Shown: positions 1-64,000 of the stretch, piece after piece
How the letters are laid out: every line of letters begins with the position of its first letter
How positions within the stretch are numbered: the stretch's first letter is position 1
Source: Williamsia muralis NBRC 105860
GTDB taxonomy: Bacteria > Actinomycetota > Actinomycetes > Mycobacteriales > Mycobacteriaceae
Direction: 5' to 3'
Assembly (NCBI RefSeq): GCF_001598915.1
Contig: NZ_BDAP01000005.1
Location: 372,001 to 436,000 of the forward strand
DNA length: 64,000 nucleotides
Program-made: the position numbers and the translations under genes
The notes under the pieces: model-generated
The model's input: only the letters and a program-made list of their open reading frames with translations
What the model was told of the DNA's origin: nothing
The model's database searches: none

Positions 1-1
1 C

Positions 2-1744
2 GGCGGAATCGGCGTACTCACCTCACTCCTGCACGACCGCAATTTCCTTCTCGTTCTTGACAATTGCGAGCATCTGCTCGACGAGGTCGCCGCACTCGCC
101 ACCACGGTGCTGCAGACGTGTCCGAAGATCCAGATCCTGGCCACAAGTCGCGAAGCGATCGGCGTCGCCGGTGAGACCGTTTACGAGATGCCGCCGCTGG
201 ACGATTCGGCAGACCTCTTTCTCGAGCGGGCGGGCTCGGGCGCAGCCGATGCCGAACAGGCTGATATCGAACACCTTTGTGCCGCAATCGATCACATGCC
301 CCTGGCCATCGAGCTCGCCGCCGGCCAGTCCTCGACCCTCTCCGTTCGCCAGATCATCGACATGCTCGACGACCGCTTCGAAGTGTTGCGCGGCGGACCA
401 CGTACCAACAAGCGGCACGCCACCATGCAGGCGGCCATCGACGGCTCGTACTTCTCCCTCACCGACAGTCAGCAGCAACTGTTCTGCGATTTGGCGGTGT
501 TCAGTGGCGGATTCGACCTGGACGCGGCGAGACAGGTCACCCGGCACCGGCATCTTCTCACCGACCTCAACGCCCTGATCGACAAGTCGATGCTCAAGGC
601 GGTAGGCGGAGATCCACGGCGTTATCTCATGCTCGAGACCCTGCGCAGTTACGCCCTCGTTCAACAAGATCCGGCTCGAGCGGCGGAACTCGAAAATGCC
701 CACACCGCATGGGTGGTTGCGGTGGCCACCGACGCCTACCTCGGACTGCGCGGCCCGCAATGCCTGGCGTGGACGCGCAGGCTCGGTGCCGACATGGACA
801 ACATCCGGGCAGCGCTCTCTCGGGAGAGCACCTCACAGGAGACGTACCTCGAAGTGGTCGGGAACGTGTACTGGTTCTGGTACCGCCGCGGGCACACCGA
901 CGAAGGTATGCGGATGCTCGCACCCGCCCTGACCGCCCCCACCGACATCCCGATCGCGACCAGGGTCCGAGCCATTGCCGGCCGGACCATAATGAGCTAC
1001 CTGGCTGCCGATCTCCCGGCGTTGTTCGCGGCCCTCGGCACTCTCGGCGAGGTGTTTGCAACGTTCGATGTGGACTCTCCGGACGCAGGCGAACAGGTTG
1101 CCCGCGGCGACGCAGCGGTCACCCTCGCCTTTTTCGAATCCGGGTCGGGGCTGGTGGATGCCGGCCGGGAGCATGCCGCCATCGCGCTCGAGATCGCGCG
1201 GCGATACAACTACCCCTGGACTGCAGCCGAATCCTTGATGTCGCTGGGCACCGCAGATTTCCGTGCCGGCGATCACGCCGCCGCTGCAGCGCATTTCACC
1301 ACCGCGCTGGAGACCGCCCGCGGTTGCGGTTATGACTGGTGCGCTGCCTCGATCCTCTGGATCCATGCCAAAAGCGATATTGCACAAGAGAATTGGAACG
1401 GCCCCGCCGAACGAAAACTCGGGCACATGCTTGCGTACTGCGAGCGGGCCGATGACCTCACCTCGGCGATGGTGGGCCTGTTCACACTCGCCTACGTCCT
1501 GTTCCGCCGCTCTGAGCCGGCTGCGGCTGCGCAGCTGATCGGAGCCGTGGATGACCTGACCGAACTCACCGGGTTCTCACCCGAGCGGATGGATGTGGTG
1601 GAACTGGCAGCGTTCGGGGCCACCATGCGCGACGAGATAGACCCGGACGTGTTCGCGGTGGAATCCGCTGTCGGACGCACTCTGGGTCTGGCCGGCGTCC
1701 GCGACCTCGTGTACCAGTGGGTCGGCGTACCCGACGTCAGGTGA
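2..1744 (+). CDS. NB-ARC-type ATPase/transcriptional regulator, C-terminal part (truncated by window edge)
   Basis: The reading frame is open from the first bases of the window, so the N-terminus lies outside. Near the start the translation contains FLLVLDNCEHLLDEV, the Walker B region typical of large AfsR/LuxR-like actinobacterial regulators with an NB-ARC ATPase. It continues with ATSREAIGVAGE and HMPLAIELAA, the sensor and GLPLA-like motifs of the same fold. The rest is an alpha-helical, TPR-like C-terminal region of about 400 residues. The missing N-terminus would normally hold the Walker A motif and either a BTAD/SARP or an adenylate-cyclase-like domain. The protein probably senses a ligand and controls transcription; its target is unknown. 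Confidence 0.8.
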   Translation, partial: GGIGVLTSLLHDRNFLLVLDNCEHLLDEVAALATTVLQTCPKIQILATSREAIGVAGETVYEMPPLDDSADLFLERAGSGAADAEQADIEHLCAAIDHMPLAIELAAGQSSTLSVRQIIDMLDDRFEVLRGGPRTNKRHATMQAAIDGSYFSLTDSQQQLFCDLAVFSGGFDLDAARQVTRHRHLLTDLNALIDKSMLKAVGGDPRRYLMLETLRSYALVQQDPARAAELENAHTAWVVAVATDAYLGLRGPQCLAWTRRLGADMDNIRAALSRESTSQETYLEVVGNVYWFWYRRGHTDEGMRMLAPALTAPTDIPIATRVRAIAGRTIMSYLAADLPALFAALGTLGEVFATFDVDSPDAGEQVARGDAAVTLAFFESGSGLVDAGREHAAIALEIARRYNYPWTAAESLMSLGTADFRAGDHAAAAAHFTTALETARGCGYDWCAASILWIHAKSDIAQENWNGPAERKLGHMLAYCERADDLTSAMVGLFTLAYVLFRRSEPAAAAQLIGAVDDLTELTGFSPERMDVVELAAFGATMRDEIDPDVFAVESAVGRTLGLAGVRDLVYQWVGVPDVR

Positions 1745-1904
1745 CGCGGTCTTCCTGGCCATTCTCCGGCTCGAGTGGACAGGCCCCGCAGCCGGTTCCA
1801 TACTGGTCAACCATGGTCTCCACCAGGAGGTTCAGCATCCAGCACGACCCTCGGTTACCCCTTTCGGTCGCCGGTCGACGCCTGCCTGGTTCGACCGTCG
1901 AGCC

Positions 1905-3050
1905 ATGACGGCGCAGCGGGTGGACGTGGCCATCGTCGGTGCAGGACTGATGGGGGCATGTGCCGCGTGGCAATTGACCGGACGCGGGCTCTCGGTCGCG
2001 TTGATCGAAGCGTTTGATCTCGGCCATGCCCATGGCAGTTCGCACGGACGTTCTCGGATCTTCCGCCGCGCGTATCCCGATCCCCTGTACGTCGCGATGA
2101 CCGGCTTGGCACTGGAGAAGTGGCAGGCACTGCAACAAGAATCCGGCACGACCCTGATCACCGGCACCGGTGGCCTCGACCACGGACTCGAGCGCATGCC
2201 GGCGACCCTGGCCGAGCAGATGGCTCTACACGGCGTCGAGCACGAGTTGCTCTCCCCCACCGAGGCCGCCCGGCGCTGGCCGGGCATGCGATTCGACACC
2301 GATGTGATGTTCCACCCGTGTTCGGGCGTGATCGACGCGGAGAGCACCGTGTTCGCGGCCGCGTCGCTCGCAGCTGCCGCGGGCGCGCAGATCCTTCCCC
2401 GGACCCGGGTCGTCGACGCGAATCCGACACCGACGGGCGAGGTCACCCTGCGCACGGCAGACGGTGATCAGATAATCGCCGACGTGACGGTGCTCACCGC
2501 GGGCGCCTGGTTACCCGACTTTGCCGGCGCACTTCTCGAGTTCGGGCGGCCTGATGACAAGTTGTTGCCACCCTTGACGATTCGTCAACAACAGGTGTTC
2601 CACTTCCCGATGCGGCCTGGCCACCCCACCCTTCCTACTTTTGTCCATATGGACGGCCGTCAGATGTACGGACTGGCCTCGGGCGAGGACGTTCCGGTGC
2701 CGGCGATGAAGGTGGCGCGATTCGATGACGGCGTCACCACCACTGCCGACAGCCGGGACGGCCGCATCACCGACGAGCAAAGACAAGACGTCGTCGACTA
2801 CGTCAGTGAATGGCTGCCTGCCGTGCATCCCGAACCGATCGCCGAGTCGAGTTGCCTGTTCACGATGACCAGCGATGAAGACTTCATCCTCGACCGCAGT
2901 GGTCCCCTTGTGGTTGCCTCACCCTGTTCAGGACACGGGGCAAAGTTCGCGCCGCTGATCGGAAGCATGATTGCCGATTTGGTGACCGGCCAGGCACAGC
3001 CGGCACCTCGGTTCCGGATGGATCGAGGCGCCGGGATGACGCCCACCTGA
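1905..3050 (+). CDS. FAD-dependent amine oxidase, monomeric sarcosine oxidase / N-methyltryptophan oxidase family
   Basis: A 381-residue flavoenzyme. The N-terminus has a Rossmann dinucleotide motif (VAIVGAGLMGACAAWQL) and then GSSHGRSRIFR, typical of the MSOX/SolA family. Cys317 in SSCLFTMTSDEDF matches the cysteine that binds FAD covalently in monomeric sarcosine oxidase, and SGHGAKFAPLIG is the conserved C-terminal FAD/substrate motif. The expected reaction is oxidative demethylation of a secondary amino acid, giving formaldehyde and H2O2. The exact substrate (sarcosine, N-methyltryptophan, pipecolate) cannot be read from sequence. It stands alone, convergent with the SARP gene that follows. 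Confidence 0.87.
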   Translation: MTAQRVDVAIVGAGLMGACAAWQLTGRGLSVALIEAFDLGHAHGSSHGRSRIFRRAYPDPLYVAMTGLALEKWQALQQESGTTLITGTGGLDHGLERMPATLAEQMALHGVEHELLSPTEAARRWPGMRFDTDVMFHPCSGVIDAESTVFAAASLAAAAGAQILPRTRVVDANPTPTGEVTLRTADGDQIIADVTVLTAGAWLPDFAGALLEFGRPDDKLLPPLTIRQQQVFHFPMRPGHPTLPTFVHMDGRQMYGLASGEDVPVPAMKVARFDDGVTTTADSRDGRITDEQRQDVVDYVSEWLPAVHPEPIAESSCLFTMTSDEDFILDRSGPLVVASPCSGHGAKFAPLIGSMIADLVTGQAQPAPRFRMDRGAGMTPT

Positions 3051-3073
3051 CCGGACGTCGGATGCATCTGTGA

Positions 3074-5047
3074 TCAGCGCGCCAGCGCATCTGCGAGTTC
3101 GTGCAAGTAGTTCGATACGGGTCCAAGAGTCAGCAATCCGCTTCCTGCTCCGGCAATCTCGTCCTCGGCCGGTAGGAGCGCCCGGTGGGCACGAGTCATC
3201 ATCCCGCGGTCGTTCACAGCGACGGCGGCCCGCGCGCTGAGACACCACAGCACCTCCTGCAGATGGTCCGGCGGCGGATCGGCGAGCTGACGAAGGGCTT
3301 CTGTCGCTTCGTCTCTGCGGTGCTGAGCGGCCAGGAGGAGCGGGCGCACCCAGGGTTCGTAGGGCCCCCAGTCCGTGTCGCCTCCGTCTGCGGCCTGCGG
3401 CAAATGCGCCCGCTGAAGGCGCAACGACAGGAGAGCCAGAGCAAGCAGGCCGTGATGCAGTCCGGGCATACCCGCGTTCTCCGAACCGGAGGCTGCCGCG
3501 CGGTACGCCTCAGCGACGTCGTCGAACGGCGCGTCGGTCAACGCGAGCCGCAGCGCTCGGAACCACTGCGTGAAGACGGCCACCAGCGGTGATTCGTAGC
3601 CTTCGGCGAGCCGATCCGCCGCGGCGGCATGATCATCGGCGCCCGTCAGATCACCGATGGCACAGCAACTCTGCATCGCTATCAGATGCCCCAACACCTC
3701 GTACGTGACCAAGTCGTGCCGTGATGAGAGGGTGATCAGTTCACTGGCGATGGCGGCGCGTCTACCGGCCAGACCCGCGCGCGAGAAGGACTGCATGAAC
3801 GCTCCGTTGAGCGCGAAGGCCAACAGGCCCGGATCATCGACGCTACGCGCGATCTGTTCGGCTTCGCGGGCGGCGGCCGCTGCTCGCGGATCCGATGATC
3901 CCCTGGTCTCCAGAGCAATCGTCGCCAGCAATCTGGCGCGGATCGAAGCTATAGGCCCGGGAGGCAAGGTCGCCAGCGCCCGCTCGGCCGCAGCGACAAC
4001 TGCTGCCGCGTTCTCCGGATCGTCTGACCGTGACCAGATCGCCGGTACGTCGTATGCCCCGATCACCTTGGCCGTCAGACCAACATCACCCAGTTCCTCG
4101 GCAGCAGCAATCGTGGCGAGGCGCTGTTGCTGCGCCACCCGCAGCCCTTCGCCTCCGGTGGTGGCGAGACTGCGCAGCAGGTCGACGGTGGAACGCAGCC
4201 GAGCTCGCGAGCCGGACGCCACAGCCCGGTCGTATGCCGCGGTGGTCTGCGCCCACACTCCTTGCGCGCTCAGCCGGATCGGCGAGGTGGACCCCAGATT
4301 CGGCGACTGCCGCAAGATGTCGGTGTACAAGTCGGTGAGAGCGGGTCCCGGCTCGACGCCCAACTGATCGACCAACAGCCCACGAGCCCGCCGGAGAACG
4401 GTGAGCGCATCCCCCTGTCGGCCCGTCCGATACAACGCTAGGGCCAGCAACCGCCAACCTTCCTCGCGCCAAGGATGTTCTGCGACATGGGAATCGAGAT
4501 CGGGAATCGCCTCGGCGTCGAGACCCAGGTCGAGGCGAGCCTCCGCAAGGAGTTCCACCGCGTGCAAGCGAACCTCGGTGAGGCGAGATCGTTCAGAGCG
4601 GCTCCAGTGTTCGTCGAGAAAGTCCGCGAAGGCAGGGCCACGCCAGAGTGCCAACGCGTCGAGCAGTGTGGTCAGCGCGTCCTGTGGGCCGAGGTCTCGT
4701 ACCGACTCGACGGCCTGGCCGAATCGCCATGCGTCCACATCCGATGCGTGTGCACGCAGCGCATAACCGGTTCCCTCGGTCACGAGCAGCTGGGCCGGCG
4801 ACCGTGGTGCCCGTTCGGGTTCGATCGCCCGTCGCAAGGCGCTGACGAATGTCCTCATCGCGCCGACGGCGTCCGGTGGCGGGTCCTCCCACAGGTCGTC
4901 GATGAGCGTTGCCAGAGGCACGCTCCTGCCCCGGGCGATGAGCAACCTGGCGAGTACAGCTCGATGGCGGGGGCCTTTGAGGGCGATCGTGTTGCCCTCG
5001 CCGTCGTGGGCTGTGACCGACCCCAAGACGCTGAACTCGATCGACAC
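3074..5047 (-). CDS. SARP-family transcriptional regulator with BTAD domain
   Basis: A 657-residue protein. Residues 1-100 form an OmpR-like winged helix (RHRAVLARLLIARGRSVPLATLIDDLWEDPP read in parts). Residues about 100-250 form a bacterial transcriptional activation domain ending in ARGLLVDQLGVEPGPALTDLY, the SARP hallmark. The remaining 400 residues are alanine-rich helices resembling TPR repeats, with no Walker motifs, so this is a SARP with a helical sensor rather than an AfsR-type ATPase. It is divergent from the alpha/beta hydrolase at 5177, which is a plausible but unproven target. Confidence 0.88.
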   Translation of the reverse strand: MSIEFSVLGSVTAHDGEGNTIALKGPRHRAVLARLLIARGRSVPLATLIDDLWEDPPPDAVGAMRTFVSALRRAIEPERAPRSPAQLLVTEGTGYALRAHASDVDAWRFGQAVESVRDLGPQDALTTLLDALALWRGPAFADFLDEHWSRSERSRLTEVRLHAVELLAEARLDLGLDAEAIPDLDSHVAEHPWREEGWRLLALALYRTGRQGDALTVLRRARGLLVDQLGVEPGPALTDLYTDILRQSPNLGSTSPIRLSAQGVWAQTTAAYDRAVASGSRARLRSTVDLLRSLATTGGEGLRVAQQQRLATIAAAEELGDVGLTAKVIGAYDVPAIWSRSDDPENAAAVVAAAERALATLPPGPIASIRARLLATIALETRGSSDPRAAAAAREAEQIARSVDDPGLLAFALNGAFMQSFSRAGLAGRRAAIASELITLSSRHDLVTYEVLGHLIAMQSCCAIGDLTGADDHAAAADRLAEGYESPLVAVFTQWFRALRLALTDAPFDDVAEAYRAAASGSENAGMPGLHHGLLALALLSLRLQRAHLPQAADGGDTDWGPYEPWVRPLLLAAQHRRDEATEALRQLADPPPDHLQEVLWCLSARAAVAVNDRGMMTRAHRALLPAEDEIAGAGSGLLTLGPVSNYLHELADALAR

Positions 5048-5176
5048 CTCACCATTGTCCCCGCCGAGTCGGCTCCACCGTGGCGAGGGGCGTCGCGAGG
5101 CTTTGTGCTGACTGGATGCTCATCGGGACGCGGCACGGTGACGAGGTACATCCAACGTCCGCCAGAGAGGCCGCCC

Positions 5177-6055
5177 ATGAAACCGTCCATTCCCGACTTC
5201 CGGTACCAGAAGATCCCCGTCGCCGACGGCGTCGCACTGAATGTCGCGACCGCAGGTACGGGCAGCCCGATCGTGCTGCTGCACGGATTCCCGCAGACCC
5301 ACCTGATGTGGCGTCACGTTGCGGCCGATCTGGCCGCGGACCACACCGTGATCTGTCCCGATCTGAGGGGATACGGCGACAGCGACAAACCCTCCGACAC
5401 CGATGCCTCCACGTATTCCAAACGAACCATGGCCGCAGACATCGTGGCGGCCGCCGCGGCGCTCGGTCATGAGCGCTTCGCCCTCGTCGGGCACGACCGC
5501 GGCGCGCTGGTCGCGTTTCGGGCCGCCCTCGATCATCCGGGCGTCGTGTCCCATCTGGCGTCGCTTGATGTGCTTCCCACGCTCGACATGTGGGACGTCA
5601 TGCACGGAACGTCTGCGGCAGTGGGCTTTCACCTCTACCTGATGGCACAGCCGCCCGGCCTGGCCGAGGCCATGATCGCGGCGAGCGCCGACGTCTTTTT
5701 TGGCTACTTCCTCGACATCTGGACGCGGGATCCACAAGCCATTCCCGCGGACGTGCGTGGTGAGTACCTCGCCGCGAGTGCGAACGCGGTGCCCTCGATC
5801 GTTGCCGACTATCGCGCCTCGGCCGGCATCGATGTTCAGCACGATCTCGAAGATCTGAACTCATCCAAGCGGTTGTCGATGCCCGTGACCGTCATTGCTC
5901 AGGACTGGGGCTCAGCTCTGGGATTCGATGCCGAGGCCTTATGGCAGAAGTGGGCAATCGATGTGCAGCACCGCATCATCGAGAGCGGGCATTTCATGGC
6001 GGAGGAATCACCGGACGAAATCTCAGGAGCGATTCGCGAACTCCTGTTGCGATAG
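5177..6055 (+). CDS. alpha/beta hydrolase, fluoroacetate dehalogenase / epoxide hydrolase-like
   Basis: A 292-residue alpha/beta hydrolase. The oxyanion loop is HGFPQTHLMW, the nucleophile is Asp107 in VGHDRGA, and the catalytic His272 is in SGHFMAEE. PDLRGYGDSDKP and LDVLPTLDMW closely resemble fluoroacetate dehalogenases. In those enzymes halide is held by a His-Trp pair; here the matching spot reads His152-Leu153 (FHLYLMAQ), so the Trp is missing and defluorination is uncertain. The ATG at 5177 is chosen because the frame upstream of it lies antisense to the SARP gene. The SARP at 3074-5047 is divergently transcribed and may regulate it. Confidence 0.8.
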   Translation: MKPSIPDFRYQKIPVADGVALNVATAGTGSPIVLLHGFPQTHLMWRHVAADLAADHTVICPDLRGYGDSDKPSDTDASTYSKRTMAADIVAAAAALGHERFALVGHDRGALVAFRAALDHPGVVSHLASLDVLPTLDMWDVMHGTSAAVGFHLYLMAQPPGLAEAMIAASADVFFGYFLDIWTRDPQAIPADVRGEYLAASANAVPSIVADYRASAGIDVQHDLEDLNSSKRLSMPVTVIAQDWGSALGFDAEALWQKWAIDVQHRIIESGHFMAEESPDEISGAIRELLLR

Positions 6056-6118
6056 TTCGCCAAGAGATCCGCGCACACGGCCGACAGTTCGATACACCCT
6101 GCATTACCGCGTGCGCGG

Positions 6119-6346
6119 ATGTACTTTCATTCGGTGACTTCTGCGAACAAATCGCCCTTGGGCTCGTCAGCACGCTCCACCCTCGCGTGGTTCTGCGTCC
6201 TCGCCGGCGTACTGCTGACCGCTCTTGCGGTCTACGACCTCATTGACGGCGAACGCAACGTCAGCTTGTGGGTCGGGATCGTCTGCTGGCCGATCGTTGC
6301 GATCTCGGGCGCACTGCAGCTGGTTCGGATTCGTCGAGAAGGCTGA
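6119..6346 (+). CDS. small membrane protein, unknown
   Basis: A 75-residue protein with two predicted membrane helices: STLAWFCVLAGVLLTALAVY (residues about 20-39) and VSLWVGIVCWPIVAISGAL (about 48-66), followed by a short basic tail. A GTG start 15 bases downstream is an alternative. I do not recognise the family and the neighbours do not point to a role. Confidence 0.5.
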   Translation: MYFHSVTSANKSPLGSSARSTLAWFCVLAGVLLTALAVYDLIDGERNVSLWVGIVCWPIVAISGALQLVRIRREG

Positions 6347-6411
6347 GTTCGCGGGCTATCCCGCAGCCGATTCCACCGCTGGAGAGCTGCAGCTTGGTCC
6401 ATGATGGTGCG

Positions 6412-6621
6412 ATGGACGACACCTCGAACCGCGCACCGGATGACCTCAACGACGACGAACTCATCGCATTCATCCACGACCAGACAAAGCTTGCGCAAAT
6501 GGAGTTCGATTCACTTCAAGCAGACGGTGATCGCGCATCCTACGACGACAGAATCGCTCAATTGGACAATGCAAACAAAATCGCCGAGCAGCGTGGACTC
6601 GAGGTTCCGCGGCGCGCTTGA
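6412..6621 (+). CDS. small acidic protein, unknown
   Basis: A 69-residue acidic, helical protein (MDDTSNRAPDDLNDDELIAF at the start). The internal ATG at 6412 is chosen over a longer extension because the longer N-terminus has no conserved look and overlaps the probable leader. Family not recognised. Confidence 0.45.
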   Translation: MDDTSNRAPDDLNDDELIAFIHDQTKLAQMEFDSLQADGDRASYDDRIAQLDNANKIAEQRGLEVPRRA

Positions 6622-6730
6622 TCGGTCGGAGTTCGATTTCCGGTGAGTTGCGAAATGATTCGCAATCGACCCATCCAGTCACATAGTTGAGTCGAACCAC
6701 TGGTGCTGGGAGATCCCCCGACCCTTCCGG

Positions 6731-6770
6731 CACAGATGCCCCCTGGCTCACGCCAAGGGGCATTTCTGTG
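6731..6770 (-). terminator. stem-loop downstream of the CAT tRNA
   Basis: Inverted repeat CACAGATGCCCC...GGGGCATTTCTGTG with a 12-14 base loop. It lies just beyond the 3' end of the leftward tRNA and after the rightward small gene, so it could end transcription from both sides. Confidence 0.6.
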
Positions 6771-6774
6771 TCCG

Positions 6775-6851
6775 TGGTGGGGCGGGCGGGGCTCGAACCC
6801 GCGACCAATGGATTATGAGTCCACGGCTCTAACCAACTGAGCTACCGCCCC
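6775..6851 (-). tRNA. tRNA with anticodon CAT (tRNA-Ile2 or elongator tRNA-Met), CCA encoded
   Basis: The complement folds as a standard cloverleaf: acceptor GGGGCGG/CCGCCCC, anticodon stem GTGGA/TCCAT around loop CTCATAA, T loop TTCGAGC, discriminator A, and a genomically encoded CCA. The anticodon is CAT and the acceptor is paired at position 1, so it is not the initiator. Tallying determinants by eye I lean towards tRNA-Ile2 (TTGGTCGC variable/T-arm entry as in E. coli ileX), but elongator Met is not excluded. Confidence 0.9.
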
Positions 6852-6953
6852 GAGGCTGCGTCATCGACGCAGCGAACGTGCTGATGCTACCGAGCCGCGC
6901 CGATCACGTCGTACTCGACCCGCCGCGGGTCCCGCCGACGCGACCCTTGGATA

Positions 6954-6997
6954 CAAAAGAGCCCAGGCGGTCCGGCGAAAACCGGTCTACCTGGGCT
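6954..6997 (-). terminator. original terminator of tRNA-Asn, now separated from the gene by the element
   Basis: Arms AGCCCAGG (6960-6967) and CCTGGGCT (6990-6997) enclose an inner CCGG/CCGG pairing. Read leftwards, a T-run (CTCTTTTGT) follows. It lies directly beyond the residual 3' fragment of tRNA-Asn at 7002-7033. I infer that it ended tRNA-Asn transcription before the element inserted. Confidence 0.65.
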
Positions 6998-7001
6998 TAT
7001 C

Positions 7002-7033
7002 TGCTCCCCCAACTGGACTCGAACCAGTAACCG
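7002..7033. repeat. attL core, residual 3' end of tRNA-Asn
   Basis: Identical over 32 bases to 17338-17369, from TGCTCCCCCAACTGG to CCAGTAACCG. It corresponds to the T-arm and acceptor 3' strand of tRNA-Asn. The tRNA's anticodon and D arms are absent here, so this is a remnant and not a gene. Confidence 0.92.
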
Positions 7034-7106
7034 GTCGTGCTCTGTGAAGTTGGGTCCTACCTTGGCGTTCAGGGCCTCTACCTGGACACAAGTGAAACAG
7101 TAGCCG

Positions 7107-7143
7107 CTGAGGTAAGCGGAGGCAAGCGGAACCTGAGGTAAGC
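7107..7143. repeat. short direct repeats between attL and integrase
   Basis: Three imperfect copies of GG(T/C)AAGC(G/T)GA begin at 7111, 7121 and 7137; two belong to an 11-bp exact repeat CTGAGGTAAGC at 7107 and 7133. Their position just outside the integrase start suits excisionase, repressor or integrase-arm binding. Which protein binds is unknown. Confidence 0.5.
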
Positions 7144-7147
7144 TGAT

Positions 7148-7165
7148 CTGGCACATATCTGGCAC
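7148..7165 (+). promoter_or_regulatory. left pair of integrase arm-type-like sites
   Basis: CTGGCAC occurs at 7148-7154 and 7159-7165, an 11-bp spacing, within the repeated ATCTGGCAC. The same heptamer pair with the same 11-bp spacing is found beside attR at 17271-17288, which is what paired arm sites of a bivalent tyrosine integrase should look like. Confidence 0.5.
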
Positions 7166-7182
7166 GCAACGAAGGGTCACTG

Positions 7183-8298
7183 ATGGCTAGTCGGCGCGGC
7201 TTCGGCAATATCCGCCGCCTACCGTCCGGCCGGTATCAAGCTCGGTACACCGGGCCGGATGGCGCCGAACACAAGGCGCCCCAAACGTTCGGGGCGAAGA
7301 TCGACGCTGAAGCGTGGCTCGGTGACCGCCGGCGAGAGATTGACCGCAACCTGTGGAACCCGGTGACGGCCGACAAGCGTGCGGCGCCGCTATTCAACGA
7401 GTACGCCGACGAATGGCTAAACTCTCGCACGGTACGAGGTCGGCCCTTGAAGACACGCACCAGCGACCACTACCGCGAGCTGCTCGACCGACATATCCTG
7501 CCGGAGTTCGGAGACTCCGAACTCGATGCGATCACCCCGGCGATGGTGCGGCAGTGGCACGCTCACCTCTTGCCGACTAAGCCAACGATGAGGGCGCACG
7601 CCTACTCGCTTCTCCGAACGATCATGACGTCAGCAGTCAACGCGGAGCATGCCGACGCTAACCCGTGTCGAGTCGAGGGCGCGGGCTCCGCTGGACGTGT
7701 GTCTCGGACTACCCCGGCCACCGTCGAAGAATTGCTGACGATCGCAGAGGAGATGCCGAATCGACTTCGCTTGATGGTGCTGCTCGCCGGCTGGTGCGCT
7801 CTGCGGTACGGCGAGCTGATCGAATTGCGGCGAAAGGATATCGACCTCAAAGAGGGCACGATATCGGTAACCCGTGCTGCTATCCGCAGAGCTGATGGTC
7901 AGTACGTCGTGACGAGTCCGAAGTCGGAGGCCGGCACGCGAGTGGTGTACATGCCACCCCACCTGATCCCGATGGCTACCGAGCACATGGCCGAACATGT
8001 CGCCGCGGGACGTGACGCGTTGTTGTTCGAAGCGGGCAACGGAGGATATCTGACCCCGACGTCCCTGTACCGCCACTACTATCCAGCCCGCCGCGCAGCC
8101 GATCGCGACGACCTCAGGTTTCACGACCTGCGGCACACCGGCGCGGTGCTCGCCGCGGTCACAGGTGCGACGCTCGCTGAACTTCAACAAAGGCTTGGAC
8201 ACTCAACCGTCGCAGCCGCAATGCGCTACCAGCATGCCGCCAAGGGCCGTGACAAGAAGATCGCCGAGGCATTATCCCGACTCATAGAGGAGAGCTGA
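7183..8298 (+). CDS. int: tyrosine recombinase integrase
   Basis: A 371-residue phage-type integrase. Residues 1-60 form an AP2-like arm-binding domain, about 65-165 an SAM-like core-binding domain, and 175-365 the catalytic domain. The active-site set is complete: Arg208 (CALRYGEL), Lys247 (SPKSEAGTR), His314-Arg317 (HDLRHTG), His340 (LGHST) and Tyr349 (MRYQHA). GAAGGG lies six bases before the ATG. It sits beside attL and faces into the element, and should catalyse integration at, and excision from, the tRNA-Asn 3' end. Confidence 0.96.
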   Translation: MASRRGFGNIRRLPSGRYQARYTGPDGAEHKAPQTFGAKIDAEAWLGDRRREIDRNLWNPVTADKRAAPLFNEYADEWLNSRTVRGRPLKTRTSDHYRELLDRHILPEFGDSELDAITPAMVRQWHAHLLPTKPTMRAHAYSLLRTIMTSAVNAEHADANPCRVEGAGSAGRVSRTTPATVEELLTIAEEMPNRLRLMVLLAGWCALRYGELIELRRKDIDLKEGTISVTRAAIRRADGQYVVTSPKSEAGTRVVYMPPHLIPMATEHMAEHVAAGRDALLFEAGNGGYLTPTSLYRHYYPARRAADRDDLRFHDLRHTGAVLAAVTGATLAELQQRLGHSTVAAAMRYQHAAKGRDKKIAEALSRLIEES

Positions 8299-8301
8299 AC
8301 C

Positions 8302-8742
8302 ATGATCGAAAAGACCCGTAGGGATGTCGTGGTGAAGTGTTCGCACGGTGCGCGTGGCGGACACGCCGATTTTGCTGAACGGTTTCGATGGATGTCCAGT
8401 CAAGCGGTATGGGCGCCGACAGTCAGCGGTATCACTCAGATGACATCACTGCGCGGCGACGAAGTTGATGATGTGTTCGACCCCAGACTGTCCGGCCCTA
8501 TCAGGCATCATTACGCCGTGAAATGCCAGAAGTGCCCAAACTCTGTTTCTATCAGAGAAGAAGTGTTGCAACAGATTTGCGTGATGCTGACGGGGTGGTC
8601 CGACTATGCCGGTCCTCCCAACCAGTATCGCCAAACATTCGCGATGCTAGCGACCCACAATGATGACGCGTCGGTGACGATAACCCTCGATGGCCTTCGG
8701 GCATCGCTGCAACTTCACAATGACATGCTCGACCAACACTGA
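8302..8742 (+). CDS. unknown protein with possible zinc-binding Cys/His cluster
   Basis: A 146-residue protein starting three bases after the integrase stop, with GAGGAG ahead of it, so probably co-transcribed with int. Cys13-His15 (KCSHG) and Cys75/Cys78 (KCQKCPN) could form one zinc site. The C-terminal half is helical. I do not recognise the family; its position suggests a partner in recombination or immunity, but this is a guess. Confidence 0.7.
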   Translation: MIEKTRRDVVVKCSHGARGGHADFAERFRWMSSQAVWAPTVSGITQMTSLRGDEVDDVFDPRLSGPIRHHYAVKCQKCPNSVSIREEVLQQICVMLTGWSDYAGPPNQYRQTFAMLATHNDDASVTITLDGLRASLQLHNDMLDQH

Positions 8743-8827
8743 AGATCGCACCTTTTCGCGGAATCTCGTGCTAAGTTAGCAGTAGCGGTACTCGTCGCTT
8801 TCATTGACGTGCATCAGCCTCCTTTCT

Positions 8828-8845
8828 CTCGGATGCGAGTCCGAG
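8828..8845. promoter_or_regulatory. small inverted repeat in the leader of the early operon
   Basis: CTCGGA-TGCGAG-TCCGAG lies 25 bases before the excisionase-like gene, in the 128-bp gap that probably carries the early promoter. It could be an operator or a leader hairpin. No clear -35/-10 pair could be fixed. Confidence 0.35.
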
Positions 8846-8870
8846 GGCTGAAGCACGCCTGGAGGCATGC

Positions 8871-9065
8871 ATGTCCAGACCATCCGTTCCGCGTCGATAT
8901 GTTTCGATAGCGGACGCTGCCGAGTATCTCGGTGTCACCGATCGCACAGTCCGCCAGATGATCGCAGACGGACGACTCACCGGTTACCGCAATGGGACGC
9001 GCCTAATACGCCTCGACCTTAATCAGGTTGACGCAGCCATGACCCCATTCGGCGGTGCCGCATGA
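8871..9065 (+). CDS. excisionase-like helix-turn-helix DNA-binding protein
   Basis: A 64-residue protein that is almost entirely one MerR/excisionase-type winged helix: YVSIADAAEYLGVTDRTVRQ then MIADGRLTGYRNGTRLIRLD. GGAGG lies six bases before the ATG. Small proteins of this kind act as recombination directionality factors or activators (Xis/AlpA-like). It is the first gene of the overlapping chain up to 12699. Confidence 0.85.
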   Translation: MSRPSVPRRYVSIADAAEYLGVTDRTVRQMIADGRLTGYRNGTRLIRLDLNQVDAAMTPFGGAA

Positions 9066-9244
9066 GCGCCGCGAATTGGGAACTGGCACAGGCGGATCTA
9101 ATCGCCGGCGGTCCGTCGACTCACCCGGCCGAACGCTTGATCTTCCGCCTGGACGCCGTGCAGCGCATGTACGAGATTGAGCGTCACGCTGACCTTCAGC
9201 TTGCACCTACAGACCTCAACCTGGTCGGCGGTGACACCGCATGA
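9062..9244 (+). CDS. small protein, unknown
   Basis: A 60-residue protein overlapping the HTH gene by ATGA, so its translation is probably coupled. No motif recognised. The coupling and its location between the HTH gene and the primase support a real gene. Confidence 0.65.
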   Translation: MSAANWELAQADLIAGGPSTHPAERLIFRLDAVQRMYEIERHADLQLAPTDLNLVGGDTA

Positions 9245-9513
9245 CCGGCCGTAGAATTGGCGCCGCCCCCGGCCGAGGAACCAGGGGCGAGCGGGCGAAC
9301 AGCAGGGCAGCCGTCTGGACTCATCTTAACGCGCCCACCGAAGTCCTCACGGTAGACGAGCGCAGAGAACGCGATCTAGTTGCTGAGTTGCATGACCGCG
9401 GCTACCGGATCGCCGTGCGCTGCCGCACATGCGGGTCATGGTTGGCGGCACCGAAGTCCGTCGAATCATTCCAGGGTCCGGTGTGCCGTCGCCGCGAAGG
9501 TGGTGCGAAATGA
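9241..9513 (+). CDS. small zinc-ribbon-like protein, unknown
   Basis: A 90-residue protein with a basic N-terminus and a C-terminal CRTCGSWL...GPVCRR motif that could hold one zinc ion with three cysteines and another ligand. It overlaps the upstream gene (ATGA) and the primase gene (ATGA). Small Cys-rich proteins like this are common before replication genes in actinophages; its role is unknown. Confidence 0.65.
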   Translation: MTGRRIGAAPGRGTRGERANSRAAVWTHLNAPTEVLTVDERRERDLVAELHDRGYRIAVRCRTCGSWLAAPKSVESFQGPVCRRREGGAK

Positions 9514-11531
9514 CGGCATACGACCGCGTGATCGACGCGTTCCGTTCCGAAGGCCTGACCGTCATCGACAACGGTCACGGCAAGGCCCAGGCGCAGGCAC
9601 CCGGCCACTCCCCCGCTGACCGCTCGGTCTCGATTACCCAGATCGCCGGCCAAGTTTTGATGCACTCCCATTCGGACCCGACCGCCAATGTTCTCGACAC
9701 CCTCGGGCTGACTATGGCGGATCTGTTCGACGACAAGCGTGGGACCGTCTACGACTACCCAGACGGTCGGAAGGTTTTTCGATCGGTCGACAAGACGTTC
9801 CGTCAGTCGGGAAATACGAAGGGTCGCAACCTTTTCCACGTCGATCGCATCGGTGACGCTGAGACGGTCTACTACGTGGAAGGCGAGAAGGATGTCCTGG
9901 CCGCCGAATCAGTCGGCGCGGTCGCAGTGTGCAACGCCGCCGGGGCCGGCAAGTCCCACCTGTTCGACCTAACACCCCTTCACGGCAAACGGGTGGTGAT
10001 CGTCGCGGACAAAGATGGACCGGGCCGCAAACACGCCCAGCAAGTCGCCGAACAGCTCGACGGTAAAGCAGAGTGGTACATCGTCGAATCCGTCGTCGGC
10101 AAAGACATGGCCGATCATGTTGCCGCCGGGAAGCAGTTGTCGGAGTTGGTAGCCCAGCGGCCACCGGGCCGATACCTGAAGGTCACCCGCGGGTCTCAAG
10201 TGAAGACGAGCGTGGTCGATTGGCTGATCGAGGACTGGATACCGCGTGGCGCGCTGACACTGCTCGCCGGCCGTGAAGGTCTCGGTAAGTCGACGATCGC
10301 GTGTGAGTGGTCAGCGTGGCTGACCCGGCAAGGGTTCACGATCATGTACCTGCACACCGAAGACAGCCGGGAACATACCGTCGCACCGCGATTACTCGCC
10401 GCCGGTGCCGACATGGACAAGGTGTTGTTCGTCGACGTGCAGACCGAGACCAGCGACACCGGAACAATCACCCTGCCGCTCGACAACCACCAGCTCGAAA
10501 AGGTCATCGAAGCCGAGGGCGTGAAGTTCATGGTGCTCGATGCCGCGACTAGTTCGATGTCGGCAGAATTGTCGGGCAAAGATGACCGGCAGGTCCGGCA
10601 GTTCCTTGAACCGCTCTCTCAGATGGCCGCACGACAGAACATGGTCGTGCTCGGGCTGGTGCACTTCGGTAAGCGCGACGGTGCCGACAGCGGGAAGCTG
10701 ATCCTCGGTTCGATCGCGTGGTCTCAGGTCGCCCGTTCGGTGCTCTCAGTCGCCTATGACGAGGACGACGAGCGGTTGGTGGTCACCAACACCAAAGGCA
10801 ACCTCGCCAAGCGTGTGCGGTCTGAAGCGTGCCGGGTGGTGTCCAAGTCGGTCGTCACCGATACCGGCGCCACTGAAGTCGGTGTGATCGATTGGCTTGG
10901 TGAAACGACTCAAGATGCCCGCACGATTTTGTCGGGGTCAGGTGAAGACCAAAGCGACCGCGACGACGTCGATGCGTGGCTGACTGAACTACTCCGGGCC
11001 GGCCGGATCAAAGCGACCGAGGTCTATTCGGCCGCCGACGCCGCCGGCCACTCCAAAGACAAAGCCAAAAACGCGAAGAAGCGTCTCGGTGTCATTGCGG
11101 TGAAAGACGTGGCGTGGTGGTGGTCGCTCCCCATCCAAGGGAGTCAAGGGAGCAAGGAAGGGAGTCATACACAAAATGAGACTCCCTTGCTCCCTTCCAG
11201 GTCAGAAGGGGTGTCCGATACTCCCTTGGATTCAGTCAAGGGAGCAAGGGAGTCAAGGGAGCAAGGGAGCGTGCATGACTCCCTTGACACTCCCTTGCCT
11301 GTAGAACCATCCGCGCTCGTGTTCGACGGCACTCCCCCGGCGACTCGATTCGCGACCGCATGCACCGAGTGCGGTGAAGCTCTGACCGCTCACAACATCA
11401 CTGGCCTGTGCTTGGAATGCAAGCTCGCCCAGACAGTGCCGCCCATCGGTGACGTCACCGAAAACACTCCAGGAATGACACCGCGGGTGTTGGAGATTCT
11501 GGCCCGCGTCAACAGCAAGGAAGCGTCATGA
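9510..11531 (+). CDS. primase-helicase: TOPRIM domain fused to RecA-like (AAA_25) ATPase
   Basis: A 673-residue replication protein. An N-terminal primase-like part carries a TOPRIM fold: Glu124 in YYVEGEKD and Asp167/Asp169 in VVIVADKDGPG. A RecA-like helicase follows, with Walker A GREGLGKST (254-262), Walker B VKFMVLDAA and LGLVHFGKRDG. A winged-helix-like part comes next, then a low-complexity linker (about 543-596) and a C-terminal CTEC...CLEC zinc finger (Cys618-637). The ATG at 9510 overlaps the previous stop by 4 bp, which decides the start. It should drive replication of the excised element. The linker DNA holds the heptamer array at 11137-11296. Confidence 0.9.
   Translation: MTAYDRVIDAFRSEGLTVIDNGHGKAQAQAPGHSPADRSVSITQIAGQVLMHSHSDPTANVLDTLGLTMADLFDDKRGTVYDYPDGRKVFRSVDKTFRQSGNTKGRNLFHVDRIGDAETVYYVEGEKDVLAAESVGAVAVCNAAGAGKSHLFDLTPLHGKRVVIVADKDGPGRKHAQQVAEQLDGKAEWYIVESVVGKDMADHVAAGKQLSELVAQRPPGRYLKVTRGSQVKTSVVDWLIEDWIPRGALTLLAGREGLGKSTIACEWSAWLTRQGFTIMYLHTEDSREHTVAPRLLAAGADMDKVLFVDVQTETSDTGTITLPLDNHQLEKVIEAEGVKFMVLDAATSSMSAELSGKDDRQVRQFLEPLSQMAARQNMVVLGLVHFGKRDGADSGKLILGSIAWSQVARSVLSVAYDEDDERLVVTNTKGNLAKRVRSEACRVVSKSVVTDTGATEVGVIDWLGETTQDARTILSGSGEDQSDRDDVDAWLTELLRAGRIKATEVYSAADAAGHSKDKAKNAKKRLGVIAVKDVAWWWSLPIQGSQGSKEGSHTQNETPLLPSRSEGVSDTPLDSVKGARESREQGSVHDSLDTPLPVEPSALVFDGTPPATRFATACTECGEALTAHNITGLCLECKLAQTVPPIGDVTENTPGMTPRVLEILARVNSKEAS
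11137..11296. repeat. twelve-copy AAGGGAG iteron-like array in both orientations, candidate replication origin
   Basis: AAGGGAG on the plus strand starts at 11137, 11146, 11158, 11238, 11246, 11255 and 11263. Its complement CTCCCTT starts at 11182, 11190, 11221, 11279 and 11290. Many copies are 8-9 bp apart, alternating as GGGAGTCAA and GGGAGCAA, and the opposing groups can pair as imperfect hairpins. The array falls in the low-complexity linker of the primase-helicase. Iterons recognised by an adjacent Rep/primase are the rule in PICIs and many plasmids, so an origin is the favoured reading. Confidence 0.7.
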
Positions 11532-11767
11532 ACTTCATCTCTAACGCCGACGAACGCCGCGCCGCTGAGTGGGTCGCAGCTCGCCTGGCCGGTGACCACG
11601 ACAAGATAATTCGACTGGAAGCCGAAGGGCATATCAACCCACTATCGGTGTATCGAACGATGGAAGTCGCGGCCGCCGAATACTGGTTGATACGGGACGA
11701 AGCACTCGCCCGCGTCGAAGCCCACATCGAACAGTTGATCTTCACCGAGCAAGGTCTCGACGAATGA
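11528..11767 (+). CDS. small helical protein, unknown
   Basis: A 79-residue acidic helical protein, joined to the primase gene by an ATGA overlap and to the next gene in the same way. No motif recognised. Coupled translation argues that it is expressed with the replication genes. Confidence 0.65.
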   Translation: MNFISNADERRAAEWVAARLAGDHDKIIRLEAEGHINPLSVYRTMEVAAAEYWLIRDEALARVEAHIEQLIFTEQGLDE

Positions 11768-11940
11768 CGGTCAAAGCCTCGAACAACGACCGTCTCGCCC
11801 GCCGGCTCTGGAACCTGGCACACCGCGCCGGCCACGGTGACCTCGACGAGCGGGAAACCAACGCGCTGCACGCCTACCTCGATCACTACCAGGCGACCGT
11901 CCGCGAATGGCGCGCCGGCACAAACCCAAAGCCATCATGA
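11764..11940 (+). CDS. small protein, unknown
   Basis: A 58-residue protein read from the ATGA overlap at 11764 (begins MTVKASNNDRLARRLWNLAH, ends TNPKPS). It is helical and moderately basic. Its exact fit between two 4-bp overlaps is the main evidence. Confidence 0.6.
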   Translation: MTVKASNNDRLARRLWNLAHRAGHGDLDERETNALHAYLDHYQATVREWRAGTNPKPS

Positions 11941-12074
11941 TGACCCGGCGAATCTTCTCCAGCGTCGCCGGGTGGATCGAGATACCCGAAGACAACACCG
12001 GGCGGTGGGACGGCACCCACGCCCCGGCCAACACACCCGAGTCTGACGACTACCCGAAGGACCACCCGAAATGA
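11937..12074 (+). CDS. small protein, unknown
   Basis: A 45-residue protein from ATG 11937 (MMTRRIFSSVAGWIEIPEDN) ending just inside the next gene. Both ends are ATGA overlaps, continuing the coupled chain. The C-terminus is rich in Asp, Pro and Lys. No family recognised. Confidence 0.55.
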   Translation: MMTRRIFSSVAGWIEIPEDNTGRWDGTHAPANTPESDDYPKDHPK

Positions 12075-12310
12075 CAACCGATCACCGCGCCCTAGAAAAC
12101 CGCGCCGCCGCTGCGCGCCTTCTCATCCACCGACTCAGCGATGACCACATCGGCATCGAAGAGTCCTACCGCACTGCACCGCACCGCATCATCGAGTTGA
12201 TCGGACCGACGCAGGACTTGCTAGCCGAACTCGTTGTCGACCAGGAGCGGCTTATCGAGCGACTACGCCACGATCTGGCCGTGACCACGCTGCGATTGGA
12301 AAGCGAATGA
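12071..12310 (+). CDS. small helical protein, unknown
   Basis: A 79-residue protein with a likely coiled-coil C-terminal half (AELVVDQERLIERLRHDLAV). ATGA overlaps join it to both neighbours. No function can be assigned. Confidence 0.62.
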   Translation: MTTDHRALENRAAAARLLIHRLSDDHIGIEESYRTAPHRIIELIGPTQDLLAELVVDQERLIERLRHDLAVTTLRLESE

Positions 12311-12699
12311 TCAGCTCAGTGCAGGGAACCCTGCTCACCGACGACGACGCGAAATATCTGCTCGCCGCCATCGATTCCATGGTTGCTGCCCTGGGACGAC
12401 ACGGCCAAGCACCTTCGCCACGATTGGCCGCGACGACCGACCGACTACGCAAAACTGTTGCAGCCGCCAGCGATTCGCGGTCAATCGCCAGTGAACACGC
12501 CAGAAATGCAGGCGGCGAATGGTTTTCGGACGACGATAGCCCCTATGCGATCACCTCACCCAGTGAAGCCGCGAAAATCCTCGGCATCACACCCAACGGT
12601 GTCCGAGACCTTGCGCGCCGCGGAGCACTACCGGCGCGACGCTCAGGCGGCCGATGGTTCATATCTGCCGCTGCCGTTATGGAACGCGCTCGCCACTGA
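12307..12699 (+). CDS. helix-turn-helix protein preceding the capsid genes
   Basis: A 130-residue protein. The N-terminal half is helical (LLTDDDAKYLLAAIDSMV). Residues 80-130 form a MerR/excisionase-type winged helix: SPSEAAKILGITPNGVRDLA then RRGALPARRSGGRWFISAAA. It is the last gene of the coupled chain and sits 26 bp before the capsid protease. It may activate the late module. The wing also resembles lambda Nu1-type small terminases, so a DNA-packaging specificity factor is a second possibility. Confidence 0.75.
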   Translation: MISSVQGTLLTDDDAKYLLAAIDSMVAALGRHGQAPSPRLAATTDRLRKTVAAASDSRSIASEHARNAGGEWFSDDDSPYAITSPSEAAKILGITPNGVRDLARRGALPARRSGGRWFISAAAVMERARH

Positions 12700-12725
12700 C
12701 GCCGACGTGTCCGGGTCTGCCGCCC

Positions 12726-13271
12726 ATGGTTAGGACCCGGACGCTACGCGACGTCGAACTGATCAAAGTCGGTTCATGGGACATCAGCACCGGCAGTTGG
12801 GCGGTGACCGCGGGTGACCTCGAATCGGCGGTCGCCGCCCATCACGCCGGCGTACTGAGAAAACCGCCCCTCAAACTCGGTCACATCGACGACAGGTTCG
12901 ACGGGCAACCGTCGTTCGGTCACATCGACGACGTGCGTGTAGCCGAAGACGGAGCGACCTTGGTCGGCGACCTGGTAGTGCCGGAATGGCTTGCCGCGTC
13001 GATCCCGGTGCACTGGCCTGACCGATCAGTTGAAGCGCTCAAGAACTTTGAAGCCGCGGACGGAACCATGTGGCCGCTCGTGTTGACCGGCCTAGCGCTA
13101 CTGGGTGCGACCGCACCGGGAATCGACACCCTTCGCCAGCTTCATGACCCAGTGGCAGCGTCCCGGATCACGTTACGCCCGGGCGCGCACCCGCAACCCT
13201 TAACCGGCACCCGCGATCGCGCAGTGCTCATCGCAGCGGCACGGCGCCGCCGCACCCACAGAAAGGTTTGA
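12726..13271 (+). CDS. capsid maturation protease, Mu gpI-like N-terminal domain
   Basis: A 181-residue protein matching the Mu protease I pattern: PPLKLGHIDD (His53), FGHIDDVRV, then PDRSVE (Ser101) and LVLTGLALLGATAPGI. His53 and Ser101 are the likely catalytic residues. In Mu-like phages a scaffold region follows within the same protein; here the protein ends soon after the protease domain with a basic tail, and a matching scaffold-like segment is encoded separately at 14578. It would process the head during assembly. Confidence 0.8.
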   Translation: MVRTRTLRDVELIKVGSWDISTGSWAVTAGDLESAVAAHHAGVLRKPPLKLGHIDDRFDGQPSFGHIDDVRVAEDGATLVGDLVVPEWLAASIPVHWPDRSVEALKNFEAADGTMWPLVLTGLALLGATAPGIDTLRQLHDPVAASRITLRPGAHPQPLTGTRDRAVLIAAARRRRTHRKV

Positions 13272-13275
13272 CCCC

Positions 13276-13659
13276 ATGTCCACATCGCTCTCAAACGTCT
13301 CGGTCTATGCACCGGGCGCCGACATCACCGCCCAGGCAACCGGCACCATCGTCGCCCGGACATTCGTGGCTATCAGCGGCAACCGGGCGGCCGGTGGGAA
13401 CATCAGCGTCGCCACAGCCACCGCCGGCGGCCGCGTTGCAGGAGTAGCCAAGAACGACGCCGCCACCGGCGAACTCGTGTCCCTGGCCCGCGGCAACTCC
13501 CGCGTCGTCAAGGTCACCGCAGACGGCGCCATCGCCTTCGGCGTCGAGGTCGAAGTCGGCGCCGCCGGCAAAGCCAAAACCAAAACTAGCGGCGTCGCAG
13601 TCGGCTACGCCGTCACCGGCGCCACCTCCGGCGCTGACGCCGAAATCTCCCTCTACTGA
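13276..13659 (+). CDS. capsid decoration/stabilisation protein (DUF2190-like)
   Basis: A 127-residue beta-rich, Ala/Gly/Thr-rich protein lying between protease and major capsid genes, the usual place of head decoration proteins. The repeated short beta motifs (GRVAGVAKNDAATGELVSLA) resemble the DUF2190 capsid-stabilising family. GAAAGG lies nine bases before the ATG. Confidence 0.72.
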   Translation: MSTSLSNVSVYAPGADITAQATGTIVARTFVAISGNRAAGGNISVATATAGGRVAGVAKNDAATGELVSLARGNSRVVKVTADGAIAFGVEVEVGAAGKAKTKTSGVAVGYAVTGATSGADAEISLY

Positions 13660-13675
13660 AAAGGACTGACATCTC

Positions 13676-14554
13676 ATGGTTAACGCTCTGATCCCCGAAC
13701 TGTCCGGCCGGCGCCTTACCGTCGACACGGCACTCAAGTCGCCTACCGTCATCCGCAACCAAATCGCTCGGCTCGCCGACGAACAAATCCTGCTGCCGAA
13801 GTTCTTCCACAACCACGGCGCCCCGGTCGAAGGCGGTGGCCTGCTCTACAGCGTCATTCAGGCATCCGACTTCTACGTGAGCACCGACCTCGAAAAGCGT
13901 TCGCCCCTCTCGGAGTACAAGGTCGTCGAAGGTGTCGACCCGGAACCGAAACTCGCACCCGTCGAAGACTGGGGTGGGAAGTTCCAGGTCTCGGACGAAC
14001 AGATCAGCCGCAACGATGTCAGCTACCTCGACCAGCAGACCACTCAGTTGGCGAACACCATCGCCCGCAAGCTCGATCAGGCCGCGATCCTAGCGATTAC
14101 AACCGCGGTCACCGGCGACAACATCGTCACCGGCCACGACTGGGACGGGCTGGTGTTTGTCGGCCCCGAAGCCAACCTGACGGTTTCAGCCAACCGACCC
14201 ACCGCCGACCTATCCGCCGCGCAACTCGCCTCCGACCTGCAAGAGATGGGTATCACTCACGATCTGCTCGTCGTTCACCCCAACCAGGCGCATGCACTGC
14301 GGGTTGCCTACGGCGATGGACTCGATGACATGCTCAAGTCAGCAGGCGTCGGACTCTTCTCCAATCCCCGCATCGCCTCCGGCACCGCATGGGCAATCAA
14401 GTCCGGGGAAGTCGGCACGGTTGGGTTTGAGAAGCCGCTGACCATCGACAGTTGGGACGACCGCAGCACCCGAAGCCGGTGGATCCAGGCCTATTGCGTG
14501 CCGGCGTTCGCAGTCGACAAGCCTTACGCCGCCAAGAAAATCACCGGACTCTGA
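13676..14554 (+). CDS. major capsid protein, HK97-like fold
   Basis: A 292-residue protein with the features of actinophage major capsid proteins: an N-terminal PTVIRNQIARLADEQILLPK helix, an E-loop-like SDFYVSTDLEKRSPLSEYKV segment, the DQAAILAITTAV spine helix, and a C-terminal IQAYCVPAFAVDKPYA strand. AAAAGGA precedes the ATG by nine bases. It should form the element's own icosahedral head. The order protease, decoration, capsid is typical of phages. Confidence 0.85.
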   Translation: MVNALIPELSGRRLTVDTALKSPTVIRNQIARLADEQILLPKFFHNHGAPVEGGGLLYSVIQASDFYVSTDLEKRSPLSEYKVVEGVDPEPKLAPVEDWGGKFQVSDEQISRNDVSYLDQQTTQLANTIARKLDQAAILAITTAVTGDNIVTGHDWDGLVFVGPEANLTVSANRPTADLSAAQLASDLQEMGITHDLLVVHPNQAHALRVAYGDGLDDMLKSAGVGLFSNPRIASGTAWAIKSGEVGTVGFEKPLTIDSWDDRSTRSRWIQAYCVPAFAVDKPYAAKKITGL

Positions 14555-14577
14555 CCCGGAAAGGGATGACAACCACC

Positions 14578-15081
14578 ATGTCCGAAACCACTGGAACACT
14601 CATCATGGCGGCCAAGGGCGCCGACGCCCCCCGCTTCGAGTTCACGGCCGACCAAACCAACAAGTTACTCGAACTGCTAGGCCTTTCACCCGACGACCCG
14701 AGCATCGACGTCGCAACCATCCTCACCGTCATCGAGGACATGTCGAAGGCAAGTGCCGGTGACCCGATCGCCGCCGCAAAGAAAGCCGGACTCACGACGA
14801 TCGACCCCGAGTCGCTGACCCACCTCCAAGCCGAAGCGCAGAAGGGTCGCGACCTCATCGCCGCATCCGCCCGCCGCGAAGTCGAAGACAAAGTCGACAC
14901 CGCCATCAAGGCAGGCAAGATTCCACCCGCCCGCAAAGGCCACTGGATCACGCTGGTCACCAACGACGGCGCACTCGGCGAAGTTCTCGCGTCCATGCCC
15001 GCCAACGTGCTCCCCGTAGCCGAAATCGGACACTCAGGCGGCGCCGAGGACGCCGCAGAACCCGCAGAATGGTTCCGCTGA
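14578..15081 (+). CDS. scaffold-like protein, matches C-terminal part of Mu gpI-type proteases
   Basis: A 167-residue acidic helical protein. Residues about 100-130 (REVEDKVDTAIKAGKIPPAR then KGHWITLVTND) follow the conserved C-terminal signature of Mu I-like protease/scaffold proteins. Encoding it apart from the protease, after the major capsid gene, is unusual. The ATG at 14578 is preferred because GGAAAGGG abuts an in-frame ATG at 14566 with no spacing. It probably acts as the inner scaffold or a capsid-size determinant; this is inferred from the motif only. Confidence 0.6.
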   Translation: MSETTGTLIMAAKGADAPRFEFTADQTNKLLELLGLSPDDPSIDVATILTVIEDMSKASAGDPIAAAKKAGLTTIDPESLTHLQAEAQKGRDLIAASARREVEDKVDTAIKAGKIPPARKGHWITLVTNDGALGEVLASMPANVLPVAEIGHSGGAEDAAEPAEWFR

Positions 15082-15244
15082 CCACCCGCTAAAACACCCC
15101 GAAAACCTCGGCGTCAAGCCCACCCCGGCCAGGTTCATTCAGCCTGGCGCAGGGGAAGTATGGCCGGAGAGTTGGCAAACGAAGAGCGCACGGCAACGTC
15201 GCGCCCCTCCTTTCCACCAACGATGACCCGACCAGCGCCGAACC

Positions 15245-15280
15245 AGAACACCCCCGAGCAACATGCGCCGGGGGTGTTCT
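15245..15280. terminator. stem-loop after the capsid operon
   Basis: Perfect 11-bp arms AGAACACCCCC and GGGGGTGTTCT around a 14-base loop. No T-run follows. It lies 160 bp after the last capsid-module gene. Confidence 0.6.
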
Positions 15281-15413
15281 GCTGTCAACAAGAAGGCAGC
15301 AACAGCCGCCATGACCCCCACCATCAACCACGTCAAACGAGGTCGATCACAGGCCACTCAGGACCGATCAACGAGCGCGGAAAGTGCCCTCGGAAAAATC
15401 CACACCCCGCCCC

Positions 15414-15445
15414 CGCCTGACTCCGTTGCCCAGTCAGGCGTTTTC
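15414..15445 (+). terminator. rho-independent terminator of the capsid operon
   Basis: Perfect 9-bp arms CGCCTGACT and AGTCAGGCG around a 9-base loop, followed by TTTTCTCTCC. Confidence 0.75.
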
Positions 15446-15634
15446 TCTCCCCGGGGTTTTTCCCAGATCATTTTCGCCATCGTCGCAGGTCAGAGCGTTG
15501 TCGGTTGTTAACGATCCGTCGCTCTCATGCTTGTCGATTGCCGGTTCTGGCCCTAGAACTGGCGAGAACTGGTGTTTTCGAGGGATTTTGACCCGTTTTG
15601 AGGCCGGTTTTGAGGGTGTTGATCGGACCCGAAA

Positions 15635-15651
15635 CTAGGTCATTGACCTAG
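15635..15651. promoter_or_regulatory. 17-bp palindrome at the end of the right-end operon
   Basis: CTAGGTCA-T-TGACCTAG is a perfect 8+1+8 palindrome that overlaps the stop codon of the leftward gene at 15648. It is short for a terminator and has the size of an operator for a dimeric repressor. No second copy was noticed in the element. Confidence 0.4.
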
Positions 15652-16220
15652 AGGTTGTCGTCGTCGCGTTGCAGTGTGTGATTTGCACGCGGGGATAGTT
15701 CCTCGAGTTTTTTCGTCCGGCGCACATGCTTGGGAATGTCGACGGTCGGCATGACGGACGGCGGAAAGAGGCCCTCGGACGGCAGTTGATCGAACTCGAA
15801 TCGAACCGTCTTTCTGAGCCATCGTTTCGGGCTCGGTGACCATGTCACGATGAGCGCTTCGCCGCCCTCCAGGGGCTTGGGCACACCAACCGTGAGGCGT
15901 ACCGTGTCGCCCGCTCGGACCACCGCCAGCCGGTGTGACCACAGTGGTGGTGCGCCTTCCAGGATGTCTGCGCGGCTCGGCACAACGGCGTCGCATCCCG
16001 ACCCATAGAGCCTCACATCGAAGGCGTCGCCGTCGCCAATATTGATAAGTGAGGCGTGCGCGGTCACTCTGCCGGCCGAGCTGAGATGTTCGTCGAATGT
16101 CGGCGACAGGCGGCCTTCGAGGCGCAGGACGGCGCGTGGTCGGTCGAACCATCGAATCGCGACAGTCACTGCCGCCGACACTCCCGCGGCGATCGGGACG
16201 ATTTGATACCAGTCGGTCAC
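15648..16220 (-). CDS. membrane-anchored protein with beta-rich domain, unknown
   Basis: A 190-residue protein with one N-terminal membrane helix (IVPIAAGVSAAVTVAIRW), then a predicted beta-sandwich (VTAHASLINIGDGDAFDVRL onward) and a basic, polar C-terminal tail. It lies 21 bp after the previous leftward gene, in the operon next to attR, where lysogenic-conversion or exclusion genes often sit. I do not recognise the family. A superinfection-exclusion or anti-phage role is speculation. Confidence 0.65.
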   Translation of the reverse strand: MTDWYQIVPIAAGVSAAVTVAIRWFDRPRAVLRLEGRLSPTFDEHLSSAGRVTAHASLINIGDGDAFDVRLYGSGCDAVVPSRADILEGAPPLWSHRLAVVRAGDTVRLTVGVPKPLEGGEALIVTWSPSPKRWLRKTVRFEFDQLPSEGLFPPSVMPTVDIPKHVRRTKKLEELSPRANHTLQRDDDNL

Positions 16221-16241
16221 GACCTGATCTTCGCAGGAAGT

Positions 16242-16640
16242 TCAGAGGACCGGCTTGCCTAGCCGGCCGTGGTGCATGTCGTCTTCGAGTTTGTCGCGAT
16301 CGATCCGGGTCTCGGGGTAGATCATTGCGTGCCGGGTGCGTTCGTCGCATTCGTCGCACGTTGCCAAGCACACCATTCGGTCGTACTCCGTTTCCATCGA
16401 CCGGAGGTGCGCGGGTTTGCGTTGCTGGTGCGCCCAGTGGCCAGGGAGCTTACCGGTCGCTGTTTGGGGCTCACCTGTGGGCGAGTAGCCGTTACTTGGG
16501 GTGTAATCACTGAGAGTGCCGGCCAGGGCACCCGAGTGCCGACCAGCCACGCGCTTGCGATTCAGATGCCGCAGCGATCCGCAGACACAGCAGAGGGCCT
16601 GCATGTGTCGAGTGGAATCGAAGGGGATTTTCTTCTTCAT
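16242..16640 (-). CDS. Cys-rich putative zinc-binding protein, unknown
   Basis: A 132-residue basic protein with an N-terminal LCCVCG cluster (Cys17, 18, 20) and a second cluster CLATCDEC (Cys91, 95, 98), enough for a split zinc ribbon. GAAAGG lies seven bases before the ATG. It heads a two-gene unit with the membrane protein. It may be a small regulator or an inhibitor of a helper-phage function; no specific family is recognised. Confidence 0.65.
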   Translation of the reverse strand: MKKKIPFDSTRHMQALCCVCGSLRHLNRKRVAGRHSGALAGTLSDYTPSNGYSPTGEPQTATGKLPGHWAHQQRKPAHLRSMETEYDRMVCLATCDECDERTRHAMIYPETRIDRDKLEDDMHHGRLGKPVL

Positions 16641-16918
16641 GGTGTGACCTTTCAGTGATTGTCGTTGGACACCTACCGGTGACCCTGATCTTGATGACCC
16701 CCCATGGCCCTAGCCCATTTTTCCGCTGACCGTCTGTCATCCCACGACCGCTAGACCGTCCGGCACGGGGCCAGAAGGTTTCACGGTATGACCCAGGTCC
16801 GTCAATGATCAGTCGATGGTTGGGCGCGCCACCCGGTTGTGACGCCTTGCGCTGTCAGCACTTACCGGCCGGCGCTGGTTATGGTCGGGCGCCGGTAGAA
16901 GAACGACGGTGCGAGCCT
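16641..16918. other. 278-bp gap between the two leftward gene pairs
   Basis: No coding frame. It probably holds the promoter of the 16640 gene on its left side. Near 16863-16897 an imperfect GC-rich inverted repeat (TACCGG..GGCGC / GCGCCGGTA) may end transcription of the 16919 gene. No confident -35/-10 was found. Confidence 0.4.
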
Positions 16919-17107
16919 CTACAAGGCGTGTCTGGTGACGATCTGGTCGTAGGTGCGATCGTCGATGGGGTCGAATGACCAATTACCGGTGATCGCGTGA
17001 CAGGTGTCCGCGATACCGGTGATGTCGTAGTTGGTGGCTGGTGCGAGACCGGCGGTGGCGATGTCGCGAATGATTTGTTGTTCGGCGTCGTCGCGGGTGC
17101 GGATCAT
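16919..17107 (-). CDS. small protein, unknown
   Basis: A 62-residue protein starting MIRTRDDAEQQIIRDIATAG and containing NYDITGIADTCHAITGNW. The ATG at 17107 overlaps the previous stop by 4 bp (ATGA), which decides the start over a longer frame. Small proteins of this look occur in actinophage genomes; function unknown. Confidence 0.65.
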   Translation of the reverse strand: MIRTRDDAEQQIIRDIATAGLAPATNYDITGIADTCHAITGNWSFDPIDDRTYDQIVTRHAL

Positions 17108-17238
17108 GCTGCCCACCCCATTGCGACGAACAGGGTGCATGTGCCGACGAACAGGCCGTACATCGCCGTGAGGAAGAGTGCCACGGCCATGACCGCGGCC
17201 AATGGCGTGAGAATTATGTCGGATCGGTTGGGATGCAT
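17104..17238 (-). CDS. small membrane protein, unknown
   Basis: A 44-residue protein (MHPNRSDIILTPLAAVMAVA onward) with one or two membrane helices of about 30 hydrophobic residues. It is the first leftward gene next to attR and is coupled by ATGA to the 62-residue gene. Too short for family recognition. Confidence 0.55.
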   Translation of the reverse strand: MHPNRSDIILTPLAAVMAVALFLTAMYGLFVGTCTLFVAMGWAA

Positions 17239-17270
17239 GCCGAATCGCTTTCGGTCGTGCACGCCGATCA

Positions 17271-17288
17271 CTGGCACGTTTCTGGCAT
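17271..17288 (+). promoter_or_regulatory. right pair of integrase arm-type-like sites
   Basis: CTGGCAC at 17271-17277 and CTGGCAT at 17282-17288, again 11 bp apart and in the same orientation as the pair at 7148-7165. Confidence 0.5.
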
Positions 17289-17304
17289 GCCATGCCATCT
17301 GGGA

Positions 17305-17334
17305 AACAAAAAACCCGCTGTGAGCAGCGGGTTT
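17305..17334 (-). terminator. element-encoded terminator for tRNA-Asn
   Basis: Perfect 10-bp arms AAACCCGCTG (17311-17320) and CAGCGGGTTT (17325-17334) with a 4-base loop. Read leftwards they follow the tRNA 3' end by five bases, and a T-run (TTTTTTG) comes after. It lies inside the element, replacing the host terminator now stranded at 6954-6997. Confidence 0.8.
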
Positions 17335-17337
17335 ACT

Positions 17338-17369
17338 TGCTCCCCCAACTGGACTCGAACCAGTAACCG
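17338..17369. repeat. attR core within intact tRNA-Asn
   Basis: Second copy of the 32-bp repeat, here forming the 3' part of the complete tRNA-Asn. The element therefore restores a full tRNA at this end. Confidence 0.92.
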
Positions 17370-17412
17370 TCCGATTAACAGTCGGAAGCTCTGCCAATTG
17401 AGCTATGGGGGA
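17340..17412 (-). tRNA. tRNA-Asn (anticodon GTT)
   Basis: The 73-base complement folds correctly: acceptor TCCCCCA/TGGGGGA, D arm GCTC/GAGC, anticodon stem TCCGA/TCGGA with loop CTGTTAA, T arm ACTGG/CCAGT, discriminator G. CCA is not encoded in full. It is the integration target of the element and lies beside the Rv2342-like gene and dnaG, as asnT does in mycobacteria. Confidence 0.96.
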
Positions 17413-17598
17413 ATATCTGGCGCGAGCGCCGAACAATGACTTTAGCCTACAGGTGCGGGCACATGCCAAATCGCCTGCTCGCGGGGCGTCCGACCAGGCA
17501 AGTTCCGCGTGCGCCGACCACATCAGGCAGGATGGGGCGAGCAATCGCGAACACGGCGCCGTGTTCGCCCGTCACCTGCACTGGAGGCAAGACTTCCT

Positions 17599-17844
17599 AT
17601 GGTTCGATTCCTCGCCGCTGTCAGCGTCGGTTACGTCCTCGGGGCGAAAGCCGGTCGCAAGCGCTACGAGCAGATCAATCGCGCCTACCGCACCGTCGCC
17701 GCATCGCCCGCCACCAAGAAGGCTGTGGACGTGGGCAGGCAGAAGTTGTCGGAGAAGCTCAGCACCCAGCCCAAACTCACCGAGTTGCGTGAGATCGACG
17801 ACACCACCACCGTGTTGGGCCCCGATGAGGTCCGCAACAACTGA
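17599..17844 (+). CDS. conserved actinobacterial small protein, Rv2342-like
   Basis: An 81-residue protein with a hydrophobic N-terminus MVRFLAAVSVGYVLGAKAGR followed by RKRYEQI, and a C-terminal EIDDTTTVLGPDE. This pattern is conserved in mycobacteria next to dnaG (Rv2342). CTGGAGG lies about 12 bases before the ATG. The N-terminal glycine-rich hydrophobic segment suggests membrane association. Function unknown. It converges with dnaG. Confidence 0.75.
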   Translation: MVRFLAAVSVGYVLGAKAGRKRYEQINRAYRTVAASPATKKAVDVGRQKLSEKLSTQPKLTELREIDDTTTVLGPDEVRNN

Positions 17845-17853
17845 CCCAACCGG

Positions 17854-19797
17854 TCAGCCGGCGTCCTGAGTAGGCGCCACAGCCTGCTCGAGCAGGCTGC
17901 GCCGATAGGCCTCCAGGGCCACCAGATCGCCGAACAGCGCGTTGTAGGCATCGGGGTCGTCGCCGGGTGACATACGACGTAGCTTCGACTTGAGGTCGGC
18001 GATCTGGGCACCGACCCACACTTCTTGCAGCCGGGCCAGCACGCTGCCGACGTACTTCGGAATCATGTACTCCGACACCGGCATCGACTCGACGGCGAGT
18101 TCGGTCACCAGCGACTCCAGCACAGCGCCTTCGAGGCACTGACTGACGTTGTCCACCCACTGCGCTCCCCCATGCGACGTCCCCGTGCCCCCAGCGGTGG
18201 CGATGGCTTCGCGGATGACCTGGTACGCGGGCTCGGTGAAGCATTCGGGCGGCAGGGAATCGAACACCGTCCCGGCGATGGCGGGGTACTGCAGCGCGGC
18301 CTTGAGCGCCTCACGTTGGGCCCACAACCGTGGATCGGACGGACGTGGGCGAACCACGGTCGGCGTCTTCGAGTCGGCCTTCGGCCGATCTGCGTCCTGC
18401 ACCACATCAACCCGACGGTCCCGGTTCTTCGACGTGTCCGCGGCGCCGGAGCGGGCCGCTTTGGCCTGCTTGCCCGCTTCTTCGCGCACCCGCCGCAACA
18501 CCTGCGAGGTGTCGTCCCAGCCGACCCATCCGGCCAGCTGCCGCGCATACTCGTCCCGCAGCGCCACGTCGCGGATCCGTGCGACAACGGGCACCGCCTC
18601 CCGCAGAGCGTGAACCCGCCCCTCGGCCGTATCCAGGTCGTAGTTTCCCAGCAGAGCCTTCACCGCGAACTCGAACATCGGGATACGCCTGGCGATGAGA
18701 TCCCGGACGGCGGCGTCGCCGTGTTCCTGGCGCAGCTCGCAGGGATCCATCCCGTCGGGCGCCACCGCGACGAACGTCTGACCGGCAATGCTCTGTTCAC
18801 CCTCGAATGCCTTGAGCGCGGCAGCCTTTCCGGCCTCATCACCGTCGAAGGTGTAGATCACCTCGCCGCGGAAGTAGCTGTCGTCCATCATCAATCGACG
18901 CAACAGCGCGAGGTGGTCTTCGCCGAATGCGGTGCCACACGAGGCGATCGCCGTGGTGACGCCCGCCTGATGCATCGCCATCACGTCGGTGTAACCCTCG
19001 ACCACAACAGCTTGATGGCCCTTGGCAATCGACTTCTTGGCGTGGTCGAGACCGAACAGCACCTGAGACTTCTTGTACAACATCGTCTCTGGCGTGTTCA
19101 TGTACTTGCCCATGTTGTCGTCGTCGAACAACTTGCGGGCACCGAAACCGATGACGTCGCCGCCGAGATTGCGGATCGGCCAGAGCAATCGGCGATGGAA
19201 CCGGTCGATGGGGCCGCGCTGTCCCTGCTTCGAGAGCCCCGCGGCCTCGAGTTCGGCGAACTCGAAACCCTGAGACAGCAGGGCTTTGGTCATCTTGTCC
19301 CAGCCGGCCGGCGCGTAGCCCAGGCCGAACTTCAGCGCGACTGCGCCGTCGAACGACCGCTCGGTGAGGTAGTCGCGGGCGGTCTGGGCCTCAGGGGTCT
19401 TGAGTTGCTCCGCGTAGTACTTCTGGGCAGCCGCATTGGCCGCCACCAGCCGTGCTCTGGTTCCCCGATCACGGGCGACGCTGGTGCCGCCACCTTCGAA
19501 GCTGATCTGGTACCCGACCCGGTCGGCAAGCTGCTCGACAGCCTCGACGAAGCTGACGTGCTCCACCTTTTGCAGGAACGTGTACACGTCGCCGCCTTCA
19601 CCGCATCCGAAGCAGTGGAAGTGACCGTGATTGGGCCGAACATGGAACGACGGCGACTTCTCGTCGTGGAACGGGCACAGTCCCTTGAGGGAATCGGCGC
19701 CGGCCTTGCGCAGGGCGACATACTCACCGACAACTTCCTCGATGTGTGCCTTTTCGCGGATAGCGGTGATGTCGCGATCGGGAATTCGGCCTGCCAC
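17854..19797 (-). CDS. dnaG: DNA primase
   Basis: A 647-residue primase that makes RNA primers for chromosome replication. The N-terminal CHC2 zinc domain has CPFHDEKSPSF and HCFGCGEGGD. The TOPRIM core carries VVVEGYTDVMAM and the acidic FDGDEAG motif. The C-terminal third is the variable DnaB-interaction domain, typical in length for actinobacteria. dgt lies 108 bp upstream on the same strand. Confidence 0.97.
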   Translation of the reverse strand: MAGRIPDRDITAIREKAHIEEVVGEYVALRKAGADSLKGLCPFHDEKSPSFHVRPNHGHFHCFGCGEGGDVYTFLQKVEHVSFVEAVEQLADRVGYQISFEGGGTSVARDRGTRARLVAANAAAQKYYAEQLKTPEAQTARDYLTERSFDGAVALKFGLGYAPAGWDKMTKALLSQGFEFAELEAAGLSKQGQRGPIDRFHRRLLWPIRNLGGDVIGFGARKLFDDDNMGKYMNTPETMLYKKSQVLFGLDHAKKSIAKGHQAVVVEGYTDVMAMHQAGVTTAIASCGTAFGEDHLALLRRLMMDDSYFRGEVIYTFDGDEAGKAAALKAFEGEQSIAGQTFVAVAPDGMDPCELRQEHGDAAVRDLIARRIPMFEFAVKALLGNYDLDTAEGRVHALREAVPVVARIRDVALRDEYARQLAGWVGWDDTSQVLRRVREEAGKQAKAARSGAADTSKNRDRRVDVVQDADRPKADSKTPTVVRPRPSDPRLWAQREALKAALQYPAIAGTVFDSLPPECFTEPAYQVIREAIATAGGTGTSHGGAQWVDNVSQCLEGAVLESLVTELAVESMPVSEYMIPKYVGSVLARLQEVWVGAQIADLKSKLRRMSPGDDPDAYNALFGDLVALEAYRRSLLEQAVAPTQDAG

Positions 19798-19905
19798 GAC
19801 AGCAAGTCTAGGCCGCTGCGAGCGGTCGGTACCCGCCCCCCGAAAATGGTGGCTTTCGGCGACGCCGACCTGCGCAAACGCTCGCCCGAACCCACCAGAA
19901 CCGGG

Positions 19906-21210
19906 CTAGCCGAGGTGGGCTGACGCTCCGAGGTTCTGCTTGTCCATGCGCTCGAGACGGCCCTCGGTCATCGACGCGATCTGGTCGATGATCACCCGCA
20001 TGCGTCCTGCGTCGTCGGCTGCCTGGTGCCACGCGGGAACCAGCAACGGGTCGAGACCGCCGGGTGCGGCGTGCACCAGCCAGTTGGCGACCCGGTGGAT
20101 CCGGTCACGCTGGCGGGCCTGATGGGCACGATGGCGTGGATCGGAGAAAATGAACCGCAACGCCAGGGTCTTGAGCACCGCGACCTCGGCTGCCACGGCA
20201 GGCGGGATGACCAGATCCGCTTGATAGCGGCTGACACCGCGCTCCTGAGCCTCTCGACGGGTCATGCTGATCGCGGCGGACGCGAAACGGCCGACCAGTT
20301 CGCTGGTGAGCCGTTTGAGAGCCACCGAACGAGCCAGTGTCCCGTCGTACTCCCCGACCTCGTTCACGATGTCCATCCCCCACAGCCGGGCCGCCGCCTC
20401 GATCAGCACGTTCTCTTCGAGGCCGGGGAACTCACGTAGTCCGACTGCCGCCAGGTCGCGCTGATCGGTGGGGTTTCCGAGGCTCCGCAGGTCGATGCGC
20501 CCGGCCATCACGCCGTCCTCGACATCGTGCACCGAGTAGGCCACGTCATCCGACCAGTCCATCACCTGGCATTCGAGCGACTGCCTTTTATCGGTGCGGC
20601 CGTTGCGGATCCAGTCGAGCATCGCCGAATCATCGCCGTAGGCGCCGAACTTCGCGCCGGGAGACGGCCGCGTCCAGGGATACTTCAACGTGGCATCCAG
20701 CGACGCCCTGGTCAGGTTGAGTCCTGCGCTGTGTCCCTCGGCGTCAAGGATTTTCGGTTCGAGTCGAGTCAGGATGCGAAGGTTCTGGGCGTTGCCCTCG
20801 AAGCCGCCATACTCGCTGCTGACCTCGTCCAACGCGCGCTCACCGTTGTGGCCGTACGGCGGGTGTCCGATGTCGTGCGCCAGGCCCGCAAGGTCCACCA
20901 GGTCGGGATCGCATCCCACCCCGATCGCGATCCCGCGGCCGATCTGGCCGACCTCGAGGGAATGGGTGAGCCGGGTACGGGGGGTGTCACCCTCGTGCGG
21001 ACCGACGACCTGTGTCTTGTCGGCCAACCGGCGCAGCGCAGCACAGTGCAGAACCCGCGCCCGATCCCGGGCGAAGGCACTGCGATAGTCGTTGCGGGTG
21101 CCGGCGAGTCCGGCCACTTTTGAGCCTTCAGGGACCAGCCGTTCGACATCGGCCTCGTTGTACTCGGCTCGTAGGACCGGCGGGGGCGTTCCCGCGGACG
21201 AGTCAGTCAA
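19906..21210 (-). CDS. dgt: deoxyguanosinetriphosphate triphosphohydrolase-like protein
   Basis: A 434-residue HD-domain dNTPase. The metal-binding motifs are [13 protein letters not shown] and [15 protein letters not shown]. The start appears to be TTG at 21210, overlapping the cold-shock gene stop by 8 bp (TTGACTGA), which suggests coupling. It hydrolyses dNTPs to nucleosides and triphosphate, helping control nucleotide pools. It sits directly before dnaG as in mycobacteria. Confidence 0.93.
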
Positions 21211-21673
21211 ACACCCAGCCCCGGGCGATGGCGAAGTCGGTGACCCGCTGCCGGATCGCCAAGATCTGCGCGGCGGTCAGAGTTCCTGAAGCGTCGAGCA
21301 GGAGCTCGGTGATCTCCTCTGAGAAGGTGCCCGCATCCAGGGTGGCGGCATCGTTGTGGCGCGGCTTGCGGCGGTCGTCGCGGCTGTCGTGCTTGCGGTC
21401 CGGGCGTCCGCTGTCGCGCCCGCCCTCTGAACGCCGCGGACGCTCCGGAGCGGATCCGGCTGGTGCTGCACCGGTCACCACCAGGTTGATCGCCTTGGAT
21501 CCCCGGTCGGTCTCTTCGATGTCGAACTCGACGGCCGCACCGGGTTTGAGCGAATGCTCGTCGATGTCGATGTCGTTGATGTGGAGGAACACATCCGAGC
21601 CACCGGCGTCGGGTGCCAAGAACCCAAATCCCTTGTTGGGATCAAAATGAACGATTTTCCCGCTTACAGACAC
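21203..21673 (-). CDS. cold-shock-domain protein with C-terminal extension
   Basis: A 156-residue protein. Residues 1-65 form a cold-shock domain ([18 protein letters not shown] and [10 protein letters not shown]), then a long basic and Arg/Asp-rich linker (residues about 75-110), and a helical C-terminus ([20 protein letters not shown]). GGAGAG nine bases before the GTG at 21673 makes this start more likely than an ATG 24 bases upstream. It should bind single-stranded RNA or DNA. The linker is probably disordered. Confidence 0.85.
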
Positions 21674-21815
21674 AACTACCCACTCTCCTGCCGTCACTCT
21701 CGGCCGCGCCCCATGCGCGCCCAGACGGCTTGCTGCAGAACCCGAGTATCCCAGATCAGACGGATTTCAGACAGTTCAGCTGCCGAATACGTCTACGGCG
21801 CGACCACACCGGTCG

Positions 21816-22316
21816 TCAGCGGTTGTCTTTCTTCGCCTGCCGACGTTTGCCCGCAGCCTTCGACGACGCCGCAATCTTCTTGCGGCCGGGCGACTTCCGC
21901 GTCTTGTCAGCGCGGGTGGTCCCCTCGGAGATCACTGTGCCCTTGCCGTCGGCAGGGCCGCTGAACGATGTGCCCTCGCCCTTCGCGTTCGACAGGCGTT
22001 CTTTCTTGAGCTCGGCAGCGCTGCGTTTCGCGACAACACCCAGCTGCCTGCTCACCCGCGCCAGAGCGGCCTCGAAGGCCTCCGCCTTGGCTGCGTTGTG
22101 CTTGGTGGCGGGCCGGGCGGCACCGCGTCCGCCCTTCGCGCGTACGGATTGGGCAGCGGCCTGCCGGTAATTCTTCACGTGCTTGTTGCGGGCGCGCCGA
22201 GTTCGCATGTGCAACTCGATCAGTGTGTCCTCGTCCAAGTCGGCTAGTTGCTTTCGCTTGGTCTGGCGAACCAAGCGGTACTCGTCCTCGGACAGAGACT
22301 TCAAGACCTTCTTCAT
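21816..22316 (-). CDS. basic protein, unknown
   Basis: A 166-residue protein rich in Lys, Arg and Ala, starting MKKVLKSLSEDEYRLVRQTK. A helical middle part includes ELHMRTRRARNKHVKNYRQA, and the C-terminus is very basic (GRKKIAASSKAAGKRRQAKK). It is likely to bind nucleic acid, by composition only. It lies between glyS and the cold-shock gene on the same strand. Family not recognised. Confidence 0.65.
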   Translation of the reverse strand: MKKVLKSLSEDEYRLVRQTKRKQLADLDEDTLIELHMRTRRARNKHVKNYRQAAAQSVRAKGGRGAARPATKHNAAKAEAFEAALARVSRQLGVVAKRSAAELKKERLSNAKGEGTSFSGPADGKGTVISEGTTRADKTRKSPGRKKIAASSKAAGKRRQAKKDNR

Positions 22317-22377
22317 GACCCGCTCCTGACTGATCGGCGACGCTGCCTACGGCGATCATAGGCAGCGGCGCCTGCGG

Positions 22378-23766
22378 TCAGCAGCCGATCAGGCGGACGG
22401 CCAGATACTCGACGACCTTGTCCAGGGCGACCCGCTCCTGGGTCATGGTGTCGCGCTCGCGCACTGTCACCGCGTTGTCCTCGAGAGTGTCGAAGTCGAT
22501 GGTGACGCAGAACGGTGTGCCGATCTCGTCCTGGCGGCGGTACCGCTTGCCGATGCCCTGGGCGTCATCGAAGTCGACATTCCAGTTCTGGCGCAGTTCG
22601 GCGGCGAGGTCTTTCGCCTTGGGTGACAACTGCTCGTTGCGCGACAGCGGGAGCACGGCCACCTTCACCGGGGCCAGTCGCCGATCGAGCTTGAGAACCG
22701 TGCGGGTGTCGGTGCCGCCCTTGGCATTCGGGACCTGCTCTTCGGTGTACGCGTCACAGAGGAAGGCCATCAACGAGCGGGTCAGACCGGCGGCCGGCTC
22801 GATCACGTACGGCACGTAGCGCTCACCGGACGCTTGATCGAAGAACGACAGGTCCTCGCCCGAATGCTTGATGTGGGTCCCGAGGTCGAAGTCCGTGCGG
22901 TTGGCCACACCCTCGAGCTCGCCCCATTCGCCTCCGGCGAATCCGAAGCGGTACTCCACGTCCACCGTTCCCTTGGAGTAATGCGACAGCTTCTCTTTGG
23001 GGTGGTCGTACAGACGCAGGTTGTCCCGATCGATACCAAGGTCGGTGTACCACTTGAGCCGGTAGTCGATCCAGTACTGATGCCAGGTCTCGTCCTCGCC
23101 GGGTTTGACGAAGAACTCCATCTCCATCTGCTCGAACTCACGGGTACGGAAGATGAAGTTTCCCGGCGTGATCTCGTTGCGGAAGCTCTTGCCGATCTGC
23201 CCGATGCCGAACGGCGGCTTCTTGCGCGTTGTCGTCATCACGTTCTTGAAGTTGATGAAGATGCCCTGCGCGGTTTCCGGTCGCAGGTAGTGGAGGCCGG
23301 CCTCGTCGTCGACCGGGCCGAGGTAGGTCTTCATCAGACCCGAGAACGCCCGGGGTTCGGTCCACGATCCGGGCTGGCCGGTTTCCGGGTCGTTGATGTC
23401 GGCCAGTCCGTTGGGCGGAAGGTGGCCGTGCTTGTTCTCGTAGGCCTCGATGAGATGGTCGGCGCGGTAGCGCTTGTGCGTGTGCAGCGACTCGACCAGT
23501 GGGTCGCTGAAGGTCTCCACGTGGCCGGAGGCTTCCCACACCTGGCGCGGCAGGATCACCGACGAGTCGAGACCGACGACGTCATCGCGCGAGGTGACCA
23601 TGTTCCGCCACCACTGCTTCTTGATGTTGTCCTTGAGCTCCACGCCGAGAGGGCCGTAGTCCCAGGCCGACTTGGTGCCGCCGTAGATTTCTCCACACGG
23701 ATACACCAGCCCCCGTCGTTTACAGAGGTTGACGACGGTTTCCACGAGATTGGTTTTGCCTGCCAC
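22378..23766 (-). CDS. glyS: glycyl-tRNA synthetase (class II, eukaryote-like homodimer)
   Basis: A 462-residue class II synthetase. N-terminal [20 protein letters not shown] and motif 2 [10 protein letters not shown] are characteristic, and [15 protein letters not shown] is the motif 3 region, with an anticodon-binding domain from about residue 360. It charges tRNA-Gly. It is divergent from smtB-zur, as in mycobacteria. Confidence 0.97.
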
Positions 23767-23881
23767 GCGACTAGCCTAACGGTCGCGCGCGGGGCCTCTG
23801 TCCCCCGGCAGCGCGCGGCCGGGACACGGCCGCGGACGTCCTGGCCGAGCGCGCCACGTTTGACATAGCGTCCAACGCATA

Positions 23882-23896
23882 TGAAAATGGTTGTCA
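23882..23896. promoter_or_regulatory. candidate Zur/SmtB operator upstream of smtB-zur
   Basis: TGAAAATGGTTGTCA is an imperfect palindrome close to the mycobacterial Zur-box consensus TGAAAATNATTTTCA (as I recall it). It lies 35 bp before the smtB start in an AT-richer patch between glyS and smtB. Autoregulation of the zinc-sensor operon is the expected logic. Confidence 0.5.
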
Positions 23897-23930
23897 AGAG
23901 CTTTCGTACGTTCGAACCCCGGGAGTAGTC

Positions 23931-24332
23931 GTGACAACCCAACCCCTCAGCGGCCGTTCCGCCGGTACCGGCCAATCAGAGATGGCTGCCGCGGGAACAG
24001 TCAGGCCATCCGCCGACAACCGTGTCGACAAGCAGGTCCTCGACGCTGCCGGCGAATTGCTCCGCGCGCTGTCGGCTCCTGTCCGTATCGCGATCGTTCT
24101 CGAACTGCTCTCCGGCGGACGATGCGTACACGAACTCGTAGGTGCATTGTCGGTACCGCAGCCGCTGATCAGTCAGCATCTCCGGGTGCTCAAATCGGCG
24201 GGCGTCGTCGAGGGCCGCCGTTCGGGCCGAGAGGTGCTGTACACGCTCGTCGACGACCACCTCGCGCACATCGTCACCGATGCGATCGCACACGCGACCG
24301 AGGAGTCCACGAACGGCGAGGCTCGGCCATGA
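23931..24332 (+). CDS. smtB: ArsR/SmtB-family metal-sensing repressor
   Basis: A 133-residue winged-helix repressor: PVRIAIVLELLSGGRCVHEL and PQPLISQHLRVLKSAGVVEG. The C-terminal helix VDDHLAHIVTDAIAHATEE has the Asp/His spacing of alpha-5 zinc sites in SmtB/CzrA. It overlaps zur by ATGA. In M. tuberculosis the equivalent Rv2358 represses itself and zur and is released by zinc. Confidence 0.88.
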   Translation: MTTQPLSGRSAGTGQSEMAAAGTVRPSADNRVDKQVLDAAGELLRALSAPVRIAIVLELLSGGRCVHELVGALSVPQPLISQHLRVLKSAGVVEGRRSGREVLYTLVDDHLAHIVTDAIAHATEESTNGEARP

Positions 24333-24742
24333 GCTCAGGCACCGAACAGCGTCCGGTCACCGGCGTCCGATCCACCAGGCAGCGCAGCGCCATCGCCGAA
24401 TTGCTCTCGGGCAGCGAAGAATTCCGGTCCGCCCAGGACCTCCACGATCAGCTCAAGGCCTCCGGACAGTCCATCGGGCTGACAACGGTGTACCGCAATT
24501 TGCAGGCCTTGGCCGACGCCGGTCAGGTCGATGTGCTGCGGACCGATTCGGGCGAATCGGTATACCGGCATTGCTCGTCGAACGATCACCATCACCACCT
24601 GGTCTGTCGCGAGTGCGGCACCACCGTGGAGGTGCAGGCCGACGTCGTCGAACAGTGGGCCACCGAGGTCGCGGCCCAACACGGGTTCGTCGACATCAGT
24701 CACACGGTCGAGGTGTTCGGCCGCTGTAGCGCCTGCTCCTGA
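24329..24742 (+). CDS. zur: zinc uptake regulator, Fur family
   Basis: A 137-residue Fur-family protein. The DNA-binding helix is IGLTTVYRNLQALADAGQVD. Metal ligands include the HHHHLVCRECG segment and the C-terminal CSAC pair, which forms a structural CxxC...CxxC zinc site. Coupling to smtB by ATGA matches the mycobacterial smtB-furB operon. It represses zinc importers and alternative ribosomal proteins when zinc is bound. Confidence 0.92.
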   Translation: MSSGTEQRPVTGVRSTRQRSAIAELLSGSEEFRSAQDLHDQLKASGQSIGLTTVYRNLQALADAGQVDVLRTDSGESVYRHCSSNDHHHHLVCRECGTTVEVQADVVEQWATEVAAQHGFVDISHTVEVFGRCSACS

Positions 24743-24771
24743 ACCGGCCGTCGAAACAGCCGAGACACCGG

Positions 24772-25236
24772 TCATCCCCGGATCCGGGCACCCACCTCGG
24801 CCCCTACACCGAGCACCATCATCAGCATCGTGCGCAACGCTTCGTCGGACAGGGTGCCGGCCGGAAACGTGTAGTGCAACAACACATCTGCGGTCACTTC
24901 GTGCACCGCGAGTTTGACGGTGCCGAAATTGGACGATCCCGACGCCTGCTCCACGTCGGCTCGGAGTTGATCGGTCACCGGTAGGTCCCACGCGAGCACC
25001 TGGGTCAGGGACAGCACGTCGAGTCCGGGCGCGAGAGACAAGGCACGCATCGAGACCACGGTGCCCTGGAAATACACGGTGAGCGAATCGTCTTCGCCCG
25101 GCTGCACCGAGACCTCCGACGCCAGCACCTCGGCGGTTCGCGCGATGAGTCCGGCCTCGCCCTGCGCCTCAGGCACCGGAAGACCCCGGCACGCCACCGA
25201 AACGTCGGTCGCGGCTTGCGTATTCGACGCACGCAT
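24772..25236 (-). CDS. conserved protein downstream of uppS, Rv2360c-like
   Basis: A 154-residue protein of unknown function with a mixed alpha/beta look ([40 protein letters not shown]). Its frame overlaps the uppS end by 68 bp; an in-frame GTG at 25197 would shorten this. It occupies the position of Rv2360c in M. tuberculosis. The C-terminus is hydrophobic. Confidence 0.7.
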
Positions 25237-26011
25237 CCCACAGGTCCCGGCGATCGAAATCCGGGAACAGTTTGTGCTGATACACCATCTCCGCGTAAGC
25301 CGATTGCCAGAGCAGGAAATTGGAGATGCGCTGTTCCCCAGAGGGGCGCAGGAACAGATCTACGTCCGGCATGTCGGGTTCATCGAGATATCGCGCGAAG
25401 GAGGCCTCGGTGATGCGTTCGGGGTCCAGCGTTCCGGCGGCTGCGCGACGGGCGATCTCGCGGGCGGCATCTGCGATCTCTGCCCGGCCGCCGTAGTTGA
25501 CGCACATCGTCAAGGTCATGGTGGTGTTGTCCTTGGTCAGCTCCTCGGCGACCTCGAGCTCACGAATGACGCTGCGCCACAGCCGTGGTCGTCGCCCGGC
25601 CCAGCGCACACGCACACCCATCTCGTGCATCTCGTCGCGCCGACGCCTGATGACGTCGCGGTTGAAACCCATGAGGAAACGGACCTCGTCCGGACTGCGG
25701 CTCCAGTTCTCGGTGGAGAACGCGTACGCGGACAGCCACCCGACACCCATCTCGATGCACCCGCAGACCGTGTCCATGAGCACCGCCTCGCCGCGCTTGT
25801 GGCCTTCGGTACGCGGGAGGCCGCGGTCGGTGGCCCAGCGGCCGTTTCCGTCCATGACGAGGGCGACGTGTTTGGGGACGAACTCGGCCGGTATCTCCGG
25901 AGGCCGAGCGCCCGACGGATGCGGGTCGGGCGGACGGATCACCCGTGATGTCGCATCCGCTGCGGCCTGTGCCTCAGCTTGCCGCGCCGCGCTGCGTCGT
26001 CGCTGGATCAC
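25169..26011 (-). CDS. uppS: decaprenyl/polyprenyl diphosphate synthase (cis-prenyltransferase)
   Basis: A 280-residue cis-prenyltransferase. Motifs [30 protein letters not shown] and [19 protein letters not shown] are complete, with the catalytic Asp in VMDGNGRW. It extends an allylic diphosphate to the long polyprenyl diphosphate carrier of cell-wall precursors. The equivalent Rv2361c makes decaprenyl diphosphate. It overlaps recO by 38 bp. Confidence 0.95.
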
Positions 26012-26846
26012 TGATGTCCTTTCTGGCAGGGGCGATGGGCACGCCGGCGGGGATGAGCCCGCGGTGTGGCGCCTCGCGTTCGATCAGCGGCAGTGTGCGC
26101 AGCTGGCGTTCGAGATGCCATTGCAGATGCGCTGCGGTCAAACCGCTGGCCTGCCGCCGAGCCGATTCGGTGATCTCGGTGGTGTGTTCCCACTGGCCAC
26201 GGTAGAGCGCATCCATCAGGTCGAGTACCCCGGGTGAAGGCGTCGCCGAACCGGGTGGGCGGCAGTGCACACAGACCGCACCGCCGGCCGCCACGTGAAA
26301 GGCACGGTGAGGCCCGGGATCACCGCAGCGCGCACAGTTCTCCAGCGCCGGCATCCAGCCGGCGAAATCCATCGCGCGCAACAAAAATGCGTCGAGTACG
26401 AGCTCTTTGGGCCGATCCGCCGCCGCGACCGCTCGCAACGCACCCACCGTCAACCTCTGGAGGCGGGCCGCCGGGGCCCGTTCTTCACCGGCCAGACGCT
26501 CCGCGGTCTCCAAGATCGCACAGGCCGTGGTGTACCGGCCGTAGTCGGAGACGATGGCCGAGGCGAACGTGTCGAGACTGTAGACCTGGGTGACGATGTC
26601 GAGGTTGCGACCCGGGTGGAGCAACACGTCGACGTGCGCAAACGGTTCGAGCCGGGCACCGAACTTCGAGCGGGTACGCCGCACTCCTTTGGCGACGGCA
26701 CGGACCAGCCCGTGCTCCTTGGTGAGCAGCGTGATGATGCGGTCGGCCTCGCCCAGCTTGTGCTGGCGGACGACCACCGCCTCATCTCGATACAACCTCA
26801 CCCGGACATTGTTCCACCGGGCACCGACCGGCGTCCGATCCGACAT
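25974..26846 (-). CDS. recO: DNA repair protein RecO
   Basis: A 290-residue RecO: an N-terminal OB fold ([20 protein letters not shown] then [11 protein letters not shown]) and a C-terminal zinc finger (CARCG...CVHCR). It loads RecA in the RecFOR pathway. RecO proteins usually begin at the RLYRDEAVV strand, so an in-frame GTG at 26801 is an alternative start. Confidence 0.94.
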
Positions 26847-26877
26847 GCCTCACCAGGCACCCGATCGGGTCCGGCGA

Positions 26878-27921
26878 TCACGCCAGTTGCACGATGGCCG
26901 TCGCCTTACCGAAGATGCGGCTTCCGCGAGCGGTGGCGTTGAGCACGATCGTCGCAGTCCGGGTCGACTCGTCGAGCTCTTTGATCTTCCCGGTGTACGT
27001 CACTTCTGCCGGGGTGTTCGCCTCGACGAACACCGGCCGGGTGAAACGCACGCCGTACTCGATCACAGCCCCGGGGTCCCCCACCCATTCGGACAGATAG
27101 CCGCCGCCGAAGGCCATGGTGAGCATCCCGTGTGCGACGACGTTGTCGAGGCCGGCGAGATCGACCACCTGCTCGCTCCAGTGGATCGGGTTCTCATCAC
27201 CCGACACCCCCGCATAGTTCACCAGATCGCCGCGGGCGACCTGCACGGTGCGGGCCGAGATCTCGTCACCGACGGAGACGTCGGCGAACCGCCGCTTGGG
27301 TTGCGGCGCAACGGAGTCGGCGACTTCCAGCGCGCCGGTGTCGTCCTCCACGAGATGCACGATCGACGAGCCGATCTCGCCGCCGGCCTCGGTGGCGGCG
27401 CGCATCAAGATACCCTCCACGGCCTGGGCGATGTTCTCGTCGACAACCCCGCCCGAGCGGGCGACCGCAGTGGTCCACCCGGTCTGCACAAGGGCGCCGG
27501 TTTGATCCGACATGTCGGTTCTCAGAACAAACGAGTCCTGTCCGTGCCCCGCCCGGAAGGCATCGAGAGTGATCCGACAGGTGATGTCGTCGCCCGCGCG
27601 CAACGGCCGATGCTGGCGGATGCGCTGTTCGGTCTGCAACACCTGGCTCAAGTCGTAGCCGGGCAGGAACTGTTCGAAGACACAGCGCTGCGATATGCCG
27701 CCCAGGATCGCGGTGAAGGTGACCGGCGCCACCAACCCCTCGTGTCCCAGCGCGCGTGCGACCCGCACGTCGTAGTGCGCAAGGTGGTGGTCCTGCACTG
27801 CCCTGGCGAATTCCCGGATCTTCTCCCGCCCGACCTCATAGGTGTCGGACAGGCGGTAGGGCCGACCCAGGAGGGAGGTTGCCACGTCTGCGGTTGGAAC
27901 CGCTTCTTGCTGCACGCTCAT
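26878..27921 (-). CDS. fused HadA-HadB-type (3R)-hydroxyacyl dehydratase (double hotdog)
   Basis: A 347-residue fusion. Residues 15-160 match HadA (YEVGREKIREFARAVQ; GLVAPVTFTAILGG). Residues 205-347 match HadB closely (DLVNYAGVSGDENPIHW with Asp242/His247; AHGMLTMAFGGGYLSEWVGD; IFGKATAI). Mycobacterial HadAB is encoded by two genes and dehydrates FAS-II intermediates during mycolate synthesis. Here both halves are in one chain, coupled by ATGA to a mycolate methyltransferase gene and inserted between recO and era. It is probably a lipid-modification paralogue; the substrate is unknown. Confidence 0.86.
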   Translation of the reverse strand: MSVQQEAVPTADVATSLLGRPYRLSDTYEVGREKIREFARAVQDHHLAHYDVRVARALGHEGLVAPVTFTAILGGISQRCVFEQFLPGYDLSQVLQTEQRIRQHRPLRAGDDITCRITLDAFRAGHGQDSFVLRTDMSDQTGALVQTGWTTAVARSGGVVDENIAQAVEGILMRAATEAGGEIGSSIVHLVEDDTGALEVADSVAPQPKRRFADVSVGDEISARTVQVARGDLVNYAGVSGDENPIHWSEQVVDLAGLDNVVAHGMLTMAFGGGYLSEWVGDPGAVIEYGVRFTRPVFVEANTPAEVTYTGKIKELDESTRTATIVLNATARGSRIFGKATAIVQLA

Positions 27922-28808
27922 TGCTGCGCTGAAAGAGGCTGATGCTTGGACAAACTGAACTGCATGACGTCGATATAGCCTTTCCGGAAATAGTCCACAC
28001 ACCCACTGAGGTATTTGACGTAGGTGTTGTACACCTCGGGTGAAGCGATCGCGATCGCCTGGTCTTTCTTCTCTTGCAGCGTGGCCGACCAGATCTCCAA
28101 TGTCCGCGCGTAGTGCTGCTGCAGAGGGTGGATCCGCTCGACGGCGAAGCCTGCGGCCTCGGCACCGTCGACAACCCACTTGGGTTCGGGCAACTGACCT
28201 CCGGGGAAGATCTCGTTCTGGATGAATTGGGCGAACTCCAGCACTTCCCTGTTGATCGGGAGACCACGCGCACGGATGTCGTGTCGATTGTATTGCGTGA
28301 TGGTGTGCAGCAACATTCGACCGTCCGCGGGAAGAATGTTGCGACACTTGTCGAAAAATGCGTCATAGCGCTCACGCCGGAAATGTTCGAACGCGCCGAT
28401 GCTGACGATCCGGTCGACCGGTTGGTCGAAGTCTTCCCAACCCTGCAGTCGCACTTCGGCACTGCGACCGGTGTTACCCCTCTGCTCGAGCAGCGATGCC
28501 ACGTGGTCGTGCTGGTTCTGGCTCAACGTCAGGCCGATGACGTTGACGTCGTACTGGTCCAGTGCTCGCAACATGGTCGAACCCCAGCCACAACCGACAT
28601 CGAGCAGTGTCATACCGGCCTGCAGATCGCATTTGCCCAGCGCAAGATCGACTTTCGCGCGCTGCGCCTCTTCGAGCGTCATGTCGTCGCGTTCGAAATA
28701 TGCGCAGCTATATGTCCTGGTCGGGTCGAGGAAAAGCTCGAAGAACTCGTCAGACAAGTCGTAATGAGCTTGGACGTCGTCGTAGAAAGGAGTCAGGTCA
28801 TTCGTCAT
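27918..28808 (-). CDS. mycolic acid cyclopropane/methoxy mycolate synthase-like SAM methyltransferase
   Basis: A 296-residue enzyme closely resembling CmaA/MmaA: LTPFYDDVQAHYDLSDEFFE, TYSCAYFERDDMTLEEAQ, SAM site LLDVGCGWGST (68-78), RIVSIGAFEHF and HYARTLEIWSATL. It methylates or cyclopropanates unsaturated meromycolate chains. The start at 28808 has GAAAGG ten bases upstream; a longer frame begins without such a site. It is coupled to the HadAB-like gene by a 4-bp overlap. Confidence 0.9.
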   Translation of the reverse strand: MTNDLTPFYDDVQAHYDLSDEFFELFLDPTRTYSCAYFERDDMTLEEAQRAKVDLALGKCDLQAGMTLLDVGCGWGSTMLRALDQYDVNVIGLTLSQNQHDHVASLLEQRGNTGRSAEVRLQGWEDFDQPVDRIVSIGAFEHFRRERYDAFFDKCRNILPADGRMLLHTITQYNRHDIRARGLPINREVLEFAQFIQNEIFPGGQLPEPKWVVDGAEAAGFAVERIHPLQQHYARTLEIWSATLQEKKDQAIAIASPEVYNTYVKYLSGCVDYFRKGYIDVMQFSLSKHQPLSAQQ

Positions 28809-28943
28809 CGCGGCATGGCCTTTCAGCGTTCGAACACGTGGAATTGCCGTGCCGCTGATTGGACACCGCGTCACCGGCATCAGCCGATGTCCCTACCGCT
28901 GCGGCGCATGCCCCGACTCACTCGCCGCCGTCACGGATTGAAC

Positions 28944-28972
28944 GTGTTATTCCCCACTAAGCCACGGATCAA
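28944..28972 (-). promoter_or_regulatory. weak candidate promoter for the methyltransferase-hadAB operon
   Basis: Read leftwards, TTGATC (28972-28967) and TAACAC (28949-28944) are 17 bp apart, about 135 bp before the methyltransferase start. The -10 match is poor. The rest of the 210-bp gap is featureless. Confidence 0.25.
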
Positions 28973-29018
28973 ACGTCATTTAATCGCCGGTATTTGATAC
29001 CACGCGTATTCAGATGGC

Positions 29019-30344
29019 TTATTTCGACGATTCCGCGAGGTGGCGAGGGCCCAATCCCCCGGGTACACGCAGCCAGCCCTTGCGGTCGTACAACTGGGTC
29101 ACCACGGCGCCCAGTACCAACCCGATGACCAGGCCCACGCCGGTCATCACCAGCGCCCGACCGAGCCCGGCAGAGAAGTTGACGTCGAAGTACAGGATCG
29201 CTCGCGTGCCCAGATACACCTGATGCATCGGTTCGAACCATGCAAGCCAATGGAACACCGAGGGAGTGGCCTCCAGCGGGACGGTGCCGCCCGAGGACGG
29301 CAGTCCCAGCACCACGAACACCACCATGTTCACCAGTAGACCGAAGGATCCGAGGGCCGCGGCCACCGACATGCACGTCACCCCGACCGCCGTGATCACC
29401 AGAACCCCGAACATCCAGAGGGCGAAGGCGTTGGAGAGATCCATCCCGACCACTCGGCACACCAGCAGATACACCGAGGCCAGAACCAAGGCGATCACGA
29501 ACATGATCCACCACTTGATCACCAGGGTCCCCCACCGCGAGATCTTCAGCGGAGCCATCAGTCGATACAGGGGTCCGACCTCCATCGGACCGAAGCCGAG
29601 CATGCCGTCGACGAGGGTCTGCACGATCACCGATCCCGTGAACCCGGCGAGCACCAGCAGCAACGCAAAGTAGAACGCCGTCAGTCCGTTGCCGGCGTTG
29701 CCCGGGAGTGGATCAGCAGGGTCGATCCGGATGTCGATGGGAGCGGCCAACCCGAGCAGGGACGCTCCTGTCACGGTCAATCCGGCCTGTTTGGCCTGAT
29801 CGATGACCCCGGCCGCCAACTGCTTGCCGAACGTGGTGTTGGCCTCGGTGAGAGCGGTGTCCGCGTAGGCGGTGACTATCGAGGACGCGAGTGCGCCGGC
29901 ACCCGGATTGGTCCAGACCTGGATCACCGGGCGATCGACCTGGGTGAAACCCACAGCCGATCCGGCGAACTCGATCGATGTCGAGGTGAAGTTCCGCGGG
30001 ATGACAATCGCCCCATAGGCCTCGGCGTTGTCCAGACGGCGGAACGCGGTGTCCGAGTCGACCACCTCGAGATCGAATTTCTGTGTGTCCGAGCCCTTCT
30101 CGAGCCCGGACACGATCTGCGCGCCGAAGTTCTGCTCCGGTCCCTCGCCGCCCCCCGGCGCGGGCAACCGACCCCCGTCGTCCTCGTTCACCAAGAGCAC
30201 CGGGAACTTCTCGAGGTGTTTCTGCGGGTCGGCCACCGAACCCACGTACGTCGCGGCCAGCAACGACATCAGCACCACCACCGCGCCGACAGGAACGAGC
30301 CAGAGCCACGGTGAACGGATTTTGCGCGCTACGTCCGGATCCAT
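29019..30344 (-). CDS. YhgE/Pip-like ABC-2-type membrane protein
   Basis: A 441-residue integral membrane protein. One N-terminal helix (LWLVPVGAVVVLMSLLAATY) is followed by a large outside domain (about 40-220, with FPVLLVNEDDGG and YGAIVIPRNFT) and five or six C-terminal helices. This layout matches YhgE/DUF3533 ABC-2 permease-like proteins, which often act in export of cell-envelope lipids or proteins. No ATPase is encoded beside it. It starts 36 bp after the era stop, on the same strand. Confidence 0.8.
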   Translation of the reverse strand: MDPDVARKIRSPWLWLVPVGAVVVLMSLLAATYVGSVADPQKHLEKFPVLLVNEDDGGRLPAPGGGEGPEQNFGAQIVSGLEKGSDTQKFDLEVVDSDTAFRRLDNAEAYGAIVIPRNFTSTSIEFAGSAVGFTQVDRPVIQVWTNPGAGALASSIVTAYADTALTEANTTFGKQLAAGVIDQAKQAGLTVTGASLLGLAAPIDIRIDPADPLPGNAGNGLTAFYFALLLVLAGFTGSVIVQTLVDGMLGFGPMEVGPLYRLMAPLKISRWGTLVIKWWIMFVIALVLASVYLLVCRVVGMDLSNAFALWMFGVLVITAVGVTCMSVAAALGSFGLLVNMVVFVVLGLPSSGGTVPLEATPSVFHWLAWFEPMHQVYLGTRAILYFDVNFSAGLGRALVMTGVGLVIGLVLGAVVTQLYDRKGWLRVPGGLGPRHLAESSK

Positions 30345-30380
30345 CGGGCGGCTCCCTCGATCGTCGTTGTCGCGCGCCCG

Positions 30381-31307
30381 TCAGAAGCCGAGTCGTCCCA
30401 ACTGCTTGGGGTCGCGCTGCCAGTCCTTGGCCACCTTCACATGAAGGTCCAGGTACACCTTGGCACCCAGTACTTTCTCGATCTGAACGCGGGCCACCGT
30501 GCCGACCTCTTTGAGGCGAGCACCCTTCTTCCCGATGATGATGCCCTTCTGGCTGTCGCGTTCCACGTACAAATTCGCGTGCACGTCGACCATCGGGATC
30601 TGCCCTTCCGGAGCCTCCCGTTCGATGATCTCCTCGATCACCACGGCGAGGGAATGGGGCAGCTCGTCGTGGATTCCCTCGAGCGCGGCCTCTCGGATGA
30701 ACTCGGCCATCAAGGTGGTCTCGGGTTCGTCGGTCAATTCGCCGTCGGGGTAGTACGCCGGGCCCGGCTCCATCAATCCGCGTAGGACGTTGATGAGCAC
30801 GTCCAATTGTTTGCCCTTGGCAGCGGAGATGGGCACCACCTCGCTGTCGGGTCCGAGCAGTTCGGACAATGCCATCAGCTGCTGGGCGACGCGGTCGGGT
30901 TTGACCTTGTCGATCTTCGTGACCAGGCCGACCACGGGCGTCTTCGGGGCCATCTCCTTGAGCTGCTGAGCGATCCAGCGATCCCCGGGCCCGATCTTCT
31001 CGTCGGCAGGGACACAGAATCCGATCGCGTCGACTTCCGAATACGTGTCGCGCACAAGGTCGTTCAGTCGTTTACCGAGCAGGGTGCGGGGCCGGTGCAA
31101 ACCTGGGGTGTCCACCAGGATGAGCTGGGTGTCCTCGCGGTTCACGATGCCCCGGATCGTGTGCCGAGTGGTCTGCGGCCGACTGGAGGTGATCGCGATC
31201 TTCTCCCCCACCAGCGCGTTGGTCAACGTCGATTTACCGGTGTTCGGCCGGCCGACAAAACAGACGAAACCGGAACGGAAGTCGGAGTCGCTCTCTGGAA
31301 CACTCAC
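30381..31307 (-). CDS. era: GTPase Era
   Basis: A 308-residue GTPase with G1 GRPNTGKST, G3 DTPGLHRPR and a G4 TKID (LVTKIDKVK), then a C-terminal KH domain containing GIIIGKKGARLKEVG. It binds 16S rRNA and assists 30S maturation. The GTG start overlaps the preceding gene by 4 bp. Confidence 0.97.
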   Translation of the reverse strand: MSVPESDSDFRSGFVCFVGRPNTGKSTLTNALVGEKIAITSSRPQTTRHTIRGIVNREDTQLILVDTPGLHRPRTLLGKRLNDLVRDTYSEVDAIGFCVPADEKIGPGDRWIAQQLKEMAPKTPVVGLVTKIDKVKPDRVAQQLMALSELLGPDSEVVPISAAKGKQLDVLINVLRGLMEPGPAYYPDGELTDEPETTLMAEFIREAALEGIHDELPHSLAVVIEEIIEREAPEGQIPMVDVHANLYVERDSQKGIIIGKKGARLKEVGTVARVQIEKVLGAKVYLDLHVKVAKDWQRDPKQLGRLGF

Positions 31308-31660
31308 GCTGGTACCGCCAGATGCCGGACGTCGCCCGAAGAGTCCACTGCCAGCGCGTACGCACTGGCGCTGACCTCGGTCAGCGGTGCCAGACCCGGA
31401 TCCTCGCCCACATCGGCACCGGACGCGATGACCGCCGCCTCGAATCCCTTGGCGCCGCTGGCCACCGCCATCGCCACTGCCACCTGCAGCGCAGACAGCC
31501 GGAGGGAGGTGAGAGCGACAGCACCGGCGGCATACGTCCTGCCATCGGTGTCCCGCACCGCCGCGCCGGTGTCGCCGCCCGATCGAGCCATCGCACCCCG
31601 CGCCAACGTCAACAGTTTGCTGTCCTCGTCATCGAGTCCGGAAGCCGCTGGTCGGCTCAT
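31304..31660 (-). CDS. cytidine-deaminase-like protein, Rv2365c-like
   Basis: A 118-residue protein with the outline of a cytidine deaminase fold ([40 protein letters not shown]), but it lacks the His/Cys zinc ligands of active deaminases (HxE and PCxxC). It is therefore probably non-catalytic. It overlaps both neighbours by 4 bp, between the CBS/hemolysin gene and era, as Rv2365c does. Confidence 0.75.
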
Positions 31661-33057
31661 GACGCCTCCTCGTGTAGCTGGGTGGTGCGTTCGGCGGTGT
31701 CCGGCTGATGGTCGGCCGTGTCGACGGTCTCGGCTTCTGACACGTCCCGCTTCTTCTTCCGCTTCTTTTTCTTCTCGAGTTCTTTCTCTGGCATCCGGTG
31801 CACCACCACCGACGTGATCCGTACGCGCCCCTGCCGATTCGGCCCGCCCTCGGCGATCAACTCGAGCCCATGAAGTTCCACGACGGCTCCGGGCAGCGGC
31901 ACCCGGCCGAGGACAAGACCGAACAATCCACCGACCGTTTCCACGTCGTCTTCGTCGAACTCCACGTCGAACAACTCGGCGAGGTCCTGGACCGGCAGTC
32001 GCGACGACACCCGATATCCGTCAGTGCCGTCGTCGAGAGCCTCGATGGGCGGGGTCTCGTCGGTGTCGTACTCGTCGTTGATCTCGCCCACGATCTCCTC
32101 GAGCACATCCTCGATGGTCACCAGACCGGCGATACCGCCGTACTCGTCGACCAGCAGCGCCATGTGATTGCGACTGCGCTGCATGTCGGCGAGCACCTTG
32201 TCGAGGGGCTTGGAATCGGGGATGAACTCGGCTTCGCGCATCAGTTCGCGTACTTCCACCGCAGTCGGCTGAGCCGGTGGAAGTCCGCGCTGCACCAGGT
32301 CTTTCAGATACACCACCCCGAGCACGTCGTCGGGGTTCTCGCCGATCACCGGCAGACGGGAATGTCCCGACCGTACGGCCAGCGACGTGGCCTGGGCAGC
32401 GGTCTTCGTCGCCTCGATCCACACCATCTCACCGCGGGGAACCATCACCTCGCGTGCGCTGGTGTCGCCGAGGTCGAACACCGACTGGATCATGCGTCGT
32501 TCGCCCGCGGCCACGACACCGGTGAGCTCGGCCATGTCGACCACCTCACGCAACTCGACCTCGGTGGCGAACGGTCCGTTGCGAAAGCCCTTTCCGGGGG
32601 TGATCGCGTTACCGAGAGCGATCAGCAGCCGGGTCAGCGGGGTGAGCAGCACCCCGATGATCTGCAGGACAGCCGCGGAGTTCACCGCGAACGAGTAGGC
32701 GTTCTGGCTGCCGAGGGTGCGTGGGCCCACTCCGATCACCACGTAACTGACCACTGCCATCACGCCGATGGCCACCACGACACCCCAGGGGGTGCCGAGC
32801 ACCTCGACGGCGTATCCGGCAGCGAAAACCGTTGCGGCAGTTTCGCAGACGATGCGCAGCAGCACGGTCAGCGCAACGTACTTGGCCCGATCGGTGAGTA
32901 CGTCGCGAAGCCGGCGAGCGCCAGGACGGCCGTCTTTGACCAGATCCTCGACCCGCGCGGGCGACACCGTCACGAGTGCGTTGTCGATGGCCGCGAAGAC
33001 GCCGCCGATCGATACCAGCGCAACTGCGGCGATCAGCGGGGCTATATCAGCGGGCAC
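31657..33057 (-). CDS. CNNM/CorC-like membrane protein with CBS domains
   Basis: A 466-residue protein: a DUF21/CNNM membrane domain with three to four helices (residues 1-190), two CBS domains (about 200-320; [13 protein letters not shown] and [20 protein letters not shown]), a CorC_HlyC domain (340-420), and a very basic Lys-rich tail. Often annotated as hemolysin, it is more likely a magnesium/metal transporter. GTG start. Part of the ybeY-era operon. Confidence 0.9.
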
Positions 33058-33063
33058 TGGTGA

Positions 33064-33618
33064 TCAGCTTCCCTCGGAGGTCGGTGAGTCGTCGTCGAAA
33101 CCGGTGCTGTGCAGCAGCTTCGCGTCTCGCTGGGCCATCCGGGCGGCACGGGCACGAGCGCGCCGGTCGTCATACCAGTCTTCGATGATCTGGCCCTGCA
33201 GACCGAACATCGCCTTCTCTTCCTCGGGCTCGGCATGGTCGAAGCCGAGGAGGTGCAGCACGCCGTGCACGGTGAGGATGGACAATTCGTGGTCGGTGGA
33301 GTGCCGGGCGGTCGCGGCCTGCTCCGCCGCGAACTCCGGACACAGCACGATGTCACCGAGCATCGAAGGCCCTGGCCCTGCGGTGTCGGGGCGTCCGCCC
33401 GGACTCAGTTCGTCCATCGGGAAGCTCATCACGTCGGTGGGACCGGGCAGGTCCATCCAGCGCATGTGCAGCTCTGCCATCGTCTCGCTGTCGACCAGCA
33501 CCATCGACAACTCGGCCGCCGGATGTACATCCATGCGGCCGAGCGCGAAGGTGGCGACGTCGATGAGCATTTCTTCGGGCACATCGACGCCGGATTCGTT
33601 GGAGACCTCGATACTCAC
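33064..33618 (-). CDS. ybeY: endoribonuclease YbeY
   Basis: A 184-residue metal-dependent RNase with the signature [11 protein letters not shown] and upstream [11 protein letters not shown]. It matures 16S rRNA and acts in rRNA quality control. GTG 33618 (encoding [10 protein letters not shown]) is chosen; a longer frame overlaps phoH and lacks family similarity. The C-terminus is longer than in E. coli and Asp/Arg-rich. Confidence 0.93.
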
Positions 33619-33652
33619 AGGTCTCCGCCCGTCGTTCGGGGTGAGTCCGCGT

Positions 33653-34720
33653 TCATCGGTGACGCCCGCCGGCCGCGGCACGGCGCTGTGCGCGATTGCC
33701 GTGCAATTCTGCCGCTGCCTCATCTCGGCCATAGGCGTCGACGATGTCGGACACCAGGCGATGGCGTACGACGTCGGCGCTGGTGAGGTGCGAGAAGAAG
33801 ATGTCGTCGATGTTCTCGAGGATGCGGCTTGCTGCACGCAGCCCACTCTCGGAGTTGCCCGGCAGGTCCACCTGGGTCACGTCGCCCGTCACGACGATCT
33901 TCGACCCGAAGCCGAGCCGGGTGAGGAACATCTTCATCTGTTCGGCCGTGGTGTTCTGCGCCTCGTCGAGAATGATGAACGCGTCGTTCAGGGTGCGGCC
34001 ACGCATGTAGGCCAGCGGTGCCACCTCGATGACCCCGGCTTCCATCAGTTTCGGGATCGCCTCGGGATCCATCATGTCGTGGAGGGCGTCGTGCAGCGGC
34101 CGCAGATACGGGTCGATCTTCTCGTGCAAGGTGCCCGGCAGGAACCCCAGACGCTCGCCGGCCTCGACCGCAGGACGGGTCAGGATGATCCGGCTCACCT
34201 CTTTGGCCTGCAACGACTGCACAGCCTTGGCCATCGCGAGGTAGGTCTTGCCGGTACCGGCCGGACCCATCCCGAAGACGATGGTGTTCTTGTCGATGGC
34301 GTCGACGTAGTGCTTCTGGTTGAGCGTCTTGGGCCGGATGGTCTTGCCGCGCCTGGAGATGATATCCAGACTCAGCACCTCCGCAGGCGAAGCCCCCGAC
34401 CCGTCGGTCAGCATGCCGACGCTGTGCCGGACGAGGTCCGGCGTCAACGGGGTTCCGCGCCGCACCACCGCGGACAGTTCGGCGAGAACGCGCTCGGCGA
34501 TCGCCACGTCGGCGGGTTCTCCGGTCAGCTTCACGGCGTTGCCACGTACATGGATGTCGGCGGTCAGATCGGACTCGAGCTGCTTCAGATTCTTGTCACC
34601 AGCGCCCAGCAGTCCGAAGATGACATCCGGTGACACTTCGAGGGTTGTAGTCACCGTTGTACGCGCCGATGTCCCGTCCGCGTCGTCGCTGGTTCGGGTC
34701 GCGCTGTTGTCATCTCTCAC
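33653..34720 (-). CDS. phoH: PhoH-like ATPase
   Basis: A 355-residue protein. The N-terminal KH-like part is followed by a RecA-like ATPase with Walker [11 protein letters not shown], Walker [11 protein letters not shown] and a sensor [12 protein letters not shown]. PhoH proteins are RNA-linked ATPases that accompany ybeY; the gap here is 34 bp. Confidence 0.95.
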
Positions 34721-34829
34721 GAAGTTCTTTTCTCCTGCTCTGCCGCTGGGTTCGATTGATTCTACGTCGATGAAACGCCCGGTTTCACGTCAATATTTCG
34801 CCTGCTCGCCGAAGGCGGACCTCGCGCCG

Positions 34830-35606
34830 TCAGATACCGAGTACCCGGACCGTCTCCCGATGACCCCTGCTGCGCGGATTGACGAACACGTCATGACCCT
34901 CACCGGGGACCACGATCAGTTCGGCCGACTGGCCGGCGTGCACCACGCGGTGCACGTAGTCGCGACTCACCTCGACCGGTACGGACTCATCGAGTTCGCC
35001 GTGGATCGCCACGACGTGGGCGGGAAAAGGTGCCTGCTCCACCGGGGAGGCGTCGCGGTAGAGCTGCGGCGCCTGCTTGATCGAGGCCCCCATGAGCGCA
35101 CGCAGTGACGGGCGTCCGGCGCGTCCACCCGACTGCAGATCGAGCGGTGCTGCTTGCGCGATCACCGTGGAGATCGCTGCTCTCTTGGTCACGGCGCCCA
35201 GCTGGGCCACGGCCCACACCCCGAGCTGGCCGCCCGCCGAGTGTCCGATGACGGTGACCCGCGACCAGTCGGCTGCGGACGCGATGTGCTCGGGCAAGGC
35301 GTATCGGACCGGGCCGTCGAGCGCGGAGATCGCGGCGACGACGTCGTTGCCCGTGCGTGGCCATCCGCCACCTTCTTCCCCGACGCGGCGGTACTCGATG
35401 TTCCAGACCACAGCTCCGCGGGCGGCGAGATCGCGGGCGATGGCGGTCTCGATGGTGAGCCCGAACTCGGTGCTCCAGTAGCCGCCGTGCACGAGGACGA
35501 TGACCGGCACACCGTTCTCGGCGGGCGATGTCGGCAGGTAGACGTGACCGAACTGCGAATTACGCTCGCCGTAGGCGAGTTTCACCCTTTTGACCCTCAC
35601 CTCCAT
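34830..35606 (-). CDS. alpha/beta hydrolase (BD-FAE/kynurenine formamidase-like esterase)
   Basis: A 258-residue esterase. The oxyanion motif is VHGGYW, the nucleophile is Ser in IGHSAGG, the acid lies near HGELDESVP and the His in PGEGHDVF. ATG 35606 overlaps the rsmE stop by 10 bp, so the pair is probably one operon. Substrate unknown; HGGYW is seen in arylformamidases and carboxylesterases. Confidence 0.85.
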   Translation of the reverse strand: MEVRVKRVKLAYGERNSQFGHVYLPTSPAENGVPVIVLVHGGYWSTEFGLTIETAIARDLAARGAVVWNIEYRRVGEEGGGWPRTGNDVVAAISALDGPVRYALPEHIASAADWSRVTVIGHSAGGQLGVWAVAQLGAVTKRAAISTVIAQAAPLDLQSGGRAGRPSLRALMGASIKQAPQLYRDASPVEQAPFPAHVVAIHGELDESVPVEVSRDYVHRVVHAGQSAELIVVPGEGHDVFVNPRSRGHRETVRVLGI

Positions 35607-36364
35607 GGCGTGCCCACCGCCCAACGCGGGGTCAGCGCGCCGATGGCACCGAGCGCGACCGCTGCGGCACTGGAGGTGCGCAGCACCTCGGGTCCGAGCA
35701 GGACCGCGACCGCACCGACCGACACGAGGGCATCGATTTCCGAATCGTCCAGTCCGCCTTCGGGTCCTACGATCAGCATGATCTCCGCAGCGCTCGACAG
35801 GTCCAGCGCGGCAAGGCTCGTCGGGGCACTCTCGTGCAGGACCGCGACGATGCCGCCAGCAGCGACGACCTGTTGTGCGCGTGCCACGACGTCCCGCGTC
35901 GCCGCCAGGTCTTCCACCTCCGGGATGAAGGCCCGCCGGCTCTGCTTGGCCGCCGACCGAGCGGCCGCCCGCCACTTCGCCACACCCTTGTCCGCTTTGG
36001 GCCCAACCCATTTCGCCACGCAGCGCGCGCTCTGCCACGGCACGATCGCGTCGGCGCCAGCCTCGGTGGCGAGGTCGACAGCGAGCTCGGATCGTTCAGA
36101 TTTGGGCAGGGCCTGCACCACGGTCACCCGCGGTCGCGGCGCGGACCTGCCGACGTGATCGAGTACCCGCGCCTGAAGCGACGCCTTGCCCTCGGTCGTG
36201 ATCACCTCGGCCAGCCCGGAGGTCCCCAGACCGTCGGCCACGATGATGCGTTCGCCCGGCGAAACCCGGGTGACGGTGACTGCATGGCGACCCTCGTCGC
36301 CGTCCACGGTGGCGATCTCCCCGGCAGGCGGCACGGTGCCGACCCAGAACAGCGGCGGACTCAT
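35597..36364 (-). CDS. rsmE: 16S rRNA (uracil1498-N3)-methyltransferase
   Basis: A 255-residue SPOUT methyltransferase. The C-terminal knot carries IVGPEGGLDDSEID and LGPEVLRTSSAA, and the N-terminus is a PUA-like barrel (DEGRHAVTVTRVSPGERIIV). It methylates U1498 of 16S rRNA. It follows dnaJ by 26 bp. Confidence 0.95.
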   Translation of the reverse strand: MSPPLFWVGTVPPAGEIATVDGDEGRHAVTVTRVSPGERIIVADGLGTSGLAEVITTEGKASLQARVLDHVGRSAPRPRVTVVQALPKSERSELAVDLATEAGADAIVPWQSARCVAKWVGPKADKGVAKWRAAARSAAKQSRRAFIPEVEDLAATRDVVARAQQVVAAGGIVAVLHESAPTSLAALDLSSAAEIMLIVGPEGGLDDSEIDALVSVGAVAVLLGPEVLRTSSAAAVALGAIGALTPRWAVGTPWR

Positions 36365-36390
36365 GACGGCGTTCTCGGCACGGCCCTGCG

Positions 36391-37548
36391 TCAGCGCCCG
36401 GCGAAGGCGTTACGCAGCCGCGAGAACAGTCCCCCGGTGTTCGACGACCCGGCGTGTACCAGTTCGATCTGGTCCTCGAGTGTCAGTTTCCGGAACTCCT
36501 TGAGACGCTTGGTCTGTTGCGAATCGAGGCGCGTCGGCACCACCACGTCGAGGTGCACATGCAGGGTGCCGCGCACCCCGGTGTGCAGGTGCGGCATTCC
36601 CTGACCACGGATCTTGGCGATCTGGCCCGGCTGCGTTCCGGGTTCGATCACCACGCGGGTGGAGCCGCCCAGGATCGTGTCGATGTCGATCTCGCCACCG
36701 AGGGCGGCGTCGACCATCGGGACGCGAACGGTGCAGTGCAGATCGTCGCCGTCGCGGACGAACACGCTGTGTTGTTTCTCCTGGACCTCCACGTAGAGGT
36801 CGCCGGCAGGACCGCCACCGGGTCCCACCTCGCCCTGGCCGACGAGACGAACCCGCATGCCATCGGCGACACCAGCGGGGATCTTGACCGTGAGGGTGCG
36901 GCGCGAGCGCACTCGTCCGTCACCACCGCATTTGTGACACGGATCGGGAATCGTCTCACCGGCGCCCCCACAGGTGGGGCACGGCCGCGACGTCATCACC
37001 TGGCCGAGGAACGAGCGTTGCACCGACTGCACTTCGCCTGCGCCACGGCAGGTTTCACACACGACGGGCTTGCTGTTGCCGTTTGTGCCCGACCCGGTGC
37101 ACACGTCGCAGAGAATCGCCGTGTCGACCGTCACCTCTTTGCTGACACCCGCCGCGCACTCGTCGAGGTCGAGTCGCATCCGCAGCAGCGCATCGGAACC
37201 TGCTTGGACGCGACCACGCGGACCCCGTCCGCCGCCGCCTCCCGCGCCACCGAAGAACGCCTCGAAGACGTCGCCGAGGCCACCGGTGAACCCGCCGTTG
37301 CCGAAGCCCCCGAAACCGCCGGCGCCTGCCGATTCGAGCGGGTCACCGCCGGCATCCACGATTCGCCGCTTCTCGGGGTCGGTCAGCACCTCGTAGGCGG
37401 CGGTCACGTCCTGGAAGCGGTTCTGGGCCGACTCATCGGGGTTGACGTCGGGGTGCAATTCGCGCGCCAACTTGCGGTACGCGCGTTTGATTTCCTGGTC
37501 GCTGGCGCCTCTGTCCACACCAAGGATCCCGTAGTAGTCACGTGCCAC
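36391..37548 (-). CDS. dnaJ: chaperone protein DnaJ (DnaJ2)
   Basis: A 385-residue type I Hsp40: a J domain with HPD ([12 protein letters not shown]), a Gly/Phe-rich region with several FGGFGNGGF units, four CxxCxGxG zinc repeats ([32 protein letters not shown]) and two C-terminal beta domains. GTG start. It follows hrcA, as dnaJ2 does in mycobacteria, so HrcA control is plausible; no clear CIRCE element was seen nearby. Confidence 0.97.
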
Positions 37549-37640
37549 GGCGATGCATTTTCCGTTCTTTGATTCATCTCCGGGAGCACCGAGCAGGCGC
37601 GTCCGGATGGGTTGTTCAGGTCAGTGTGCGGCGTTGCACG

Positions 37641-38675
37641 TCATCGATCGGCGAGTACCTCGCCGACGTATCTGGCAACGGCGGCGACGGACGCGATCGT
37701 TCCCGGATAGTCCATCCGGGTCGGTCCGAGCACGCCGAGACCACCGAACACAGTGCCCGAGGCACCGTACCCGGTGGAAACCACGGCGGTGCCACGCAGG
37801 TTCTCTTCTCGGGTCTCCTCGCCGATCTGCACCGTGACGGTGCCGGTGTTCTGTGTGGCGGCCAGCAGTTTGAGGACCACCACCTGCTCTTCGAGCGCTT
37901 CGAGTACCGATCCCATGGCGCCGGCCATCGGCGCGAAATCGGCGGCGGCCCGGGTCAGATTGGACGTGCCACCCATCAGCAGCCGATCGGCCGATCGCTC
38001 GACCAGTGTCTCCACCAATACGGTCGCGACCCGGATGAACGGCTGACGCAGGTCTTCGGGCGCCTTGTTGGCCAGCTCCGCGACCGCGTGGGAGGCGACC
38101 TCGAGCCGCTGACCGTTCAGCGCGGCACCGAACATGTCGCGCAGCCGGCTGATGTCTTCGTCGTTCAGGTCGGAGCCGAGGTCGACGATTCGCTGTTCGA
38201 CACGGCCGGTGTCGGTGATCACCACCAGCAGCAACCGCGCCGGGGTCAGTGCGACCACCTCGAGGTGGCGGACCGAGGACGACGAGAGCACCGGGTACTG
38301 GATCACCGCGACCTGCCGGGTGAGTTGCGCCAGCAACTGCACCGACCGCCGGAGTACGTCGTCGAGGTCGACGCCGGAATCGAGGAAGCTGAGGATCGTG
38401 CGCCGCTCCACCGGTGACAGCGGCTTCACCTCGCTGATGCGGTCGACGAACAGGCGGTATCCCTTGTCCGTCGGAACGCGGCCGGAGCTGGTGTGCGGCT
38501 GGGTGATGTACCCCTCGGCCTCCAGGACGGCCATGTCGTTGCGGACGGTGGCGCTGGACACACCGAGGTGGTGGCGATCGACAAGTGCCTTGGAGCCGAT
38601 CGGCTCCTGCGTCGCGACATAGTCGGTGACGATGGCGCGAAGTACTTCGAAACGACGTTCATCGGTGCTCGACAT
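37641..38675 (-). CDS. hrcA: heat-inducible transcription repressor HrcA
   Basis: A 344-residue HrcA with an N-terminal winged helix ([54 protein letters not shown]) and a GAF-like dimerisation domain. It represses groE-type heat-shock operons through CIRCE. The same strand as dnaJ, with a 92-bp gap. Confidence 0.96.
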
Positions 38676-38767
38676 GAGCAGTTCACCTCCAGCCCTCGGC
38701 TTTGGACAATGGGCACTTCACAGCATTCATCAAGTCTACGGCGACGGAGAACCGATACGGTGAACCG

Positions 38768-39193
38768 GTGATTTTCAAGGGCGTCCGCGACGGGAAGCCG
38801 TACCCGGACCATCAGTTGTCCATTCGCGATTGGGCCAAGATCCCCCCGCGCCAGTTGCGGCTCGATCAGCTCATCACCGTCACCACGGTGCTCGCGCTGG
38901 ACAAGCTGCTCTCGGAGGACTCGACCTTCTACGGAGACCTGTTCGCACACGCCGTGCGCTGGCAGGGCGACATCTATCTCGAGGACGGCCTACATCGCGC
39001 AGTCCGGTCGGCGTTGCGCAACCGGCACGTCATCCATGCACGACTACTCGACCTGGACAACGTGTCCGAACTCACCCGCGAACCGAGTACCGGTGTCGAG
39101 AGTGTCAGCCCGCCAACAGGTCACGGACCACGCCATCAGCCAGCAGACGTCCACGGTTGGTCAGAACCAGGGACGATCCGACCCGTTCGGTGA
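38768..39193 (+). CDS. conserved actinobacterial protein, Rv2375-like
   Basis: A 141-residue protein beginning VIFKGVRDGKPYPDH and containing RQLRLDQLITVTTVLALDKL and WQGDIYLEDGLHRAVRSALR. The same protein lies beside hrcA in mycobacteria (Rv2375). Some relatives are labelled antitoxin-like, which I cannot support from sequence. The GTG at 38768 fits the conserved start. Its C-terminal 30 residues overlap the convergent hemW end and may be non-conserved. Confidence 0.7.
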   Translation: MIFKGVRDGKPYPDHQLSIRDWAKIPPRQLRLDQLITVTTVLALDKLLSEDSTFYGDLFAHAVRWQGDIYLEDGLHRAVRSALRNRHVIHARLLDLDNVSELTREPSTGVESVSPPTGHGPRHQPADVHGWSEPGTIRPVR

Positions 39194-40277
39194 GCCCGTC
39201 GGAGATCGTTCGCGCGGCCCGCTGTTGCTCGTCGGGACGGAGTTCGGACCACGCGAGCCCGACCGAACGGCGGATCGACAGCATCACCCGTTCGGTGTGC
39301 TGATCGTCCGGAGTCAGCTGTTCGTGGCCGGCAACCGGTAGTTCTGCGGCGGCCACCGCGGCGGCATACCTGGCCGGGTGTTTGTGGTTCCACCAGCGGA
39401 CCCCCGCGACGTGCGAGTGCGCCCCGGGCCCGGCTCCCCACCAGTCGGCGCTGTCCCAGTAGCCGAGATTGTGCCGACAGAACGCGTCGGGCACCGAGGT
39501 TCGCGCCCAGTTCGACACCTCGTACCACCGAAGTCCCGCGGCCGAGAGGCGCTCGTCGATCATCTCGTACCGGCTCGCGAGCACGTCGTCATCGGGAGCA
39601 GGCAGCTCTCCCCGGCGCACCCGGCGGGCCAGGGCGGTGCCGTCTTCGACGATCAGCGCGTATGCCGACACGTGGTCGACCCCGGCATCGAGAACCGCAT
39701 CGAGGGACGAGGCGAGATCCTCGTCGCGCTCTCCGGGGGTGCCGTAGATCAGATCGAGGTTCACATGTCCGAGCCCGGCGGCCCTGGCCTCACGCGCGGC
39801 GGTGACGGCCCGGCCGGGGGTGTGCGTGCGGTCCAGCACCGCGAGAACGTGACCCGCGGCCGATTGCATCCCCAGTGACACGCGGGTGAACCCGGCCGCG
39901 AGGATGCCCTCGAAGAATTCGGGCGACGTCGATTCGGGATTCGATTCGGTGGTGATCTCGGCCCCCGGCGCGATGTCGAAGTGAGTCCGCACCGATGCCA
40001 TGACGCGCCCCAAACCCTCCGCGCCCAGCAGCGATGGGGTCCCACCGCCGACGAAGATCGTCGACACGGGCCTGGACGGATCGAGGTGGGTCGCCGCCAT
40101 CGACAGTTCACCGTCGAGTGCGGAGAGCCACTGCTCCGGTGACGAGCTGCTGCCCAGCTCACCGGGTGTGTAGGTGTTGAAGTCGCAGTAACCGCACCGC
40201 GTCGCGCAAAACGGGACGTGGATGTACAGCCCCAGAGGGGTCTCGGATCGCGACTTCGGGATGAAGGTGTTCGGCAT
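39105..40277 (-). CDS. hemW: HemW-like radical SAM heme chaperone
   Basis: A 390-residue radical SAM protein. YIHVPFCATRCGYCDFNTY holds the CxxxCxxC cluster with the HemW-type F at the fourth position, and FVGGGTPSLLGAEGL follows. HemW binds heme and delivers it to respiratory enzymes; it is often misannotated as HemN. Rv2388c sits at the equivalent place. Confidence 0.92.
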   Translation of the reverse strand: MPNTFIPKSRSETPLGLYIHVPFCATRCGYCDFNTYTPGELGSSSSPEQWLSALDGELSMAATHLDPSRPVSTIFVGGGTPSLLGAEGLGRVMASVRTHFDIAPGAEITTESNPESTSPEFFEGILAAGFTRVSLGMQSAAGHVLAVLDRTHTPGRAVTAAREARAAGLGHVNLDLIYGTPGERDEDLASSLDAVLDAGVDHVSAYALIVEDGTALARRVRRGELPAPDDDVLASRYEMIDERLSAAGLRWYEVSNWARTSVPDAFCRHNLGYWDSADWWGAGPGAHSHVAGVRWWNHKHPARYAAAVAAAELPVAGHEQLTPDDQHTERVMLSIRRSVGLAWSELRPDEQQRAARTISDGLTERVGSSLVLTNRGRLLADGVVRDLLAG

Positions 40278-40344
40278 CGTGGTTCGATCATCCCAGTACT
40301 GGCGACAACATCAGAATCAGCGCAATCGGCAAGGGACGAAACCC

Positions 40345-40896
40345 ATGACACGACCCGGTAGGTCGGGCGACTTCATCCAACTGCCCAAGAGCCTGATCGT
40401 CTGGGCGATGGTGCGGTCTTTCGGCATCGTGGTCGCTTATCTGACCGCGTATTTCATGGTGCCGTGGACGGTGCTCGACGGCTGGGGCGAGGTGGTGGTC
40501 GTGGCGGCGTTTCTGGTGGTCGCTGCGCTCACAGCCGTCTGGCAGATCGGCCGGATCCTGCGGGCTCCGGCACCCGCGGTCCAGGCGATCGAGGCTCTTG
40601 CCATCATTGCCCCGCTCTACCTGCTCGGCTTCGCTCTCGGATATTTTCTGCTCTCGGCGAGTGACCCTGCCCAGTTCAACGAGCCGCTGTCCCGGATGAG
40701 CTCGCTCTATTTCACCTTGTCGGTGTTCGCGACCGTGGGCTTCGGGGACATCACCGCGGCCGTCGATCTGTCCCGCGCGATCGTGGCGATACAGATGGTC
40801 CTCAACCTGATCGTCGTCGGCGTGGGCATCAAGGTCATCGTCGCGGCAGTCCAGTGGAGCAGGACAAAGAAGAAAGAATCTGGCGGGGAGGAATGA
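40345..40896 (+). CDS. two-TM potassium channel-type protein
   Basis: A 183-residue membrane protein with about four hydrophobic segments and a pore motif TVGFGD at residues 130-135, within SLYFTLSVFATVGFGDITAA. The last helix (AIQMVLNLIVVGVGIKVIVA) completes an ion-channel-2 domain. No cytoplasmic RCK domain is present. AAGGGA precedes the ATG. It should conduct K+. Confidence 0.83.
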   Translation: MTRPGRSGDFIQLPKSLIVWAMVRSFGIVVAYLTAYFMVPWTVLDGWGEVVVVAAFLVVAALTAVWQIGRILRAPAPAVQAIEALAIIAPLYLLGFALGYFLLSASDPAQFNEPLSRMSSLYFTLSVFATVGFGDITAAVDLSRAIVAIQMVLNLIVVGVGIKVIVAAVQWSRTKKKESGGEE

Positions 40897-40985
40897 CCAC
40901 GACTCGACCGGTGTTGACACCTGAATACGTCGGCGTCGACCGCGCCGACGGACTTCGGCTCAGAGTGAGCCAAAGTAAGCCCAAG

Positions 40986-41015
40986 TAGACGCATCAAGGA
41001 AGGCCGTGGCACTAT
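40986..41015 (+). promoter_or_regulatory. candidate promoter of the sirA operon and its leader peptide
   Basis: TAGACG (40986-40991) and CACTAT (41010-41015) are 18 bp apart. The -10 ends seven bases before GTG 41023, where a leaderless transcript would begin. The remaining gap to sirA (41104-41253) has no other gene. Confidence 0.4.
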
Positions 41016-41022
41016 GGGCGAC

Positions 41023-41103
41023 GTGACTTCTCAAGGGGTGTGGCTCGCGATGCGACGGCACATCGATCTCAAGCGCGTATGCAGCGCTTTCTGTCTTAAC
41101 TGA
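41023..41103 (+). CDS. cysteine-containing leader peptide upstream of sirA
   Basis: A 26-residue upstream ORF from GTG 41023; ATG 41050 is an alternative start. Its second half contains RRHIDLKRVCSAFC and then Leu-Asn-stop. The RRH(V/I)DL-x-R-V-x-SA-x-C pattern matches the small actinobacterial leader peptides placed before sulfur genes. In mycobacteria, Cys-rich uORFs of this kind sense cysteine supply by ribosome stalling and control the downstream operon. It lies 150 bp before sirA. Its role here is inferred. Confidence 0.7.
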   Translation: MTSQGVWLAMRRHIDLKRVCSAFCLN

Positions 41104-41253
41104 CAAGCGGCACAACCCACGGTCCACAGCCCGGACCGCAGATGGTGACAAGCCCGCGCCACGCTCTTCCCTTGTACCAAGCCTTTGCTGGACTCCCGGG
41201 TGCCTCGAGCCCTGATCTGCACGCTGCCCGGAGTCCGCCAGACAGGAGAATCA

Positions 41254-42954
41254 ATGACGTCGACCGCAGACGCCCCCGGCAAACCGGCGCGGCGGGCACG
41301 TCCGACGAAGCGCCGCGCCGAGGGCCAATGGAAACTCGGATACCGGGAGCCGCTCAACCCCAACGAGCAGGCCAAGAAGGACGACAATCCGCTCAACGTC
41401 CGCGCCCGCGTCGAGAACATCTATTCCAAGCAGGGCTTCGATTCGATCGACAAACAGGATCTGCGCGGCCGGTTGCGTTGGTGGGGTCTCTACACCCAGC
41501 GCGCCGAGGGTTATGACGGCACCTGGACCGGTGACGACAACATCGACCTCCTCGAGGCCCGCCATTTCATGATGCGGGTCCGCTGCGACGCCGGCGCACT
41601 GACTGCCGAGCAATTGCGCACGATCGGTCAGATCTCCACCGAGTTCGCCCGCGATACAGCAGATCTCTCCGATCGTGAGAACGTCCAGTACCACTGGATC
41701 GAGATCGAGAACGTCCCCGAGATCTGGCAACGACTCGAGGCCGTCGGCCTCAAGACCACCGAGGCGTGCGGGGATTGCCCCCGCGTGGTGCTCGGTTCCC
41801 CGCTCGCCGGTGAGGCCGTGGACGAGATCCTCGACCCCACACCCGCGATCGACGAGATCGTCCGCCGGTACATCGGCGACCCGAAGTACTCGAACCTCCC
41901 CCGCAAGTTCAAGACGGCGATCTCCGGCCTGCAGGACGTAGCCCACGAGATCAACGACGTCGCCTTCATCGGCGTCAACCATCCCGAGCACGGGCCCGGA
42001 CTCGACCTGTGGGTCGGCGGCGGGCTCTCCACCAACCCGATGCTTGCGCAGCGGGTCGGTGCGTGGGTCGCACTCGACGACGTCCCGGATGTCTGGGAGG
42101 GCGTGGTCTCGCTGTTCCGCGACTACGGTTACCGGCGTCTGCGTACCAAGGCCCGGCTGAAGTACCTGCTCAAGGACTGGGGCATCGAGAAGTTCCGCCA
42201 GGTGCTCGAGGACGAATACCTGGGCCGCAAGCTGATCGACGGACCGGCGCCTGCCCCGCTCACCGCACCGCGCGACCACGTGGGCGTGCAGAAGCTGAAG
42301 AACGGCCTCAACTCCGTCGGGTTCGCGGCGATCGCCGGACGCGTGTCGGGCTCCAAGCTCACCGCTGTCGCCGATGCCGCAGCCCGGGTCGGCTCCGACC
42401 GCATCCGCTTCACCCCGTACCAGAAGCTGGTTGTCCTCGACGTCGCCGACGACAAGGTCGAGCAGCTCATCTCCGAACTCGCACCTCTCGGGCTGATCGC
42501 CAGGCCGTCGCCCTGGCGGCGCAACCTGATGGCCTGTTCGGGCATCGAGTTCTGCAAGTTGTCGTTCACCGAGACGCGCAAACGGTCGCAGGTGCTCGTG
42601 CCCGAATTGGAGTCGCGACTCGCCGACATCAACGACCAGCTCGACGTCCCGATCACGGTGAACATCAACGGCTGCCCCAACTCGTGCGCCCGCGCACAGA
42701 TCGCCGACATCGGATTCAAGGGCATGCTCGTCGAGGACGCCGATGGCAACACCGTGGAAGGCTTCCAGGTTCACCTCGGCGGCAGCCTCGGTCAGGATTC
42801 GGCATTCGGCCGCAAACTCCGTCAGCACAAGGTGCTCTCCGGAGAGATCGGTGACTACATGGACCGCGTGGTCCGCAATTTCGTGAAGCAACGCAGTGAC
42901 GGTGAGCGTTTCGCCCAGTGGGCGGTTCGCGCCGACGAGGAGGATTTGCGATGA
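41254..42954 (+). CDS. sirA: ferredoxin-sulfite reductase (siroheme, [4Fe-4S])
   Basis: A 566-residue assimilatory sulfite reductase reducing sulfite to sulfide with ferredoxin. Cluster cysteines are Cys428, Cys434 (CSGIEFC), Cys474 and Cys478 (CPNSC). Tyr80 and Cys172, 92 residues apart, match the Tyr69-Cys161 crosslinked pair of M. tuberculosis SirA/NirA. AGGAGA lies before ATG 41254. cysH overlaps its stop by 4 bp. Siroheme could be made with the chelatase at 45909. Confidence 0.95.
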   Translation: MTSTADAPGKPARRARPTKRRAEGQWKLGYREPLNPNEQAKKDDNPLNVRARVENIYSKQGFDSIDKQDLRGRLRWWGLYTQRAEGYDGTWTGDDNIDLLEARHFMMRVRCDAGALTAEQLRTIGQISTEFARDTADLSDRENVQYHWIEIENVPEIWQRLEAVGLKTTEACGDCPRVVLGSPLAGEAVDEILDPTPAIDEIVRRYIGDPKYSNLPRKFKTAISGLQDVAHEINDVAFIGVNHPEHGPGLDLWVGGGLSTNPMLAQRVGAWVALDDVPDVWEGVVSLFRDYGYRRLRTKARLKYLLKDWGIEKFRQVLEDEYLGRKLIDGPAPAPLTAPRDHVGVQKLKNGLNSVGFAAIAGRVSGSKLTAVADAAARVGSDRIRFTPYQKLVVLDVADDKVEQLISELAPLGLIARPSPWRRNLMACSGIEFCKLSFTETRKRSQVLVPELESRLADINDQLDVPITVNINGCPNSCARAQIADIGFKGMLVEDADGNTVEGFQVHLGGSLGQDSAFGRKLRQHKVLSGEIGDYMDRVVRNFVKQRSDGERFAQWAVRADEEDLR

Positions 42955-43682
42955 GTACCGCAGTTCGCAGTGAGACGGAGTTGCGCGATCTGGCGGCGGA
43001 AGGTGCTGCACTGCTGGGCCCGGACGCCTCAGCACACGACCTGATGCGCTGGACCGCAGACACTTTCGGCACCGACTTCATCGTCGCGTCCAACATGCAG
43101 GATGCGGTGCTCGTGGACGTTGCGGCCTCTGCCGTCACCCCCGAGCAGTTGAACGGCAGCAAACTCAAGGTGCTGTTTCTCGACACCGGCTATCACTTCG
43201 CCGAGACCCTCGGCACCCGCGACGCCGTCGAACAGGTCTACGGCGTCGAGATCGTGAACGCCAAAGCCGAGCAGAGCGTCGCGCAGCAGGATGCGGCCGT
43301 GGGACGCAATCTGTTCGCCTCGAATCCCGGCGAGTGCTGCCGGTTGCGCAAGGTGGTGCCGCTCAAACGTGAGCTGTCGGGATACCGGGCCTGGGTCACA
43401 GGCATTCGCCGAGTGGAGTCCCCCACCCGCGCCAACGCGCCTCTGATCTCCTTCGACGAGGCGTTCGGGTTGGTGAAGATCAATCCGATCGCCGCCTGGA
43501 CCGACGACGAGTTCCAGGACTACATCGACCGCAAGGGCGTGCTGGTCAATCCCCTTGTGGACGAGGGATATCCGTCGATCGGATGCGCCCCCTGCACCAC
43601 CAAGCCGATCAACGGCGCTGATCCCCGAAGTGGCCGATGGGCCGGACTGGCCAAGACAGAATGCGGGTTGCACGCGTCATGA
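42951..43682 (+). CDS. cysH: adenylylsulfate (APS) reductase
   Basis: A 243-residue reductase with Cys129-Cys130, Cys212 and Cys215, the CC...CxxC set that binds a [4Fe-4S] cluster in APS reductases, and the catalytic Cys238 in ECGLH. The cluster favours APS over PAPS as substrate. It overlaps sirA and cysD by 4 bp each. This fits an operon in which CysN has no APS kinase domain. Confidence 0.94.
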   Translation: MSTAVRSETELRDLAAEGAALLGPDASAHDLMRWTADTFGTDFIVASNMQDAVLVDVAASAVTPEQLNGSKLKVLFLDTGYHFAETLGTRDAVEQVYGVEIVNAKAEQSVAQQDAAVGRNLFASNPGECCRLRKVVPLKRELSGYRAWVTGIRRVESPTRANAPLISFDEAFGLVKINPIAAWTDDEFQDYIDRKGVLVNPLVDEGYPSIGCAPCTTKPINGADPRSGRWAGLAKTECGLHAS

Positions 43683-44617
43683 CAATCGACCAGAACACCG
43701 ACGTACTGCCCGTCGAGACCGCGGATGAGTTCAGCACACTCGACGCCCTCGAGTCCGAGGCGATCCACATCTTCCGGGAGGTGGCCGGCGAGTTCGAACG
43801 TCCGGTGATCCTGTTCTCCGGCGGCAAGGATTCGACGGTGCTGCTGCACGTCGCACTCAAGGCGTTCTGGCCTGCGCCACTGCCGTTTTCGCTGCTGCAC
43901 GTCGACACCGGGCACAACCTGCCCGAGGTGCTGCAGTTCCGTGACGACGTGGTGGAGCGGCACAGCCTCCGTCTGCACGTCGCCAAGGTCGAGGACTACC
44001 TGGCCGATGGCAGGCTGACCGAACGCCCCGACGGCATCCGGAATCCGCTGCAGACCGTTCCCCTTCTCGACGCGATCACCGAGAACCGGTTCGACGCCGT
44101 GTTCGGTGGTGCCCGCCGGGACGAGGAACGTTCGCGCGCCAAGGAGCGGATCTTCTCGCTCCGCAACGCCTTCGGGCAGTGGGACCCCAAGCGCCAGCGG
44201 CCCGAACTGTGGAACCTCTACAACGGCAAGCACGCACCCGGCGAGCACGTTCGTGTGTTCCCGTTGTCGAACTGGACCGAACTGGACGTCTGGCGGTACA
44301 TCGCCCGCGAGCAGGTGCTCCTCCCCTCGATCTATTACGCGCACGAGCGCGAGGTCTACTCACGCGACGGCATGTGGATGACGCCCGGCCCCTGGGGCGG
44401 ACCCGCCGACGGTGAACAGATCCAGAAGCTCTCGGTCCGGTACCGGACCGTAGGCGACGGATCGACCACCGGGGCCGTGTTGTCCGACGCGTCCGACAAC
44501 GAGGCCGTCCTGGCCGAGGTCGCGGCCTCGCGCCTGACCGAACGCGGTGCCACCCGCGGCGACGACCGGGTCTCGGAGGCCGCGATGGAAGACCGTAAGC
44601 GCGAGGGATATTTCTGA
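43679..44617 (+). CDS. cysD: sulfate adenylyltransferase subunit 2
   Basis: A 312-residue PP-loop adenylyltransferase: VILFSGGKDSTVLLHVALKA, FGGARRDEERSRAKERIFSL and WTELDVWRYI. With CysN it forms APS from ATP and sulfate. ATG 43679 overlaps the cysH stop by 4 bp; the stop shares one base with cysN. Confidence 0.96.
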   Translation: MTIDQNTDVLPVETADEFSTLDALESEAIHIFREVAGEFERPVILFSGGKDSTVLLHVALKAFWPAPLPFSLLHVDTGHNLPEVLQFRDDVVERHSLRLHVAKVEDYLADGRLTERPDGIRNPLQTVPLLDAITENRFDAVFGGARRDEERSRAKERIFSLRNAFGQWDPKRQRPELWNLYNGKHAPGEHVRVFPLSNWTELDVWRYIAREQVLLPSIYYAHEREVYSRDGMWMTPGPWGGPADGEQIQKLSVRYRTVGDGSTTGAVLSDASDNEAVLAEVAASRLTERGATRGDDRVSEAAMEDRKREGYF

Positions 44618-45912
44618 TGAGTGCTTCACCTGATCTGCTGCGCCTGGCCACTGCCGGCAGTGTGGACGACGGCAAGTCGACGCTAGTCGGCCGGTTGCTG
44701 TACGACACCAAGTCCGTGCTGGCCGACCAGATCGACGCGGTCACCCGCGCCTCGGTCGACAAGGGCCTCGATCAACCGGACCTGTCACTGCTCGTCGACG
44801 GTCTGCGCGCCGAGCGCGAACAGGGCATCACCATCGATGTCGCCTACCGCTACTTCGCCACACCGACGCGTTCGTTTGTGCTGGCCGACACGCCAGGGCA
44901 TGTGCAGTACACCCGCAACACGGTGTCCGGCGCGTCCACTGCGGGCCTGGTCATCCTGCTCGTTGATGCCCGCAAGGGTGTCATTTCGCAGACCCGTCGG
45001 CATGCCGCGGTGATGGCCTTGCTGGGTGTGCCCCGACTTGTGTTGGCAGTCAACAAGATCGACCTGGTCGACGACCCGGAAAAGGTGTTCGGCGAGATCC
45101 GGACCCAGTTCACCGACATGACAACCTCGCTCGGTTGGAGTGCCGATCGGGTCGTTTCGATCCCGGTGTCGGCGCTACACGGCGACAACGTCGCCGTGCG
45201 TTCGGACAACACGCCCTTCTACGACGGACCGACACTGATCGAGCACCTCGAGTCCGTGCCCGTCGAAGACGACCGCAAGCCGGTCGGTTTCCGCTTCCCT
45301 GTGCAGTACGTGATCCGGCCCCGCACACCTGAGTACCCCGACTACCGGGGATACGCCGGTCAGGTCGCCGCTGGACGGGTCACCGTCGGCGACGAGGTGG
45401 TTGTCCTGCCTTCGGGCACCCGCACCACCGTCGAACGCATCGACACCGCGGACGGTTCGCTGCAGTCCGCCCACACCGGGCGCAGCGTGACCGTGCTCCT
45501 CGCGGACGACGTCGACGTATCCCGCGGTGACGTGATCGCCGCAGTCGCCGATGCGCCAGAACCCATTTCGCAGTTCAGTGCCACGGTCTGCTGGCTCGGC
45601 GACAAGGCTCTGCGCCCCGGTGCTCGACTGCTGCTCAAGCACGGCGCCCGCACCACCCAGGCCATCGTCGGCGAACTCGAGGTGCTGTTCGACGAGCAGG
45701 AACTGGTACTGCGCGATCAGCCCGAATCGCTGGAACTGAACCAGATCGGCCGGATCTCGGTGCAGACCGCACAGCCGATCAGCGCCGATGACTACAACAC
45801 CAACCGCGAGACCGGCAGTTTCCTGTTGATCGACCCGCAGGGCGGCAACACCCTCGGCGCCGGACTGGTGGGCGACGCCCTGTCGCAGCTGCACCTGAAA
45901 GAACTTGTGTGA
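44617..45912 (+). CDS. cysN: sulfate adenylyltransferase subunit 1 (GTPase), without APS kinase domain
   Basis: A 431-residue GTPase with G1 AGSVDDGKSTLVGRLLYD, G3 DTPGHVQYTRN and G4 NKIDLV. It drives APS synthesis by GTP hydrolysis. Mycobacterial CysNC carries a fused C-terminal APS kinase; this protein stops after the elongation-factor-like domains, so PAPS would need a separate kinase. Coupled to cysD and the chelatase gene. Confidence 0.95.
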   Translation: MSASPDLLRLATAGSVDDGKSTLVGRLLYDTKSVLADQIDAVTRASVDKGLDQPDLSLLVDGLRAEREQGITIDVAYRYFATPTRSFVLADTPGHVQYTRNTVSGASTAGLVILLVDARKGVISQTRRHAAVMALLGVPRLVLAVNKIDLVDDPEKVFGEIRTQFTDMTTSLGWSADRVVSIPVSALHGDNVAVRSDNTPFYDGPTLIEHLESVPVEDDRKPVGFRFPVQYVIRPRTPEYPDYRGYAGQVAAGRVTVGDEVVVLPSGTRTTVERIDTADGSLQSAHTGRSVTVLLADDVDVSRGDVIAAVADAPEPISQFSATVCWLGDKALRPGARLLLKHGARTTQAIVGELEVLFDEQELVLRDQPESLELNQIGRISVQTAQPISADDYNTNRETGSFLLIDPQGGNTLGAGLVGDALSQLHLKELV

Positions 45913-46652
45913 CAACACTTGTGCTCGCCGCCCATGGCAGCCGCGACCCCCGGTTCGCGGCCACCATGGAACGGATCACCCATGGTGTCCGCACCCGGCT
46001 CCCCGGGGTCGATGTGCGCCTCGGCTACCTCGACCTCAATTCCCCGAGCGTCGCCGACGTCCTCACGGCTTGCACTGGCCGGGTGATGGTCGCTCCCCTG
46101 CTGCTGTCCAACGCTTTTCACAGCAAGGTCGATCTTCCGGCGATCGTCTCCGACGCCTGCGCCGCCAACCCCGACATCGAGGTCCGGCAGTTGCCGCCAC
46201 TCGGAGATGATCCCCGGATCGTCAGCGCGCTGATCGGCCGGCTGGACCAGGCAGGCATCCGCGCCACCGACGGCGTCGTGTTGACCGCGGTCGGATCCAG
46301 CGATCCCACTGCCGACGAGGCCGTTCGGGGCCGCGCCGCAGAACTCGCCGTCCGGCTCCGGACACCGTTGGTGCAGACGGTCTTCGCGACCCGACTGGGC
46401 CAGGATCACAGCAATCTGCATCAGTCTCTACGGAGTCTGCGTCGCGGCGGTGCACGGCGTGTTGTTGTCAGCCCGTATTTCTTGTCCGCAGGATTACTGA
46501 CCGAACGCGTCGACGCGGCCGTGGACCATCTTGCCCCGGGTTCGTTGATAGCCGGCCCGATCGGGGCTCATCCCGACCTGATCGACGTCGTGTGCGACCG
46601 TTTCCGCGACGCGACCATGGCCACCCCGGCTCCGTTCTCTGCGTTCAGATAG
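45909..46652 (+). CDS. CbiX/SirB-type sirohydrochlorin chelatase
   Basis: A 247-residue double-domain chelatase: an N-terminal AAHGSRDPRFAATMERI with the metal-binding His, and SNAFHSKVDLPAIV with the second His. The GTG start overlaps cysN by 4 bp. In this operon its likely job is iron insertion into sirohydrochlorin to give siroheme for SirA. Confidence 0.88.
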   Translation: MTTLVLAAHGSRDPRFAATMERITHGVRTRLPGVDVRLGYLDLNSPSVADVLTACTGRVMVAPLLLSNAFHSKVDLPAIVSDACAANPDIEVRQLPPLGDDPRIVSALIGRLDQAGIRATDGVVLTAVGSSDPTADEAVRGRAAELAVRLRTPLVQTVFATRLGQDHSNLHQSLRSLRRGGARRVVVSPYFLSAGLLTERVDAAVDHLAPGSLIAGPIGAHPDLIDVVCDRFRDATMATPAPFSAFR

Positions 46653-47247
46653 AACGCTTGGTCGCCGCTTTCTCGGTCAGCGGCAACCCATGGTAAGTAC
46701 CTGCCAAGGCCGCCCCGGCCGCGAGTAGTGGCGCGGTGTCGCGCAGGGTCCGGGTCATCACAAAGGCCCCCTCCAACGCGCAGATGATGGCGATGATGAC
46801 CTCCCTCGCCGTGTCCGGATGGACGCCTCGACTCTCGAAGTACGCCGTTCCCAGCGTGATCCAGTCACCGAACACCGATGCTGCGGCCAACCGGAGCGAT
46901 TCGTCGGCATTTGCGACCTCACCGGCAACGGTGGACACCGGACACATGTTCGCAAAACCGGTCTGCTCGATGTCCTCGGCAGCCAGGGCGAACGCCGCTC
47001 TGATGCCGTCTCCGAGGTCGGTCTGGTCGGCGAAGACCGCCGGGATGATCGCGGCGTAGGCGACGCCCGCGTTCACCAGTGCCTCACGGGCGATCTGCGC
47101 CTTGCCCTCGGGAAAGTGATGGTAGATGGACCCGATCGGCGCACCGGATCCGGCGACGATCTGCTTCATGCTCAGCGCTGCGTACCCGTGCACCCGCATC
47201 AGTTCGACCGCCGTGGTCAGGATCGTTTCGCGCGTTCCTCTTGCCAT
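46645..47247 (-). CDS. TetR-family repressor
   Basis: A 200-residue TetR regulator. The HTH is GYAALSMKQIVAGSGAPIGS-IYHHF, and the C-terminal half (CPVSTVAGEVANADESLRLA) is of the YxaF/LmrA-like type. GGAGGTG before ATG 47247 decides the start. It is divergent from the alpha/beta hydrolase at 47316, with a perfect 34-bp palindrome between them that should be its operator. It ends 8 bp inside the convergent chelatase gene. Confidence 0.9.
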   Translation of the reverse strand: MARGTRETILTTAVELMRVHGYAALSMKQIVAGSGAPIGSIYHHFPEGKAQIAREALVNAGVAYAAIIPAVFADQTDLGDGIRAAFALAAEDIEQTGFANMCPVSTVAGEVANADESLRLAAASVFGDWITLGTAYFESRGVHPDTAREVIIAIICALEGAFVMTRTLRDTAPLLAAGAALAGTYHGLPLTEKAATKRSI

Positions 47248-47266
47248 CAGCACCTCCACGTCCCAT

Positions 47267-47300
47267 ACTAGAGCAATCGTTCTAGAACGATTGCTCTAGT
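47267..47300. promoter_or_regulatory. 34-bp perfect palindromic operator between tetR and hydrolase
   Basis: A perfect 17+17 palindrome running from ACTAGAGCAATCGTTCT to its complement. It lies 20 bp before the TetR start and 16 bp before the hydrolase start, so bound repressor could block both promoters. Confidence 0.8.
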
Positions 47301-47315
47301 ACCGGGGAGGTCACC

Positions 47316-48155
47316 ATGCAGACAGTGCAGCTGGGCGCAGGAACCATCGAGTATCGCGAGGTGGGAGATCCGGAAGGCCCTCCCGTGGTGCTCACCCACG
47401 GATTGCTGATGAACAACCACCAATGGGATCTGGTGCTGCCACTCCTGCCTGACGGCTTCCGCTACCTGTTGCCTGTGCTGCCATTGGGCGGCCATCGCAT
47501 CCCGATGGACCCCGATGCCGACCTGACGATGCCCGGAATGGTCGGCATCCTGTCCGAGTTCTTGGCGGCACTGCGCCTGCAGCAGGTGACGCTGATCCTG
47601 AGCGACTGGGGCGGCCCGTTGTTCTTGCCCGAGCTCACGTCCGGTGAACGGATCACCCGCCTGGTGGTCTGCCCGGCCGAAGCGTACGACAACTTCCCAC
47701 CGGGGTTCCCCGGCAAGGTGGTGAAGGTCGCGGTCTCGGTACCGGGCGGAATCCTGTTCGCGCTGCATCAGTTTCGCAACCGCTTCTTACGCCGAACTCC
47801 GATGGTCCTCGGGTTGATGGCAAAAAAACGCATTCCGGACGACATCATCGCTCGATGGACCGATCCCGGGGTGGCATCAGCCGACGTCCGCCGAGACGTA
47901 CTGGCCTACTGCCGAACGAGATTCGACAAGGCAGCTCTGATCGCTGCAACCGAGAAGCTGCGCGACTTCGCGGGGCCTGTGCTGATCATCTGGGCGCCTG
48001 AGACCAACGTGATGCGGCGCGAGCACGGGCAACAGCTCGCCGACCTGTTCCCCAAGGGCACCCTCGCCGAGGTCGACGACGCCTACGTCTTGATCATGCT
48101 CGATCAGCCCCAGCGCACCGCCGAGCTCATCGGTGAGTTCCTGGTGAGCACCTGA
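47316..48155 (+). CDS. alpha/beta hydrolase-fold protein lacking the usual catalytic His
   Basis: A 279-residue alpha/beta hydrolase: HGLLMNNHQW oxyanion region and Asp97 in LILSDWGGPLF as the nucleophile position. Near the C-terminus the expected Gly-His (in relatives DDAGHFVMLD) is replaced by Tyr257-Val258 (DDAYVLIMLD). The active site may therefore be altered or inactive. GGGGAGG precedes the ATG. It is probably controlled by the divergent TetR protein. Confidence 0.82.
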   Translation: MQTVQLGAGTIEYREVGDPEGPPVVLTHGLLMNNHQWDLVLPLLPDGFRYLLPVLPLGGHRIPMDPDADLTMPGMVGILSEFLAALRLQQVTLILSDWGGPLFLPELTSGERITRLVVCPAEAYDNFPPGFPGKVVKVAVSVPGGILFALHQFRNRFLRRTPMVLGLMAKKRIPDDIIARWTDPGVASADVRRDVLAYCRTRFDKAALIAATEKLRDFAGPVLIIWAPETNVMRREHGQQLADLFPKGTLAEVDDAYVLIMLDQPQRTAELIGEFLVST

Positions 48156-48177
48156 CTCTCGCCCCGGGGGCGTACAC

Positions 48178-48219
48178 ACGCGAAAACGACCCAGCCGGCC
48201 GGCTGGGTCGTCTTCGCGT
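48178..48219. terminator. bidirectional terminator between hydrolase and cysA
   Basis: Arms ACGCGAAAACGACCCAGCC and GGCTGGGTCGTCTTCGCGT with a 4-base GGCC loop form a long GC-rich stem between two convergent genes. Confidence 0.8.
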
Positions 48220-48225
48220 CAAGGG

Positions 48226-49224
48226 TCAGGCGAGCGCGGCGTCGGGCACCCGCGTAGCCCTGACGTACACGTCGTCGCCATCCCTCAGGCCCAGCGCCGC
48301 AGCATCACCACGGGTGATCTGGGCGTGGAAATCCTCGTTCGTGGCAGCGTTCTCGAGTTCGACACGCACCTCGAATCCGAGGTACACCACGCGTTTGACC
48401 CGCGCCTTGAGTACACCGGTCTCCGCCGCGTTCTTGTCTGCGGACGCCAGTGCGAGGTCGGGGGTTCGGCCGACACGGATGTCGTGTGGCCGGACGAGTA
48501 CCCCGTTCAGCTTTGCCACCGAGCCGAGGAACGACATCACGAACTTGTTGTCCGGCCGGTCATAGAGGTCGGCCGGTGAGCCGATCTGCTCGATGCGACC
48601 CTTGTTCAGCACTGCGATACGGTCGGCGACGTCAAGCGCCTCCTGCTGATCGTGGGTGACCAGCACGGTGGTCACCTGGACCTCGTCGTGAAGCCTGCGC
48701 AGCCATGCCCGCAGATCCTCTCGGACCTTGGCGTCGAGTGCGCCGAACGGCTCGTCGAGCAACAACACCTTGGGGTCCACGGCCAACGCTCGGGCCAGCG
48801 CCATGCGCTGTCGCTGTCCGCCGGACAGCTGTGCGGGATAACGGGTCTGGAAACCTGCCAGGCCCACCACCTCGAGCAGCTCGTCGACCTTCGCCTTGAT
48901 CTCGTTCTTGGGCCGCTTACGGATCTTGAGCCCGAACGCCACGTTGTCCCGCACCGTCATGTGCTTGAAGGCCGCGTAGTGCTGAAACACGAACCCGATG
49001 TCGCGACGCTGTGGGGAGATCCGCGTGACATCGTCACCGTTGATGAGCACGGTCCCCGAGTCGAGCTGATCCAGTCCTGCAATGGCGCGCAGAAGCGTCG
49101 ACTTGCCCGATCCCGACGGTCCGAGCAGTGCGGTCAGCGAGCCGACCGGGATGTCGATGGACACGTTGTCGAGGGCGGCGAAGTCGCCGTAACGCTTGTT
49201 CGCGTCGATAACCGAGATCGTCAT
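48226..49224 (-). CDS. cysA: sulfate/thiosulfate ABC importer, ATP-binding subunit
   Basis: A 332-residue ABC ATPase: Walker [10 protein letters not shown], signature [15 protein letters not shown], Walker [13 protein letters not shown], and a C-terminal TOBE-like region. It powers sulfate import with CysT, CysW and SubI. It overlaps cysW by 4 bp. Confidence 0.96.
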
Positions 49225-50117
49225 ACCAGTTCACTCTCCTGCGTTTTCGGGGCTGTCTCGGCCGGGTCCGCGGCAGCGTCGGACTCGTTGCTCGCCTGTC
49301 GGCGCTCGATTTGATTGGTTCCGGTACGCCGCTGCACGAGTGTCATCAGCAGCAGCACGATGATGGCGATGATCATCAGCAGCGTCGCCGCCGCGTAGGC
49401 GCCGTATTCGTTGTAGTCGTCGGTGTACCGCGACGACACCAGCAGCGTGAGGGTCTGAGAGATGCCAGGCAGATTCGACGACACGATGATCACCGCGCCG
49501 TATTCGCCGAGCGAGCGCGCGATGGTCAGGACCACGCCGTAGGAGAGCCCCCATCGGATGGCGGGCAACGTGATCCGCCAGAAGGTCTGCCAGCCGTTGG
49601 CCCCCAGCGTCGCAGCAGCCTCCTCCTGCTCGGTTCCGATCTCGCGCAGCACCGGTTCCACCTCACGGACCACGAAGGGCAGTGTGACGAAGATGGTTGC
49701 AAGCACCATGCCCGGCAGCCCGAAGATCACCCGGAAGCCGAGACTCTCGACTCCGCCGAACCAGCCTCCGTACCCCCACAACAGGATCAGGGCGACACCG
49801 ACCACGATGGGAGAGACGGCGAACGGCAGGTCAACGATTGCCTCGACGACGCCTCGACCGCGGAAACGTCCACGTACCAGAGCCATTGCGGTGAACACAC
49901 CGAAGACCACGTTCAACGGGACCACGATGAGAACGATCAGCAGACTCAGCTGCAGAGCGGAGATCGCTGCGGGTGTGGTGATCCAGTCCCAGAACTGGCC
50001 GATGCCGTGCTCGAACGACCGATAGAAGATGAGTGCCACTGGAACCACCAGCAGCACAAAGAGATACAGCAATGCGATCACACGCAGGGTGAGTTGCGGG
50101 AATCTGGAGATCTTCAT
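49221..50117 (-). CDS. cysW: sulfate ABC importer permease CysW
   Basis: A 298-residue permease with six predicted helices. The EAA loop is [20 protein letters not shown], and [19 protein letters not shown] is characteristic of sulfate permeases. A charged C-terminal tail extends beyond the last helix. It shares one base with cysT. Confidence 0.95.
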
Positions 50118-50965
50118 CAGTTCGCCTCCTCACGGCGCGAGGTCCAGCGACCGAGTACTCGCAGGACGAGCAGCACGACAAAGGCGATCAGCAGCAGGGC
50201 CACCGATACCGCGGCGGCATCAACTGGTGAGTCGATCTCGAGTTGCTGCTGGATGTACTGCGACGCCACCTGGGTATCGCCGGGGATGTTGCCGCCGATC
50301 AGCACAACCGAACCGAACTCGCCGATGGCGCGGGTGAAGGCCAGACCTGCACCCGAGAGCACCGCCGGAGCCAGTGACGGGAAGATGATCCGCCACCAGA
50401 TGGTCCAGTTGCCTGCGCCCAGAGACGCGGCTGCTTCTTCGACCTCTTTGTCGATCTCGATCAGCACGGGCTGCACCTGACGGACGACAAACGGCAACGT
50501 GACGAAGGTCAGCGCGATCACCAGTGCCGGGCGGGTCGCGTTGAGTTCGATGTCGATCGGACTGCTCGGTCCGTACAGGGAGAGCAGTACGAGGCTGGCG
50601 ACGATGGTGGGGAGCGCGAACGGCAGATCGATGAGCGAGTTGACGATTCGCTTGCCCGGGAACTCGTCCCGGACCAGGACCCAGGCCACGATGGTGCCCA
50701 TCACCACGTTGATCAGTGCCACGACCAGTGAGACGAGGACCGTCACCTTCAGGGCGTCGACTGCGCCGTCGTCGCTGACGGCGGCCCAGAATCCACTCCA
50801 ACCGTCGTCGAACGCCTCACTGGTGATCGCGGCGAGCGGCAGGAGCACGATGATGCTCAACCACAGACCGGCAATACCGATGCTGAGCGGCCCGACGCTG
50901 CCCCATCCTCGCTTGGGTGGACCTGATGAAGCGGGTGGCTTCAACGGCGTCACTGTGGCGGTCAT
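50117..50965 (-). CDS. cysT: sulfate ABC importer permease CysT
   Basis: A 282-residue permease with six helices. The EAA loop is EEAAASLGAGNWTIWWRIIF, followed by TRAIGEFGSVVLIGGNIPGD. It pairs with CysW to form the channel. It overlaps subI by 4 bp. Confidence 0.95.
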   Translation of the reverse strand: MTATVTPLKPPASSGPPKRGWGSVGPLSIGIAGLWLSIIVLLPLAAITSEAFDDGWSGFWAAVSDDGAVDALKVTVLVSLVVALINVVMGTIVAWVLVRDEFPGKRIVNSLIDLPFALPTIVASLVLLSLYGPSSPIDIELNATRPALVIALTFVTLPFVVRQVQPVLIEIDKEVEEAAASLGAGNWTIWWRIIFPSLAPAVLSGAGLAFTRAIGEFGSVVLIGGNIPGDTQVASQYIQQQLEIDSPVDAAAVSVALLLIAFVVLLVLRVLGRWTSRREEAN

Positions 50966-52101
50966 ACCTTGCCTCCGGCGTCGTAGATCTCGGTGATTGC
51001 CCCGGAGGTGCCGAACAGCGCTTTGTCCACTGCCGGCCAGCCTTTGAGGTCTCTACCTTTGTTCTTCGCGGCAGTGCCCTCGCCGAGGACCTTGCCCAAT
51101 TCGCTGATCGTCCACAGTTTGGTGATCACACCGGGGAACAGATCCTTGGTCTCCTCGATGACCGTCGGGTCGACGGGACGGAAACCCTGCTGCGCCCAGA
51201 GTCGTTGCGCCGGTGGGGTGAACAGATAGCTGACGAAGGCGTTGGCCGCCTCCTTCTCCTTGCTGAAGTTCACCACTGCGACCGGGTTCTCGATCTTGAA
51301 CGTCTCGGGTGGGATGACGTAGTCGACGCGCTGCCCCGGCTTGGCGGTGGGGTTCTGGTTCTTGAGGAAGATCGCCTCGTTCTCGTAGCTGATCAGCACA
51401 TCGCCTTGACCCTGCTCGAATGCGGTGGTCGCCTCACGGCCGGACTTGGGCTGTACCCGGGTGTGGTCGCGGACGAGTTCGGCCACGTAGTCCAGCCCGG
51501 CTTGCTCGTTCAGCCCACCGTTGCTCTTCGCGGCGAACGGTGCCAGCAGATTCCATTTGGCCGATCCCGAACTACCGGGGTTCGGGGTGACAACCTGGAC
51601 ACCGGGCTTCAAGAGGTCGTCCCAGGTACGGATGTTCTTCGGATTTCCCTCGCGGACCACGAGCGCGACCACGGACCCGAACGGGGTACTGCCGTTGGGG
51701 TACTGCTCGGCCCAGTCCTTGTCCACCACCCCTTCTTTCACCAGGCGGGTGATGTCGGGTGCGACGGAGAAGTTGACGACATCGGCCGGGACGCGGCGGG
51801 CGACCTTACGTGACTGGTCGCCGGACGCGCCGTACGACTGCGAGAAGCCGATGCCCTTGCCCTCCTCGGTGTCGCGGAAGGCCGGGATGATCGCGTCATA
51901 TCCGATCTTCGGCACCGCGTACGCAAAGAGGTTGAGGTGCCGTGAACCGCTGGAGATGTCCTGGCCGCCGGGCTCGTCGGTGGAACCGCCGCCGCAGGCC
52001 GAGAGCACCAGCGCGGACACGGTCAGCATGGTGAGGATCCCGGCCGACGATCTCCGAGCGCGCCTTCGCGTACTCGTTCGGCGGGAGAGACGGAAAAGCA
52101 C
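50962..52101 (-). CDS. subI: sulfate-binding lipoprotein
   Basis: A 379-residue solute-binding lipoprotein with an Arg-rich N-region and the lipobox LVLSAC (Cys36). The mature part has AYAVPKIGYDAIIPAF and PNPGSSGSAKWNLLAPFAA, typical of sulfate-binding proteins. GTG 52101 follows AAGGGG. It captures sulfate outside the membrane for CysTWA. The Cys-containing upstream ORF lies 73 bp before it. Confidence 0.94.
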   Translation of the reverse strand: MLFRLSRRTSTRRRARRSSAGILTMLTVSALVLSACGGGSTDEPGGQDISSGSRHLNLFAYAVPKIGYDAIIPAFRDTEEGKGIGFSQSYGASGDQSRKVARRVPADVVNFSVAPDITRLVKEGVVDKDWAEQYPNGSTPFGSVVALVVREGNPKNIRTWDDLLKPGVQVVTPNPGSSGSAKWNLLAPFAAKSNGGLNEQAGLDYVAELVRDHTRVQPKSGREATTAFEQGQGDVLISYENEAIFLKNQNPTAKPGQRVDYVIPPETFKIENPVAVVNFSKEKEAANAFVSYLFTPPAQRLWAQQGFRPVDPTVIEETKDLFPGVITKLWTISELGKVLGEGTAAKNKGRDLKGWPAVDKALFGTSGAITEIYDAGGKV

Positions 52102-52174
52102 GGTTGTGTCCCCTTGTTTCAGGTCGGATGTGTTCGAGTCGAATCAGCGCAGGGCAATGCCCCGGAAAACGTGT

Positions 52175-52264
52175 TCAGCGACAGAGCGCGTCGAAAACGC
52201 AGCGGTAATCGACCGCGAACAACGCCAGGGTGTGGCGTACGCGGTAACCGACGGCTGCAGACAT
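52175..52264 (-). CDS. cysteine-containing upstream ORF before subI
   Basis: A 29-residue ORF whose end reads DYRCVFDALCR-stop, so two Cys codons fall within the last eight codons. A TAGTCT -10 element ends seven bases before its ATG, consistent with a leaderless start. By analogy with cysteine attenuation in mycobacteria it may tune sulfate import to cysteine supply. It does not match the RRHIDL leader pattern, so the call is weaker than the sirA leader. Confidence 0.5.
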   Translation of the reverse strand: MSAAVGYRVRHTLALFAVDYRCVFDALCR

Positions 52265-52271
52265 AGGCCGA

Positions 52272-52277
52272 AGACTA
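52272..52277 (-). promoter_or_regulatory. -10 element of the subI operon
   Basis: TAGTCT on the minus strand fits the actinobacterial TANNNT -10 and ends seven bases before ATG 52264. The -35 region (TTGTCG-like) is poorly spaced. Confidence 0.4.
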
Positions 52278-52330
52278 GCAGGATGAATTGGTCGACAAAC
52301 TCACCAAAAGAGGACCGGATGAGCCCCTGC

Positions 52331-52408
52331 TCAGCCGAGCAACAACCAGGCCACCACTACCAACAGGATCAGACCGATCAGGGCCATCGTGACCTTCGAG
52401 CGAGGCAT
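52331..52408 (-). CDS. 25-residue single-pass membrane peptide
   Basis: MPRSKVTMALIGLILLVVVA followed by five more residues: one membrane helix after a short basic N-terminus. Its ATG shares one base with the stop of the 67-residue gene, so it is probably co-translated. Function unknown. Confidence 0.5.
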   Translation of the reverse strand: MPRSKVTMALIGLILLVVVAWLLLG

Positions 52409-52611
52409 CAGTGTTCTCCGGAATCGGATTCGGTGGACTCGCGCCGGTCGACAACCCGAAATGAGGTGTCTACCAGCAGATTCATCAGATAGGACAGGCC
52501 GATGGCCAGCGGTACGACCACCGCGGCGCAGACAAGAATCTGGGGGACGAACGACAACGACGTCAGCCACTCCTCGACGCCGTCCCACCACGTTGTCATC
52601 GCATCCACCAC
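52408..52611 (-). CDS. small membrane protein, Rv2401A-like
   Basis: A 67-residue protein with one strong helix (VPQILVCAAVVVPLAIGLSY) and a charged C-terminal tail. It sits between subI and the GH15 gene, the place of Rv2401A in M. tuberculosis. It is followed directly by the 25-residue peptide gene. Function unknown. Confidence 0.7.
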   Translation of the reverse strand: MVDAMTTWWDGVEEWLTSLSFVPQILVCAAVVVPLAIGLSYLMNLLVDTSFRVVDRRESTESDSGEH

Positions 52612-52755
52612 AACAGCCTAGCCCGACGACTTTTGTTCACCGTGATTCAAAATCGGCCAGGACTGTGTTCGGTGGAGTCGGACGCTGTGCGGCTCGCCTC
52701 TGCGAGTATCGCTGCATCGGTGGCATGGGGCATCGCGCAACCGCATGATAGAGCG

Positions 52756-54768
52756 ATGACAACCCCAACCGAGGGCAGCAGCATCTCTGACCTCACCGGC
52801 AACACAGCGGTCCCCCGCCTGCATGTGAGCCATTCCGCCCTCAGCGGCGCGGCCCCCCATCAGTCCGCTCCAGTGGTGCAATCTGCGTTCCCACCCATCG
52901 GTGACTACGCCTTCTTGTCCGATTGCGAAACCAATTGTCTGATCGCCCGGAACGGATCGGTGGAGTGGATGTGCGTTCCGCGGCCGGACTCCCCCAGTGT
53001 GTTCGGGGCGGTGCTCGACCGTAGTGCCGGACATTTCAAACTGGCCCCTTATGGGGTGAACGTCCCCGTCGACCGGCGGTACCTTCCGGGAAGCCTGATG
53101 GTGGAGACCACCTGGCAGACGGATACGGGTTGGTTGATCGTGCGCGACGCACTGGTGATGGGACCGTGGCACGACAACGATGCCCGCTCCCGCACCCACA
53201 AGCGGACACCTACCGACTGGGACGCCGAACACATCTTGCTGCGGACCGTGCGGTGCGTGAACGGCACCGTCGAATTGGCGATGAGCTGCGAGCCGGCATT
53301 CGACTACCACAAGGGTGGCACGAAATGGGAGTACTCCGGGCCCGCGTACGGAGAGGCGATCGCCACCGCGACCGGGGTGACCGGCGACTTCCCGGCACTC
53401 AAACTCACCACCAATCTCAAGATCGGCCTCGAAGGTCGTGAGGCCCGGGCCCGCACCCGGATGACCGAGGGAAGCGAGATCTTCGTCGCCCTGAGCTGGG
53501 GTAGTCCTCCCGCCCCGCAGACCTGGGAAGATGCGGCCCAGATGATGTGGGAGACCTCCGAATCCTGGCGGCAGTGGATCAACGTCGGCAGCTTCCCCGA
53601 CCACCCGTGGCGAAATCATCTGCAGCGCAGCGCACTGACCCTCAAAGGGCTCACCTACTCGCCCACCGGTGCACTCTTGGCCGCTGCGACCACCTCGTTG
53701 CCGGAAACACCCAAGGGCGAACGCAATTGGGACTACCGCTACGCGTGGGTTCGCGACTCCACATTCGCCCTGTGGGGCCTGTACACCTTGGGCTTGGACC
53801 GCGAGGCCGGCGATTTCTTCTCGTTCATCGCCGATGTGTCGGGAGCAACGAACGGCGAGCACCATCCCCTCCAGGTCATGTACGGGGTGGGCGGCGAGCG
53901 GACTCTCGAGGAATCCGAGCTCAATCACTTGTCCGGTTACGACGGGGCACGCCCGGTGCGGATCGGCAACGGCGCCTACAACCAGTCACAGCACGACATC
54001 TGGGGCACGATGCTCGACTCGGTCTACCTGAACACAAAGACCACCGAAACCGTCTCGGAGACACTCTGGCCGGTGTTGAAGGCACAGGTCGAAGAAGCCA
54101 TCAAACATTGGCGCCACCCCGACCGAGGCATCTGGGAGGTGCGTGGCGAACCGCAGCACTTCACCTCGTCGAAGGTGATGTGCTGGATCGCACTCGACCG
54201 GGGGGCCAAACTGGCTGCCATCCACGGTGAGACGTCGTACTTCAAGACGTGGGCCGAGAAGGCTCAGGAGATCAAGGCCGACATCCTCGAGTTCGGGGTC
54301 AACGACCGCGGGATCTTCACCCAGCGCTACGGCAGCGACGCCCTGGACGCATCCCTCCTGCTCGTCCCGTTGCTGAGGTTCCTGCCCGCCGAGGACCCGC
54401 GCGTGCGCAACACCGTGCTCGCGATCGCCGACGAACTGAGCGAGAACGGTCTGGTGCTCCGGTACCGGGTGGAGGAGACAGACGACGGCTTGTCCGGCGA
54501 AGAGGGCTCGTTCACCATCTGTTCCTTCTGGCTGGTGTCCGCCCTGGTGGAGATCGGTGAGCTGCCGCGGGCAAAAGCCTTGTGCGAGCGTCTGTTGTCG
54601 TTCGCGAGTCCGCTGAAGCTCTACGCCGAAGAGATCGAGCCCACCACCGGCCGCCAGCTCGGCAACTTCCCGCAGGCCTTCACCCACCTGGCGTTGATCA
54701 ATGCGGTGATGCATGTGATCAGGGCCGAGGAAGCTCAGGGCCACGGGATGTTCATCCCCGCCAACTGA
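52756..54768 (+). CDS. glycoside hydrolase family 15 protein, trehalase-like
   Basis: A 670-residue GH15 enzyme: GDYAFLSDCETNCLIARNGS near the N-terminus, catalytic-domain motifs NWDYRYAWVRDSTFALWGLY and GNGAYNQSQHDIWGTMLDSV, and the C-terminal FSICSFWLV-like segment FTICSFWLVSALVE. The equivalent Rv2402 is a trehalase in mycobacteria, hydrolysing trehalose to glucose. ATG 52756 is chosen over an upstream in-frame ATG because the conserved region begins well after it. Confidence 0.9.
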   Translation: MTTPTEGSSISDLTGNTAVPRLHVSHSALSGAAPHQSAPVVQSAFPPIGDYAFLSDCETNCLIARNGSVEWMCVPRPDSPSVFGAVLDRSAGHFKLAPYGVNVPVDRRYLPGSLMVETTWQTDTGWLIVRDALVMGPWHDNDARSRTHKRTPTDWDAEHILLRTVRCVNGTVELAMSCEPAFDYHKGGTKWEYSGPAYGEAIATATGVTGDFPALKLTTNLKIGLEGREARARTRMTEGSEIFVALSWGSPPAPQTWEDAAQMMWETSESWRQWINVGSFPDHPWRNHLQRSALTLKGLTYSPTGALLAAATTSLPETPKGERNWDYRYAWVRDSTFALWGLYTLGLDREAGDFFSFIADVSGATNGEHHPLQVMYGVGGERTLEESELNHLSGYDGARPVRIGNGAYNQSQHDIWGTMLDSVYLNTKTTETVSETLWPVLKAQVEEAIKHWRHPDRGIWEVRGEPQHFTSSKVMCWIALDRGAKLAAIHGETSYFKTWAEKAQEIKADILEFGVNDRGIFTQRYGSDALDASLLLVPLLRFLPAEDPRVRNTVLAIADELSENGLVLRYRVEETDDGLSGEEGSFTICSFWLVSALVEIGELPRAKALCERLLSFASPLKLYAEEIEPTTGRQLGNFPQAFTHLALINAVMHVIRAEEAQGHGMFIPAN

Positions 54769-54770
54769 AC

Positions 54771-54835
54771 CCGATGATGTGCGGTTCTGGCGACGAAACC
54801 GCCAGGTCGGCACCGCCAGAACCCCACATCATCGG
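54771..54835. terminator. long stem-loop between convergent GH15 and aldo/keto reductase genes
   Basis: Two 22-base arms, 54771-54792 and 54814-54835, pair at 21 of 22 positions around a 21-base loop. It should end both transcripts. Confidence 0.75.
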
Positions 54836-54849
54836 AGATGTTGCGGCGA

Positions 54850-55884
54850 TCAGACCATCGGCGGGTTGAGTCGGGCGAACCCCTCCTGCCGGTGATACGG
54901 AAAGTAGGGGTAGGGCGCCTCGCGAACACTGACCGCATCGAGCCGGGCGATCTGTTCGGCGTCGAGGCGCCAACCCACAGCACCCAGGTTGTCGCGGAGC
55001 TGCTGCTCGTTGCGAGCGCCGACGATCACCGAGGAGACGGTGGGTCGGCGCAACAACCAGTTGAGAGCGACCTGCGCGACCGTGTGCCCGGTCTCGGCTG
55101 CGATGTCAGAGAGCGCATCGACGATGTCGAAGAGCAGCTCGTCGTCGACGGGCGGGCCCGCATCGGCGGTCGCGTGCAACCGGCTTCCCTCCGGCAGGGG
55201 TTCGCCACGTCGGATACGGCCGGTCAGTCTGCCCCAGCCGAGTGGGCTCCACACGATGGCGCCAACGCCTTCGTCAGCCGCGAGCGGCATCAGTTCCCAT
55301 TCGTAGTCCCGCCCGACCAGCGAATAGTAGACCTGATGCGCGACGTACCGCGAATAACGTTGGCGGTCAGCAATTCCGAGAGACTTCATCAGTTGCCACC
55401 CCGAAAAGTTCGAGACACCCGTGTACCGGATCTTGCCCTGCTGCTGAAGGAGGTCGAGAGTGCTGAGCACCTCGTCGATCGGCGTACTCGAGTCGTAGGC
55501 GTGCAGCTGGAACAGATCGATCCGGTCGGTCCGCAGCCGCGTGAGCGCGCGCTCGACGGCACCGATCAACCGCGATCGCGACGACCCGTGGTCGGACGGC
55601 CCGTCTCCCATCGGCAAGCTCGCCTTCGTGGAGATGAGCACATCGTCTCGGCGCCCTTCGATCGCTGCGCCCAAAACCTCCTCTGAGGCTCCGGCGGAGT
55701 AGACGTCTGCTGTGTCGAAGAGGGTGATGCCCGCCTCCAGACACACGTCGACGATTCTCCGGGCCTGGGTGACATCGGTGTCGCCCCAAGCTCCGAAGAG
55801 TTCGCCCACGCCGCCGAATGTGCCTGCGCCGAAACTCAGTTCGGACACCACCAGTCCTGAATTACCCACGCGCCGATACTCCAC
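54850..55884 (-). CDS. aldo/keto reductase
   Basis: A 344-residue NADPH-dependent AKR of the YghZ/KCNAB type: GAGTFGG, LFDTADVYSAGASEEVLGAA (catalytic Asp and Tyr), ISTKAS (Lys) and IDLFQLHAYD (His). The C-terminal cofactor region is SSVIVGARNEQQLRDNL. GTG 55884 has GGAGG eight bases upstream. It is divergent from the TetR gene and both share a two-site control region. Confidence 0.92.
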   Translation of the reverse strand: MEYRRVGNSGLVVSELSFGAGTFGGVGELFGAWGDTDVTQARRIVDVCLEAGITLFDTADVYSAGASEEVLGAAIEGRRDDVLISTKASLPMGDGPSDHGSSRSRLIGAVERALTRLRTDRIDLFQLHAYDSSTPIDEVLSTLDLLQQQGKIRYTGVSNFSGWQLMKSLGIADRQRYSRYVAHQVYYSLVGRDYEWELMPLAADEGVGAIVWSPLGWGRLTGRIRRGEPLPEGSRLHATADAGPPVDDELLFDIVDALSDIAAETGHTVAQVALNWLLRRPTVSSVIVGARNEQQLRDNLGAVGWRLDAEQIARLDAVSVREAPYPYFPYHRQEGFARLNPPMV

Positions 55885-55897
55885 GATCTTCCTCCTT

Positions 55898-55963
55898 AAT
55901 GGGACTCCCGTTCCTTTAGTGAAGGTAGCACGACAGTTCGGTTAATGAAACGGCGTTCCCGTT
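55898..55963. promoter_or_regulatory. two-copy operator between aldo/keto reductase and TetR genes
   Basis: AATGGGACTCCCGTT (55898-55912) and AACGGCGTTCCCGTT (55949-55963) share the pattern AAYGG-N5-CCGTT and are 51 bp apart, about five helical turns. The likely binder is the adjacent TetR protein. Confidence 0.6.
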
Positions 55964-55974
55964 ACACTCATGAC

Positions 55975-56580
55975 ATGACTGAGCCAGGGATGGTCAGACC
56001 AGGCGGCCGAACGGCGGCGGTCCGCGCTTCGGTTCTCCGTGCGACCGGAGATGTACTCGCCGAATCAGGCCTACCCGGCCTCGACCTCACCGACGTGGCC
56101 AGTCGTGCCGGTGTGGGCAAGACCACCGTGTATCGCCGGTGGGGTTCGGCGCCCGGCCTGGTGGCAGACCTGTTGTCGGAGATGGCCGCCGAATCCGTGC
56201 CGCGGGCAGACACCGGCACCCTGTCCGCCGACCTGCACGCCAACGCCGCATTGGTGCGAAAGACCCTGTCGGACAAGCGTCAAGGTCCGTTGTTCAAGGC
56301 GATCATCGCTGCGGCGACCTGCGACGCGCGCACCGCCGACGCACTGGCGCATTTCTACGACACCCGCGTCGCCGAATGGGCACCGTGTGTACTTGACGGG
56401 ATCGCCCGTAGAGAAGCGCCCGCCGGCACCGACGCCAGAGCTGCGATCCGGCAGGTGTCAGCACCGCTCTACTATCAGTTCCTCACCTCGACAAGGCCGC
56501 TGAAGAAGGTCGATGCCGAACGCGCCGCCGAGTCGGCACTGGCCGCGATCGCGGCGGGCGTGCTGGTCTCAGGCCGGTAG
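55975..56580 (+). CDS. TetR-family repressor
   Basis: A 201-residue TetR protein: LDLTDVASRAGVGKTTVYRR is the HTH, and the C-terminal domain resembles the TetR_C_16/AcrR type. ATG 55975 is preferred to an ATG ten codons upstream that lies in the operator region. It probably represses itself and the aldo/keto reductase. Its end overlaps the convergent peptidase gene by 12 bp. Confidence 0.88.
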   Translation: MTEPGMVRPGGRTAAVRASVLRATGDVLAESGLPGLDLTDVASRAGVGKTTVYRRWGSAPGLVADLLSEMAAESVPRADTGTLSADLHANAALVRKTLSDKRQGPLFKAIIAAATCDARTADALAHFYDTRVAEWAPCVLDGIARREAPAGTDARAAIRQVSAPLYYQFLTSTRPLKKVDAERAAESALAAIAAGVLVSGR

Positions 56581-58599
56581 CAGACCGCGCCGACGCAGCA
56601 GGGGTTCGATCTCGGCGGGACGGCCGAGGAGTTCCTGGTGCGCGGCAATGGGGTCCACGCTGTCGCCTCGAGAAAGCGTTGTCTCGGCGAACCGGGCCCC
56701 CAGATCCGAAGACAGGCCACCGCCGGAGAGGAACCACTGTTCGGTCTCGGCGTCGAGGACCTCGGACCAGATGTACGAGTAGTAGCCGGCCGAATATCCG
56801 CCACCGAAAATATGATTGAAGTAGGCGCTGCGGTATCTCGGCGGGATGAGGTCGGCCGCGGCACCGGCGTTGGCCAGTGCCGCCTTCTCGAAGGCCTCGA
56901 CGTCGTCGATGTCATCCTCGACGGTCACCCGATGCCAGGCCATGTCGAGGATCGCGGCCGCCAGGTACTCGATGGTGCCGTGGGCCGACTCGACGTCCGC
57001 GCTTGCCCTGGCGGCCTCGGCGAGGTCATCAGGGATGGGCAGTCCGGTCTCGTGGTGTTTTGCGTACTGTCGCAACACCTCTGGGTGCAGCGCCCACATC
57101 TCGTTCACCTGTGACGGGAACTCGACGAAGTCCCGAGGGACCGATGTTCCCGATTGCGACGGGTACCGCACCGCCGACAGCAAGCCGTGCAGTGCGTGTC
57201 CGAACTCGTGGAACAGTGTGGTGAGCTGGTCCATGGTGAGCAGGCACTTCTCACCTTCATCGGGTTTTGTCAGATTGAGTACGTTCACGATCACCGGACG
57301 GGACTCGAGGAGCAAGCTCTGATCGATGAAGTTGTTCATCCAGGCGCCGCCCCGCTTGCTCGGACGGGCGAAGAAGTCGCCGAGGAACAATCCGATCGAG
57401 GTGTTGGTGCGGTCGAACACCTGCCAGACGCGGACATCAGGGTGATACGTGGGCACGTTGTCCAACTCGACGAACCGCAGACCATAGAGTCGGCCGGCAG
57501 CGTAGAACACTCCATTGGCAAGCGCGCTGTCGAGTTCGAGGTAGTCCGACAGCCCGCTCAACGAGACCGCCGCACGCTGTTCTTCCTGCCGCGCAAGCCA
57601 ATACGTGAGATCCGCCGGACCTATGTCGGTGCCGACGGTCTCGGTGATGGTGGTGAGCTCGCGCCCCCCTGCCCGCATGGCCGACGCGATCAGGTCTCTC
57701 AGCAGTTCCTCGACGGCCTCGGGGCTCGGAGCGGTCTCTTCCGCGATCACGTACTCGGCGTGGTCGCGATAACCCAGTAGACGTGCCCGTTCGGCACGAA
57801 GACGGACGATGTCGAGGATGAGTGCCCGGGTGTCGTTGTTGTTGTCACGCGAACAGCGGTTCACCGACGCCTCGTACAGCCGGATCCGGGTGTCGCGATC
57901 CTCCAGCACGGCGAGAGCGGATTGGCTCGACGGCAATTCGAGGGTGAGGAGGTACCCGGTGTCGTGTCCTGCATCCTGCGCTGCGCGGCGCGCAGCCGCG
58001 ATCTGGCCGTCGGACAAACCGGCGAGCTTGCCCACGTCGTCGACGAGCACCGCAGAGTCGTTGCTGTCGTTCAGTATTCGCTGACCGAACTCGGTCGTGA
58101 GGGTGGCAAGGCGCTCGGAGATCTGCCGCATCCGGGCCTGGCCGTCGGCGTCGAGACCGGCCCCGGCGCGGATCGCGTCGCGATGGCGGCGTTCGAGCAA
58201 ACGCAGCGATGGCTCGTCCAGACCGAGGCCGTCGCGGTTCTGGAACAACGTGTCGATCCTGGCGAACAAACCGGCGTGCAGTGCGATGGCGTTGCCGTGC
58301 GCGGTGAGCTTCGGTGCGAGCTCGGTGGCGATCGCATTGCGCTTGGGGTTGGTGTCGGCACCGGCGAGGTTGAAGAAGATGCCTGCCGCCCGCGCCAGCG
58401 CCTGCCCGCTGCGTTCGAGTGCCTCGATGGTGTTGGCGAAGGTCGGTTCGGCGCGAGCGCCGGCGATCTTCTCCACCTCACGCAGGTGCTCGGCCATCGC
58501 CTCTTCGAAGGCGGGCACGAAGTCGTCGTCGGTGAACGACGGGAAGTCGGGCAGACCGTGCAGATGGGGACTTCGGGCCAGGACCGGGTTAGAGGGCAT
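56569..58599 (-). CDS. M3 family metallopeptidase (oligopeptidase A / Dcp-like)
   Basis: A 676-residue zinc peptidase with LTTLFHEFGHALHGLLS (HExGH; first His, Glu and second His of the M3 motif) and the downstream Glu region. The length and the N-terminal helical part (RSPHLHGLPDFPSFTDDDFV) match Dcp/oligopeptidase A. It degrades short cytoplasmic peptides. It lacks a signal peptide. Confidence 0.93.
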   Translation of the reverse strand: MPSNPVLARSPHLHGLPDFPSFTDDDFVPAFEEAMAEHLREVEKIAGARAEPTFANTIEALERSGQALARAAGIFFNLAGADTNPKRNAIATELAPKLTAHGNAIALHAGLFARIDTLFQNRDGLGLDEPSLRLLERRHRDAIRAGAGLDADGQARMRQISERLATLTTEFGQRILNDSNDSAVLVDDVGKLAGLSDGQIAAARRAAQDAGHDTGYLLTLELPSSQSALAVLEDRDTRIRLYEASVNRCSRDNNNDTRALILDIVRLRAERARLLGYRDHAEYVIAEETAPSPEAVEELLRDLIASAMRAGGRELTTITETVGTDIGPADLTYWLARQEEQRAAVSLSGLSDYLELDSALANGVFYAAGRLYGLRFVELDNVPTYHPDVRVWQVFDRTNTSIGLFLGDFFARPSKRGGAWMNNFIDQSLLLESRPVIVNVLNLTKPDEGEKCLLTMDQLTTLFHEFGHALHGLLSAVRYPSQSGTSVPRDFVEFPSQVNEMWALHPEVLRQYAKHHETGLPIPDDLAEAARASADVESAHGTIEYLAAAILDMAWHRVTVEDDIDDVEAFEKAALANAGAAADLIPPRYRSAYFNHIFGGGYSAGYYSYIWSEVLDAETEQWFLSGGGLSSDLGARFAETTLSRGDSVDPIAAHQELLGRPAEIEPLLRRRGLLPA

Positions 58600-58649
58600 G
58601 GCCCGATGGTACTGCGGTGCTTGACTTTCGGTCCTGATTCCCTCCGGCC

Positions 58650-60503
58650 TTATTTGCCCTTGGGTTTGTCGCTCGACGCATCCGACGACAGTGCAGCCAC
58701 AAACGCCTCTTGCGGGACCTCCACCCGACCGATCGTCTTCATCCGCTTCTTGCCCTCTTTCTGCTTCTCGAGCAGCTTGCGCTTACGGCTGATGTCGCCG
58801 CCGTAGCACTTGGCCAAGACGTCTTTGCGGATCGCCCGAATGTTCTCGCGCGCAATGATCTTGGCACCGATGGCGGCCTGAATGGGGACCTCGAACTGCT
58901 GGCGGGGAATCAGCTCCTTGAGCTTGGTTGTCATCTTCGTGGCGTAGGCAGCGGCGCCGTCCTTGTGGACGATTGCACTGAAGGCGTCGACGGCTTCACC
59001 CTGCAGGAGGATGTCCACCTTCACCAGGCTCGACACCTGCTCGCCTGCCTCCTCGTAGTCGAGGCTGGCGTAGCCGCGGGTACGCGACTTGAGCGAATCG
59101 AAGAAGTCGAAGATGATCTCGGCCATCGGCAGGGTGTAGCGCAGTTCCACGCGGGTCTCGGACAGATAGTCCATCCCGCCGAGTTCGCCACGCCGGGACT
59201 GACACAGCTCCATGATCGAACCGACGAATTCGCTCGGTGCGATCACCGTCGTCTTCACGATCGGCTCGAAGATGTTGCGTGCCTTGCCGTCCGGCCAATC
59301 GGACGGATTCGTGACGATGTGCTCGGTGCCGTCCTCCATCTCCACGCGGTACACCACGTTCGGTGCGGTGGAGATCAGATTCAGGCCGAATTCCCGTTCG
59401 AGTCGTTCGCGGCTGATCTCCATGTGCAGCAACCCGAGGAAGCCGCAACGGAAACCGAACCCCAACGCCACCGACGTCTCTGGCTCGTACGCCAGTGCGG
59501 CGTCGTTGAGCTGCAGCTTGTCGAGGGCTTCTCGCAGGACCGGGTAATCGGACCCGTCCACCGGGTAGAGACCGGAGTAGACCATCGGCCGTGGCTCGCG
59601 GTAGCCCGTCAGCGGGGTCTCCGCGCCATGACGCGCAGAGGTGATGGTGTCACCGACCTTGGACTGGCGGACGTCCTTCACACCGGTGATCAGATAGCCC
59701 ACCTCGCCGACGCCCAGCCCCTTGGACGGCTTCGGGTCCGGCGAGACGATGCCGACCTCGAGGAGTTCGTGGGTGGTGCCGGTCGACATCATCTTGATCT
59801 TCTCGCGGGGCACGATCTTGCCGTCCACCACACGGACGTACGTGACGACGCCGCGATAGGTGTCGTAGACCGAGTCGAAGATCATCGCGCGGGGCGGGGC
59901 GTCGGAATCGCCGACCGGAGCCGGGATCAGCCGCACCACCTCGTCGAGCAGCTCCGTGACGCCGACGCCGGTCTTGCCCGAGACCCTCAGGACGTCGTCG
60001 GGTTCACAGCCGATGATGTGAGCGATCTCGGCTGCGTAACGGTCGGGGTCGGCGGCCGGCAGGTCGATCTTGTTCAGGACCGGGATGATCGTCAGGTCCT
60101 TGTCCAGCGCCAGGTACAGGTTGGCCAACGTCTGAGCCTCGATGCCCTGGGCCGCGTCGACGAGCAACACTGCGCCTTCACACGCTTCCAGTGCACGTGA
60201 CACCTCATAGGTGAAGTCCACGTGGCCGGGGGTGTCGATCAGGTGCATCACGTAGTCGGTGCCGTCCACGTTCCAGGGCAGCCGAACGTTCTGGGCCTTG
60301 ATCGTGATGCCGCGCTCACGTTCGATGTCCATCCGGTCCAGATACTGCGCCCGCATGTCGCGCCCCTCGACCACACCGGTGACCTGCAACATCCGGTCCG
60401 CCAACGTCGACTTGCCGTGGTCGATGTGAGCGATGATGCAGAAATTCCGGATCTTCGCGGGATCGGTGAACGTGGTGTCGGAAAGCCTGGGAATTGAACT
60501 CAC
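58650..60503 (-). CDS. lepA: elongation factor 4 (LepA)
   Basis: A 617-residue translational GTPase: G1 [10 protein letters not shown]3 [13 protein letters not shown]4 NKIDLPAA, and the LepA-specific C-terminal region ([20 protein letters not shown]). It back-translocates stalled ribosomes. The short Ser/Lys-rich tail after EAFVAALSS is typical of actinobacteria. Confidence 0.97.
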
Positions 60504-60591
60504 TCCTTGCAGTGGCCGAGATACCCGTCCAGTTTCTCATGCGCAGGCACATCGACCATCCATCGGCGGTCTCGACGCTAATGTTCAGGAC

Positions 60592-61233
60592 GTGAGCGTC
60601 GAAGAGTGGCAGTCAGAAGGTGTGGCCGGCGCATTGCATCGGCCCGATGGCGACCCGCTCGCCGTGGTCGTGCTCGCGCACGGTGCGGGCGGTGACCACA
60701 ATGCGGTCATCCTGCGCCGCATCGCCGAGGAATTGTGCGACCGCCGGATCGCTGTCGCCCGCATCGACCTGCCCTACCGTCAGAAACGACCCAAGGGACC
60801 GCCGCATCCGTCCGGCGCGGCAGCCGACCGCGCAGGGATAGCCGCGGCGTGTGACGCCTTCCGGGGTCAATCGACCGGCCCCCTGATCGTCGGCGGGCAT
60901 TCTTATGGAGGACGCCAGGCCTCGATGACGGTGGCCGAGAACCCCGACATCGCCGATGGACTGTTGCTGACCTCGTACCCACTGCACCCACCCGGACGAC
61001 CGGAGAAGATGCGCACCGATCACCTGCCCTCCATCACCAAGCCGGTCCTGGTGGTCCACGGCGCCACCGACCCGTTCGGCACCACGGACGAGCTGACCGC
61101 CGCCATCGCGATGATCCCGTCACCGACCCGGTTCCTCGATCTCCCCAAGGTCGGCCACGACCTCAAACCCGATCGGTCGGGCGCGCCGCGGCTGATCGCC
61201 ACCGAGGTGCTCGACTTCTTCTCGATAGGCTGA
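60592..61233 (+). CDS. alpha/beta hydrolase, KANL3/Tex30-like
   Basis: A 213-residue hydrolase with AHGAGGDHNAVIL, nucleophile Ser in GGHSYGGRQASM, acid in VHGATDPFG and His in VGHDLKP. The HGAGG and GHSYGGR pair is characteristic of the KANL3/Tex30 (dienelactone hydrolase-like) group. GTG 60592 is the only start that fits the conserved N-terminus. Substrate unknown. Confidence 0.82.
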   Translation: MSVEEWQSEGVAGALHRPDGDPLAVVVLAHGAGGDHNAVILRRIAEELCDRRIAVARIDLPYRQKRPKGPPHPSGAAADRAGIAAACDAFRGQSTGPLIVGGHSYGGRQASMTVAENPDIADGLLLTSYPLHPPGRPEKMRTDHLPSITKPVLVVHGATDPFGTTDELTAAIAMIPSPTRFLDLPKVGHDLKPDRSGAPRLIATEVLDFFSIG

Positions 61234-61237
61234 CGGC

Positions 61238-61765
61238 GTGGCAGGCACCTTGGGACAGATGGCGATGTCGTTGATCCGTCGACACGGGCCGCGCGTGGTG
61301 CGCGAACTCACCCGCTCTGCGGCCACACGGCCCGGCCGTGAATCTGCGCCCTCACCGCGTGGGAACCGGGTGACGCGCACGTCTCCGACGGCCACACACG
61401 CGCGGCAAATCGCTTACTCTCCCCGCCTCGACGGCGCAGCCGATCCCGGCGAGGTGGTGTGGACCTGGGTCGAGTTCGAAGATGATCCAGGTCGAGGTAA
61501 AGACCGTCCGGTCGTGGTGGTCGGACGGGAGGGACCCGCTCTCCTCGGACTCATGCTCTCCAGTCAGGAGCACCGGCGCGACGACGCGAACTGGATGAGC
61601 ATCGGGACCGGCGAGTGGGACAGCGCCCACCGCGAGAGCTTCGCCCGGCTCGACCGGGTGCTCACGGTGCCCGAAAATGCCATCCGCCGCGAGGGTGCGA
61701 TCGTCGATCGAGGCCAATTCGACCGGATCGCAACAGTTCTGCGGGACCGGTACGGGTGGCGTTGA
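61238..61765 (+). CDS. PemK/MazF-like protein, Rv2405-like
   Basis: A 175-residue protein. After a basic N-terminal extension (about 60 residues), the core VVWTWVEFEDDPGRGKDRPV then VVVGREGPALLGLMLSS is a MazF/PemK fold. No antitoxin gene adjoins it, and the M. tuberculosis counterpart Rv2405 next to lepA is likewise solitary. It may be an RNase toxin-like domain used for another role. GTG start. Confidence 0.8.
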   Translation: MAGTLGQMAMSLIRRHGPRVVRELTRSAATRPGRESAPSPRGNRVTRTSPTATHARQIAYSPRLDGAADPGEVVWTWVEFEDDPGRGKDRPVVVVGREGPALLGLMLSSQEHRRDDANWMSIGTGEWDSAHRESFARLDRVLTVPENAIRREGAIVDRGQFDRIATVLRDRYGWR

Positions 61766-61786
61766 ATCCGGCCACCCACGTCTGAC

Positions 61787-62257
61787 TCAGGACAGCGGCG
61801 CCTGCGTCCAGTTGTTGACGAACTCGAGACCGCTGCGCACGAAGAGCTGCGAGACCGGGCACCGTCGTTCGGTTTCGGCGACGAACTCGGCGAATTGTTG
61901 CTCGCTTGCGTCTGATTCGACCACGGCCGACACGGTGACCTTGTCGAAGTTGGCGTTACCTTCGGCGCCTTGCACGAGGACTGCGGTGTCGAGATCACCC
62001 TGCACCTCGAAGGTGAACTCCCCCAACGCGATCCCGAGGTCTTTGGCAACCAGCGACGCGGTGACCTGATTGCACGACGTCAGTGCGCCGAGAGCGTAGA
62101 ACAACGGGCTCGGGGCCTTGTCCTCACCGCCGAACGCTGGGTACGCATCGGTGTGGAACTCGTGAGCCGAGCCGGCGGTGACAAGACGTTGCGCGACCCC
62201 GCTACCGGTTGCGCTGACAACAAACGGGACAACGGATCGCTTTGCTGCAGTGGTCAT
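61787..62257 (-). CDS. OsmC-family peroxiredoxin-like protein
   Basis: A 156-residue OsmC/Ohr fold. The two redox cysteines are in ALTSCNQVTA and ETERRCPVSQL, and FSYALGALTSC-type helices match (LFYALGALTSC). It probably reduces organic hydroperoxides. ATG 62257 is chosen; an upstream ATG gives a non-conserved 24-residue extension. Confidence 0.87.
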   Translation of the reverse strand: MTTAAKRSVVPFVVSATGSGVAQRLVTAGSAHEFHTDAYPAFGGEDKAPSPLFYALGALTSCNQVTASLVAKDLGIALGEFTFEVQGDLDTAVLVQGAEGNANFDKVTVSAVVESDASEQQFAEFVAETERRCPVSQLFVRSGLEFVNNWTQAPLS

Positions 62258-62325
62258 TGCACGACTGTGACACCGGAGCGGCCGCCCACCGAGGGTTTGG
62301 CGCACAGCGAGCGAATGGGTGGCGA

Positions 62326-63174
62326 TCACGCCAAACGGGTGATCTCTACCTTCACCTCGAGGTCCTTGGCGCCCGCGCCTGTGTAGATCCCCTTGAGCGG
62401 AGGCACGTCAGAGTAGTCGCGGCCCACACCGACCGACACATGCTGCTCGGAGATCGCGAGGTCGTTGGTGGGGTCGTACCCCCACCAGCCGCCGGTCCAG
62501 GCCTCGACCCATGCATGGCTCTGCCCCTCGACCGTGCGGTCGATGACTGCCGACCTGCTCGGGTGCAGATAGCCGGACACATAGCGCGACGGAATGCCGA
62601 GGCTGCGCAACATCACCAAGGACAGGTGCGCGTAATCCTGGCAGACGCCTTTCTTCTCTTTCCAGGCCTCGACCGCGGAGGTGTGGACGCCGGTGGTGCC
62701 GGGAACATACTCCATCTCGGTGTGCACCCATTGGCACACGGCGAGCACAGCCTCTTGAGGGGTGAGCCCCTTGGTGAGGCGTTTGGCCACCTGACCGAGC
62801 TGCCTGCTCACCGGTACGTATCCGGTGTTGCTCAGCACCTCGTCGTATCGGTCGATCACCGACTCATGGTGCAGCGATTCCCAATCGAGCAATTCGTCGT
62901 CCGAAGGCATTGCGTCGGGCTCGGTTTCGACCACCGACAGACCCGACACCTCGAGTTCCTCGTGAGGAGCATGCAGGTCGAAGGCGGTGACCGCGGTCCC
63001 CCAGTAGTCGGTGTACCGATACGACCTCGTCGCGGGGATCGTCTCCACACGGTTGATGATCACGTTCTGCCGGGTATCGCTCCGGGGCGTCAGCCGGGCC
63101 TCATTGTACGAAGAGGTGACCGGGGCGTTGTAGGCAAATCCCGTCGAATGCACGACCCGCAATCGCCAGCTCAC
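62326..63174 (-). CDS. transglutaminase-like protease/amidase
   Basis: A 282-residue protein with an N-terminal beta domain (LRVVHSTGFAYNAPVTSSYN) and a transglutaminase core: Cys in GVCQDYAHLSL, His in GQSHAWVEAW and Asp in YDPTND. It overlaps the alpha-E gene by 4 bp. The transglutaminase, alpha-E and circularly permuted ATP-grasp trio is widespread and may modify a peptide or polyamine product; the third member would be beyond the right edge. Confidence 0.9.
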   Translation of the reverse strand: MSWRLRVVHSTGFAYNAPVTSSYNEARLTPRSDTRQNVIINRVETIPATRSYRYTDYWGTAVTAFDLHAPHEELEVSGLSVVETEPDAMPSDDELLDWESLHHESVIDRYDEVLSNTGYVPVSRQLGQVAKRLTKGLTPQEAVLAVCQWVHTEMEYVPGTTGVHTSAVEAWKEKKGVCQDYAHLSLVMLRSLGIPSRYVSGYLHPSRSAVIDRTVEGQSHAWVEAWTGGWWGYDPTNDLAISEQHVSVGVGRDYSDVPPLKGIYTGAGAKDLEVKVEITRLA

Positions 63175-64000
63175 AGTTCACTCTCCTCGATGAATCGGTC
63201 GACCGAATCGCTTGCGGACGTATCCGCCCAGGCGACATACGGCGACACGTGAAAGTACTGGGCCGTCACGGCCTCGCTGACCTCGCGGCACGTCTCCTGC
63301 AGATCGAGCAACCGGGTCTGCAAGTCGTCCAACAACATTCCAGGCTGCATGAACTCGAGCCCGCTTCGCGCGCGGCCCAGGAGACGTTGCGCCTCGGCCT
63401 GTGCGCCCACCCGGCTCGGCCGGTTGTCGAGCTCGATCAATTGCCGTTCGGCCAGGCTGATCGCGTGGAACACCGATCGTGGGAACAGCCGGTCGAGGAG
63501 CAGGAACTCGACCACCCGGGTCGCATCGAGTGCGCCCCGGTAGGTCCTTAGGTAGGTGTCGTGTGCACCCGCGGACCGCAGCACCGTCACCCACGCCGGT
63601 GACCCCGACCTGTCACCTGCACGCGACAACAACATTCGGATGGTCATGTCCACACGCTCGACCGATCGGCCGAGCAGGAGGTAGCGATAACCGTCGTCGT
63701 GGCTGAGGGTGGCGTCGGCCAGTCCGGCGAACATCGCCGCCCGGTTCTTGACGAAGGACAGGAACTCGTACGGCCCGAGCTTGCGCGACGCCCGCTCGGC
63801 GTCACCCAGGCCGTTGTAGGTGGTGTTGAGACATTCCCACATCTCACTCGACGTGACTTCGCGTGCGCCCCTTGCATTTTCCCGGGCCTGACCCACGCTG
63901 TCGACGATGGAGCCTGGTTCCTTCTTCGAGTAGGCGACCCGGTCGGTCAACGACCAGGCGTCCAATTCCACATCGGCGGGAGGCAATTCCATCCCCAATA
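63171..64000 (-). CDS. alpha-E domain protein (DUF403), truncated by window edge
   Basis: The frame runs off the right end. The visible 276 residues include SSEMWECLNTTYNGLGDAER, YRYLLLGRSVERVDMTIRML and FLLLDRLFPRSVFHAISLAE, all alpha-E signatures. The family starts with an RNAESLYWIGRYVERA-like helix, which should lie outside. Coupled to the transglutaminase by ATGA. Confidence 0.9.
   Translation of the reverse strand, partial: LGMELPPADVELDAWSLTDRVAYSKKEPGSIVDSVGQARENARGAREVTSSEMWECLNTTYNGLGDAERASRKLGPYEFLSFVKNRAAMFAGLADATLSHDDGYRYLLLGRSVERVDMTIRMLLSRAGDRSGSPAWVTVLRSAGAHDTYLRTYRGALDATRVVEFLLLDRLFPRSVFHAISLAERQLIELDNRPSRVGAQAEAQRLLGRARSGLEFMQPGMLLDDLQTRLLDLQETCREVSEAVTAQYFHVSPYVAWADTSASDSVDRFIEESEL

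Follow-up and report, generated by a model that had tools for sequence, protein, structure and literature searches.

A probable phage satellite of a conserved kind, with its own capsid genes, in a tRNA-Asn gene of Williamsia muralis

In a survey of Mycobacterium, elements combining an integrase with a major capsid protein were listed as candidate PICIs, phiRv1 and phiRv2 among them; in the accessible text of that survey, these candidates use tRNA attachment sites in the case of tyrosine integrases, carry helicase and scaffold genes in some cases and have no demonstrated helper (PMC10654092). They are defined by integrase and capsid only, and a terminase is reported in some. The capsid-forming PICIs covered in the available part of PMC10690885 encode their own capsid protein and protease and take the tail from the helper, but their genes also include those for portal, connectors and the two terminase subunits; the Streptomyces satellites MulchRoom and MiniFlayer, in the same text, are actinobacterial and have capsid genes of their own. 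Among the cos-type SaPIs, packaged through cos, SaPIbov5 carries a capsid-protein homologue, Ccm, that joins helper shells (PMC8569155, accessible part). Finally, two full phages, Gordonia phage Schnabeltier and Mycobacteroides abscessus phage phiT46-1, share the capsid family phrog_1650 and a decoration protein with the locus described here, as well as the cos build that its candidate packaging site would imply, but their protease and scaffold form one ORF, directly 3' of the portal gene and 5' of the capsid gene.

Here, we describe a mobile element of 10.3 kb, inserted in a tRNA-Asn gene of Williamsia muralis NBRC 105860 (positions 7002-17369 of the window, that is, of the whole stretch of 64,000 nucleotides analyzed). 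It pairs an integrase with a major capsid protein as the Mycobacterium candidates do, but its host is Williamsia; unlike the capsid-forming PICIs, it has no portal, connector or terminase subunit gene that we could find, and it is set apart from SaPIbov5, by description only, in adding decoration, protease and scaffold genes (phiRv1 and phiRv2 are likened to it by description only as well). The original prediction saw in it a distinct hijacking strategy. A shell of its own without packaging motor, portal or tail is what the locus encodes, but novelty as a class is not fully supported, given that integrase-plus-capsid candidates already figure in the accessible part of PMC10654092. What goes beyond both is a signature HTH gene (HTH130), a single capsid lineage, a protease/scaffold in two parts and the presence of phage cos sequence in sisters of the element; the accessible survey text contains no mention that we found of HTH130, the split or cos copying.

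Borders and gene content of the element

The element is flanked by a direct repeat of 41 nt (6993-7033 and 17329-17369, 93% identity) with an exact 32-nt core (7002-7033 and 17338-17369, spaced 10,336 bp apart). In a genus-mate (G005, locus L007), the tRNA-Asn gene is uninterrupted, and both window flanks align to this empty site at 97%, the alignments overlapping by 41 nt. Together, the tRNA-Asn att repeats and the empty site provide the specific attachment site named for PICIs in the accessible part of PMC6092414. An Rfam scan of the window returned two tRNAs and nothing else. The ORFs of the element were searched against Pfam and PHROGs, with the following features (coordinates, strand, description):

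7002..7033, no strand: attL, exact 32-nt core of the 41-nt repeat 6993-7033 (repeat search and empty-site alignment)
7183..8298, plus: tyrosine integrase, 371 aa (PF00589 1e-19, phrog_1 2e-64)
8302..8742, plus: 146-aa protein, function not assigned (37% identical counterpart in the Gordonia otitidis element)
8871..9065, plus: small HTH_17 protein, excisionase-like (PF12728 1e-8)
9062..9513, plus: two small ORFs, 9062-9244 and 9241-9513 (in the second, four cysteines and a DUF6011 match below threshold)
9510..11531, plus: primase-helicase, Toprim and AAA_25 (PF13481 1e-28, phrog_239 1e-33)
11136..11290, no strand: iteron-like repeats within the primase-helicase gene, in its 3' part (repeat search)
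11528..11767, plus: 79-aa ORF, function not assigned (from the ORF list; Pfam and PHROGs searched)
12071..12310, plus: 79-aa ORF, function not assigned (similar small genes 5' of HTH130 in Williamsia relatives, judged by eye)
12307..12699, plus: HTH130, 130 aa, helical N-terminal part and C-terminal winged HTH (PF12728 3e-11)
12726..13271, plus, start codon inferred: head maturation protease, N-terminal part (phrog_3894 positions 3-171 of 458, 7e-54)
13276..13659, plus: decoration (cement) protein (phrog_673 4e-21, PF09956 5e-6)
13676..14554, plus: major capsid protein, 292 aa (phrog_1650 2e-53, PF25209 1e-18)
14566..15081, plus: scaffold, the C-terminal part of the phage protease/scaffold protein (phrog_3894 positions 340-438 of 458, 5e-15; PF10123 8e-5, below its cut-off)
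15416..15438, no strand: cos-like palindrome CCTGAC-N11-GTCAGG (sole match of the second cos rule on both window strands)
15648..16220, minus: accessory 190-aa protein, N-terminus hydrophobic by eye (tblastx 3e-41 to L011)
16242..16640, minus: accessory 132-aa ORF with cysteine pairs (PF19836 below cut-off)
16919..17107, minus: accessory 62-aa ORF (PF20650 below cut-off)
17338..17369, no strand: attR core within tRNA-Asn(gtt), 17339-17412, minus strand

The predicted genes, namely, integrase, xis-like HTH, primase-helicase, protease, decoration protein, major capsid protein and scaffold, were all recovered, but the prediction had left out the three minus-strand ORFs and mentioned neither the HTH_17 protein at 12307-12699 nor the palindrome at 15416-15438. 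Judging from its fold and place, the protein at 8871-9065 probably acts as an excisionase, and the iteron-like repeats at 11136-11290 are a possible replication origin. In the capsid block, the PHROGs matches run in the order phrog_3894 (protease N-part), 673 (decoration), 1650 (major head) and 3894 again (protease/scaffold C-part). Protease and scaffold, predicted as separate proteins, are therefore both present, but as two parts of one phage protein with the decoration and capsid genes lying between them. The capsid genes are of phage origin (42% identity to Schnabeltier); a search for plasmid relatives of the capsid protein found none. Among the accessory genes, 15648-16220 had no match in Pfam or PADLOC and has a conserved counterpart in the element of Gordonia otitidis (L011); the tblastx matches were otherwise mostly due to chance.

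No ORF of the element that was searched against Pfam and PHROGs matched a terminase, portal, tail or lysis family (some small ORFs were covered by one of the two databases), in agreement with what had been predicted, and the element lacks the gene set of a complete prophage. Searches of the whole genome with the Schnabeltier terminase, PF03354, phrog_2 and the Schnabeltier portal found neither a split prophage that might hold the missing genes nor a helper prophage. The portal query works elsewhere, as 37 other genomes yielded portals in 5 cases, while phrog_2 is a weak test that missed several terminases of this family's phage-type loci. When 37 genomes were searched whole with these last two queries, there was no match at satellite coordinates, a result to which phrog_2 adds little. 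An ORF set drawn from 20 sister elements (98 ORFs) is an incomplete control, since its overlap filter kept 13 of 20 capsid genes (and 19 integrases) and could have lost a terminase likewise.

HTH130 and the cos-like palindrome

We compared 50 capsid-gene loci, of which 37 had no terminase, portal and tail matches (satellite-type) and 13 were phage-type. HTH130 lies 5' of the capsid gene in 36 of the 37 satellite-type loci (a contig end truncates one) versus none of the 13 phage-type loci, and a search of 50,697 phage records gave no match to it; the PICI features in the accessible part of PMC6092414 include genes found in this class of elements alone, and HTH130 is such a gene. It is a simple marker for spotting these elements in genomes. 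The same text names, as further PICI features, a replication origin whose iterons adjoin the replication gene, induction that depends on a phage, interference and transfer at high frequency. Iteron-like arrays were found in 14/37 satellite-type and 1/13 phage-type loci.

The palindrome at 15416-15438 is a candidate packaging site, the putative cos of the element. Lying between converging gene sets and able to form a 9-bp hairpin (-14.3 kcal/mol) with TTTTC after it, the palindrome may instead be a transcription terminator; packaging specificity would then come from HTH130 as a small terminase subunit acting at another site. HTH130 indeed matches phrog_57 (terminase small subunit) in 11 of 12 members. 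However, this match is limited to the winged HTH, which matches excisionases (phrog_66, 12/12) equally well and also matches the defence-library regulator mad1 (PADLOC, 1e-7). When the HTH130 profile was compared with terminase small subunits from five related phages, the probability was 0.7%, so that a helper-type small subunit finds no support. Against the terminator, a hairpin-forming site of the same kind in sister element L099 coincides with a phage genome end. We regard this alternative as unlikely. Most likely, HTH130 controls or targets the packaging stage, either by regulating late genes or by acting as an adaptor for packaging; four weak matches of its profile in the PDB were uninformative. 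The terminator scan had a loop limit of 8 and could not list the window hairpin, whose loop is 9.

In L099, the sequence matches the cos region of phiT46-1 as far as the final base of that record, the match spanning the joined record ends, and it also matches copies in prophages, located at the gene for the terminase small subunit. A second sister, L098, carries 285 nt (86%) from prophiGD11-3, from between the HNH endonuclease and the terminase small subunit. A match to a phage genome end is confined to L099; for the window, the likeness to cos-type SaPIs consists of the candidate site alone, which no phage or IMG/VR record carries. The cos rules were formulated after examples had been seen; the joined ends of Schnabeltier and Rem711 fail the second rule, and by either rule a site 3' of the capsid gene was absent in 23 of 41 satellite-type loci. 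Three Williamsia prophage loci, searched as cos donors with a slightly looser rule, gave a single minus-strand match (in L121), and at two IMG/VR pattern matches (L123 and L124), there was no phage or satellite protein.

The shell genes and their conservation across the family

The portals of phiT46-1 and Schnabeltier are 52% identical and their terminases 38%, with a common capsid family (phrog_1650), and the copied cos and the satellite shell therefore point to one family of phage heads. The capsid proteins of L099 and phiT46-1 are only 23% identical, so one cannot take for granted that a helper portal would fit. This low identity also makes mixed shells less likely and bears on an improbable alternative, capsid redirection, in which the satellite capsid protein and scaffold would co-assemble with the helper capsid and alter head size, the DNA entering via cos. 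The capsid-protein homologue of SaPIbov5 occupies pentamers in this way (PMC8569155, accessible part), and the satellite-type loci without a protease by profile (16/37) or a decoration protein (6/37) may lean on helper proteins. On the other hand, with a protease in the window and 20 other loci and a scaffold in 32/37, the family has close to a full shell set.

Among the satellite-type loci with at least 7 kb available on each side, 24 of 24 have the plan with HTH130, and 22/37 satellite-type loci have att-type repeats of at least 22 nt, 8.0 to 10.9 kb apart. Satellites with the same gene block are also present in Mycobacterium and Mycobacteroides. A defective prophage that has lost its terminase, portal, tail and lysis genes is very improbable, even if the capsid genes derive from phages and there is one clear remnant (C4) in the same genome: 37 loci share the plan, their att repeats lie in a number of different tRNA genes, and the scaffold lies 3' of the capsid gene wherever it was found (32/32), an order that differs from that of the phages examined. 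Decay, in particular, is rejected on the basis of the dN/dS values (0.06 to 0.26 across seven gene pairs, indicating purifying selection), the att repeats, the distribution of HTH130 and the capsid clade test, in which holding the satellite capsids together as one clade was not rejected and improved the likelihood. The element is a conserved kind of satellite and not a decaying prophage. As originally proposed, its reading frames are open and its capsid set intact. Its closest relatives share the reduced plan instead of carrying the same capsid genes in a full prophage. A domesticated island, whose capsid genes interfere with phages instead of transferring DNA, is hardly credible: phage interference is a listed PICI feature (PMC6092414, accessible part) and the three minus-strand genes have no assigned function, but the element retains its integrase, its replication gene and its att sites, L081 holds near-identical tandem copies of the element, the phage cos sequence of the sister elements would be of no use, and PADLOC gave no match beyond the winged HTH and one weak match.

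A proposed satellite cycle

We consider it likely that the element is a phage satellite that depends on a helper, builds a shell of its own and recruits the terminase, portal and tail of a helper via a copied cos site. Judging from the sequence, the integrase and the xis-like protein would move it into and out of tRNA-Asn, and the primase-helicase would replicate the excised DNA. With a helper phage present, the satellite capsid protein, scaffold, protease and decoration protein would form a procapsid, to which the helper would contribute terminase, portal, connectors, tail and lysis. The copied cos site (candidate, 15416-15438) would bring satellite DNA to the helper terminase, and HTH130 would govern or target the packaging stage. 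Helper dependence and particles of the element are deductions from sequence; the phage DNA-end sequence carried by sister elements suggests that packing of its DNA and addition of the tail are the work of a helper phage.

More tentatively, and with rather less than even confidence, this may be a shell-only strategy shared by the whole satellite family in Mycobacteriales, with one old capsid lineage from Schnabeltier-like phages, portal and terminase obtained via interchangeable copied cos sites, helpers switched by swapping cos while the shell is kept, and HTH130 as a switch of a new class, for packaging or late genes, replacing a satellite terminase subunit. For instance, L006 and L008, satellites of one Williamsia strain, have a near-identical cos-like site and capsid proteins 38.6% identical to each other, a hint in this direction.

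If true, this would place the element midway between satellites relying on the whole head of the helper and those that borrow the tail alone, thereby closing a gap. A portal would have to fit a shell from a lineage other than its own phage family, making the specificity of head assembly testable. For the integrase-plus-capsid islands of Mycobacterium, it offers a testable mechanism, in which copied cos sequences point to the helper phage families.

Insertion site and gene content

The window is part of contig C5 of a 5.54-Mb genome, and the island of shell genes in it is flanked on both sides by a direct repeat of 41 nt (93% identical) with an exact 32-nt core, the copies lying 10,336 bp apart and the right one being held by tRNA-Asn. 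In a genome of the same genus (G005), the corresponding tRNA-Asn is unbroken, and the two flanks of the element align there at 97%, with an overlap of 41 nt. Since the flanks meet with this overlap in an intact tRNA gene, the pattern in the window is the footprint of a site-specific insertion. At the tRNA-Met/tRNA-Asn pair, locus L007 of G005 has a different satellite in tRNA-Met, while the window (6600-18000) has the present element in tRNA-Asn. A remnant of a second satellite lies elsewhere in the same genome, at about 3.2 to 4.7 kb of contig C4 (L009, C4:3100-4750), with the C-terminal part of a capsid gene (70% identity), a scaffold gene, and an incomplete integrase.

Gene order and sites of the element (window positions)
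7002-17369, whole element, 10.3 kb
Upstream of HTH130, in order: integrase, 146-aa unknown protein, xis-like HTH protein, a pair of small genes, primase-helicase, another pair of small genes
11136-11290, direct and inverted repeats that resemble iterons, inside the primase-helicase gene (3' part)
12307-12699 (+), HTH130, a 130-aa HTH protein
Downstream of HTH130, in order: protease part, decoration protein, major capsid protein, scaffold part
Minus strand, after the scaffold part: three accessory ORFs
15416-15438, palindrome CCTGACTCCGTTGCCCAGTCAGG, preceded by a C-rich stretch

Along phrog_3894 (458 positions), the protease covers positions 3-171 and the scaffold positions 340-438, whereas in phage Schnabeltier a single ORF of 480 aa has two stretches that match this family. 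Thus, one phage protein is split in the element, the protease and the scaffold being its two parts, with the decoration and capsid genes between them.

A family of capsid-gene loci with a common plan

The closest phage capsid protein is that of Gordonia phage Schnabeltier (42% identical; 113 phage records match), and GTDB genomes hold capsid proteins up to 79% identical (11 loci). When 401 genomes of the family were searched with a capsid profile, 58 had matches, in 75 rows; the 40 stretches retrieved, together with our own and the genus loci, cover 46 of these rows, and the remaining 29, mostly weak or partial, are unclassed. We classed 50 loci (the fetched, own, genus, and GTDB loci, minus five duplicates and one remnant) with profiles derived from five phages. 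Matches to terminase, portal, or tail were present in 13 (phage-type; 11 with terminase, 12 with portal) and entirely lacking in the other 37, an absence that defines the satellite type. Independently of this definition, HTH130 was found just upstream of the capsid gene in 36/37 satellite-type and 0/13 phage-type loci. The sole exception (L065) has merely 405 bases upstream of its capsid gene, and HTH130 was present in all 24 satellite-type loci with at least 7 kb of sequence on both sides. HTH130 had no tblastn match among 50,697 phage records at an E value of 1e-3. In all 32 satellite-type loci where a scaffold gene was found, it follows the capsid gene; the decoration protein occurs in 31/37 and the protease in 21/37, protease counts being uninformative on phages because this profile, built from satellites, detects none of the phage proteases.

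Exact direct repeats of at least 22 nt, 8.0 to 10.9 kb apart, surround the capsid gene in 22/37 satellite-type loci, a count that leaves out the tandem repeat of L081. Among the loci scanned for tRNAs, they lie inside genes for tRNA-Asn (the window and L011), -Met (L007), -Ser (L006), -Pro (L013), and -Arg (L017). L081 (G072, C2 92001-112000) contains two tandem satellite copies with a period of 9,257 bp that are >99.98% identical over the block compared, which points to recent activity. In the 5 kb upstream of the capsid gene, short repeat arrays were found in 14/37 satellite-type and 1/13 phage-type loci and never in shuffles. The record NZ_JNYV01000005.1 (L020, contig C5 of G005) bears the label Kitasatospora arboriphila, which is probably wrong, as it falls in the genus of the Williamsia-like genome that holds the window.

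In the capsid tree (38 satellite-type and 18 phage-type rows, 56 in all), the satellite/phage label changes twice, compared with a mean of 15.5 changes in 500 shuffles. The tree with the satellite rows held together had a log-likelihood 9.3 above that of the free quick tree (p-AU, 0.81), and therefore a single origin of the satellite capsids is compatible with the test, which stops short of proving the clade. Across seven gene pairs (one HTH130 pair ending in a partial codon), dN/dS ranged from 0.06 to 0.26; the satellite lineage is maintained by selection.

The element ORFs scanned with Pfam and PHROG matched no family of terminases, portals, tails, or lysis proteins. The whole genome had no match to the Schnabeltier terminase (found in 1/9 genus genomes), the Schnabeltier portal (5/37 other genomes), or PF03354 (2/9 genus genomes). 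It had none to phrog_2 either, a weak test because this profile is positive in 11/14 control genomes but fails to detect terminases in phage-type loci of the same family, e.g., in G366. In 37 complete genome searches, 28 of genomes with satellite-type loci and 9 of genomes with phage-type loci only, no phrog_2 or portal match fell at satellite coordinates. As a partial check free of our own profiles, we scanned 98 ORFs of at least 250 aa from 20 att-bounded sister elements, a set that is incomplete because the filter retained only 13/20 capsid genes; neither the 23 Pfam families nor the 25 of 38 PHROG families listed included one for terminase, portal, tail, or lysis. Two of these 98 ORFs have matches in the Clp protease and other head-protease families, so that the protease module seems to have been exchanged in some satellites. 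In the satellite-type IMG/VR element L097, 263 nt behind the capsid block (6736-6998) resemble the tape measure gene of Che8/Squirty-like mycobacteriophages.

cos-like sites

The joined record ends of phages Schnabeltier and MagicMan, presumably their physical genome ends, read CCTGAC-CGCCGCGGTA|GTCAGG, followed by a T-run. We searched with two pattern rules, and because both were devised after the first examples were known, their figures are descriptive only: rule 1 (CTGAC-N8..13-GTCAG in the 2.5 kb that follow the capsid gene) held in 11/41 satellite-type cases (the 37 loci plus four IMG/VR elements; 0.59 expected from shuffles) and 1/13 phage-type loci (0.22 expected); rule 2 (C-rich, TGAC-N3..14-GTCA, T-rich) held in the same interval in 13/41 and 0/13, with two more elsewhere (L007 and L059) and a background of 0.6 matches per 0.97 Mb of shuffled sequence; and 18/41 satellite-type cases satisfied either rule. 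The joined ends of phiT46-1 satisfy rule 2, but those of Schnabeltier and Rem711 do not, and Juicebox and Nergal have end sequences of other kinds.

Stronger, direct evidence comes from two sister elements. A 96-nt query around the palindrome of L099, an IMG/VR element of 11,496 bp with HTH130, matched Mycobacterium abscessus prophages (93% covered, 85% identity, E value of 3e-19) in a stretch that stops where the terminase small subunit gene begins. In phage phiT46-1, the match extends to the final base of the record, and side by side the satellite sequence continues through the phage end junction. The head of phiT46-1 is of the Schnabeltier type (portal, 52%; terminase, 38%; capsid in phrog_1650), although the capsid proteins of this phage and L099 share only 23% identity. 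L098 shares 285 nt (86%, E value of 2e-88) with prophiGD11-3 and two kin, between the HNH endonuclease and the terminase small subunit; this would be a cos copy by position only, because the ends of prophiGD11-3 are not known and the palindrome spacer there is 4. Two satellites of one strain, L006 and L008, with capsid proteins 38.6% identical, have a nearly identical cos-like site, absent from all others among the nine genus genomes.

The palindrome at 15416-15438 is the sole rule 2 match on both strands of the 64 kb, and it was found in no phage or IMG/VR record searched. Its predicted fold is a 9-bp hairpin of -14.3 kcal/mol, other folded cos-like sites ranging from -6.2 to -10.9 kcal/mol, with L008 at -16.0. 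Since the site sits between converging gene sets, it is possibly a transcription terminator; the terminator scan that left it out is uninformative, its loop limit of 8 being below the loop of this hairpin. On balance, we lean toward the palindrome being the cos of the element.

A motif around CATCGTCGCAGGTCAGAGC (window 15476-15500) is common to mostly intergenic DNA of several phages of Gordonia (Daredevil, Mollymur, and DatBoi), Streptomyces (Joe and kin), Mycobacterium (DrLupo), and Rhodococcus (GuyFagieri and Trina), often less than 1 kb from a genome end. L011 has a shorter form (GCAGGTCA) after its cos-like site, and this form also occurs near the left end of Juicebox.

Proposed working and relation to known satellites

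The element most likely works by making its own shell, its DNA being packaged through cos and the particle tailed by a helper phage, a reading in which we have good confidence. It would be excised by the integrase and the xis-like protein, and replication, perhaps starting at the iteron-like repeats, would be carried out by the element's primase-helicase. The shell would be assembled from its own proteins, 10.3-kb cos-to-cos units would be packaged by the helper terminase via the helper portal, and tail and lysis would come from the helper. HTH130 may turn on the capsid operon or, alternatively, may steer the helper small terminase like Rpp, which directs that subunit in proteobacterial PICIs (PMC10690885). 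The analysis shows the genes, the borders, the absences (within the limits of the searches), the family plan, selection, and the phage genome-end sequence in a sister element; we infer the remaining steps. A Schnabeltier-type portal lies elsewhere in three satellite-bearing genomes, a bare count (G187, 55%; G072, 49%, partial; G075, 31%). The G187 region (C221:569000-574500), which has weak terminase and capsid matches nearby on the same contig, in a genome with a satellite on another contig (C289), is a candidate resident helper.

Mycobacterium regions with an integrase and a capsid gene, phiRv1 and phiRv2 included, are already listed as candidate PICIs in PMC10654092, according to which phage induction was not demonstrated for them. 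For comparison with PICIs, the feature list was taken from PMC6092414. The cf-PICIs carry portal and terminase (PMC10690885), whereas our element has matches to neither, and SaPIbov5 uses its capsid-protein homologue Ccm in helper-derived shells (PMC8569155). Among the papers listed by our literature searches, none was on actinobacterial satellites with a capsid set, without terminase and portal, and with copied cos sites. Because phrog_2 is a weak negative test and rule 2 misses the Schnabeltier ends, our confidence in the mechanism and in the shell-only reading is slightly tempered. We propose only tentatively, at somewhat less than even confidence, that the family may follow a shell-only strategy, switch helpers by swapping cos, and carry in HTH130 a new class of packaging or late-gene switch.
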